DNA of 36,047 nt from a virus: IMG/VR virus record IMGVR_UViG_3300050120_000032, positions 1-36,047 of that record; one strand, given 5' to 3'. Below the pieces are notes generated by a model that was not told the DNA's origin, made no database searches, and worked only from the letters and a program-made list of their open reading frames with translations. Of the stretch, positions 1-36,047 are shown in pieces (the first letter of the stretch is position 1; each line of letters begins with the position of its first letter). Position numbers and translations under genes: made by a program.

Positions 1-127
1 GACGCGCCCGCTGCGGACCCAAGACCCGCGCCATTGCTCTATGACAGCACCTTTCGCCTTGAGCGCACCCCCGACTGTTAATCCGCAGGTCGCTGGTTCG
101 AGCCCAGCTCGGGGAGCCAAAGAAATC
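1..127. repeat. attachment-site direct repeat, left copy
   Basis: The first 127 bases are repeated without mismatch at 35849-35975, and the two copies diverge right after the shared AAAGAAATC. The repeat ends with a tRNA-Asn 3' half and lies directly next to the integrase gene, as expected for the left attachment site of a tRNA-integrated prophage. Its left border cannot be fixed because the window starts at its first base. The 72 bases before the tRNA half are not a tRNA 5' half, so this copy has the structure of attP (phage sequence, tRNA 3' half, phage sequence) rather than a host-phage junction. Confidence 0.9.
73..119 (+). tRNA. tRNA-Asn(GTT) 3' half, left copy (partial)
   Basis: The stretch contains the anticodon loop CTGTTAA (anticodon GTT), the variable region, a perfect 5-bp T stem (GCTGG/CCAGC) around TTCGAGC, the acceptor strand TCGGGGA, discriminator G and an encoded CCA. 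The D arm and 5' acceptor strand are absent: the upstream bases do not complete the anticodon stem. It is therefore the half tRNA normally carried by a phage attachment site and not a functional gene here. Confidence 0.75.
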
Positions 128-148
128 GCAGTAAATTCATATACTTAG

Positions 149-172
149 AGCCGCTAATCATGCGGCTTTTTG
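149..172 (+). terminator. intrinsic terminator downstream of the left att
   Basis: A 6-bp perfect stem AGCCGC/GCGGCT with a 7-base loop is followed by TTTTTG on the plus strand. It would end transcripts coming rightward through the tRNA half, replacing the host terminator displaced to 35984-36012. The last codons and stop of the integrase gene overlap the stem on the other strand, where there is no T tract, so it is unlikely to terminate the leftward operon. Confidence 0.7.
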
Positions 173-1168
173 TTTGCCCGTTTTTGGGTAGTGGGGACTT
201 TTCCGGCCAATCGTGTTGATTGCATCCTTCAGAGAATCGGTAGCCAGATGGGCGTATCGCCGGGTGGATGTAGCTGATTTGTGCCCCAACACCGCGCCCA
301 CGGTATAAAGATCGATACCCTCGTTAATCATGGCCGACGCGCTGGAATGGCGCAGATCATGAAATCGCATTGGGGGTAATTTAGCCGCGACAACCGCAAG
401 CCGGAAGTACTTTCCAATCGTCGTCTGGTTCGGCATCGCATAGCGAATGCAGCACAGAATTTTGGGGTGTATGGGGATATGTCGCCGCTGCCCGTTCTTT
501 GTGTCGGCCAGGATGAATAGACCCTTCTTCTTCTCGGCTCGCTGAATCTCACCCAGCCGCATGCCGCTGTAGAAGGCGATACGGATAGCCGCCCGGACCG
601 GTCGATCCTTGCAGCGCCGGGCAATCTGAATCATTTTTAAGCGGTCGATAAAGACGTGGCGTTCATTGCTGACGCTTGGCGCGATGACGCGCTCGGCAGG
701 GTCATGCTCTGACATGCCATGCCTCTTCCAGGCATACCGGCAAGCGCTAGTGAGGTATCGGATCCGATTGCGCAGGGTGGCGGCTGATAGCGGGCGATGG
801 TCGTCCTCGTTATCCCGTTCGGCCGATTCCCGATATTCCTTGCAGACGCCCGCCAACTGTGACATTGGCTTGCCCTTATAAAAGGGCATCATCTGATTAA
901 GCTCACGCTCGATATTGTCTTTGGATTTGAGCGTAGAGGCCCGCTCCTCGATGTAGATCAATACAGCCGCGTCTATCGTATGCTCCGCACGTTCGAGCCC
1001 GGTAGCGACGGCGTAGAGGCGCGCTGATTCTTTGCGGTCGAAGGCATCCGCTTGGCCTTGAGTCCACGCTTTTGGAAGTATCTTTCGAGCGCGGACTCGT
1101 TCGCCGCCGATCTGACGGTCGAATTCAAAGACGAGACGACTGCGCGCTTTATCTCGGTACACAGGCAT
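158..1168 (-). CDS. int: tyrosine recombinase/integrase
   Basis: This 336-residue phage integrase catalyses site-specific recombination between attP and the tRNA-Asn attB. All catalytic residues of the tyrosine recombinase family are visible: R204 in SGMRLGEI, K224 in DTKNG, H270 and R273 in FHDLRH, H296 in LGHKS and nucleophile Y305 in RRYAHL. Residues 65-160 form the core-binding SAM-like domain and the N-terminus (MPVYRDKAR) resembles the arm-binding start seen in related integrases, which supports the ATG at 1168. It is the last gene of the leftward operon and ends next to attL. Its first 65 codons overlap the excisionase-like gene in another frame. Confidence 0.96.
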   Translation of the reverse strand: MPVYRDKARSRLVFEFDRQIGGERVRARKILPKAWTQGQADAFDRKESARLYAVATGLERAEHTIDAAVLIYIEERASTLKSKDNIERELNQMMPFYKGKPMSQLAGVCKEYRESAERDNEDDHRPLSAATLRNRIRYLTSACRYAWKRHGMSEHDPAERVIAPSVSNERHVFIDRLKMIQIARRCKDRPVRAAIRIAFYSGMRLGEIQRAEKKKGLFILADTKNGQRRHIPIHPKILCCIRYAMPNQTTIGKYFRLAVVAAKLPPMRFHDLRHSSASAMINEGIDLYTVGAVLGHKSATSTRRYAHLATDSLKDAINTIGRKSPHYPKTGKQKAA

Positions 1169-1341
1169 TTTTGTTTGTATTCCAGAACGTCGCTTTGTTC
1201 GAACGATACCCTACGCCCGATCCGAAAACAGGGGACGGGTCCGAATGGGGCAGCCAATCCATACGCCTTCCTCCTGCTGACACCAAGAATGCGCGCCGCT
1301 TCCTCGGCGCTGATCGGCTCGGTTTGGCGTAGGGCGGTCAT
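973..1341 (-). CDS. excisionase-like HTH protein
   Basis: This 122-residue protein has an N-terminal winged-HTH of the AlpA/MerR/excisionase type at about residues 8-55: ISAEEAARILGVSRRKAYGL, followed by a wing-like IGRRVSFEQSDVLEYK. Such proteins bind attachment-site arms and steer integrase towards excision. The ATG at 1341 overlaps the stop of the upstream methyltransferase (ATGA), which decides this start over an earlier ATG. The last 196 bp, encoding a basic tail, overlap the integrase start in a different frame. The role is inferred from the HTH type and position beside int. Confidence 0.75.
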   Translation of the reverse strand: MTALRQTEPISAEEAARILGVSRRKAYGLAAPFGPVPCFRIGRRVSFEQSDVLEYKQKCLCTEIKRAVVSSLNSTVRSAANESALERYFQKRGLKAKRMPSTAKNQRASTPSLPGSNVRSIR

Positions 1342-1817
1342 TGGGGCGGCTCCTGTTTCATAAAGCAGATCCAATGCGTGTCAGCCCTCTTGCCGGACTT
1401 GTGTCCAAAGAGTGGGGCCTGATCGGTCAGAGTCAATATCTGACTAACCTTGATCTGAATTTCGTTCCACTTGAAGACCAGCACACCATTCGGCTTGAGC
1501 ACGCGGAAGCATTCAGCGAAGCCTCGCCGTAGATCATCTTCCCAATCGTTGCTCAGGATTCCATACTTTTTGCCGATCCAGCCGGATAGACCGGCGCGGC
1601 GCAGGTGCGGGGGATCGAACGCGATCAGGCTGAATGTGCAATCGGGAAAAGGCATATCGCGGAAATCCATCTGAACGTCCGGCTTGATGCTCAGAGCTCG
1701 CCCGTCGCAAAGCGTGTGCTCTTCGTCGCGGATGTCTCCGAACAAGACACCCTGATGTTCGGGGTTGAACCAGAACATGCGGCTACCGCAGCAAGGATCG
1801 AGAATGCTCAGGCTCAT
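1338..1817 (-). CDS. SAM-dependent DNA methyltransferase, probably N6-adenine type
   Basis: This 159-residue class I methyltransferase has an SAM-binding motif I at residues 5-15 (ILDPCCGSRMF) and a catalytic-type DPPH motif at 68-71, followed by a CFRVLKPNGVLVFKW beta strand typical of the fold. DPPH in place of DPPY is used by a number of small phage adenine methyltransferases. No restriction endonuclease lies nearby, so it is probably an orphan enzyme protecting phage DNA. The start at 1817 has a good GGAGG site 5 bases upstream and overlaps the stop of the preceding gene by ATGA; a longer upstream extension in frame lacks such support. Confidence 0.85.
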   Translation of the reverse strand: MSLSILDPCCGSRMFWFNPEHQGVLFGDIRDEEHTLCDGRALSIKPDVQMDFRDMPFPDCTFSLIAFDPPHLRRAGLSGWIGKKYGILSNDWEDDLRRGFAECFRVLKPNGVLVFKWNEIQIKVSQILTLTDQAPLFGHKSGKRADTHWICFMKQEPPQ

Positions 1818-2005
1818 TTCGCCTCCATCGCCGAGATCTTCCCGGCTGGGTAGTACTGAACGACCCATCCACGGGAGTATGCGGACCTTGCCCACCCGGG
1901 CCAGTTCTGCCGGTCAAGGCGGTTGGCCAAAATAGACAATCCCCGCGATGATGCCGAGCGGCCCATCGATTCAAAAAAACGTTTTCCGGCGAGTGGCTTA
2001 GTCAT
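1814..2005 (-). CDS. hypothetical small basic protein
   Basis: This 63-residue ORF has no family I recognise. It is basic and rich in Arg, Ser and Trp. The start at 2005 is preceded by a purine-rich GGGGGGAAG site; the start overlaps the upstream gene by 8 bases and the stop overlaps the methyltransferase start by ATGA. The translational coupling on both sides is the main evidence that it is a real gene. Confidence 0.6.
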   Translation of the reverse strand: MTKPLAGKRFFESMGRSASSRGLSILANRLDRQNWPGWARSAYSRGWVVQYYPAGKISAMEAK

Positions 2006-2366
2006 TGCTCTTCCCCCCGTTGCGGGCGGCATCGATGATATGCATTTTTCCTCTTAGCATTGGTGCCCATGCTTTTCGGCGAAGGCTCTCAGCCACGTCA
2101 GACTCGATCGGCTCGGCCAGCCCGTAATTGCCGTCCGAATGAATCGGGCAATAGTCGAACGTATCCCAGAACGGATCGCGGCCGCTTATGTGTATCCAAC
2201 CGCCGGGCGTGGCGCATGCTTTGCAGAGCGGCATGTCACAGGTGAATGGCATCTTGGATGCGTCGATAAACGAGCAGCCGCGCTCCTCGCCTCCAATGGG
2301 TGCTCCTAGGTGATAGTCGCAAAGCAAGGTGCTGGGGGCACCGCAGGCTAAACATGGTGTCATTTC
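1998..2366 (-). CDS. Cys-rich putative zinc-binding protein
   Basis: This 122-residue protein has many metal-ligand candidates: C4-x2-C7, C15/H18, C30, C42, C47-x2-C50 and C72/H75, suggesting one or two zinc-ribbon or treble-clef units. The function is unknown; small zinc proteins are common accessory genes in phage early operons. The start at 2366 (MTPCLACG) has an AGGGGGA site and overlaps the end of the upstream gene by 7 bases. A long in-frame extension upstream of this ATG is Arg-rich and looks like non-coding translation. Confidence 0.7.
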   Translation of the reverse strand, partial: EMTPCLACGAPSTLLCDYHLGAPIGGEERGCSFIDASKMPFTCDMPLCKACATPGGWIHISGRDPFWDTFDYCPIHSDGNYGLAEPIESDVAESLRRKAWAPMLRGKMHIIDAARNGGKSND

Positions 2367-3250
2367 GCATCCCCCTGCGCACCCGTTGCCGTGGTATTCA
2401 GTGCGCGATTTATGTCGCACACGTCTCGATATGGTCCCTTGTTCAATCCTTTGCGTTCGATGTAGTCCAGCGCCAAAGCGTTGAGCGGGTTGGTGGGCGC
2501 GGCTTTGTAGAGCGCATGGACTAGTCTGCGAACGAAAGTCAGCAAGTCGTCCACTAGATCGTCGGGATTTTCTGTGGTATTCAGTGCGATAGCATCCCGT
2601 GCGTATTGCCGTATCTCGTCCAAAGTGAAGCCGACGACGCCGAACCATGCTGGGATAGGCGGCAATGCGACCTCGATTGTAAGCCGCACCAGTGCTTGCG
2701 GTACCGGCTCATCGCTAGTATCTGCGCGGCTCTCCTGGCAGGCATCACGTATCGGCGCGGCGGTACCGGGCTGTTCTCCGGAATTTCCGGATGGTTCGGT
2801 TATTCGCGATTCTCGAATAACTGGTGCAACCTGGGGTGCGGGAACGGGGGCGGCCTCCCGCATGGCATCGCAGAGCGAAGCAATGTTGGTGTAATCCTGA
2901 TAATTGTTTTTTATCCACTCGACTGCTCGTTGCCACGCCACCGGCTCCGCATCCGGTTGCAGCGTGCCTTGCGTTGGGGCGGTGTGAGTGAATAGAGGCT
3001 CATGCTGCCACCAATTGGCGTCGCGCTCGTCGTAATACCATTTTTCGTCCGCACTACGACGAAAGCGATATGCAACCGGGGCACTCACCGTTGCTACCTT
3101 GGCGAGCACGGCGGATTCGATGGCGCGGGCCGATGCGTTATCCCATTGCTCGCCACCCATGCCTCCCGTGTAGCCACCAGCGTACAGTGCTTGATAGGCG
3201 CGGGCATGCACCGCTTCAATCTCGTCATCGCTCAATAGTTTGGTGCTCAT
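2360..3250 (-). CDS. phage accessory protein of unknown function
   Basis: This 296-residue protein consists of blocks. The N-terminal 100 residues contain SAPVAYRFRR followed by a Trp-rich stretch and EPLFTHTAP, a pattern familiar from phage ead/Ea22-type accessory proteins. A Pro-rich linker at about 130-190 is followed by a C-terminal helical block. The function is unknown. The start at 3250 forms ATGA with the stop of the upstream gene. Confidence 0.75.
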   Translation of the reverse strand: MSTKLLSDDEIEAVHARAYQALYAGGYTGGMGGEQWDNASARAIESAVLAKVATVSAPVAYRFRRSADEKWYYDERDANWWQHEPLFTHTAPTQGTLQPDAEPVAWQRAVEWIKNNYQDYTNIASLCDAMREAAPVPAPQVAPVIRESRITEPSGNSGEQPGTAAPIRDACQESRADTSDEPVPQALVRLTIEVALPPIPAWFGVVGFTLDEIRQYARDAIALNTTENPDDLVDDLLTFVRRLVHALYKAAPTNPLNALALDYIERKGLNKGPYRDVCDINRALNTTATGAQGDAK

Positions 3251-3600
3251 GGTTTCACCTCCAATGGCAATATCCAATTAGCATCGAAGTCCGCCATCGC
3301 CAGAGCTGGACTATCTCCAAATCCCGCAACGCCATCTTGCAGATTCTCACCATAGAGAGCGCACCACTGGCTGCCATCGATGCTGATCGCTGGTCGGTAA
3401 ATAACCGAAGGGCGCATGGTTTCCAGCGCTGCCACACGCTGCGTATCGGCAGCTTGCCCATACTCCGTTCTGACGGCCTCTATGGACAGAGCTAGGTAGT
3501 GGACTTGCTGACCGATCGCCTCCTGAAACGCTTCGGAAATATTGCCGCCCGAGATACGACTGCGTACGGCGTCATACGTGGCTTGATAGATATCGCTCAT
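3247..3600 (-). CDS. conserved phage hypothetical protein
   Basis: This 117-residue protein has a helical N-terminal half and a C-terminal segment YRPAISIDGSQWCALYGENL followed by GVAGFGDSPALAMADFDANW. I associate that C-terminal block with a widespread phage early-operon protein of unknown function that resembles a double-stranded RNA-binding or HicB-like beta-alpha fold. Starts and stops overlap both neighbours by ATGA, and the start at 3600 is fixed by this. Confidence 0.75.
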   Translation of the reverse strand: MSDIYQATYDAVRSRISGGNISEAFQEAIGQQVHYLALSIEAVRTEYGQAADTQRVAALETMRPSVIYRPAISIDGSQWCALYGENLQDGVAGFGDSPALAMADFDANWILPLEVKP

Positions 3601-4016
3601 GATTTCACCTCCGCCGCGGCGGGTAGTGGATGCCACAGATCGAAGCTATACCATCTGCTAGATAGCCGGTCTAAACATCTATGGCCGAAATTAGTGTTCC
3701 CCTCGTACTTGCCCGAGAAGACATATTTATCGTAGATAACCACAGCTATAGAACCCCCCAGCTCTGGCAATCGATCCTCCACGCTGATCCACCCAGGCAC
3801 CGCAGCAACAGGTGCAGCGTAGCGCAATGTCGAAAGCGTGAGAATGTCGGCACGAGCATCATCCAATGCGAGAAAGATTGCAGCTTCCGACATCGTAGAC
3901 ATGACCTTCGGATCGCATCTTTGCCAACTTTTGATCGTGCGGCGCGTTAATTCACGGTGCGTGAATGCTGCCTTCGCATTCGTGGGATCGGGGGTAGGGT
4001 GGTCAGGGTGGGTCAT
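3597..4016 (-). CDS. DUF551-domain protein
   Basis: This 139-residue protein ends in a block typical of DUF551: WISVEDRLPELGG at about residues 76-88, followed by VIYDKYVFSGKY and a closing WHPLPAA. DUF551 proteins are frequent in phage early regions and have no known function. The N-terminal 70 residues are separate and helical. The start at 4016 overlaps by ATGA with the stop of the frame-shifted ORF inside the cytosine methyltransferase gene, not with the stop of the methyltransferase itself. Confidence 0.8.
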   Translation of the reverse strand: MTHPDHPTPDPTNAKAAFTHRELTRRTIKSWQRCDPKVMSTMSEAAIFLALDDARADILTLSTLRYAAPVAAVPGWISVEDRLPELGGSIAVVIYDKYVFSGKYEGNTNFGHRCLDRLSSRWYSFDLWHPLPAAAEVKS

Positions 4017-4555
4017 GCTGTTTCCTTAGAATCGATTGCTGAGAATGGTGAATGCTGCTGCTGCCACTCGTGGAACTTGGCCGTTTCCAAGGGCCGCAGT
4101 GCGGTCCACTGAATGGGCCATCCCATCATCCATTCGACGAAACTGGGAGGCCAGCGCCACCCAACGGCTGCGACTATCGCCAGACAGGTTTGCGTAACCC
4201 ATAGGGTCATGCGCAAGCGGTTCAGATTGTTGCTTAGGCCAGGCCCGCGGCGAGCCCAGGATTTTGTTGGAGTGGGCAACAATCCAGATACGTTCGCGTA
4301 GGTGATCGGCGCCGAAGTCGGCTGCTGAAAACACATCCCACTGCGCATCGAACCCGATCGAGGCCAGATCTCCAAGAACGGTTCCAAGCCCCCTAGAAGT
4401 GAGAATTGGGCTGTTTTCCACGAAAACGTATTCGGGCTCCACCTCGCGAATGATCCGGAACATTTCCGTCCAGAGTCCACTTCGTTCTCCAGAGAGTCCT
4501 TTGCCGTTGCCAGACGCGCTGATGTCCTGGCACGGAAAGCCGCCAGATACGACAT
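4013..4555 (-). CDS. protein overprinted on the cytosine methyltransferase gene (second frame)
   Basis: On the same strand as dcm but in a different frame, this ORF reads 180 codons with composition and motifs of a real protein: FRARTSA near the start, FARWSPNTFSWKT, WPRSGSMRSG, LLPTPTKS and, near the end, SFVEWMMGWPIQWTAL then LETAKFHEWQQQHS. From memory, these phrases recur in phage proteins often annotated as methyltransferase-associated or hypothetical. Its stop overlaps the next gene's ATG as ATGA, so it keeps the operon's coupling, whereas the dcm stop lies 9 bases short of that ATG. The ATG at 4555 is chosen because the family-like sequence begins there; no clear ribosome site is seen, and the frame is open up to 4795. 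Confidence 0.55.
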   Translation of the reverse strand: MSYLAAFRARTSARLATAKDSLENEVDSGRKCSGSFARWSPNTFSWKTAQFSLLGGLEPFLEIWPRSGSMRSGMCFQQPTSAPITYANVSGLLPTPTKSWARRGPGLSNNLNRLRMTLWVTQTCLAIVAAVGWRWPPSFVEWMMGWPIQWTALRPLETAKFHEWQQQHSPFSAIDSKETA

Positions 4556-4799
4556 CAACAATGCCGCGCCACGGTCGGCCGTCAAAACTGCACACGTCAG
4601 ACCAAATCGGGAATGGTCTGAGGCATCCATCGTTTTGTCGTTGCGCGAGAACTTGTGCGGCGTAGGCATCACGTTCAACTGCGCACACGGTTCGCCATCC
4701 AAGGAGGTGACCGCCGAGGATGCCTCCGCCGGCACCAGCGAAGAGCGCGAGTTCCCGCAAGCCTTCACCATCGCGGCGCTGAATATACAGCTCATTCAT
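4026..4799 (-). CDS. dcm: C5-cytosine DNA methyltransferase
   Basis: This 257-residue enzyme transfers a methyl group from SAM to C5 of cytosine in DNA. Motif I is LALFAGAGGG (residues 17-26), the catalytic Cys is C90 in GGFPCQDIS, motif VI is ENS at 128-130 (usually ENV), motif VIII is RERIWIVAHS at 168-177, and the late motif GNGQVP is at 238-243. The target-recognition region is short, about 60 residues, as in other compact phage enzymes. The start at 4799 has an AAAGGA site and forms ATGA with the gene before. There is no cognate endonuclease nearby, so it is probably an orphan, host-mimicking methylase. Confidence 0.93.
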   Translation of the reverse strand: MNELYIQRRDGEGLRELALFAGAGGGILGGHLLGWRTVCAVERDAYAAQVLAQRQNDGCLRPFPIWSDVCSFDGRPWRGIVDVVSGGFPCQDISASGNGKGLSGERSGLWTEMFRIIREVEPEYVFVENSPILTSRGLGTVLGDLASIGFDAQWDVFSAADFGADHLRERIWIVAHSNKILGSPRAWPKQQSEPLAHDPMGYANLSGDSRSRWVALASQFRRMDDGMAHSVDRTAALGNGQVPRVAAAAFTILSNRF

Positions 4800-5032
4800 A
4801 TTCCTTTACGGCCGAAGCCGATCCAGTTGAAAGTGCGGCGCAGGCAGTACGAGCGCACGAGCGATATTGCGGTGTAGAAGACGCCGAGGGCGATGTTTTG
4901 CCGCAGCGATATGTGCCACCCGAACAGCGGGAACAGCACTGCGTTAGCGGTCATATTGATGCCGTAGCCGACGATCACATTAACGATGGCCTCAGAGACA
5001 CTTCCGCGCTTGGATTGACCTTGGCGTGTCAT
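4796..5032 (-). CDS. DUF7220-like small membrane protein
   Basis: This 78-residue protein has two hydrophobic segments, about residues 15-36 and 44-60, separated by the short GWHISLRQN turn, and a basic C-terminal tail (SYCLRRTFNW). The pattern VGYGIN-x-TAN...FPLFGWHISL-x-QN-x-ALGVFYT is familiar from a phage inner-membrane family (DUF7220) of unknown function. ATGA overlaps link it to dcm downstream and to the 39-residue gene upstream. Confidence 0.8.
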   Translation of the reverse strand: MTRQGQSKRGSVSEAIVNVIVGYGINMTANAVLFPLFGWHISLRQNIALGVFYTAISLVRSYCLRRTFNWIGFGRKGI

Positions 5033-5148
5033 GCTGCCCTCAGATCCAAGCCAGCCTGCTTATCCTGCGCCGGTTCCACGCTGATGCTGATATCGCCGCC
5101 CAGCACCTCGTAGAGTTTCTTGACCTGCTCGATGGATTGATCGTCCAT
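5029..5148 (-). CDS. hypothetical 39-residue protein
   Basis: A short ORF starts MDDQSIEQVKKLYEVLGG and is acidic and amphipathic, with no membrane segment or recognised domain. A good CAGGAG ribosome site lies 7 bases before the ATG, and the stop overlaps the next ATG as ATGA. It fills the otherwise empty gap between the exonuclease and the DUF7220-like gene. Confidence 0.65.
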   Translation of the reverse strand: MDDQSIEQVKKLYEVLGGDISISVEPAQDKQAGLDLRAA

Positions 5149-5177
5149 GTAATGCTCCTGTGGGGTCGTGCGTGGGG

Positions 5178-5792
5178 TTAAGCGGCTTTAGCGGCGTCAG
5201 CCATCGTCCGAATAGCGAAGTACACATCCATGCAGCCGGTCACATCAGCCATGGCGCTGTGCGCATTGACCAGGGGCTTGCCGGTGAGGTGGAGAACGGC
5301 CTCGGCCAGGTTGGCGGTCTTGTAGTGATTGCGGCCAGCGGCGATCATCTTGGCAGTGGGCGGGGCCTTGACGATGGGCGTAGCCATAATCGCCGTACAT
5401 TCGGCCTTACCGTCTTTCCACATGTCGGCACATTGCGGCGCGTGACGCATGCAGGCGATTCGTACCAGGCGCGCATCAAACTGTTCGTTGTGGGCAATGC
5501 GGGTACGCTTTACACCCCACATTTCTAGGAACATTTCGATTGCCATGTGCGCAGGTACGCCTACGTCCATCGCATGCTCGGTGGTAATGCCGTGAATAGC
5601 CGCAACAGCGTCAGGAATCGTCCAGCCATCGGGCTTGATGACCAAATCGATACTGTTGATGATGTTTCGCGTGTCCAGGTCAACCAATGCGGCGGCTAAC
5701 TGGACGATGTGCGGCTGGTCGGGATGCTCAGACGGCTCCTTGAAAAGCGGGAGGCCAGTTGTTTCCGTGTCGTAAAATAGGGCGAGATTCAT
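5178..5792 (-). CDS. DnaQ-like 3'-5' exonuclease (DEDDh)
   Basis: This 204-residue protein belongs to the DEDDh exonuclease superfamily. Exo I is YDTETTGLP with D8 and E10, Exo II is HNEQFDARLV with D106, and Exo III is H178-SAMA-D183. It probably degrades 3' ends of DNA during replication or recombination; in this operon it stands next to the YqaJ exonuclease and RecT, so a role in processing recombination substrates is plausible. Its own polymerase partner is not encoded here. It is separated by 8 bases from the upstream exonuclease gene. Confidence 0.9.
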   Translation of the reverse strand: MNLALFYDTETTGLPLFKEPSEHPDQPHIVQLAAALVDLDTRNIINSIDLVIKPDGWTIPDAVAAIHGITTEHAMDVGVPAHMAIEMFLEMWGVKRTRIAHNEQFDARLVRIACMRHAPQCADMWKDGKAECTAIMATPIVKAPPTAKMIAAGRNHYKTANLAEAVLHLTGKPLVNAHSAMADVTGCMDVYFAIRTMADAAKAA

Positions 5793-5800
5793 GGTTATCC

Positions 5801-6448
5801 TTATGCGGCAAGTTTGAGGAGGTTTTCGACCAAGCCATCGACCTCGGCCAAGAACTGATTGACTGCGACTTCATGCGCCAGCAACTCTTCGAATGTGGGC
5901 GTGTAGCGATGGATGAAAAGCTGCAAGGGCTCAGGCATGCGTGGATCAAACGACACGAAATCGGCGAACTCGGCACCCGATACCCAAATGTTGTGCAGGC
6001 ATTGCGGCTTGTATTCGTCGGGGATGGTCTGCGCTTGCATGTAGCGAATGTGCGTGGTGCTCTTTGGGCATTTTGTTTCGAGCAAACCGGTCTTGCCAGC
6101 CTCAACAAACAGCCCGTCCACGCTGCATCCTGCCGCGATGTTGGGCAGATAGAAGAAGCCGCTTTCGAGAGCAATATTTCCCGTCTGCTCTTCGTATGCC
6201 ATGCGCGCAAATGGCTCGTTATCGACGCCCCACTGCATTTCACGCGAGACGTAGATATCGACAGCCGGTTCATTCGTGAGCTTCTCGATAGCCAGCTCAA
6301 ACATGTAGTCGGCACGTTTGGCAGACCAGACGCCTTTCGCGGTTTTCGCCATCATGTCAGCCGCACGAGAGCCGGTAGCTTTGCCAAGTCGATCACGCTT
6401 CCATCCGTCCGTGCCCTGCTCGTGCTGGCAGATCAGGTAATCACTCAT
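5801..6448 (-). CDS. YqaJ-family (lambda Exo-like) recombination exonuclease
   Basis: This 215-residue protein has the PD-(D/E)xK nuclease core of YqaJ viral recombinases: D111 in CSVDGLF and E124-x-K126 in LLETKCPK, with an N-terminal WKRDRLGKATGS motif of the family. These enzymes resect double-stranded ends to give the single strand bound by RecT. The start at 6448 is chosen because it has a GGAGC site and begins with the family-like segment; 44 codons further upstream are Arg-rich and overlap RecT. It overlaps the end of recT by 8 bases, fitting a two-gene annealing system. Confidence 0.93.
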   Translation of the reverse strand: MSDYLICQHEQGTDGWKRDRLGKATGSRAADMMAKTAKGVWSAKRADYMFELAIEKLTNEPAVDIYVSREMQWGVDNEPFARMAYEEQTGNIALESGFFYLPNIAAGCSVDGLFVEAGKTGLLETKCPKSTTHIRYMQAQTIPDEYKPQCLHNIWVSGAEFADFVSFDPRMPEPLQLFIHRYTPTFEELLAHEVAVNQFLAEVDGLVENLLKLAA

Positions 6449-7421
6449 GTTGTGCTCCTGTGTCTTGCCCAAACCCCTCATCTTCCGGCGCACGCTCTTC
6501 ATCGATCGTCTTGCCATCGTTGGGCGGTGTTGCTGTTGGCGTAGCTTCGCCGCGCAATATGGTTCCACGCTGCGTGACATACGCCTTGAACGCGTTGTAG
6601 ACAGCCATGTCTTTGGTTGCTTTCACCTCTGCCAGACCATCCGTCCAGACTTTGGTGAGGGCTTGGGTGTCTGGCGCAGCATCTACCAGCTTGCGCAGGC
6701 GCGGCAGTAGGTCAGGATCGGCGCGTGGCGTATCTTTGAAATCAATACCCTCTCCACCATCGGTATTCAGGTGGTGAGTGGCAACATCGAGCCGATCCGT
6801 CTTCGGCCAGTATTTGCTTGCGCGCTTCACAACTGTCTTCTTTGCCATTTCGCCGTAATCGGTTTTCCAAGGCGATGACTTGCCGGATTTCACCGACTGA
6901 GATCGATTCATGATTCCATCGATATCGGCGCGAGACATGGTTTCGGTCAGATAATCACCATCAGCCGTCTTGGCAACTACATACGCACCGACAATCTCGC
7001 CACGATCCTTCGAGAACGGATTAAAAACGTGCGTAGGCGGCGCATCGTAGCCATTGAGGGCGAAGTTATCGTTCTCGTGAACAAGATTCGCCTGCGCCCA
7101 TTTGATCGAACCTGTGGACACTGCCAGATCGATCAATCCCATATAGGAGATATCAAGACAGATCCGACCATCGCGTGGCACGAGATAGGCTTGCTTCTTT
7201 GCAGGGTTGAGACTGATCCCGATTGCGGCAATGTTGGTGATTGCGTTGATTACCGACTGCCGGTTCTTCATGGCAACGCCCAACGAAAAATCGTTTTGCT
7301 GGAGAACCTGTATTGCGAAACCCGCCTCACGCTCGAAGCTGATCGATTGATCTGACAGCACCGCAGCGAAAGCATCCCGCGTGTCGTAGATTTCTTGAGT
7401 GATGACTTGGAGATTGCTCAT
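6441..7421 (-). CDS. recT: RecT single-strand annealing protein
   Basis: This 326-residue protein resembles RecT: the core at about residues 55-215 includes ITNIAAIGISLNPAKKQAYL, LDISYMGLIDLA and YGEMAKKTVVKRASKYWP. It binds the single-stranded DNA made by the neighbouring exonuclease and promotes annealing, for example in phage recombination and concatemer formation. The C-terminal 70 residues are acidic and Pro-rich and are probably disordered. An AAGAGA site precedes the ATG at 7421. Confidence 0.95.
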   Translation of the reverse strand: MSNLQVITQEIYDTRDAFAAVLSDQSISFEREAGFAIQVLQQNDFSLGVAMKNRQSVINAITNIAAIGISLNPAKKQAYLVPRDGRICLDISYMGLIDLAVSTGSIKWAQANLVHENDNFALNGYDAPPTHVFNPFSKDRGEIVGAYVVAKTADGDYLTETMSRADIDGIMNRSQSVKSGKSSPWKTDYGEMAKKTVVKRASKYWPKTDRLDVATHHLNTDGGEGIDFKDTPRADPDLLPRLRKLVDAAPDTQALTKVWTDGLAEVKATKDMAVYNAFKAYVTQRGTILRGEATPTATPPNDGKTIDEERAPEDEGFGQDTGAQHE

Positions 7422-7430
7422 ATTTTTCTC

Positions 7431-7571
7431 TTATCTCGCCGCAGAGTGCAAATACACTTGATGCTCCTCAATCGTCGGCAGAACGACTGCCATGACGATT
7501 GCGATGGCGAATGCGAATGCCAAGATGGCGAGTTCGAAGCGCTCTTTGATGGACCAGGGTTTGGGTTTCAT
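7431..7571 (-). CDS. small single-pass membrane protein, 46 residues
   Basis: A 46-residue ORF starts MKPKPWSIKERFE and then has one strongly hydrophobic helix at about 14-32 with Ala/Ile/Val repeats. The basic N-terminus suggests it is inside the cell. A GGAGAA site precedes the ATG at 7571, which overlaps the previous stop as ATGA. The function is unknown. Confidence 0.65.
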   Translation of the reverse strand: MKPKPWSIKERFELAILAFAFAIAIVMAVVLPTIEEHQVYLHSAAR

Positions 7572-7768
7572 GCTGGTTCTCCGATAGCTGAGCGCTCGCG
7601 CAAGGTATTGATCGCGTCAGCAGTGAATTCACTGCCAGGGGCATGGCCGAACCACTCGCAGGCGCTGACCACGCCATACGCTCGGATGACATTCTCGAAT
7701 TGATCGCCTTCGCAGCAGATATCTACGGGTGGAATGTCACCGGGGCCACCAAAAGGAATTCTGCTCAT
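7568..7768 (-). CDS. hypothetical protein, 66 residues
   Basis: This acidic protein starts MSRIPFGGPGDIPPVDICCE and continues with a short helical part. No family is recognised. Both ends overlap neighbours as ATGA (7765-7768 and 7568-7571), which supports a genuine translated gene in the leftward operon. Confidence 0.65.
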   Translation of the reverse strand: MSRIPFGGPGDIPPVDICCEGDQFENVIRAYGVVSACEWFGHAPGSEFTADAINTLRERSAIGEPA

Positions 7769-8130
7769 TGCAATTCTCCGAGAGCTTTGGCGATGGCGGC
7801 GCGTAGCATGTCGCCAGTCGCAAACGTGGTGCCCATCTCACTTTCCGTGTTGGCGATATAGTTGAGTGCACGCTGAGCAGCTTCGAGCAGATCCGGCGCG
7901 GCGGCGATCAGGTGGGCGTTTGCAACCAACTCAGGAGTGCCGCCAGTGCACCCGGGGAAGTCGTCGTAGATGCACGCGTGGTTTACTTTGCCATTGCGCC
8001 ACGGAAACGGGCCTACCTTGTGGCAAAGTCCGGCGCTCGTGCGAACTGTGGTTAGCGTCCAGGGCGTTGCGGTATGGTCCGTTTTCATATCTGCGACCGA
8101 CAAAGGGCCGGGTGAGTGCGTGATGCTCAT
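7765..8130 (-). CDS. conserved phage hypothetical protein
   Basis: This 121-residue protein contains TATPWTLTTV near residue 20 and a C-terminal NAHLIAAAPDLLEAAQRAL segment, a phrase very common in small phage early proteins of unknown function. The ATG at 8130 is preferred because it overlaps the stop of the small membrane gene upstream as ATGA; an internal ATG 14 codons later (MKTDHTATPW) could also be used. Confidence 0.7.
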   Translation of the reverse strand: MSITHSPGPLSVADMKTDHTATPWTLTTVRTSAGLCHKVGPFPWRNGKVNHACIYDDFPGCTGGTPELVANAHLIAAAPDLLEAAQRALNYIANTESEMGTTFATGDMLRAAIAKALGELQ

Positions 8131-8237
8131 AGCGAATCCACCAAATGTTGAACGACGATTGCGATAACAAACGCGGCGATGGCTATCAGCGCGGCCAGTT
8201 CCAGCAGGAAAGCGGCTACTTTGCGAGCGGTTTTCAT
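8127..8237 (-). CDS. small single-pass membrane protein, 36 residues
   Basis: The 36-residue ORF begins MKTARKVAAFLLE and is nearly all one hydrophobic helix (residues 8-30) rich in Ala, Ile and Val. ATGA overlaps join it to both neighbours. The function is unknown; it is one of three very small membrane proteins in this operon. Confidence 0.6.
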   Translation of the reverse strand: MKTARKVAAFLLELAALIAIAAFVIAIVVQHLVDSL

Positions 8238-8623
8238 TGCGCCAACTCCTGACGCTCAGTTTCTTCATCGTCCATTTCGCCAGGCAACGAATCCTCGAAC
8301 TGTTGCTTTAGCAATGCGTTGGCCTTGATGCCGACAAACTTTTTCAGTCGCACGCGCACGGTTTCCCCGAAGTGCGGGTATGCCATTGGCGCGAAGAGGT
8401 GCCCGTATGTGAATTCTTCTAGGCTGATCGACTCATCGCGGAGGTATTCGAGCCACCATGTGCGATCTTGACCGAATGCGCGCTCCGATTCGAAGAAGAT
8501 CAGCGCAAGAATGTCGCGGACGGCATGCTCCTCGCTGACGGTAGGCGGAGATTGGCGCGGCTCTTCGTAATCGCCGGTGCGAGTGAAATCATCGCCAGAT
8601 TGGAAGATCGGGAGGGCGATCAT
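8234..8623 (-). CDS. hypothetical protein, 129 residues
   Basis: The protein starts MIALPIFQSGDDF and is acidic and mostly helical, with an Arg/Lys patch RVRLKKFVGIKANALLK at about residue 90. No domain is recognised. The start at 8623 is supported by the ATGA overlap with the preceding stop; the longer open frame upstream is Arg/His-rich and overlaps other genes. Confidence 0.65.
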   Translation of the reverse strand: MIALPIFQSGDDFTRTGDYEEPRQSPPTVSEEHAVRDILALIFFESERAFGQDRTWWLEYLRDESISLEEFTYGHLFAPMAYPHFGETVRVRLKKFVGIKANALLKQQFEDSLPGEMDDEETERQELAQ

Positions 8624-8811
8624 TGATAACTCCGAACAGAAACGAGGTTGCCGAAATCGTCGGTGACGGCATCGTGCATGACTGAGGGTATCCAGCCTGG
8701 GCAGCCCGGGGTGAACACTGTCACTGGTACTGCGGATACCCGTAGCCAATGCCAGTCGGCGGCGTCATTCAGGGCGAACCCGTTAGAGTCGAAATACGTT
8801 GTGCCTTTCAT
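8620..8811 (-). CDS. hypothetical protein, 63 residues
   Basis: This small protein starts MKGTTYFDSNGFAL and ends FGNLVSVRSYQ. No family is recognised. It begins 2 bases after the stop of the pentapeptide-repeat gene, without a clear ribosome site, so it probably relies on re-initiation, and its stop overlaps the next start by ATGA. Confidence 0.6.
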   Translation of the reverse strand: MKGTTYFDSNGFALNDAADWHWLRVSAVPVTVFTPGCPGWIPSVMHDAVTDDFGNLVSVRSYQ

Positions 8812-8813
8812 GA

Positions 8814-9581
8814 CTATGCGGCCGGATTAGCAGTAACCCACTCTTCGGCCCATTCCAGCGCGAGCCTGCTGAAAGGGTTGTTCTCGGGCGTATGGCCCTT
8901 GCTGATGCCAAAGAAAAATTTCTCTATCGGCCTCGTCGAGTCGGGATGTAGATCGCCAAGTTCTTGGTAATTTTTCCCGCGTACGTTAGCGATGGTGCCG
9001 ACAAGGCAAGCGCATTCGCCCTCGTACGTAGAGCCGTCTACCTTGCCGTCTTTCAGTGCGGTGATTAGGCCCTGCACTTCATTGGGCGCGGCGGAGAGCA
9101 CTGCAAACATGTCGTCGCGGATTGCGCTCAGGTTCGCATCGATCAGGTTCGCATCGCTCAGGTTCGCATCGATCAGGTCCGCATCGATCAGGTCCGCATC
9201 GCCCAGGTTCGCACGGCGCAGGTCCGCACCGCTCAGGTCCGCACCGCCCAGGTTCGCACGGCGCAGGTTCGCATCGCGCAGGTCCGCACCGCTCAGGTTC
9301 GCATCGCTCAGGTTCGCACGGCGCAGGTTCGCACCGATCAGGTTCGCATCGATCAGGTTCGCACCGATCAGGTTCGCACCGCCCAGGTTCGCACCGCCCA
9401 GGTTCGCACCGCCCAGGTTCGCATCGCGCAGGTCCGCATCGCGCAGGATCGCTTTCGCCGCCGTCGCCTGTTCGAGCGCAACACGCGTCCGCAACCCGCT
9501 CGGCGTATCGCTCGGAATCTCAGCCGTGAATAGGACGACCTCAGTGAGGCGGTGCTTGATTTGGATTTGGATTGTGTTCAT
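8814..9581 (-). CDS. pentapeptide-repeat protein, first gene of the leftward operon
   Basis: This 255-residue protein has 21 consecutive pentapeptides of the form A(N/D)LXX at residues 49-152, which should fold into a right-handed beta helix of about five turns. A separate C-terminal domain of about 100 residues follows (GKVDGSTYEGECACLVGTIA, then SFTRLALEWAEEW-like helix). Some pentapeptide proteins mimic DNA and bind gyrase; this has not been shown for this type. It is the first gene after the operator-controlled leftward promoter, so it should be made early. The start at 9581 follows a GAGAACGAG stretch; upstream codons run through the operators. Confidence 0.85.
   Translation of the reverse strand: MNTIQIQIKHRLTEVVLFTAEIPSDTPSGLRTRVALEQATAAKAILRDADLRDANLGGANLGGANLGGANLIGANLIDANLIGANLRRANLSDANLSGADLRDANLRRANLGGADLSGADLRRANLGDADLIDADLIDANLSDANLIDANLSAIRDDMFAVLSAAPNEVQGLITALKDGKVDGSTYEGECACLVGTIANVRGKNYQELGDLHPDSTRPIEKFFFGISKGHTPENNPFSRLALEWAEEWVTANPAA
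9126..9437 (-). repeat. 15-bp tandem repeat coding for pentapeptides
   Basis: About 21 tandem 15-bp units, each a variant of GGTTCGCACCGCCCA on the plus strand, encode the pentapeptide region. Several neighbouring units are identical, so the tract is expected to gain or lose units by slippage in steps that keep the frame. Confidence 0.9.
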
Positions 9582-9614
9582 CTCGTTCTCGCTGGATGGT
9601 TGGGGAGGGGATGA

Positions 9615-9670
9615 ACGAAGGTTAGCGTAACGCTCATGAGTAGCGCAAGCTTTATCTAAGCGTAACGCTA
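9615..9670 (-). promoter_or_regulatory. leftward early promoter with paired operators (PL/OL)
   Basis: Two 11-bp palindromic sites, AGCGTTACGCT on the minus strand, lie at 9624-9634 and 9659-9669, exactly 35 bp apart. A promoter reads leftward between and over them: -35 TTGCGC (9643-9648 on the complement), 18-bp spacer, -10 TAACCT (9619-9624). The promoter-proximal operator covers the spacer and the edge of the -10. The arrangement matches the region at 10869-10927 in mirror orientation, so both should be bound by the same repressor or Cro. Confidence 0.75.
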
Positions 9671-9700
9671 AGATAATTTGTAACTTGAGAATTTTTGACG

Positions 9701-9723
9701 AAAAAAAAACCACCCGAAGGTGG
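9701..9723 (-). terminator. intrinsic terminator of the repressor-lipoprotein transcript
   Basis: On the minus strand CCACC-TTCG-GGTGG forms a stem with the very stable UUCG loop and is followed by nine T. It lies 19 bases after the lipoprotein stop and upstream of the leftward promoter, so it separates the lysogenic transcript from the lytic one. Confidence 0.85.
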
Positions 9724-9741
9724 CGATCTAGGTGAGGGTGA

Positions 9742-10374
9742 TTACTGCGTGGTGCAGCTCACCATGTTGCCGTAGCGTGTGCAGCTGGTCGTCGTCGGCG
9801 GCGTGTAGATAGGGTGCGCTGCCAGATAGCCCAGCATGGCGGCGTTGTTTTGCGCCCGAACCCTGGCGGCCTCTTCATTTTGGCGTTGCTGCTCGGCGTT
9901 GTAGACCTGGGTATCGTCATTGGTTGTTTTAAAAAACCAAGCCAGCATGTCTGCTCGCCATTTGTTGTAATCGCCGTAGGTTATCGATCCGCTAAAGAGA
10001 GAGCCGCGCACCACTCGCTCCTGATTAATCATTGTGTTGTAGGCGAGACTGACGCCGGGCGCGCTGTACATATCAATGAAACTTCGCGTGCGGCCGTAGC
10101 ATTCAGACCATGCCCCGTCCCAGGCTGAAAGGGCTGCTTTCTGCAGCGCGTCCGGGCGACTTGCGTCGGCAAGCTGCGTCATTGTCGCGGCGTGGTCTTC
10201 GAATGGAATTTTTTCCCGCAAAATCTGAATATCTGGATTTTGCCCGGCCGCGGCGCAAACCACGCCATTGGCTACGCGTGTTTCCTGCATTTGCGCGTCT
10301 CGCTTGCGTTGCTCCATTTGGGCGCAGCCAGCCAATAAGGCACAGACAATCAGTCCGCATACCGCTTTATTCAT
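9742..10374 (-). CDS. lipoprotein in the immunity region (possible superinfection exclusion or lysogenic conversion)
   Basis: This 210-residue protein has a type II signal peptide: MNK, hydrophobic core, lipobox LLAGC with the lipidated Cys at 17. The mature part is mostly helical, Gln/Arg-rich with a late QQRQNEEAARVRAQ helix, and ends in a two-Cys tail (SCTRYGNMVSC). I recognise no family. It sits downstream of the repressor gene in the same direction and before a terminator, so it is likely to be expressed in the lysogen. Exclusion of related phages at the cell envelope is an inference from location and lipoprotein nature only. Confidence 0.75.
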   Translation of the reverse strand: MNKAVCGLIVCALLAGCAQMEQRKRDAQMQETRVANGVVCAAAGQNPDIQILREKIPFEDHAATMTQLADASRPDALQKAALSAWDGAWSECYGRTRSFIDMYSAPGVSLAYNTMINQERVVRGSLFSGSITYGDYNKWRADMLAWFFKTTNDDTQVYNAEQQRQNEEAARVRAQNNAAMLGYLAAHPIYTPPTTTSCTRYGNMVSCTTQ

Positions 10375-10418
10375 GATGTCTCATTGTTTTGGATACCGCC
10401 CTACGGATAATAGGAGCG

Positions 10419-10435
10419 GGCAGTTATCGACTGCC
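10419..10435 (-). other. short hairpin between repressor and lipoprotein genes
   Basis: GGCAGT-CGATA-ACTGCC is a perfect 6-bp inverted repeat in the 70-bp gap between the two genes. There is no T tract, so it is not a standard terminator; it may be an mRNA-stabilising or processing structure, or chance. Confidence 0.35.
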
Positions 10436-10444
10436 AGCCACAGC

Positions 10445-10831
10445 CTAGGCCGCGTTGGCTTTTCTTTGGTATTCCGACTTATCCCAGGCGTCTATCTCGG
10501 TTAATGCCCGGCCCTCGATTATTCCTTTTACGGTGTCTGGAATCTTTGCCCACTGCTCGGGTGTGATTCTCTGGAACGGCCACGGCGCACCGCTTTCCGT
10601 AGCGTGGTTGATATCTAACCAATTCTCTCCTTTACCTGCCTTGCGCTCTATGTCGCGGCAAGTCTTCGCCCGCATGCCTCGGGCAACGCCCGTGCGTGAA
10701 TCTGGCGACGCATTCAGCCATTGACTTACCTGCGATGGGTCTTTACCGATTGTCTCGGCCAGGCGCCCAACGCCACCCAACTCGGTTACCAGTACTGCAA
10801 GGTTCGCCCTGCGGATCTCGTCAATAGTCAT
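10445..10831 (-). CDS. CI-like repressor, HTH only
   Basis: This 128-residue protein has an HTH of the XRE type at about residues 18-40 (GGVGRLAETIGKDPSQVSQW) and a second conserved part RAKTCRDIERKAGKGENWLD. It is divergent from the cro-like gene, the usual place of a lysogeny repressor. It lacks the C-terminal S24/LexA-type peptidase domain that lets many repressors cleave themselves under RecA, so induction must work another way. The last 60 residues are of unknown fold. No clear ribosome site precedes the ATG. Confidence 0.8.
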   Translation of the reverse strand: MTIDEIRRANLAVLVTELGGVGRLAETIGKDPSQVSQWLNASPDSRTGVARGMRAKTCRDIERKAGKGENWLDINHATESGAPWPFQRITPEQWAKIPDTVKGIIEGRALTEIDAWDKSEYQRKANAA

Positions 10832-10868
10832 GGCTTGGATTTGATAGCAACAGGCTAACTTTATGAAT

Positions 10869-10927
10869 TAGCGTTACGCTTGCGAAAATGCTTGTCGCCA
10901 CATGAGCGTTACGCTAATATCGACTTA
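10869..10927 (+). promoter_or_regulatory. rightward early promoter with paired operators (PR/OR)
   Basis: Two copies of AGCGTTACGCT lie at 10870-10880 and 10905-10915, 35 bp apart. A strong-looking promoter reads rightward: -35 TTGTCG (10892-10897), 17-bp spacer, -10 TAATAT (10915-10920). The downstream operator overlaps the spacer and the -10, so binding blocks the promoter. Transcription should start near 10927, the A of the cro ATG. The leftward repressor promoter presumably lies on the other side of the upstream operator but has no good consensus. Confidence 0.8.
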
Positions 10928-11160
10928 TGAAACTAGCCGAATACCTATCCGAAGCCAGGGGCCGCCAAGCTGCGCTGGCTAAAGAAATCAAAGCTCACGC
11001 TCCGGACGTGAGTCGGTGGGCGACTGGCGAAAGGCCCATCCCCGTGGAGTTTTGCCCTGCTATTGAGCGCGTCACAGAGGGCGTCGTAACGCGCCGCGAC
11101 CTTCGTCCCGACGACTGGCAACGCATCTGGCCCGAACTCGCCACCGAGAAGGTGGGTTGA
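10927..11160 (+). CDS. Cro/YdaS-like HTH regulator
   Basis: This 77-residue protein has a Cro/YdaS-type HTH: GRQAALAKEIKAHAPDVSRW with the typical Trp and GERPIP turn, then a short C-terminal RRDLRPDDWQRIWPEL. It would act at the two operator regions to switch to lytic growth. There is no Shine-Dalgarno sequence, and the predicted transcription start falls on the ATG, so the message may be leaderless. Confidence 0.9.
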   Translation: MKLAEYLSEARGRQAALAKEIKAHAPDVSRWATGERPIPVEFCPAIERVTEGVVTRRDLRPDDWQRIWPELATEKVG

Positions 11161-11161
11161 G

Positions 11162-11464
11162 ATGGGTGACGCCGATTTCAAGCAGGCGATGCTTTCTGAG
11201 CTACGACAGATCCGAGAAATCCAATCGGGAATTCTTGCCCATCTTCTAGCTCGGCCACCCATGCAACTAAATGCGCTGGCACCGTCAACGCTGCGAAATG
11301 AGGCGGTGGGGCGTCCTTTTGTGTGGGCGACTCCATCCGAAACATTCCAAGATCCGTTGCCGAGACCGACGTACACAGCAGGTACAGAAAATACAAATCT
11401 TCGGTCTCTCCTGTTGGGTGCGCAGGCTTCTCCAGAAAGAACTGAAGTTTCGAGGTCGCTATGA
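11162..11464 (+). CDS. hypothetical protein after cro (conflicts with an opposite-strand ORF)
   Basis: The 100-residue ORF starts 1 base after the cro stop with an AAGGTGGG site in a good position. Its first 30 residues form a charged helix (ADFKQAMLSELRQIREIQSG), while the rest is Pro/Thr-rich and has no recognised domain. The minus-strand ORF 11178-11513 covers the same bases, so the two compete; the operon context favours this one, while protein-like composition favours the other. Confidence 0.5.
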   Translation: MGDADFKQAMLSELRQIREIQSGILAHLLARPPMQLNALAPSTLRNEAVGRPFVWATPSETFQDPLPRPTYTAGTENTNLRSLLLGAQASPERTEVSRSL

Positions 11465-11513
11465 GTGGCATCAAGCTCATGTCGTGCCGTATCGCTACAA
11501 AGAATTTCTTCAT
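11178..11513 (-). CDS. possible minus-strand gene opposite 11162-11464
   Basis: The 111-residue ORF starts MKKFFVAIRHDMSLM after an AGGAAGGGA ribosome site and contains well-spaced hydrophobic runs such as LYFLYLLCTSVSATDLGMF. Its amino-acid pattern and third-base GC look at least as gene-like as the plus-strand ORF. A possible -10 TATGAT lies about 45 bases upstream without a good -35. I recognise no family. It would be a convergent gene within the rightward early operon. Confidence 0.4.
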   Translation of the reverse strand: MKKFFVAIRHDMSLMPLIATSKLQFFLEKPAHPTGETEDLYFLYLLCTSVSATDLGMFRMESPTQKDAPPPHFAALTVPAHLVAWVAELEDGQEFPIGFLGSVVAQKASPA

Positions 11514-11681
11514 GGTCAGTCCCTTCCTCAAGTGTTTGCGTCCTAGTAACCGCAATCATAGTGGGCTGGGGCTGGCCGCCCGTTTTGCTGCTGCGTGAGT
11601 TCATGGCCTTTATTTTCGCCCGCGCCCACGCTGTCATTCATTCTGTAACCCCATTGAATTTTCCTAAGAAGCGAATCTGAA

Positions 11682-12053
11682 ATGCATACGCAGCTCGTTC
11701 CCCACGCACCCTTTGCCGCACCGGGACTTGACGGTATGCGCTTCCTCCCTGCCAGTGAAATCGCGAAGTGCCAGACGTATCGCGATGCAGTCTTGCTCGG
11801 ATGGGAGAACAGGTCGCGCCAGAACATGACGCAATCGACGTTGGGAGAACTATGCGGTTTGTATGCACCCCACGTCAGCAGCTACTTAAATCGTAATCCG
11901 CTGGATCGGCAGGGCAAGAAGCGCTTGGACTTACCGCCCGCTTGCATTGCTGATTTCAATCTCGCAGTGGGTAATTACGCGGTGGCGCAATACCTGAATC
12001 GTTTAGGAAAATTAACCATCATGGAAGAGCTTATCTCGCAGAGGATTGCATGA
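11682..12053 (+). CDS. HTH regulator in the CII position
   Basis: This 123-residue protein contains an HTH-like block MTQSTLGELCGLYAPHVSSYL at about residues 49-69 followed by basic RQGKKRLDLPP, and a C-terminal helix AVAQYLNRLGKLTIMEELI. I associate this type with regulators in the early right operon of Burkholderiales phages; a CII-like or Cro-like role is inferred from position only. The 217 bp before it, 11465-11681, hold no supported plus-strand gene. The next gene overlaps its stop by ATGA. Confidence 0.7.
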   Translation: MHTQLVPHAPFAAPGLDGMRFLPASEIAKCQTYRDAVLLGWENRSRQNMTQSTLGELCGLYAPHVSSYLNRNPLDRQGKKRLDLPPACIADFNLAVGNYAVAQYLNRLGKLTIMEELISQRIA

Positions 12054-12238
12054 ACGAGACAGAAGCGCGAGAGCTTATCCGGCACGCATGCCGAGATTTG
12101 CCGAAGGGCGCTAGAGATAGTGAGGTGGCCTTTCTGCGTGCAATGAAATGGCTGGAAATACAAAATCCAGAGCTTAGCGAGGCATTCGAAATGATTGGAC
12201 TGCTGCGGGCGCAGGACGAACACGAGACGAGGCACTGA
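12050..12238 (+). CDS. hypothetical protein, 62 residues
   Basis: This acidic, helical protein (MNETEARELIRHACRDLP...) has no recognised domain. Its start overlaps the regulator stop as ATGA, and its stop shares a base with the ninB ATG (TGATG), which supports a coupled gene in the rightward operon. Confidence 0.65.
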   Translation: MNETEARELIRHACRDLPKGARDSEVAFLRAMKWLEIQNPELSEAFEMIGLLRAQDEHETRH

Positions 12239-12690
12239 TGGACCGCCAGCCCTTTACCGAACGCAAGATCCTACTGCGCACAGAGACGCAGCGAGACGCG
12301 CTGATGTCGATTGCGATGAATCTGCCGCTCGACTCATCCAATCCGCTTGAGATTGTGGTGCGCGAGGTGGTCAAGCCTCGCAAGCGTTTGCAGAATGACT
12401 TGATGTGGGCTGGCCCCTTGGCTGACATCGCCGAGCAGGCCTATGTGTCCGGGCGCGCCTTTACCGCTGATATTTGGCACGAACACTTCAAGCTGCTGTT
12501 TTTGCCGGAAGGGTTTGATGCTGCGCTGTGCAGGGAAGGGTATCGCAAGTGGGATATCACCCCTGCTGGTCAGCGCGTGCTGGTGGGCAGCACCACGCAG
12601 CTAACCGTCAAGGGCATGGCGCAATACATCACGCAGATCGAAGCCTTCGGTGCTGACCTGGGCGTTGAATTTCATTCGGTGGCGGCATGA
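12238..12690 (+). CDS. ninB: NinB/Orf recombination mediator
   Basis: This 150-residue protein matches the NinB (lambda Orf) type in length and order: KPRKRLQNDLMWAGPLADIA in the middle, FTADIWHEHFKLLFLP, and a C-terminal MAQYITQIEAFGADLGV. Orf binds single-stranded DNA and SSB and helps load recombinases in place of RecFOR. Here it stands beside other recombination genes of the right operon. Its start is coupled to the previous stop. Confidence 0.9.
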   Translation: MDRQPFTERKILLRTETQRDALMSIAMNLPLDSSNPLEIVVREVVKPRKRLQNDLMWAGPLADIAEQAYVSGRAFTADIWHEHFKLLFLPEGFDAALCREGYRKWDITPAGQRVLVGSTTQLTVKGMAQYITQIEAFGADLGVEFHSVAA

Positions 12691-13052
12691 AGCGCTCAGC
12701 GCTCCTGCGAACTACACCCATGGCACGTACGCCTATGCGGCGTCGTGCACGCAAAGCTCGTCCGGGCCATGACAAAGCCTATCTGAACGCCTGCAAGGGG
12801 CAATCGTGCTTCCTGTCGATCACTGGCGTATGCCGCGGTGAATCGGAAACGGTCGTTCCGTGCCACGCTAACTGGGCGGAATACGGGAAGGGCATGGGCA
12901 TCAAGGCAAAGGACATATACACCGTACCCGGCTGCGCGCGATGCCATGCCGAGTTGGATCAAGGATTCTCGCTCACCAAAGAGGCCAAACGCGCCGTTTG
13001 GGAGTGGGCCTACACACGCTGGTCAACGGTTCGGGATAAGGAAGAGGTATGA
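12687..13052 (+). CDS. DUF1364-like nuclease-domain protein
   Basis: The 121-residue protein has an Arg-rich N-terminus (residues 1-28) and then C-x5-ITGVC, an HANWAEYGKGMGIKAKD block and PGCARCHAELDQG, as in DUF1364/Ref-like HNH proteins. Metal ligands are probably Cys/His pairs around residues 36, 48, 59 and 83-87. Ref-type proteins are RecA-dependent nucleases; whether this one cuts DNA is inferred. Both ends overlap neighbours by ATGA. Confidence 0.8.
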   Translation: MKRSALLRTTPMARTPMRRRARKARPGHDKAYLNACKGQSCFLSITGVCRGESETVVPCHANWAEYGKGMGIKAKDIYTVPGCARCHAELDQGFSLTKEAKRAVWEWAYTRWSTVRDKEEV

Positions 13053-13468
13053 CACAAGGATTCGTCTACGCATTAAGCAACCCCTACATGCCCAATGTCT
13101 ACAAGATTGGGATGACTGAACGCAGCCCCTTTAAAAGAGCGGACGAGTTGAGTAATTCGACATCCGTCCCTTGTTCATTTCAGGTGATGATGTTTATCGC
13201 TGTCGACAACATGGAGGAGGTTGAGTCTGACGCCCATCAGATGATGGTGAATGAGCGGATCGCAACCAATCGAGAATTCTTCCATTGCCAGGCACGTGAA
13301 ATCTATTGGGCGCTTTCTTCTTTCGATACCCAAGCCAAATGGATGGATCCAGATTTCGAACATTTGGTTGATGTCCAAGAAGATGCGTTTAACCGCGAAC
13401 AAGCTGCATTGCGCGCGTCGATCCAGGTGGGCCCTCAGTCGAACGTTGTCTCAATGCTGGTTGACTAG
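13049..13468 (+). CDS. T5orf172/GIY-YIG domain protein
   Basis: The first 90 residues match the T5orf172 branch of the GIY-YIG fold: GFVYALSNPYMPNVYKIGMT, then FKRADELSNSTSVP and a central EVESDAHQMM with REFFHC. In this branch the hallmark becomes VYALSN...YKIGMT. Related domains occur in homing and anti-phage nucleases as well as in standalone phage proteins of unknown role. The last 40 residues are an unrelated helix. The start overlaps the DUF1364-like gene by ATGA. Confidence 0.85.
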   Translation: MTQGFVYALSNPYMPNVYKIGMTERSPFKRADELSNSTSVPCSFQVMMFIAVDNMEEVESDAHQMMVNERIATNREFFHCQAREIYWALSSFDTQAKWMDPDFEHLVDVQEDAFNREQAALRASIQVGPQSNVVSMLVD

Positions 13469-13471
13469 CCC

Positions 13472-14299
13472 ATGTCGAATCAATGGCTCCGCCTTTGGCA
13501 TGACATGCCCAACGATCCGAAATGGCGGACCGTTGCTCGAATCGCGAACCAGCCGATTTCGCTTGTGCTTTCGGTGTATCTGCACCTTCTAGTGGACGCG
13601 TCACGCAACGTCACGCGCGGTCACGCCACTGTCACGCACGAAGATTTAGCAAGCGCACTCGACGTGACAGAAGAGGTTATCAAGGCGATTTTGGCCGCGA
13701 TGCAAGGTCGCGTTTTGGATGGCATTAGGCTGTCAGGATGGGAACTCCGCCAGCCTAAAAGAGAGGACTCTGGCGACGAATCTACCGGGGCAAAGTCCGC
13801 TGCACAGAGGAAAAGGGAGCAACGTGAGCGTGCTCGTTTGCAAGGCTCCGAACCTGCCGATCAGCAATGTCACGATGAGTCACGCAGTGTCACGCTAGAT
13901 AAAGAAGAAGATAAAGAAGAAGATAAAGAGAAAGATAAAGATAAGAAAACAGAAAAGAAAGAACCTAAACCCGCTGCGCGTGTTTCGTCGCTCTCGGTTT
14001 CCGACCTGAAAAAGTTTGGTGTCGCTTCCCAAACTGCAAACGAATTTCTTTCAATCCGGAAAAGCAAGCGCGCCCCGTTGACCGAACTCGCAATGGCTGG
14101 AATCAGACGTGAGGCCGATATCGCAGGGTTGAGCGTTGATAACGCTTTGAGGAAATGCATCGAGCGTGGCTGGCAATCCTTCGACGCCTCATGGGTTCAG
14201 TCGCGCGCTGGTCCTGCCCATCCAGGCATGAACAAGCAAGAGGCCCTGGAAGCCAGCAACCAAGCCGTAGTTGAACGCATGTTACGGAATTCGCTATGA
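13472..14299 (+). CDS. replication initiation protein, O-like
   Basis: This 275-residue protein begins WLRLWHDMPNDPKWRTVARI and has a winged-helix type region to about residue 90 (ATVTHEDLASALDVTEEVI, AMQGRVLDGIRLSGWELRQP), as in phage replication proteins. A highly charged linker of Lys/Asp/Glu repeats lies at about 145-165. The C-terminal part (ALRKCIERGWQSFDASWV) resembles the end of phage O/DnaT-like proteins. It probably binds an origin that may lie in its own coding DNA; the repeated CACGC/TCACG motif at 13600-13640 is a candidate. The partner is the next gene. Confidence 0.75.
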   Translation: MSNQWLRLWHDMPNDPKWRTVARIANQPISLVLSVYLHLLVDASRNVTRGHATVTHEDLASALDVTEEVIKAILAAMQGRVLDGIRLSGWELRQPKREDSGDESTGAKSAAQRKREQRERARLQGSEPADQQCHDESRSVTLDKEEDKEEDKEKDKDKKTEKKEPKPAARVSSLSVSDLKKFGVASQTANEFLSIRKSKRAPLTELAMAGIRREADIAGLSVDNALRKCIERGWQSFDASWVQSRAGPAHPGMNKQEALEASNQAVVERMLRNSL

Positions 14300-14949
14300 C
14301 CCCCGACCAAAAACCCAAGTTCCTGAAACTGATCGCGGCGGTGTTCGCCTTCTATCGACAGGATACATCCGAGTTTGCGCTGAACGTCTGGTGGCAAGCG
14401 GCAACGCCATTCGACTACGAAGCCGTTGCAGACGCGTTGAACCGGCATTGCGTGAACCCGGATAACGGCCAGTTCATGCCAAAGCCTGCCGACGTGGTGA
14501 AGATGCTCCAGGGGTCTACCAAGGATTCCGCGCTGGTGGCCTGGGCGAAAGTCGACAAGGGCATCCGGCAGATCGGCACCTACGCCACGGTGGCATTTGA
14601 TGACCCGATCATTCACGCGGTGATTCAGGAAATGGGCGGATGGGTGGCACTAGGCACGAAAGAAGAGAAGGAATGGCCGTTCATACGCAATGAGTTTGAG
14701 GCCCGATACCGCGGCTTCAAGGCGCGCAACGATGTCCGTGAATATCCGCACGCGCTGGTTGGCATTGCCGAATCTCAGAATGCACAGTCGGGCTTTCCGT
14801 CAGATCCCCCGGTGCTGATTGGCAATCCCGAGGTCGCCAAGAAGGTGCTCGAGAACGGCTCTGACAAGCCGACGATCAGCTTCACCCGCGTACATACCAA
14901 TCTGGATCAATCGGTGCCGCAACTCGAATCCGAAAAGGACGAAGCATGA
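14296..14949 (+). CDS. DUF6475 replication partner (P-like position)
   Basis: The first 110 residues fit DUF6475: FLKLIAAVFAFYRQDTSEFA, WWQAATPFDYEAVADALNRH and FMPKPADVVKMLQG. It directly follows the O-like gene by ATGA overlap, where a helicase loader such as lambda P usually lies. The loading function is an inference from position and from the similarity in layout to P-type proteins. The C-terminus is low-complexity. Confidence 0.75.
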   Translation: MTPDQKPKFLKLIAAVFAFYRQDTSEFALNVWWQAATPFDYEAVADALNRHCVNPDNGQFMPKPADVVKMLQGSTKDSALVAWAKVDKGIRQIGTYATVAFDDPIIHAVIQEMGGWVALGTKEEKEWPFIRNEFEARYRGFKARNDVREYPHALVGIAESQNAQSGFPSDPPVLIGNPEVAKKVLENGSDKPTISFTRVHTNLDQSVPQLESEKDEA

Positions 14950-15452
14950 CCGACCACACCGAAATCGCCCTCGATCCGAACGCGGGGACGCTGAAGGCAG
15001 ATTGCACAGATTCGCAAACCGTCGAAATGGTGTCTTTCACCATTCCCGGCCAGCCGGTGGCGAAGGGTCGTCCACGGATCGGTAGCCGAAACGGGCAGGC
15101 CATGATGTACGCCCCTGAGAAGACGGTGAACTATGAGGGCGTCGTCAAGCTGTTTGCGGCTCAGGCGATGCGAGGGCGTCCGCTGATTACCGGCCCGGTG
15201 CGACTGGTCATGAATGTGGCGCTGCAAATCCCAGCATCGTGGTCGGGCAAGAAGCAGCGGGCGGCGCGCACTGGCGAGTCGCTGCCCACCGGAAAGCCTG
15301 ACGCAGACAACGTTATCAAAATGATTTGCGACGCGTTGAACGGCGTGGTTTGGAAGGACGACAGCCAGGTCGTGAACATCGATATGTGTAAGCGCTACTC
15401 GGACGAGCCGAGTGTGAGGGTGCGTGTGCATCAAATAGGAGAGGGAAAATGA
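14946..15452 (+). CDS. rusA: RusA-like Holliday junction resolvase
   Basis: The 168-residue protein has the RusA core: VAKGRPRIGSR after residue 38, and the acidic active-site region KPDADNVIKMICDALNG with D119, D121 and D129, followed by WKDDSQVV. It cuts four-way junctions arising in phage recombination and replication. The first 27 residues are an extension relative to most RusA; the ATG at 14946 is kept because it overlaps the preceding stop, but M28 is an alternative start. Confidence 0.93.
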   Translation: MTDHTEIALDPNAGTLKADCTDSQTVEMVSFTIPGQPVAKGRPRIGSRNGQAMMYAPEKTVNYEGVVKLFAAQAMRGRPLITGPVRLVMNVALQIPASWSGKKQRAARTGESLPTGKPDADNVIKMICDALNGVVWKDDSQVVNIDMCKRYSDEPSVRVRVHQIGEGK

Positions 15453-15787
15453 CACCAATCATCAGCAAGACCGCCACCGGAAAGTACGTAGCCGAAGGGG
15501 ATGGCGTGAGGCGCATAGCCTGTTCGCCGGATGAGGCCATGGAGGCGTGGGTAAAGGGGCGTGCTGCGAGGATCGCCAGGGATCGAGCAGCGGCACGTTC
15601 GGCTCGATTGGCTGCGGAAGCGGCGATGCCCAAAACAGAGGCCCGCACACCGCCAGCATTCAGGCCGCTCAAATTCGGCGCGGGGCTGCTCATGGTCAAT
15701 GCTGCTCGTGCACGGGCTGCGCAGCCGCCGATGATGAGCGTGACGGGGGATGGGCGCGGATGGGTTGAGGGTGGTGATTCGCGATGA
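15449..15787 (+). CDS. hypothetical basic protein, 112 residues
   Basis: The protein has a short N-terminal beta segment and then an Ala/Arg-rich helix (ARIARDRAAARSARLAAEAA at about 39-58), with a Gly-rich end. No family is recognised. ATGA overlaps connect it with rusA and with the small membrane gene downstream. Confidence 0.6.
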   Translation: MTPIISKTATGKYVAEGDGVRRIACSPDEAMEAWVKGRAARIARDRAAARSARLAAEAAMPKTEARTPPAFRPLKFGAGLLMVNAARARAAQPPMMSVTGDGRGWVEGGDSR

Positions 15788-15963
15788 TTACCTTCGTGCT
15801 CGCGATCTGCATATTTTGCGCCGTGCAGATATTCACCAGATTGGATTTTCTACTCCACGGCGTTGTGCCTGATCGGACGTATAGCGACATGGTCGGGGCC
15901 GTCCTCGCGGCGCTGTTCGTTTTAGTGTGGGGCTGTTTGTTAATAAAACGGGAGAAATCTTGA
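15784..15963 (+). CDS. small two-helix membrane protein, 59 residues
   Basis: The ORF starts MITFVLAICIFCAVQIFTRL and has two hydrophobic segments, about residues 2-17 and 36-54, with a basic end KREKS. The ATG overlaps the upstream stop (ATGA) and its own stop overlaps the TTG start of the next gene. The function is unknown; it lies outside the lysis region, so a holin role is not supported. Confidence 0.65.
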   Translation: MITFVLAICIFCAVQIFTRLDFLLHGVVPDRTYSDMVGAVLAALFVLVWGCLLIKREKS

Positions 15964-16082
15964 ATTACGGAATCGGTGTTTTGACGGTGCTGGTCATGCT
16001 TGTTATTGCCATATGTGGCTATTGCATCTGGCAGGATTCCCGCGACGGGTGGGATGGATGCATCGAGGGGGAGGGGGAATGA
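15960..16082 (+). CDS. small single-pass membrane protein with TTG start, 40 residues
   Basis: Starting at TTG 15960 (overlapping the previous stop as TTGA), the ORF encodes NYGIGVLTVLVMLVIAICGY then an acidic, Trp-containing tail and a stop that overlaps the next ATG as ATGA. A GGGAG site lies 7 bases before the TTG. The overlap at both ends is good evidence of translation despite the rare start. The function is unknown. Confidence 0.6.
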   Translation: MNYGIGVLTVLVMLVIAICGYCIWQDSRDGWDGCIEGEGE

Positions 16083-16546
16083 CACCGAATCCATTTGAGG
16101 ATCACGATCCGGTCGAGGATCTTTTGATCCGGTTCTGGTATCCGTCCCTGTGCGCCTATCGGCCAAACCTCGGAACGGGCCAGTGCTCGCCCATGTTCAG
16201 GGATACGCAAAACAACGCCGGGAACGTCTACCACGACGACTCAGACGCAGCGGACGCGGCGGACCGAGCAATCCATCGCATCATCGCCAAATCGGTTGAG
16301 GCATGTGTAGATGCATTGCCAACATGGCAGATGCGTGTGGCCGTTGAGCTGCACGCTGCAAACCGCTCAGGCGCGCATGTGTGGGGCAACGCACGCATGA
16401 GCCCTGACCAATTGCTCGAAGCGTGGCAGGAGGCTCGGATTCTCCTGCAAACGGCATTCGCGCAGCGGGAGTTGTTGGAAAAGGTTGCAAAAATGACGCA
16501 ACCCTCCGATAATCCGCACAGAGGCCGAATAGCCTCCAAAATTTGA
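16079..16546 (+). CDS. hypothetical protein in the late-regulator (Q) position
   Basis: This 155-residue protein has an N-terminal part with LIRFWYPSLCAYRPN and an all-helical centre AADRAIHRIIAKSVEACVDALPTWQ..VAVELHA. It is the last gene before the terminator at 16582 and the late genes, where lambdoid phages keep the antiterminator Q. I recognise no Q family motif or zinc site, so the role stays open. The start is fixed by ATGA overlap with the TTG gene. Confidence 0.65.
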   Translation: MTPNPFEDHDPVEDLLIRFWYPSLCAYRPNLGTGQCSPMFRDTQNNAGNVYHDDSDAADAADRAIHRIIAKSVEACVDALPTWQMRVAVELHAANRSGAHVWGNARMSPDQLLEAWQEARILLQTAFAQRELLEKVAKMTQPSDNPHRGRIASKI

Positions 16547-16581
16547 GCCTCGTCTGAGAAATCGGCCGGGGCTTTTCAATT

Positions 16582-16616
16582 GCCGCGCATCCTTTCAGGG
16601 GATGGCGGCTTTTTTT
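16582..16616 (+). terminator. intrinsic terminator between early and late genes
   Basis: GCCGC and CATCC pair with GGATG and GCGGC, with one bulged G, and a run of seven T follows. It closes the rightward early operon. If late transcription starts upstream of it, it would have to be read through by an antiterminator. Confidence 0.8.
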
Positions 16617-16632
16617 ATGCCCGGAGAGAGCG

Positions 16633-16989
16633 ATGGACGAAACCACTAGCACCGAACAATCGGTCGAACTGATGCCCGATGCGCCGACTGCGCCTGTAGC
16701 CGATGCGCCGGTTGTTGAATCTGGCGAGCCGGTTGCGTCCGAACCCAACCCCGACCTCGATCCCGCCGACCCCGCCAGCCAAACGCGTCAGCCCGGCTCC
16801 GTCGTCGTACCGTATCCCGCTCCCGCAGTGGATATGACCGTTGCCACTGTGCCTGTTGCGCAAGCTAAGGCCGAGAGGCGCAACTTGCTCGATGAGATCG
16901 AGGCAGATTTGGTGATCCTCGAAGGCCTGCCTGCGCATTTGGTGGACAAGATCCGTGCCTATCTGCGCGGCAAGAAAGCGGACGTTTGA
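16633..16989 (+). CDS. hypothetical Pro/Ala-rich acidic protein
   Basis: The 118-residue protein is disordered for its first 75 residues (many Pro, Ala, Asp, Glu) and ends in a helix, AERRNLLDEIEADLVILEGL, then a basic AYLRGKKADV. A GGAGAGAG site precedes the ATG. It is the first gene after the terminator, next to the terminase genes; the function is unknown. Confidence 0.7.
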   Translation: MDETTSTEQSVELMPDAPTAPVADAPVVESGEPVASEPNPDLDPADPASQTRQPGSVVVPYPAPAVDMTVATVPVAQAKAERRNLLDEIEADLVILEGLPAHLVDKIRAYLRGKKADV

Positions 16990-16999
16990 CAGCTTTAGC

Positions 17000-17308
17000 A
17001 TGACCAAAGCACCGAAGGCCTCGCCCGTAATTAAAACGGGTGGAAAACCTTTCTTTGCCGGTAAACCTGGGCCAGGTCGCCCGAAGGGTTTGCAGAACAA
17101 AACCACCATCGCAGCCAAAGACGCAATTGCCCAGGCTGCTGAGCAATTGGGTGGTGCAACGCGCCTCGTAGAGTGGGCGAAAGAAGACCCCGCCAACGAA
17201 CGTGTGTTCTGGGGATCGATCTATCCCAAGCTCCTACCGTTACAGGTTACGGGTGAGGGTGGGGGTCCGGTCATGTTCGCTGTCTCGGACATAGACGAGG
17301 CAATATGA
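17000..17308 (+). CDS. putative small terminase subunit
   Basis: The 102-residue protein starts MTKAPKASPVIKTGG and contains GPGRPKGLQNKTTIAAKDAI, typical of short phage DNA-binding proteins placed before terL, and ends LPLQVTGEGGG. It probably recognises the packaging site, though it is shorter than the classical small terminases. Its stop overlaps the terL ATG by ATGA. Start 17000 is preferred to an upstream ATG that overlaps the previous gene and adds an Arg-rich extension. Confidence 0.7.
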   Translation: MTKAPKASPVIKTGGKPFFAGKPGPGRPKGLQNKTTIAAKDAIAQAAEQLGGATRLVEWAKEDPANERVFWGSIYPKLLPLQVTGEGGGPVMFAVSDIDEAI

Positions 17309-18642
17309 AGCTGAACGCCAAGCAACAGGAAGCGCAACGCATCCTGGCCGGTGCTGCTACGCACGTCATGCTGTTCGGCGGCTCACGCTCGGGTAAAACA
17401 TTCCTGCTCGTGCGCAACGTTGTACTGCGTGCGTTGAAAGCTCCTGGATCACGTCACGCCATCCTGCGATTTCGATTCAATGCCATCAAGGCGTCCATCA
17501 TCATGGACACGTTCCCTAAAGTAATGGCGCTAGCATTCCCAGGCGTGGAAGCGCATATCAACAAAACAGATTGGTTCGCCACGTTGCCCAATAAGAGCGA
17601 GATTTGGTTCGGTGGGCTGGATGACAAGGAGCGCACCGAGAAGATTCTCGGCATGGAGTTCGTCACCATCTACCTAAACGAATGCAGTCAGATTCCGTGG
17701 GCGAGCGTAGGTGTTGCATTAACCCGGCTCGCACAGAAGGCCATTCAGAAGATCAAAGGCCGCGACGACACCGAACTGACGCCGCGCGTGTATTACGACT
17801 GCAACCCGCCATCGAAGGCGCACTGGTCGTACAAGGTATTCCGCCAGAAGACGGACCCCGATTCCAAGCAGGCCAATCCCAACCCCGACAACTACGCCAG
17901 TTTCCAGATTAACCCAATGGATAACGCCGAAAATCTTACATCCGGCTATCTGGAAACGCTGCGCTCGATGGGTGCTCGTCTGCGCGCCCGGTTCATGGAC
18001 GGCAAGTTTGCTGATGCCACGCCAAACCAGCTATTTACCGAAGAGAACATAGAGCAATACCGCATCATTGGTGGCGAACTGCCTGACATGGTACGCATTG
18101 TCGTTGCTGTCGACCCGTCTGGATCCGGCGATGTGGATAACGCGGATAACGATGCGATTGGCATCGTCGTCGCTGGCTTAGGAACAGATGGCAATGCCTA
18201 CCTGCTCGAAGACTGCACCGTGAAGGCTGGCCCTGCGACATGGGGCAAGATCGCCACGGATGCCTATGACCGCTGGAATGCTGATGTTGTTGTAGGTGAG
18301 ACGAACTACGGTGGTGCAATGGTGGAATTCACCATCCAGACCGCGCGCGCCAGGACGCCATATCGCGCTGTCACTGCTACGCGCGGCAAGGCTGTGCGTG
18401 CCGAGCCAATCTCAGCCCTGTACGAGCAAGGCAAGGTGCGCCACGTCGGCAACTACCTGGATCTTGAGGACGAACTCATCGCGTTCTCGACCTTTGGCTA
18501 CACAGGCGCATCGTCGCCCAACCGTGCAGACGCGCTGATATGGGCCATCACTGCCTTATTCCCTGGCATCGTCAAACCCAAGAAAGAGGCTAAACCAAAA
18601 GTGCACGAAGAACCATCATCCCTCGGCTGGATGGCGGCCTAA
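17305..18642 (+). CDS. terL: terminase large subunit
   Basis: The 445-residue packaging motor has Walker A GGSRSGKT at residues 25-32, a Walker B-like VTIYLNE ending at E126 (Asn replaces the usual Asp before Glu), and the RNase H-like nuclease with D270 in VAVDPSG and D409 in NRADALIWA. The ATPase drives DNA into the prohead and the nuclease cuts concatemers. The order small subunit, terL, small ORF, portal matches P22-like and related phages. Confidence 0.96.
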   Translation: MKLNAKQQEAQRILAGAATHVMLFGGSRSGKTFLLVRNVVLRALKAPGSRHAILRFRFNAIKASIIMDTFPKVMALAFPGVEAHINKTDWFATLPNKSEIWFGGLDDKERTEKILGMEFVTIYLNECSQIPWASVGVALTRLAQKAIQKIKGRDDTELTPRVYYDCNPPSKAHWSYKVFRQKTDPDSKQANPNPDNYASFQINPMDNAENLTSGYLETLRSMGARLRARFMDGKFADATPNQLFTEENIEQYRIIGGELPDMVRIVVAVDPSGSGDVDNADNDAIGIVVAGLGTDGNAYLLEDCTVKAGPATWGKIATDAYDRWNADVVVGETNYGGAMVEFTIQTARARTPYRAVTATRGKAVRAEPISALYEQGKVRHVGNYLDLEDELIAFSTFGYTGASSPNRADALIWAITALFPGIVKPKKEAKPKVHEEPSSLGWMAA

Positions 18643-18654
18643 AAAGGAACAACC

Positions 18655-18861
18655 ATGCCCGTATTAACCCAGAACCAAGTGATCGATTCAACGGGCCAGT
18701 TTCCGCTCGATCCCGACTCATTGAAGCATGTATATACGTATGCTGGCCCTAATGGTGCGCTGGATACCGACACATGCACAGACGGCGTGCACACGTGGAT
18801 CAAAACGTTCACCTATACCGGGACGTCCATGACCGGTGAATCCGCGTGGGTGAAGCAATAA
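18655..18861 (+). CDS. hypothetical protein, 68 residues
   Basis: A small beta-rich protein (MPVLTQNQVIDSTGQFPLD...) with a Tyr/Thr-rich end. An AAAAGGAAC site precedes the ATG. It lies between terL and portal; similar short ORFs occur there in other phages, but its role is unknown. Confidence 0.65.
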   Translation: MPVLTQNQVIDSTGQFPLDPDSLKHVYTYAGPNGALDTDTCTDGVHTWIKTFTYTGTSMTGESAWVKQ

Positions 18862-18902
18862 TCCTCGGCGATACGTTGCCTGTTCAGGCGCAAGGGTAAT
18901 CC

Positions 18903-21131
18903 GTGGCTGACGACAAGGACGACACGCTCGCTACCGCTAAGCAGCGGTTCAGCGACGGCAAAGACGCGTTCAAGGACAACCGTGATCGCATGGTGGAGGA
19001 TCTAAAATTCTCCAACCCTGCGGATCCGCAGCAATGGGATCCGGCTATACGCACTGCGCGCGCATCAAACGCCAACGGTGCGCGGCCCTGCCTGACATTC
19101 GATCAGACGAATCAATACATTGCCCAGGTGGTCAACGACAGCCGGCAGAACAAGCCCGGCATCAAGGTCATTCCTACTGCTGACGGTGCCGACGTTGATG
19201 TAGCGCTGAGGCTCGAGGGATTGATCCGGCATATCGAGTATCAATCTCGCGCCTCAATCGCCTACGACACTGCTATTGAATACGCTGCCCGTATTGGCCT
19301 AGGCTGGATTCGCATAGTGACTGAGGTGGTGAACACCGAGAAGAACGAGCAGGAAATCCGCATCAAGCGCGTGCATGACCCGCTCTCGGTGGTGATTGAT
19401 CCCAACTCCATGGAACCTGACGGCTCTGACGCCGATTGGGGATTTGTCGAAAGCAAGATGACGCGGGAGGCGTTCGAGAAGGAATACCCGGACGCAGAGC
19501 CTGTTGCATGGGAAGGCAGTTCATCGCGTGATGACTGGTGCAGCAAGGACACGATCCGCATTTGCGAATATTTCTATAAAGAGCGCACCTCCACGAACCA
19601 GATATTGGTAGCTGGTGAGGATGGCACGCCGCAGCCCGTAAGCGAGGAAGAATATTGGGCATTGCCGCCTGACCCGATGACAGCTACGCACCCGGCTCGA
19701 TTGGGTAATTTTGCTGCGGAGAAAGTCACGGTCAAGTGGTGCAAGCTGAATGGTCAAGAAATCCTTGAGGAAACGAATTTCCCGAGCGTCTATATTCCGC
19801 TGATCCCTGTATTGGGCGACGAGCTATGGATCGAGGGCGAGCGTTTTCTGTGCGGCATGACCCGCCGTATGCGTGACGCGCAGCAAGCGTACAACTACGA
19901 GCGCACCTCCTACATCGAGCAGGTCGCGTTGCAGCCGAAAGCTCCATTCGTGGGTGATATCCGGGCGTTCGAGAACTTCGAGGATGAATGGCGCGGCGCT
20001 AACACGTCAAACCGTGCCTATTTGCCGTTCAACGGCGTAGACGGTGAAGGCAATCCAATTCCGAGGCCTGAGCGTCAGCAACCGCCAGCCATGTCGCAAG
20101 CATTTATCGAGGGCGGGCAGTTAGCACTGGCGGACGTGCAAGCCTCTATCGGCATGTATCGCTCGAGCCTGGGCGCACCGAGCAACGCCGTCTCAGGCAG
20201 GGCCAAGCAGGCTGATGAGCGCCAGGGCGACACCGCTAACTTCCACTACGTTGACAACCAAGCACGCGCTATCGAGCAGCTTGGCCGCATCATCGTTGAC
20301 ATGGTGCCAATCGTCTACGACACCAAGCGCCAGGCGCACATCACAGGTGATGATGGCAAGATCGATCAGGTAACGATAGACCCGAATCATCCGCGGGCGA
20401 TCACAAAGCCGCCTCCCGGCCAACCTGGCCCGGTAGTCATCAATCCAGGCGTCGGTACCTATGACGTACGCGTGCAGGCTGGCCCAAGCTATTCCACCCT
20501 GCGGCAAGAGTCTGCCGAAGCTATCGGCAATATTCTGCAAACCAGCCCGCAATTGATGGCGGTGCTTGGCCCCGAGTGGGCAAAGATGCAGGACTGGCCG
20601 AACGCCGAGAAGATCGGCCGCATGCTGCTCGCTATGGCGCCGCCGCAGGTTCAAGCGATCGAGCAGGGCGACACCGAGATTCCGCCAGCCGTGCAAGCGC
20701 AGATGGCGCAGATGAAGCAGCAGATCGAGCAAATGGGTCAGCAACTTCAGCAGGCCAATCAAAAGCTCGAATCCGACTCCGTCAAGGAAATGGGCAAGCA
20801 ATACAGCGCTGCCGAGGACCGGAAGCTGGCGTGGTATTCCGCCGAGACAGCGCGCCTTACCGCCATGAAGGGCGACTTCAATCCGCAGGAAATCGCACAG
20901 ATGGCCGCGCGCGTCGTGATGGACACGATTAGCACGCCAGCAGATTCAGGTGGTGGACAACCTCCGATGCCGCCGCCCGGAATGGGCATCCAGCCGCAGG
21001 GCATGCCGCCAGGACCACCGCCTGGCGCACCGCCTGGAATGCCTCCGGGCATGCAACCCCCAACACCACAACCACCTCCGGGTGGTTTTTTTACGCCCAA
21101 TTCAAACCCACTTGGCGGGGCTTCGCCATGA
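18903..21131 (+). CDS. P22-like portal protein
   Basis: The 742-residue protein shows P22 gp1-type features: PCLTFDQTNQYIAQVVNDSR and GIKVIPTADGADVDVALRLE near residues 60-110, IEYAARIGLGWIRIV, and YNYERTSYIEQVALQPKAPF around 330. The coiled-coil part near residues 595-625 (QMAQMKQQIEQMGQQLQQAN) fits the P22 barrel helix, and the last 50 residues are Met/Pro/Gly repeats. It forms the 12-mer through which DNA enters and leaves the capsid. The start is GTG with only a weak AAGGG site. An intrinsic-terminator-like structure lies inside the 3' end. Confidence 0.93.
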   Translation: MADDKDDTLATAKQRFSDGKDAFKDNRDRMVEDLKFSNPADPQQWDPAIRTARASNANGARPCLTFDQTNQYIAQVVNDSRQNKPGIKVIPTADGADVDVALRLEGLIRHIEYQSRASIAYDTAIEYAARIGLGWIRIVTEVVNTEKNEQEIRIKRVHDPLSVVIDPNSMEPDGSDADWGFVESKMTREAFEKEYPDAEPVAWEGSSSRDDWCSKDTIRICEYFYKERTSTNQILVAGEDGTPQPVSEEEYWALPPDPMTATHPARLGNFAAEKVTVKWCKLNGQEILEETNFPSVYIPLIPVLGDELWIEGERFLCGMTRRMRDAQQAYNYERTSYIEQVALQPKAPFVGDIRAFENFEDEWRGANTSNRAYLPFNGVDGEGNPIPRPERQQPPAMSQAFIEGGQLALADVQASIGMYRSSLGAPSNAVSGRAKQADERQGDTANFHYVDNQARAIEQLGRIIVDMVPIVYDTKRQAHITGDDGKIDQVTIDPNHPRAITKPPPGQPGPVVINPGVGTYDVRVQAGPSYSTLRQESAEAIGNILQTSPQLMAVLGPEWAKMQDWPNAEKIGRMLLAMAPPQVQAIEQGDTEIPPAVQAQMAQMKQQIEQMGQQLQQANQKLESDSVKEMGKQYSAAEDRKLAWYSAETARLTAMKGDFNPQEIAQMAARVVMDTISTPADSGGGQPPMPPPGMGIQPQGMPPGPPPGAPPGMPPGMQPPTPQPPPGGFFTPNSNPLGGASP
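21070..21092 (+). terminator. intrinsic-terminator-like hairpin inside the portal gene
   Basis: AACCACC-TCCG-GGTGGTT is a perfect 7-bp stem with a 4-base loop, followed without gap by T residues to 21092. It encodes portal residues around 723-730 (PPPGGFF). It would uncouple transcription of scaffold and coat from upstream genes if it works while ribosomes translate the portal gene. Confidence 0.6.
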
Positions 21132-21149
21132 CCTACTTAGCTGAGAGCT

Positions 21150-21887
21150 ATGGACATTGAACTGAACGTCGCACCTGCCTTGGAGACGGAAAACACACTG
21201 GCTGACACCGCGATTGAACAACCCGGTAACGCGGATACCGACAACACCGAAGGCGAACCTCCTGAGCTAACTGAAGCCGAGAAAAAGGCCGCAGACGCTG
21301 AGAATAAATCAAAGGCGCTTGAACGGCGCATCAGCCGCATGACTCGCGAGAAGTATCAGCGAGAAGCGCAGTTGGATCAGTACCGCCAAGCCGCCCCAAA
21401 GCCGACGGAAACAACCAATCAGCCATTGACGGAGGAAGAGGTAAACCGCCGTGCGTCAGTTATTGCAGACGTGCGCGAATTCAACGCCAAGTGCGATCGT
21501 GTGAATTCGACTGGAACCAAGCAGTTTTCAGATTTCGGCAAGGTATTCGCGGAACTCTCGCAAGAGGTTCCAACGTTTGTCGATAACCGCGCCACTCCAT
21601 TCATGGAGGCGCTTCTGGACGCTAACGATCCCGCCGCACTCATTCATCACCTTGGCACGAATCCGGATCTTGCATCCGAATTGGCAGACCTCAACCCACG
21701 CCAGCAAATACGGCGTCTCGCCCTCATCGAGCGCGATCTAGACGCCGCACCCAAACCCAAGCCGTCCAACGCACCAAAGCCTCTATCCACGGTCAAGCCG
21801 TCGGGAAGTAAGGGATCTGTTGACCCTTCCGACTCGGCAGCATGGATTCGTGAGCAGAACCGCTTAGAGGCGTCTGGCCGACGTTAA
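21150..21887 (+). CDS. scaffolding protein
   Basis: The 245-residue protein is acidic at its N-terminus and helical, with a charged coiled-coil part (AEKKAADAENKSKALERRIS at about 48-67) and a basic C-terminal tail with WIREQNRLEASGRR. It lies between portal and coat, exactly as P22 gene 8, and its composition fits a scaffold that guides coat assembly and leaves the prohead. Similarity to P22 gp8 is in order and style; no catalytic residues apply. Confidence 0.85.
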   Translation: MDIELNVAPALETENTLADTAIEQPGNADTDNTEGEPPELTEAEKKAADAENKSKALERRISRMTREKYQREAQLDQYRQAAPKPTETTNQPLTEEEVNRRASVIADVREFNAKCDRVNSTGTKQFSDFGKVFAELSQEVPTFVDNRATPFMEALLDANDPAALIHHLGTNPDLASELADLNPRQQIRRLALIERDLDAAPKPKPSNAPKPLSTVKPSGSKGSVDPSDSAAWIREQNRLEASGRR

Positions 21888-21903
21888 TTCATAGGCTCTC
21901 ATC

Positions 21904-23172
21904 ATGACCGCAACCCTCAAGACCTCGCAACTCATCACCAACGAAGTGCTGCGTATCGCGCATAACAACAGCACGTTCCTTGGCAACATGCGTACCGACT
22001 ACCAGAAGATGTATGCCTCTGGTGGCTACAAACCCGGTACGTCGTTCGCCATCCGCTCGCCTATAAAGTTCACGACCCGCAGCGGCCCGACCGTCAACAT
22101 TCAGGACGCCAACGAGCCGACCGTATCGCTCACGCTCAATCCCGAGCTGGGCATCGACTTTGACGTGTCCGACGTTCAATTGGTGACCGCCATAGGTAAC
22201 GGCGGAAGCCTGGATGCGGACTTCAAGAACCGATTTTGCAAGCCTGCCGGCATGCAGATCGCTGCCACGCTCGATTACCAGATCGGCCAGCAGATTTACA
22301 AAGGCATTTCGAGCTTTGCCGGTACGCCTGGTACGGTGCCGAACGCCGCACAGAACATTCTGGATGCTGCTGTGCTGCTCGATAACCTGGCTGTTCCACG
22401 CGATGGCGATCGCATGGCCGCGCTCACGCCGCTTGCCAACAGCAAGATCGTGGGCGGCATGGGCAATCTGTTCAATGACCAGAAGACGGTCAGCGATCAG
22501 AACAAGACCGGCTTGATGAAGACCAACCTCGGCGTTGACTTCCTCATGTCGCAGAACTTGCCTGTGCACACGGTCGGGCCGCTGGGTGGAACGCCTCTGG
22601 TGAACGGTGCCAACCAAGGCATCATCAACACCGGCACGACCGATAACCCGCGCGCCGATACTACGTCGCTGGCTACAGATGGCTGGACGGCTGCTGCTGC
22701 ACTTCGCCTGAATGCTGGCGACGTGATTACGCTAGCTGGTGTGTTTGGTGTCAATCCTGAGACCAAGCAAACGACGGGTGCCTTGCGCGAGTTCGTGGTC
22801 ACCGCCAACGCATTGTCCGATGGTACCGGCGTCGCCACCCTGGTTATCGCTCCGGCCATCATTGCGGGCGGTGCGTACCAGAACGTGACGGCTCGTCCTG
22901 CCGACAATGCCGCGATCACGGTTATGACGGGTACGGCTGCTACGTCCTACGCGCAAAACCTGATCTGGCACAAAGACGCCATCCAGTTTGTCTCGGTCGA
23001 TCTTGATCTGCCGAACGGTATGGATATGGCCTCTCGTGCGTCGTATGACGGCGTGTCACTCCGCTTTGTTCGCGGCTTCGATATCACCAATAACCGTCGT
23101 ATCTCGCGTTTTGACATCGTTTGGGGCGCCGCACTGGTGCTGCCGGACTTTGCCGCTCGCTTGACCAACTAA
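21904..23172 (+). CDS. major capsid protein (P22 coat family)
   Basis: The 422-residue protein matches the P22 gp5 type: TSQLITNEVLRIAHNNSTFL at the start, SFAIRSPIKFTTRSGPTVN, a middle domain with FGVNPETKQTTGALREFVV (the I-domain region), and the ending RIDIVWGAALVLP-like FDIVWGAALVLPDFAARLTN. It forms the HK97-fold shell. It follows scaffold and is followed by a terminator-like structure, as would suit high and separate expression. Confidence 0.94.
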   Translation: MTATLKTSQLITNEVLRIAHNNSTFLGNMRTDYQKMYASGGYKPGTSFAIRSPIKFTTRSGPTVNIQDANEPTVSLTLNPELGIDFDVSDVQLVTAIGNGGSLDADFKNRFCKPAGMQIAATLDYQIGQQIYKGISSFAGTPGTVPNAAQNILDAAVLLDNLAVPRDGDRMAALTPLANSKIVGGMGNLFNDQKTVSDQNKTGLMKTNLGVDFLMSQNLPVHTVGPLGGTPLVNGANQGIINTGTTDNPRADTTSLATDGWTAAAALRLNAGDVITLAGVFGVNPETKQTTGALREFVVTANALSDGTGVATLVIAPAIIAGGAYQNVTARPADNAAITVMTGTAATSYAQNLIWHKDAIQFVSVDLDLPNGMDMASRASYDGVSLRFVRGFDITNNRRISRFDIVWGAALVLPDFAARLTN

Positions 23173-23178
23173 GGAGAC

Positions 23179-23213
23179 CGTCCGTCCCGGATTTCCGGGG
23201 TGGGCGTTTCTTT
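23179..23213 (+). terminator. terminator-like hairpin after the coat gene
   Basis: CGTCCGTCCCGG and CCGGGGTGGGCG can pair over 12 positions (with several G-T pairs) around a 4-base loop, followed by TTTCTTT. It begins 7 bases after the coat stop and could attenuate tail-gene transcription relative to the coat. Confidence 0.6.
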
Positions 23214-23224
23214 CGGAGAGACAC

Positions 23225-23464
23225 ATGGAAAAGTTACCAAAATGGCTATATCACCCTGAGCAGGATGCCAAGATTGTGCACACTCAGGATGACGTTGACG
23301 AACATTTATCGGAGGGTTGGGCTGAAACGCCTGCTGCATTCGAGGAAGATACTGCCAACCGTGATGCATTGATCGAGGAAGCGAAATCCCTCGGCATCGA
23401 ACCGGGCCCGCGTTGGGGCGTGAAGCGTCTGCAAAAGGCTATCGACGATGTCAAAAGCAATTGA
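23225..23464 (+). CDS. hypothetical protein with HeH/SAP-like end
   Basis: The 79-residue acidic protein ends in ALIEEAKSLGIEPGPRWGVK followed by a helix, a pattern of HeH/SAP-like mini domains seen in phage head-tail proteins. A GGAGAG site precedes the ATG. It may be a head-completion accessory, but this is inferred from position. It overlaps the next gene by 17 bases. Confidence 0.7.
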   Translation: MEKLPKWLYHPEQDAKIVHTQDDVDEHLSEGWAETPAAFEEDTANRDALIEEAKSLGIEPGPRWGVKRLQKAIDDVKSN

Positions 23465-24146
23465 CATTATCAACCGCGCCTACACGATTGTAGGCACGCG
23501 CGCGTTGGGCGAATCGCTCGACGGCGAGTTGATTTCCGACGCCTTAGGCGTACTCAATTCCATGATCGACTCGTGGCGCACTGAGGATTTGTACGTGTCC
23601 ACGGTAGCTGAGTCGATTCTGCAACTTACGCCGGGTCAGCAAAGCGTCACGATTGGCCCGGGCATGCAGATCGATATGCCTGTGCCGCAGAAAGTAGAAG
23701 AAGGCGCGTTTTGTCGTTCCAGCGGGATTGATTATCCGATGGATATCATCCAACAGATTCAGTATGAGCAGATTCAACTGAAAACTGCGCCGTCGAGTTA
23801 CCCGAGCGCACTGTTTTATAACCGTGGGTACCCATCCGGGACGATTTACCTGTTCCCCGTGCCTGCTGGCTTGTTGGAACTGCATCTTCCGCTTGCGCAG
23901 CAGTTGATCGAGTTCGTAGACGTTGAAACGGATTATCCTCTGGCTCCGGGTGCGCGTAAGGCGATGGAATACTCGCTGGCCGTGGAATTGCTGCCCCCAG
24001 GGCGTCAACTGTCGAACGTCACCATCCAGATAGGTGCCAATGCTCGCCGTGTTCTGAAACGCAGCAACCACCAGACGCCCGTGCTCGATATGCCAATCGG
24101 CATCGACACCAGCGGTCGATTCAACATCTTGTCGGGTATCGGATGA
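23448..24146 (+). CDS. P22 gp4-like tail accessory factor
   Basis: The 232-residue protein begins AIDIINRAYTIVGTRALGES and contains ALGVLNSMIDSWRTEDLYV, hallmarks of the P22 gp4 group that closes the portal and starts the tail. P22 gp4 is slightly shorter (about 166 residues) and also a peptidoglycan hydrolase; hydrolase residues cannot be judged here. It overlaps gp10 by 4 bases (ATGA). Confidence 0.88.
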   Translation: MSKAIDIINRAYTIVGTRALGESLDGELISDALGVLNSMIDSWRTEDLYVSTVAESILQLTPGQQSVTIGPGMQIDMPVPQKVEEGAFCRSSGIDYPMDIIQQIQYEQIQLKTAPSSYPSALFYNRGYPSGTIYLFPVPAGLLELHLPLAQQLIEFVDVETDYPLAPGARKAMEYSLAVELLPPGRQLSNVTIQIGANARRVLKRSNHQTPVLDMPIGIDTSGRFNILSGIG

Positions 24147-25576
24147 GCGGTCAGAACGTCATTCCGCTGCCGTTCGTCGGCCAAGCGTACGAAGCACGAA
24201 GCCTGAATCTGTCGGCGCAGCGGTGTGTGAATCTATACCTGGAACCGGGGTCAGGGAAGGGCGCGCAAAACGCTCTATTCGGCACGCCGGGGCTTACTCG
24301 CTTGCTGCAATTCCCCAACGGCAACGTTCCGGTGCGTGGCGCCGAGGTATTTCACGGCTTTCTGTGGGTGGTGGCCGGAAGCGTCGTTTATCGGGTTGAT
24401 TCGAGCTTTAACGCGGTCAATATTGGCAGTCTTGCCACCTCGACGGGTCCGGTATCGATGGCCTACAGCGAGACGCAACTTGGCCTCGTGGATGGTGATC
24501 GCGGCTATTACTACGATTTTCCCTCATCTACGTTCGCGGTTATTGCCGATCCGCTGCTGCCATCCGGTGCCAAGCACATTACCTATCTGGCCGATCAGTT
24601 CATCGTTGAATCGCCCAATACACAGCAGTTTTCATGGTCTGCACTGAACGACATTACCTCATGGCCGGGGCTGAACTTTGCGTCGGCTGAGAAATCGCCT
24701 GATCCTATCGTGTCGCATGTAGTGAACCTCGGGGAGCTGTATCTTGTTGGCTCGCTGACGACCGAGATTTTTATCGCCGACTCACAAGGCTTTCTGTCTG
24801 CCGGCAACGCCTTCATTCAGCAGGGATGCAGCGCGCCCTATAGCGTGACGAAGATCGATAACGGCCTGATGTGGCTATCCGCTGACGATGCAGGTCAAGG
24901 AATTGTGGTCCGTGTCGATGGCTACGTTGCCAGGCGTGTATCCAATTACGGCGTAGAGCATGCCATTGCTGAAATGGCGAGGACGGGCACGATTGCGGAC
25001 GCCGTGGGTTATGCCTACCGGCAGGAGGGCCACAATTTCTACGTGCTGAACTTCCCATCGGGGAATCAGACATGGGTGTTTGACGTGACGACACAGGCAT
25101 GGTCCGAACGTCCTTCGTTCGATAGCGTCACCGGCCTGTTCTCTCGCCATCGCTCCAACTGCTACGCGGCGTTCGCCGGTAAATGCATCGTGGGCGATTA
25201 CGCGAATGGTCGGCTCTATGCGCTGGATTTGGATAACTTCACCGATGACGGCGCGACGATCTACCGGCTCCGTGCTGGTCAGACCGTCAGCAAAAACCAG
25301 CAGCTATTGACCTTCGCATCGTTTCAGGTGGCGATCGAGGCCGGTGTGGGACTGGTCGACGGACAAGGTAGCTCGCCGCAGATGATGATGCGCTATTCGA
25401 ATGATGGTGGACACACGTGGAGTAAGCGTCGCACAGCATCAATGGGCAAGATCGGCAAATACGGACACCGTGCAAAGTGGGATTTCTGCGGCGAAGGTCG
25501 AAACCGCGTGTGGGAAATCAGCGTCACCGACCCAGTGAAAGTCGTAATCCTCGGCACGTATGCGGAGGTGGCGTAA
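24143..25576 (+). CDS. P22 gp10-like packaged DNA stabilisation protein
   Basis: The 477-residue beta-rich protein has the gp10-type start (LPFVGQAYEARSLNLSAQRC, NLYLEPG, GTPGL) and a beta-propeller-like body with FSWSALNDITSWPGLNFASA, GNQTWVFDVTTQAWSERP and a terminal RVWEISVTDPVKVVILG. It binds below gp4 and forms the hub for the tail needle and spikes. Its stop shares a base with the next ATG. Confidence 0.92.
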   Translation: MSGQNVIPLPFVGQAYEARSLNLSAQRCVNLYLEPGSGKGAQNALFGTPGLTRLLQFPNGNVPVRGAEVFHGFLWVVAGSVVYRVDSSFNAVNIGSLATSTGPVSMAYSETQLGLVDGDRGYYYDFPSSTFAVIADPLLPSGAKHITYLADQFIVESPNTQQFSWSALNDITSWPGLNFASAEKSPDPIVSHVVNLGELYLVGSLTTEIFIADSQGFLSAGNAFIQQGCSAPYSVTKIDNGLMWLSADDAGQGIVVRVDGYVARRVSNYGVEHAIAEMARTGTIADAVGYAYRQEGHNFYVLNFPSGNQTWVFDVTTQAWSERPSFDSVTGLFSRHRSNCYAAFAGKCIVGDYANGRLYALDLDNFTDDGATIYRLRAGQTVSKNQQLLTFASFQVAIEAGVGLVDGQGSSPQMMMRYSNDGGHTWSKRRTASMGKIGKYGHRAKWDFCGEGRNRVWEISVTDPVKVVILGTYAEVA

Positions 25577-25944
25577 TGGCTGATGCCTATCAGGTTCAAG
25601 CACCGCAAGGCCAAGTGCCGATAGCCGCCACGATGGTGCCCGAGCTTACCTATCTTCGCTTCTTCGCATCGATCATGCGCGCTATTGGGCAGCTTCAGGG
25701 AGGCACTAGGTCGCCTCAGGACGCGTCCGCCGTTGCTACCGGTGCATCGCCATTCACTTATGTTGCTGCGAGCGCTGGAAGCCTGCATATCGCAGGCGGA
25801 ACGGTGTCCGCTGTCGCGCTCATTCGCGGTGCTGCAAGTTACGCCATCACACCGGCCACCGGCCAGATCATCCCCATAAGCGCAGGCGATTCGGTGAAAG
25901 TCACCTATACCGCTGCGCCAACCCTTAATTTCCTCCCGAGATAA
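25576..25944 (+). CDS. small beta-rich protein in the tail-needle slot
   Basis: The 122-residue protein has a short helix LTYLRFFASIMRAIGQLQGG near residue 28 and a beta-rich end (GASPFTYVAASAGSLHIAGG, then VKVTYTAAPTLNFLPR). The C-terminal pattern is often seen at the ends of tail fibre or tip proteins. It sits directly after gp10, where P22 has the needle gp26, but lacks the needle's long coiled coil. A role as a tail-tip plug or host-contact protein is an inference. Confidence 0.65.
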   Translation: MADAYQVQAPQGQVPIAATMVPELTYLRFFASIMRAIGQLQGGTRSPQDASAVATGASPFTYVAASAGSLHIAGGTVSAVALIRGAASYAITPATGQIIPISAGDSVKVTYTAAPTLNFLPR

Positions 25945-25949
25945 CCACT

Positions 25950-26519
25950 ATGAAGCATTTCAACGTCCTGGCTCGTGGCCTGGATACGGGGCCGCTCGTT
26001 ATGGCAATTGCGCGTCGGCCTGAGTTGTGGAAGGAAGATACGTACCTGCGTGACTACCCGCAGGGACCGTTCGGCCAGGTGGAAACGATCATGCTGCGCT
26101 TCCCGGTCAAAACGGTGAAGGAAACGCAAGCCGAAGCGGACGAATTCATCAAAACGCACGACATGCACGAAAGCATCGATTACCCGCCATACAAGCTCCT
26201 GCACGAAGCGCGCCCGATGGTCATGAACCTGATGACTCGCGTTGCGGGTGAGCGTTTGGGCCGCGTGATGATTAACAAGATCATGCCGGGGGGGCGCATC
26301 TTTGCGCACGCCGATACGCCTGCGCATTGCGAGTACTACACACGGTTTCACGTCGTTCTCCAAGGCCTGCCAGGTGCCGTCATTCGATGCGCCGACGAGA
26401 CGATGAACATGGTCACCGGTGACGTATTTTGGTTCAACAACGCACTTGAGCATGAAGTGACAAACAACAGCGCCGATGAGCGTTGGTCAATGGTGGTCGA
26501 CGTGAGGACTTCACGCTAA
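25950..26519 (+). CDS. 2OG-Fe(II) dioxygenase, aspartyl/asparaginyl beta-hydroxylase type
   Basis: The 189-residue protein has the iron-binding triad H120-x-D122 in HADTPAHCEY and H168 in ALEHEV, and the oxoglutarate-binding R178 in ERWSMVVDV, in the order and spacing of the aspartyl/asparaginyl hydroxylase-like fold. It would hydroxylate a side chain of a protein, using oxygen and 2-oxoglutarate. It is embedded in the tail genes and joined by one base to a GNAT gene, so its substrate may be a virion protein or a host surface or translation protein; this is unknown. Confidence 0.85.
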   Translation: MKHFNVLARGLDTGPLVMAIARRPELWKEDTYLRDYPQGPFGQVETIMLRFPVKTVKETQAEADEFIKTHDMHESIDYPPYKLLHEARPMVMNLMTRVAGERLGRVMINKIMPGGRIFAHADTPAHCEYYTRFHVVLQGLPGAVIRCADETMNMVTGDVFWFNNALEHEVTNNSADERWSMVVDVRTSR

Positions 26520-26974
26520 TGCTTACGCCCTGCATTGAATCGTTCGAAGAGCGGTTGCCCGAACTGAAGACGCTTCTACCGATGCATTACGCGGAGCTTG
26601 CACTCAACCAAGACACGGTGCCACTTGATCCGCAATACCCCGTTTACATTGATCGTGAGCGTCGCGGCGAACTCATTTTTGTCACCTTGCGCGATGCTGG
26701 CGAATTGGTGGGCTACTTCATCGGCTTCATCGCGCCGGGGCTGCATTACCAAACCTGCCTAACCTGCCACATGGATATATTTTTTATCCGCCCTGATCGT
26801 CGCGGCGCACGTGGTGGCGTGATTCTGTTCAAAGCAGTTGAGAAAGAATTGAAGCGGCGCGGCGTACAGCGTTGGTTCGTCGGCTCAAAAGCACACAAGG
26901 ACGCGTCTCGACTATTTGAGGCGCTCGGCTTTCATCACGTCGAAACGACGTACAGCAAGATGTTGGGAGATTGA
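26519..26974 (+). CDS. GNAT-family acetyltransferase
   Basis: The 151-residue protein has the GNAT acetyl-CoA pyrophosphate loop RRGARGG with the helix VILFKAVEKELKRRG, the preceding strand DIFFIRPD, and the terminal SRLFEALGFHHVETTYSKML. It transfers an acyl group to an amine on an unknown target. The ATG shares its A with the stop of the dioxygenase gene, so the two should be made together. Its place is where P22 keeps gp14/gp7, but it does not resemble them. Confidence 0.85.
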   Translation: MLTPCIESFEERLPELKTLLPMHYAELALNQDTVPLDPQYPVYIDRERRGELIFVTLRDAGELVGYFIGFIAPGLHYQTCLTCHMDIFFIRPDRRGARGGVILFKAVEKELKRRGVQRWFVGSKAHKDASRLFEALGFHHVETTYSKMLGD

Positions 26975-26975
26975 T

Positions 26976-28184
26976 ATGGTCGCAGCAGCCGTAGGAGTGG
27001 GCACCGCCGTAGCGGGGATGGCAAGCGCTTCCATGTCCGCAGACGCAGCCAGTGGCGCAGCCAAGGTTCAAGAACAAGCCGCCAAAGACGCGAATCAGGT
27101 TCAGCAGCAGCAGCACGCGCAGAATCAGCAGAACCTGACGCCGTACATGAATGCCGGCAACACCGGCGAGAATGCGCTGCTGTATTACCTCGGGCTTGGT
27201 GGTGGCGCTGGTGGACAATCCGCCCCGCAAATGCTGACCGAACAACAGATCCGCGATCAGCTAACGCCGAAATACACGACGCAAGGGACGGCGGGCGTTC
27301 CGCAGGCTAGCGATTTGAGCGCGGAAGATCAGAAGACATTGGGGCGCGCCAATTCGTATACCTATGGCATCAATCCTGCCACTGGTCAACCCGGTTTCGC
27401 CGCTCAATTCGACAGCAGCGACGGCAATGGTGGCGTGACGTGGTTATCGCCCACGAGCACTCCGAGTGGATCGGCGGGTGGCGTCGATCAGACGGGGCTC
27501 GATGCGGCGGTGCAGGCGCAACTTGCTCAGCAACAGCAGCAACAACAATCCGCCTCGAACGACCCGAAATACGGTTCATTACTCACGCCATATCAAGCCT
27601 ACACGCCATATCAGGCTTACACGCCGTTCACGAGCGCCGATCTACCGACCAATGACGGCTATCAGTTCCGATTGAATCAAGGCACGCAGCAGCTTCAAAA
27701 GTCGGCGGCTGCTGCTGGTGGGTTGAATTCGGGACGTGCGCTACAGGCACTTTCCGACTATTCGCAGAACAGCGCCTCGCAGGAATATAACAACGCTGCG
27801 AACCTGCACAACCAGAATTATCAACTTGGTTTGAGCGCGAACGAAAGCCAGTACAACACGGGTGCGAATGCCTATTACACCGGTCAAACCAACACCTATA
27901 ACAAGCTGGCTGCACTGGCTAGCACCGGTCAGGCCGCAGCATCTTCGATCGCTGGCGTGAACTCCAATTACGCCAATCAGGTAAGCAGCAACTTGAACGC
28001 AGGCGCGAATGCATCGGCGGCAGGAACGGTGGGCGCCGCGAACGCGATCAATACCGGGATTGGCACTTCCACCAACGCACTCAACAGCTATCTCACCAAT
28101 AGCAACGGTATCAACACGTTCGGCGCCGCATTTACGCCGCAAGCGGGTAGTTTGTACCGCGCCTCCAACGGCACATCTTTCTAG
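26976..28184 (+). CDS. ejection (DNA-injection) protein, first of three
   Basis: The 402-residue protein begins with Ala/Gly hydrophobic AAAVGVGTAVAGMASASMSA, has Gln-rich stretches (around residues 190-200) and a long Ala/Asn/Gln-rich helical part YQFRLNQGTQQLQKSAAAAG through GANAYYTGQTNTYNKLAALA. This composition is typical of internal proteins of P22-like heads (gp7 slot) that are ejected into the cell with the DNA. The start at 26976 follows the previous stop by one base. The exact orthologue is not certain. Confidence 0.8.
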   Translation: MVAAAVGVGTAVAGMASASMSADAASGAAKVQEQAAKDANQVQQQQHAQNQQNLTPYMNAGNTGENALLYYLGLGGGAGGQSAPQMLTEQQIRDQLTPKYTTQGTAGVPQASDLSAEDQKTLGRANSYTYGINPATGQPGFAAQFDSSDGNGGVTWLSPTSTPSGSAGGVDQTGLDAAVQAQLAQQQQQQQSASNDPKYGSLLTPYQAYTPYQAYTPFTSADLPTNDGYQFRLNQGTQQLQKSAAAAGGLNSGRALQALSDYSQNSASQEYNNAANLHNQNYQLGLSANESQYNTGANAYYTGQTNTYNKLAALASTGQAAASSIAGVNSNYANQVSSNLNAGANASAAGTVGAANAINTGIGTSTNALNSYLTNSNGINTFGAAFTPQAGSLYRASNGTSF

Positions 28185-28193
28185 GGAATCGAA

Positions 28194-29612
28194 ATGGCTC
28201 AACTTGACACCTCAATCCCCCTGGCCGGAGTCGCGCCAAAGATTGATGACCCGCAAAACGTCTTACTGAAATCGCTGCAATTGCAGTCGGCTCAAGGCCA
28301 ATTGCAGCAGCAGCAAACGCAGATGGGCCAACAGAATCAGTTGGCTGCTCTTGCTCAGGGCGGAACGCTATTTAATTCTGACGGCACGATTAATAAGGCC
28401 GCGCTTGGCTCTGTGGCGAAAATCTCGCCAGATAAGGCTCTGGCGTATGCCTCTGCGGCGAGCCAGCAGGATACCAATGCCAACCAGCAGAAGTTGCAGC
28501 ACTATCAAGTAGCGAAGGCGAGCATTGGTCTGCAAGCTCAACTGCTGCAAGGCGTGCATGACCAGCCAAGTTATGACGCAGCAAAGGCAGAATTTCAGAA
28601 GTCGGGCGGCGATATTTCGCAGCTTCCAACGGCCTATGATCCTACGTTCATTCAATCGGCGTTGAAGCGCACACTTACTCAGCAAGAGCAGTTCGACCAG
28701 AACTATAAGACTGCAACGCTTGGACAAGGCCAGCAGAAGATCGATATCGATAAGCAGAAGGTCGACCATCCTGCGCTCACTCCGCTCGATACACCGTCAG
28801 GATTTGTGGGCTACAACCCGAAAGATAATACGACGGCACCCATTCAAGCACCAGGCGTGCAAACGGCCGCCTCACCTGTCGCCGCCGATCCGGGCGCAAT
28901 ACCATCGGCCACCGCGATGCCGGGCACTGGAAGTGGTTTTTCTGGTCAGCCCGCAGCCGTACCCGGAACTACCAGCGTTCCCGGTCAATTGATGGGTGCT
29001 AAGGGCGTTGCCGCTCAACAAGGGCAGATCAAGCAACGGCAGGCCGGTGTAGCAGCGAAATCTAGTCTCGACGCTACCTCCATTTCGCTCGATAACCTTG
29101 CGAAAACTGCCACTGACGTGATGAATTCGCCTGACTTGGGCAAGATCACTGGCATGGAAGGAATGTTCCCTAATACTCCGGGCGGCAGTGCAGCCGATCT
29201 GAGCGCCAAGATGGGCAGCATCGCGGCTCGTGTCGGCTTTCAAGCCATGCAGGACATGCGCGCGGCGTCCAAGACTGGGGGCGCAGTCGGTAGCGTCTCC
29301 GACTACGAAGAAAAGCTATTCCAGCAGCAGATTGCCTCCCTGGATACGAAGCAATCGCCTGAGCAGATGAAGCAATCGCTTCAGACCATCATCGATCACG
29401 CGGCGCAGGCCAAACAGCGATTGGCTGCGGCATATCAGGCTGATTATGGTCATGGTCAGCCCGCAAACGCTACGGCACAACCGGCTCAATCTGCCGCACC
29501 TCGGCAAGCACCGCCTGCGGCAATCGCGTACCTGAAAGCAAATCCATCGATTGCATCCCGCTTTGATGAGAAATATGGGCAAGGCGCGGCAAGCGCGGTA
29601 TTGGGGCAATAG
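28194..29612 (+). CDS. ejection protein, second of three
   Basis: The 472-residue protein is Gln/Ala-rich with coiled-coil-like LQLQSAQGQLQQQQTQMGQQ at about 28-47, a long low-complexity Pro/Gly linker around 215-275, and a helical end with FQQQIASLDTKQSPEQMKQS. It lies in the slot of P22 gp20. The role in forming a DNA channel across the envelope is inferred from position and composition. Confidence 0.78.
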   Translation: MAQLDTSIPLAGVAPKIDDPQNVLLKSLQLQSAQGQLQQQQTQMGQQNQLAALAQGGTLFNSDGTINKAALGSVAKISPDKALAYASAASQQDTNANQQKLQHYQVAKASIGLQAQLLQGVHDQPSYDAAKAEFQKSGGDISQLPTAYDPTFIQSALKRTLTQQEQFDQNYKTATLGQGQQKIDIDKQKVDHPALTPLDTPSGFVGYNPKDNTTAPIQAPGVQTAASPVAADPGAIPSATAMPGTGSGFSGQPAAVPGTTSVPGQLMGAKGVAAQQGQIKQRQAGVAAKSSLDATSISLDNLAKTATDVMNSPDLGKITGMEGMFPNTPGGSAADLSAKMGSIAARVGFQAMQDMRAASKTGGAVGSVSDYEEKLFQQQIASLDTKQSPEQMKQSLQTIIDHAAQAKQRLAAAYQADYGHGQPANATAQPAQSAAPRQAPPAAIAYLKANPSIASRFDEKYGQGAASAVLGQ

Positions 29613-32135
29613 ATGGCTGACCGTGACGCATTCATCGCCCAGTACACGCCACTGGCGCAGCAGATTGGCAAAGCGCTTGGCGTCGCTCCTGAATCCGTCA
29701 TTGCACAACTTGGGCTGGAAAGCGGGTGGGGGCAGCATGTTGTACCCGGCACAAACAACCTCGGCAATATAAAGGACACGTCTGGTGGCGGTATTCAGGC
29801 GACCGACAATCAAAACGGTAGCGTTGATAAGTACAGAAAATACGCCAGTCCAGAAGAGTTTGGATTGGATTATGTCGATCTGCTGAGTAACAAACGCTAT
29901 GCGGGCGCATTGAATACGGGCAACGATGCCCACGCATTTGCGACAGGCTTGAAGAACGGCGGCTATGCCGAAGACCCTGATTATGTGCGTAAGGTGGCCG
30001 CAACAGCCAATCTCGTTCGTCAATCAGGCAATGTGGGCGACAGGATCGCTGCTGCGATACTACCGTCTGCGGACGCCGCCAAAGCCCCTAATCCATTCGA
30101 TCAATTCGACAATTCGCCTCCGGCAGCACCGAGCACCACACCGCCTGATGGAATGGGTTCAGGCGGCTCCTACCATGTGAATATCAGCGGTCAAGGACCT
30201 GAGCCTACGGCACCCGCATCATCGCCAAACCCGTTCGATCAATTCGATAACGCACCATCTGCGGCGACTCCCGAAGCACCTTCCTTCCTAGATCGCATCG
30301 GGCGGCAGGTAGGCTTAACCGCGCGCGCTGGCATTCAAGGGCTGGCGGCTATCCCGGAAGCGCTGACGAATGCGGCTATCGGCGGCACGAATGCTGTGCT
30401 GAGCACGAACATTCCGAAAGCTGATGTAGGGGCAACGCTTTCCGCCGCTGGCTTGCCAACACCGGGAAATTCGACAGAACGGGTAGCGGGGGATATGGCA
30501 AGCGCATTGGCTGGCACCGGTGGAACGATGGCGCTCGGTAATGCGCTGTCTAAAGCAGCGGGTCCAGTTGTCAGCGGCATTGGTGACATGCTTGCTTCAG
30601 CACCAAAAACGCAGGCTATTTCTACGGCTACAGGTGCTGGTGCTGGCGGGATTACACGCGAGAACGGTGGTAGCGCCAATCAGCAGATGGCCGCTACCTT
30701 GATCGGTAGTGTTGGGCCTTCATTGGCATCGTCGGCGGGTGGCGCTGCGGTGCGCGGCATCCTGCGTGGTGGTGAGGAAGGGCGGCAAAACATGCTCGCC
30801 AATATCGCTTCATTCAAGGATGCAGGCACGACACCCACGATTGGGCAGGCTACACAGAACCGCTTGGCGCAGGGTTTGGAAAGCACGTTGGCGCAGACCC
30901 CAGGCGCTACCGGCATCATGAACCGCGCCGCCAAAGCGCAGACCGGCCAGATTGGCGATACGGTGGATGCGATCACCAACCGCCTCACGCCCAGCCCTGG
31001 CACTGTAGAGGCAGGCGAATCCGTCACGCAGGGATTGCAGGGCTTCAAGGCTGGCGTCAAAGACATTCAGACGAAGCTTTACAACACGCTGGATCAGTTC
31101 ATTCCGAAAGACACGCCGATTTCAGTAGATAGGACGAAGGAGGCTCTCGCTGTGCTGAATTCGGATATTGAAGGTGCGCCCGCGCTGTCGGCCATGTTCA
31201 AGAATTCCAAGATCCAGGGCATCGAGGGAGCGCTAGCATCGGACCTGCAAAGCACTCCCAAGCCGTACGGGTGGCGCCTGTCTGGCGAGGCCGCGAATGC
31301 ACCGCCGACGCTCCCTTACGAATCCATCAAGAAGCTGCGTACGCTGGTGGGCAACGAGATTGACAACACCAATTTCACAAGCGACGTGCCGCGCGACAAG
31401 TGGAAGGCGCTCTACGGTGCATTGTCCGATGACTTAGGCGATGCGGCGGAGAAAGCGGGACCGGAAGCCACATCGGCGTGGAAGTGGGCCAACCAGTTCA
31501 CCAAATCGCAGATGGGGCGCTTGGATGACCTGAGCACGGTTGCCGGTGGCGATACGCCGGAGAAAGTATTCCAGGCGGCGCTATCCGGCTCGACCGATGG
31601 CGATACGCGCCTTGCCCGAGTGGTAAGCGCCATTCCGAAAGAGAACCGCAAGGATCTGGCTGCAGCCGTAATACAGCGCATGGGACGCGCAACGGCTGGC
31701 AATCAGGATGAAACCGGCGCCGCATTCAGCACGAATACGTTTCTGACCAACTGGGCGAAGATGTCGCCCGCCGCGCGCGAGACGTTATTCGGTCGCACTG
31801 GCGATGCTGATTTGCTCGATCAGTTGAGCAACTTGGCTGGCGTCTCGTCCAACATCCGAACAGGGTCGAAATACCTCGCCAATCCGTCAGGATCAGGCGC
31901 AGCACTCGCTCGCAATTCATTGGGGGGTGGTATTGCCGGGGCTTTGGCAACGGGGCATATCGCAACCGGTGGCGCTCTGCTCGCGGCTCCTGTGGGAGCG
32001 AATCTACTGGCGCGGTTTATGACAAGCCCGAATCAGCTTGCTCGTATTGCCAGCAAATCATCCCTATCCACAGGCGCGGCACCAGCGGCAATGAACTCGC
32101 TGGCGTCGTACCTGAACCGGCATCATCGGCCATGA
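29613..32135 (+). CDS. ejection protein with N-terminal muramidase
   Basis: The 840-residue protein starts with a FlgJ-like glucosaminidase/lysozyme domain of about 145 residues: SVIAQLGLESGWGQHVVPGT with the catalytic Glu at 36, NLGNIK, YRKYASPEEFGLDYV and YRKVAATANLV-type ending YVRKVAATANLV. Then a linker carries two NPFDQFDN motifs (residues 160 and 206), followed by a long Ala/Gly-rich part and a helical C-terminus to residue 840. It would open peptidoglycan during DNA entry, like gp16-slot proteins. It starts right after the previous stop. Confidence 0.85.
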   Translation: MADRDAFIAQYTPLAQQIGKALGVAPESVIAQLGLESGWGQHVVPGTNNLGNIKDTSGGGIQATDNQNGSVDKYRKYASPEEFGLDYVDLLSNKRYAGALNTGNDAHAFATGLKNGGYAEDPDYVRKVAATANLVRQSGNVGDRIAAAILPSADAAKAPNPFDQFDNSPPAAPSTTPPDGMGSGGSYHVNISGQGPEPTAPASSPNPFDQFDNAPSAATPEAPSFLDRIGRQVGLTARAGIQGLAAIPEALTNAAIGGTNAVLSTNIPKADVGATLSAAGLPTPGNSTERVAGDMASALAGTGGTMALGNALSKAAGPVVSGIGDMLASAPKTQAISTATGAGAGGITRENGGSANQQMAATLIGSVGPSLASSAGGAAVRGILRGGEEGRQNMLANIASFKDAGTTPTIGQATQNRLAQGLESTLAQTPGATGIMNRAAKAQTGQIGDTVDAITNRLTPSPGTVEAGESVTQGLQGFKAGVKDIQTKLYNTLDQFIPKDTPISVDRTKEALAVLNSDIEGAPALSAMFKNSKIQGIEGALASDLQSTPKPYGWRLSGEAANAPPTLPYESIKKLRTLVGNEIDNTNFTSDVPRDKWKALYGALSDDLGDAAEKAGPEATSAWKWANQFTKSQMGRLDDLSTVAGGDTPEKVFQAALSGSTDGDTRLARVVSAIPKENRKDLAAAVIQRMGRATAGNQDETGAAFSTNTFLTNWAKMSPAARETLFGRTGDADLLDQLSNLAGVSSNIRTGSKYLANPSGSGAALARNSLGGGIAGALATGHIATGGALLAAPVGANLLARFMTSPNQLARIASKSSLSTGAAPAAMNSLASYLNRHHRP

Positions 32136-32275
32136 AACATGAAATAAATGACCGCCATAAGGGCCGCGATAAAGATCACTGGGCCTATGAAGAATCCGCC
32201 AAACAGGGAAAATCCGTCAAAGAAATGTTCATCCGTATCTTCGGGCCGTTTATTCGGATTAATCAATCCACTCAT
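32123..32275 (-). CDS. small membrane protein, reverse-oriented between ejection and fibre genes
   Basis: The 50-residue ORF (MSGLINPNKRPEDTDEHFFD then SLFGGFFIGPVIFIAALMAV) has a soluble acidic N-terminus and one strong membrane helix at about 27-46. A TGGAGCG ribosome site precedes the ATG. It overlaps the end of the ejection gene by 13 bases and is read against all surrounding late genes. It looks like a moron-type gene with its own expression; the function is unknown. Confidence 0.55.
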   Translation of the reverse strand: MSGLINPNKRPEDTDEHFFDGFSLFGGFFIGPVIFIAALMAVIYFMFHGR

Positions 32276-32306
32276 GTTCGACGCTCCATTTAATTGAGAA
32301 ATAACC

Positions 32307-33725
32307 ATGCCAGCATCTTACGTCAGTGCACGATTTAGCGCGCTAGATAATAGCGGTAACCCCGCTGTTGGCTATCAGCTATTCACGTACGCCAACACCA
32401 CGACGACGCCCAAGCCGACCTATCAGGACGGAGCCGGGGCGACGTTGAACACCAATCCGATCATCCTGGATGGACGCGGCGAGGCGGTGATATTCCTGGA
32501 TGAGGCACAGGTTTACACCTTCGTGCTCAAAACCTCGACCGGTGCGGTAATCTGGTCACAGGACAGCATCCAAGCGACAGGAGGCGGCGGAAGCGGCGGA
32601 TCCGGTTTGCAGATCTTCGCCAATGCGCCGCCGACCGATCAGGGGCCGATCTATGTCACAAGCCAAGGTCCAGAGGAATTCGGGGCAACGGCTTACGAAT
32701 CGCTCTATTCCACGGGCTATAAAGGTGGCCCGTGGGGATTTAAAAACAAGATGCGCAACGGGGGGTTCACAATCGCCCAGCGCGGCACATCGTTTGTCCA
32801 AGCCACACCCACCACTGGGGTTTTCACCCTCGACAACGTAAAACTGTTTGTCGGAAGCAACGCGAAATTCACGGTGGCTCAGGGTCAGGATTTGCCAAAT
32901 ACCCAGGAGGGTGCGCTGGGCGTCAATTATCTGAGCATCGTGTCAAACGCCGCTGTAGCACCAGCATCCACCGATAAGAACAAGTTTTCAATGGCAATCG
33001 AAGGCTTCGACGCGGCGCAGTTCGGCATGGGTTCATCACTCGTCAAAAGCATTCCTGTGTCATTTCGCGTATGGGCAACGGTTGCAGGCAGTTATTGCGC
33101 TTCAATCACGAATGACACGGCAACCCGATCTTATGTATTCAATTTCACCGTTACCACTCCCTCAACGTGGCAGCGGATCGTTGTTTATGTGCCGATTGAT
33201 ACGTTGTTAGGGACCAACTGGAAGAAAAATAACAACGCCGGATTGGTATTCAACGTTGATTTGGGGTCAGGGACCAACTTTGAGACCGCCAGCCCATTGA
33301 CGTGGCAGGCCAGTCACTTCCTGCGTACGAGCGGTTCCGTTCGTCTGTGCGCCACGAACAATGCAGAATTTCGGTGCACGCAGGTTCAGATCGAAGAGGG
33401 GGTTCAAGCAACGCCGTTTGAGGCCAGGCCGGTTAGCGCTGAACTAGTTTTGTGCCAACGCTATACCCAATATATTCAATGGTCTGCTCGTACAACATCC
33501 CCGACCGGCGGCGTCACGTATTGGTGGCCGATATCTTGGCCGAGTATGCGGACTACGCCAGCACTAACGTCTATCAGCCGAGGCACAGCAGCAAATTTGG
33601 CTACGGTATCTGTAGTACCCAACACTAGTAAAAATGGGGTAGCCTCGCTAGTTTCCAGCGGAGGTGCCGATATTTACGTACAGGACGAGACCGACTTACT
33701 CGATTCGGAAATGACCTATGTATAA
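32307..33725 (+). CDS. tail fibre/spike protein
   Basis: The 472-residue protein starts with a head-binding-like beta domain (SARFSALDNSGNPAVGYQLF, GRGEAVIFLDEAQVYTFVLK), then a Gly/Ser linker GGGGSGGSG at about 92-100. The following KNKMRNGGFTIAQRGTSF and VQIEEGVQATPFEARP are familiar from fibre modules with a carbohydrate-binding-type beta sandwich ending in ELVLCQRY. The C-terminus after residue 390 is variable. It probably decides host range. No depolymerase motif is visible. Confidence 0.85.
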   Translation: MPASYVSARFSALDNSGNPAVGYQLFTYANTTTTPKPTYQDGAGATLNTNPIILDGRGEAVIFLDEAQVYTFVLKTSTGAVIWSQDSIQATGGGGSGGSGLQIFANAPPTDQGPIYVTSQGPEEFGATAYESLYSTGYKGGPWGFKNKMRNGGFTIAQRGTSFVQATPTTGVFTLDNVKLFVGSNAKFTVAQGQDLPNTQEGALGVNYLSIVSNAAVAPASTDKNKFSMAIEGFDAAQFGMGSSLVKSIPVSFRVWATVAGSYCASITNDTATRSYVFNFTVTTPSTWQRIVVYVPIDTLLGTNWKKNNNAGLVFNVDLGSGTNFETASPLTWQASHFLRTSGSVRLCATNNAEFRCTQVQIEEGVQATPFEARPVSAELVLCQRYTQYIQWSARTTSPTGGVTYWWPISWPSMRTTPALTSISRGTAANLATVSVVPNTSKNGVASLVSSGGADIYVQDETDLLDSEMTYV

Positions 33726-34104
33726 GCTCACCGACGATCCAGCATGGGTCGTAAATCTCGACACGCAGACCCGCATCCCTAACTGGAATTGGATGTGGGC
33801 TGATTACGAGGCATGGCTCGCGGCCGGGAATACGACGCAGCCAATCGATCCGCCTCCGCCCGCGCCCGTCCCGCAAAGCGTCACGCGATATCAGGCCCGC
33901 GTTGCTTTGCTCAACGCCGGTTTGCTCGACACGGTGAATGCCTATTTCGCCGCGCTCCCCGCAACGGATCTCGGGCAGCTTGCGTGGAATGAAGCTCCCA
34001 CCGTCTTGCGATCGAACACCGCGCTGGAAGCGGCTGCGGAGTCGCTCGGGCTCACCTCCGCGCAAGTGGACCAACTCTTTATCGCAGCTTCGCAGGTTAC
34101 GTGA
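33718..34104 (+). CDS. tail fibre-associated / assembly protein
   Basis: The 128-residue protein begins MYKLTDDPAWVVNLDTQTRI and NYEAWLAAGNT-like sequence (DYEAWLAAGNTTQPIDPPPP) followed by a helical TRYQARVALLNAGLLDTVNA and a terminal LTSAQVDQLFIAASQV. This is a common partner of phage fibres, probably a chaperone or a fibre tip piece. It overlaps the fibre end by 8 bases. Confidence 0.75.
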   Translation: MYKLTDDPAWVVNLDTQTRIPNWNWMWADYEAWLAAGNTTQPIDPPPPAPVPQSVTRYQARVALLNAGLLDTVNAYFAALPATDLGQLAWNEAPTVLRSNTALEAAAESLGLTSAQVDQLFIAASQVT

Positions 34105-34126
34105 TGCTGACGACACTCCAACAGCC

Positions 34127-34148
34127 AGCCGCCTAGAGCGGCTTTTTT
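34127..34148 (+). terminator. intrinsic terminator after the tail genes
   Basis: AGCCGC-CTAGA-GCGGCT forms a perfect 6-bp stem followed by TTTTT. It stands between the fibre-associated gene and the lysis genes and could reduce read-through into the lysis cassette. Confidence 0.8.
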
Positions 34149-34169
34149 AACGCCCAAAAGTTGCCTCCA

Positions 34170-34502
34170 ATGACAGATCAAACCGCAGTAGTCACAGCTA
34201 TCCAGGGGCTGAAAGATGATCTTGACGCACGCCACGGAGAAAACGTCACACGTCACGCGATTACCGATCTTAAAGTCGACGAAGCCATCCGCCGCATCGA
34301 TGATCTGCATAAGGGCTTCCCGGCAGGCGATTGGGATGGTCATCGTCGATATCACGAGGCCATCATCAAGCAGGCCGAGGATCGAGCGAAGTTCTATCAA
34401 GAGTTGTGCGTAGAACTGGCGACGAAGGGATTGTGGGCAGTGCTGGCACTGCTGGCTACCGCTGTTGGCTTTTACATCAAATCCAAACTGTCATCATCAT
34501 GA
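34170..34502 (+). CDS. membrane protein at the start of the lysis cassette (holin accessory?)
   Basis: The 110-residue protein is helical and charged for the first 85 residues (LKVDEAIRRIDDLHKGFPAG) and ends in one membrane helix, LWAVLALLATAVGFYIKSKL. ATG 34170 is preferred to the in-frame TTG at 34161. Its stop overlaps the holin ATG. It could be a second holin or antiholin; only topology and context support this. Confidence 0.7.
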   Translation: MTDQTAVVTAIQGLKDDLDARHGENVTRHAITDLKVDEAIRRIDDLHKGFPAGDWDGHRRYHEAIIKQAEDRAKFYQELCVELATKGLWAVLALLATAVGFYIKSKLSSS

Positions 34503-34720
34503 GCCTGCGCGAACACCTCATCGACGACTGGCGCACGGCGCACCGGCTCTATTCAGTGCGAGCCATGGCGGCCATCGTGATCGTATCGGTAGCCGAGTGC
34601 CTTGTTTCCATTTATCAGCCGCACACGCCGGTCGAAGCAGTCGCGTGCGGCCTGCTCACTGCCGTGCTGGGTATCGTGGGCATCGTGCTGCGCGTAACCA
34701 AACAAGCTCCCCATGGTTGA
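34499..34720 (+). CDS. putative holin
   Basis: The 73-residue protein begins MSLREHLIDDWRTAHRLYSV and has two hydrophobic segments at about 23-38 and 47-65. The N-terminal DDWRTAHRLYSVR pattern resembles small phage holins of the DUF7940 type. It would form the inner-membrane lesion that triggers lysis. Position between the membrane protein and the endolysin (8-base overlap) supports this. Confidence 0.8.
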   Translation: MSLREHLIDDWRTAHRLYSVRAMAAIVIVSVAECLVSIYQPHTPVEAVACGLLTAVLGIVGIVLRVTKQAPHG

Positions 34721-35204
34721 TCCCGTCCTTAAGCGTCGCTTGATTGCGGTATCCGCAGCGGGGGCTATCGCCATCGCATCCGTCATGGGATCATGGTTCG
34801 AGGGGCGGCGGTATGTGCCCTACAGGGACACAGGCAACGTAATAACCGTCTGCGATGGGCATACAGGGCCTGACATCGTTCTGAACCACCGCTATACGGA
34901 CGCTGAATGCGATGCGCTGCATATCAGCGATTTGCACATTGCCGATGCGGCTGTAACTCGCTACGTCGAAGTGCCTTTGAACGACTGGCAACGGGCTGCA
35001 TTGATCGACTTCACTTTCAACGTGGGTGCCGGAAAACTGCGCTCGTCCACACTGCTCAAGAAAACGAACGCAGGCGACTACGCCGGTATGTGTGCCGAAT
35101 ATTTCAAGTGGGATAAGGCCAGAAATCGCCACGGCGTCAGGGTCGTTCTTCCAGGGTTAGCTAAGCGTGCAGACGCGAGGGAATGGTCATGCTCTTATCA
35201 CTAG
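34713..35204 (+). CDS. SAR endolysin, GH24 lysozyme
   Basis: The 163-residue lysozyme has the T4-type catalytic triad E30, D39 and T45 in EGRRYVPYRDTGNVITVCDG, and a later WQRAALIDFTFNVGAGKL. The N-terminal segment (residues 9-27) is rich in Ala, Ile, Gly and Ser, weakly hydrophobic, as in signal-anchor-release endolysins that are exported by Sec and freed when the membrane is depolarised. It cleaves peptidoglycan glycan strands. Confidence 0.93.
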   Translation: MVDPVLKRRLIAVSAAGAIAIASVMGSWFEGRRYVPYRDTGNVITVCDGHTGPDIVLNHRYTDAECDALHISDLHIADAAVTRYVEVPLNDWQRAALIDFTFNVGAGKLRSSTLLKKTNAGDYAGMCAEYFKWDKARNRHGVRVVLPGLAKRADAREWSCSYH

Positions 35205-35773
35205 GCGCAAAGATAGCAACAGGGCTCGGTGTGCTCCTGCTGGCGTGGGGCTCGCTCATGCTATGGGGCCACCACAAGTACGACGCGGGAATCGAGTACG
35301 AGAAGGGCATCGCTGCCATCGAGCAGCACAAGATCGAATTGACAATGCAAAGGAAGGTGGATGATGCAAACGCTAAATTTAACGCCGCTCGATTGGCTAC
35401 GACGGCTGCTGAAACGGCCAAAGACGCCGCGCTGGCAACCCAGGCAGCGCGATTGGCCGATGCAAAAACGAACGTCGCTGGCCTCAATGGCGATGTTGCT
35501 CGGCTTAACGGCCTGCTCCAACATTACGCCGACAACGCCGCATCTGCCCCAAGCCCCCGCCCCGTTGACAGCCAAGCACCCAAGTGGCGCCGCCTATTTG
35601 GCGAGTGTGTCGGACGAGTTGCCGCGCTCACAGATAGCCTTGGACGACTCAGCGCAAGCTATCACGGCAGCGAGGTCCGATTTAGCCAGGTGGCAGGCGA
35701 CGCTGCAAAGGGGCTTGACGAAATTAACGGGTGGCAAGGATACGCCTTAGCGCTACAGGCGGGATCTAAGTAG
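35189..35773 (+). CDS. i-spanin (Rz)
   Basis: The 194-residue protein has an N-terminal membrane anchor (residues 8-26) and a long periplasmic coiled coil from about 45 to 110 rich in Ala, Lys and Asp. With Rz1 it links and fuses inner and outer membranes at the last step of lysis. ATG 35189 is chosen because a GAGGG site sits 7 bases before it, while the ATG at 35183 has the site too close. It completely contains the Rz1 gene. Confidence 0.85.
   Translation: MLLSLGAKIATGLGVLLLAWGSLMLWGHHKYDAGIEYEKGIAAIEQHKIELTMQRKVDDANAKFNAARLATTAAETAKDAALATQAARLADAKTNVAGLNGDVARLNGLLQHYADNAASAPSPRPVDSQAPKWRRLFGECVGRVAALTDSLGRLSASYHGSEVRFSQVAGDAAKGLDEINGWQGYALALQAGSK
35460..35750 (+). CDS. o-spanin lipoprotein (Rz1), embedded in Rz
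   Basis: The 96-residue protein is read in another frame inside Rz. It starts MQKRTSLASMAMLLGLTAC, with basic residues, a hydrophobic core and a lipobox ending at C19, and continues with a Pro-rich stretch (TPTTPHLPQAPAPL) typical of Rz1. Full embedding in Rz is a known arrangement. A longer frame upstream adds an Arg-rich extension lacking a signal peptide. Confidence 0.85.
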   Translation: MQKRTSLASMAMLLGLTACSNITPTTPHLPQAPAPLTAKHPSGAAYLASVSDELPRSQIALDDSAQAITAARSDLARWQATLQRGLTKLTGGKDTP

Positions 35774-35848
35774 GGGTGCTGGGCACTCAAGAAGTAGGCA
35801 AAAACCGCGGGGGATTTTATTGACGGAATGGGGGCGATTGGAGCGTCC

Positions 35849-35975
35849 GACGCGCCCGCTGCGGACCCAAGACCCGCGCCATTGCTCTATGACAGCACCT
35901 TTCGCCTTGAGCGCACCCCCGACTGTTAATCCGCAGGTCGCTGGTTCGAGCCCAGCTCGGGGAGCCAAAGAAATC
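35849..35975. repeat. attachment-site direct repeat, right copy
   Basis: This 127-bp copy is identical to 1-127. It is preceded by a 75-bp stretch without a gene after the Rz stop and followed by unique sequence with a terminator, so this copy has the true attR structure: phage sequence, tRNA 3' half, host sequence. Confidence 0.92.
35921..35967 (+). tRNA. tRNA-Asn(GTT) 3' half, right copy (partial)
   Basis: Identical to the half at 73-119, with anticodon loop, T arm, acceptor strand and CCA, but no D arm or 5' strand. In a standard prophage the intact tRNA would be restored at the left junction; neither end of this window shows one. Confidence 0.75.
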
Positions 35976-35983
35976 AATCACTT

Positions 35984-36012
35984 AGCCCAACTTTTGCGAG
36001 TTGGGCTTTTTG
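35984..36012 (+). terminator. host terminator downstream of the tRNA
   Basis: AGCCCAAC and GTTGGGCT form a perfect 8-bp stem with an 8-base loop, followed by TTTT. It is placed 16 bases after the CCA and is probably the native terminator of the tRNA-Asn gene before integration. Confidence 0.85.
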
Positions 36013-36047
36013 TTTTTCCGGGCCATGTAAACGACATGTACTCCGAT

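Follow-up and report, generated by a model that had tools for sequence, protein, structure and literature searches.

The ends of a temperate phage contig read as attP and attR junctions and are probably assembly boundaries

We have analysed a 36,047-nt stretch of viral DNA, IMG/VR record IMGVR_UViG_3300050120_000032, here called the window. It is very probably a path through a short-read assembly graph built with k = 127, from a sample that held the attP, attR and attB junctions of one temperate phage. Its odd left end is an explained assembly boundary and not a new biological feature. An earlier sequence-only reading had offered a tandem copy, a circular copy or an assembly effect as explanations of that end. 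The last two of these combine here and are not alternatives. The evidence comes from a direct repeat that includes tRNA-Asn sequence, from the sequences that flank it on each side, and from a model of the assembly graph.

The direct repeat and its tRNA-Asn core

The window contains a 127-nt direct repeat, 35849-35975 being identical to 1-127 (100%) with a start-to-start distance of 35,848. An exact repeat of this length at that distance is far beyond chance. The two copies diverge at the very next base, which is g at 128 and a at 35976. The only direct repeats of at least 25 nt in the window are this family and one 15-bp tandem array (9065-9512), which lies within a gene (8814-9713, minus strand) encoding a pentapeptide-repeat protein. 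One complete turn of the phage lies between the ends, corresponding to a circular form of 35,848 bp. The sequence-only reading had remarked that the repeat starts at base 1 and has a length also used as an assembly k-mer, and that the same 72 bases precede the tRNA half in both copies. The exact repeat is confirmed, SPAdes has been used with k up to 127 (see below), and 1-72 is identical to 35849-35920. The right end provides a second 127-mer boundary, absent from that reading, which extends its k-mer remark. At the left the 127 nt comprise 72 nt of phage arm and 55 nt of core, while at the right (35921-36047) they comprise 55 nt of core and 72 nt of flank. The features are collected in Table 1.

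The repeat includes 45 nt (75-119) that belong to the 3' part of tRNA-Asn, running from the anticodon loop (CTGTTAA) through CCA. This is preceded by GA at 73-74 and followed by AAGAAATC at 120-127, giving a core of 55 nt (73-127). We searched for the 45-nt part in a collection with one genome per species. It occurs exactly in 116 genome stretches, giving 122 matches, mainly in Achromobacter, Bordetella and other Betaproteobacteria. In 121 of the 122 matches the bases before it form a normal tRNA-Asn 5' half with CGGA at its end, and the remaining one is cut by the end of its own contig. No such half stands before the tRNA part in the window, and ARAGORN finds no tRNA there, in agreement with the earlier statement that the 72 upstream bases do not form a tRNA 5' half. 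At position 72 the phage has C and every one of the 121 host tRNA-Asn genes that could be read has G, and the stretch shared by attB and attP therefore starts at 73. It extends to 127, beyond which phage and host sequence diverge. By this comparison the core can be taken as 55 nt long, with a left limit that is set from other genomes, independently of the contig ends.

Among viral contigs the 45-nt part has three matches, each of them preceded by sequence other than a tRNA-Asn 5' half. Two of the contigs that carry it (L121 and L122) contain no relative of the window integrase detectable by tblastn. A slightly shorter segment, 75-114, matches 44 mycobacteriophage records, which we have taken as the common tRNA 3' part. 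Apart from the phage of the window, the tRNA part joined to AAGAAATC was found in no viral or genome contig of the searched collections.

Two candidate tRNA structures were rejected. A whole tRNA at the left end was discounted, as neither ARAGORN nor Rfam at the gathering score gave a match. The minus strand of 35821-35922 can form a branched fold of -37.9 kcal/mol (calculated without a shuffle control) that looks cloverleaf-like by eye, and it was dropped when ARAGORN at a lowered threshold found no tRNA in 35781-35935.

Table 1. Positions of the att-site elements and neighboring genes in the window
Feature	Position	Strand	Remarks
Second copy of the lysis-side arm (P arm)	1..72	+	Identical to 35849-35920; completes a 127-mer with the 55-nt core
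55-nt att core, attP context	73..127	+	tRNA-Asn (GTT) 3' part plus AAGAAATC
Start of integrase-side arm (P')	128..157	+	128 is the first base separating phage (g) from host side (a, 35976)
Tyrosine integrase, 3' end toward core	158..1168	-	PHROG integrase E 8.6e-38; PF00589 E 3.9e-18
Helix-turn-helix ORF, overlaps integrase start	973..1374	-	PF12728 HTH_17 E 4.4e-08
Endolysin, phage lysis end	34713..35204	+	phrog_7 E 5.9e-46
Spanin (Rz)-like ORF	35183..35773	+	By position; no PHROG match
P arm, between lysis genes and core	35774..35920	+	
55-nt att core, attR context	35921..35975	+	
Host-side flank (B'), 72 bases	35976..36047	+	Intrinsic-terminator-like hairpin, by eye
Right-end 127-mer	35921..36047	+	Branch node in the model, where attR (phage) and attB (intact tRNA) would converge

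The junctions at the two ends and the host-side flank

The left end reads as attP, in the order phage end, core, integrase side, and in this respect the earlier interpretation as phage end, tRNA half and phage start holds. The core is the 3' part of a tRNA gene of plausible hosts in the Betaproteobacteria, phage DNA stands on both sides of it with no tRNA 5' half, and a tyrosine integrase gene adjoins it. From the 3' end of the tRNA part to the integrase stop codon there are 38 nt, again with no tRNA 5' half. If the left end were attL an intact tRNA would be restored beside the integrase, and none is found in the window. The right end reads as attR, with the phage arm followed by the core and then by DNA that lies downstream of a host tRNA.

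We compared the arrangement at the left end with that of integrase relatives, taken at E up to 1e-40, which occur at 23 loci in 21 of 268 genomes from the Sheuella amnicola family. An intact tRNA faces the 3' end of the integrase in 10 of these loci (6 Met, 3 Lys and 1 Ser), with 40-98 nt between it and the end of the match. Within the other 13 loci none was detected, so the attL-like arrangement is not universal among the relatives, and tRNA-Asn is the target in none of the 23. A search of viral contigs with peptide patterns of the integrase gave no match to a close relative.

The DNA beyond the right-hand core was compared with the same 268 genomes. At E up to 1e-18 there are matches in 86 of them, most of which extend barely beyond the tRNA part. 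The stretch 35921-36017 aligns at 92% with locus L209, where an intact tRNA-Asn stands before the flank, and at lower identity with eleven other genomes (L210-L220) and with Sheuella amnicola (Alcaligenaceae). Of the 16 flank loci, 13 have an intact tRNA-Asn according to ARAGORN, and the exceptions are L206 (a virus), L210 and L219. For the 12 best loci (L209-L220) the flank lies behind an intact tRNA-Asn in ten, that is all except L210 and L219. These alignments mark the right flank, 35976-36047, as host DNA, and would place the host near the Alcaligenaceae; the exact host is absent from the searched collections.

Other features of the tRNA-Asn locus were seen in these genomes. L210 and L219 have a flank like that of the window with no intact tRNA before it, and would represent further elements, or their remnants, integrated at this tRNA-Asn gene; the site is thus probably used by other elements. 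Directly behind the tRNA-Asn core of L209, L210, L214, L218 and L219 there is a small nucleotidyltransferase-like ORF, recognized by eye. In four of these five it is followed by a second ORF resembling a HEPN partner (also by eye), L209 being too short. In L211 the ORF behind the tRNA resembles a phage tail protein when judged by eye.

A graph model of the contig ends and competing explanations

Our model of the assembly consisted of k-mer counts for eight junction mixtures; attB was built using surrogate host sequence upstream. For the full mixture we tried k = 99, 111, 121, 125, 126, 127, 128, 129 and 141. In the model both ends of the window fall on branch nodes for only one of these nine values, k = 127. 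Each end tests this k on its own, since the length of the core was set from other genomes. At this k the left 127-mer is a branch node, as expected from the earlier suggestion that the left end is where an assembly graph branched. The modeled outcome depends on the mixture. Neither end branches with a single lysogen, or with a circle beside empty hosts. With a tandem lysogen alone, or a circle plus a lysogen, the left-end 127-mer branches and the right-end one does not, and the reverse is obtained with a lysogen plus an empty site. Both branch only in mixtures that contain attP, attR and attB together (scenarios 5, 6 and 8). A contig stop at 36047 is produced neither by the tandem alone nor by circle plus lysogen in the absence of empty sites. 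Once empty sites are present, tandem and circle mixtures give an identical graph (scenarios 5 and 6).

According to the COBRA paper, a contig that metaSPAdes or MEGAHIT breaks at a repeat retains ends of maxK length (PMC10914622). JGI assemblies have been made by metaSPAdes at a maximum k of 127. SPAdes with k = 33, 55, 77, 99 and 127 is described in two studies, one in which JGI did the assembly (PMC9789639) and one with JGI annotation (PMC6668480). The assembler of the present record presumably used k = 127 too. The ends of the window resemble these maxK overlaps in having an end of exactly k with two continuations, but the branch in the window would arise from site-specific recombination rather than from an ordinary repeat or strain variant.

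The ends were probably generated as follows. The sample would hold attP (joining phage end to phage start), attR (phage end to host) and attB (the intact host tRNA-Asn). The 127-mer formed by the 72-nt arm and the core would continue into either phage or host, and the contig would start there. The 127-mer formed by the core and 72 nt of host would be entered from either the phage or the intact tRNA, and the contig would stop there. The position of the break would follow from a 127-mer that real attP and attR junctions have in common. Reads of attB type should exist in the sample. The source of attP would be phage DNA in circular, concatemeric or permuted form, as in replicating circles, concatemers or virions, and we infer that circles, replicating DNA or virions supplied it, not a tandem lysogen. 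The following observation counts against this explanation. In living cells attL must accompany attR, and the branch expected from attL (at core plus P') leaves no break in the path of the window. Either the assembler resolved this branch with paired reads, or attL was lost.

A head-to-tail tandem lysogen could also supply attP in some cells of the population while the tRNA-Asn site is empty in others. The modeled graph and contig ends are then the same as for the preferred explanation (scenario 6). It requires an extra state that has no separate evidence and is not needed, and a tandem lysogen alone would give no stop at 36047 in the model (scenario 2). We consider it unlikely, and the tandem copy is the part of the earlier proposal that is not required. 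The same low likelihood attaches to a stronger version, in which the phage is kept in nature as a dimeric or multimeric head-to-tail lysogen alongside empty sites, with attP as a stable chromosomal junction. Less likely again is that the right-end 127-mer has as its second predecessor the junction of another element or strain at tRNA-Asn, or that the flank is the end of another element. Other elements probably use the site, as indicated by L210 and L219 and by the tail-like ORF of L211, but the intact tRNA-Asn before the flank in ten of the twelve best loci argues against it, and the left end would be left as attP regardless. It is very improbable that the end repeat is an artefact with no biological attP, arising when an assembler or provirus trimming duplicated or cut a terminal stretch. 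While 127 is a common k-mer size, the left end passes from the core directly into the integrase arm, in the order of a real attP (compare L123 below), and trimming at gene boundaries is not expected to hit 127-mers at both ends. Moreover, in none of 83 IMG/VR loci is the terminal 127-mer repeated inside (many of these loci are partial).

The phage, its relatives and what the record represents

The phage is of an ordinary temperate type. Its genes include a tyrosine integrase, a helix-turn-helix ORF, a repressor, a YqaJ exonuclease, RecT, terminase, portal, head, connector and tail fibre proteins and an endolysin. The helix-turn-helix ORF at 973..1374, judged only by its position and domain, may be excisionase-like. 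Within a C-5 cytosine methylase gene (4026-4799, minus strand), 227 nt match Salmonella phage records at 88.5% DNA identity. No other such match occurs in 1-12000 apart from the tRNA part, a hint of exchange. Adjacent genes for an aspartyl/asparaginyl hydroxylase-like protein and a GNAT acetyltransferase (25950-26974) lie within the structural gene region.

The same phage is present in a second record, IMGVR_UViG_3300050121_000033 (23,994 bp), which covers 2925-27083 of the window at near 100% except in the pentapeptide-repeat array, where the two copies differ apparently by length. It differs from the window in stopping short of the att region. A different phage (L123/L223; IMG/VR, 39,254 bp) has the same tRNA-Asn core. 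In L123 the endolysin-like and Rz-like genes, the core and the phage's own integrase follow one another as in the window (genes identified by eye), with attP inside the contig, and its layout is that of the window with the ends joined. The L123/L223 integrase is only distantly similar to that of the window (27% over about 100 residues); the methylase stretch is related. The arrangement is otherwise that of temperate phages with tyrosine integrases that target tRNA genes, with a core from the tRNA 3' part, the integrase 3' end toward the core and lysis genes at the opposite end. The sole difference is that the window shows attP where a prophage contig has attL.

The record thus comprises a complete 35,848-bp phage turn, the 127-nt end repeat and 72 nt of host. 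Prophage Tracer takes attP and attB present alongside the integrated form as the mark of an active prophage (PMC8682789). The split-read signals described there differ from what is used here, where the forms are deduced from contig ends alone, without reads. The significance of the result is mostly practical: core plus flank equal to k at both ends could flag active prophages from contig ends with no need of reads. For the phage itself, the window is probably a view of an active temperate phage caught in its attP, attR and attB forms.
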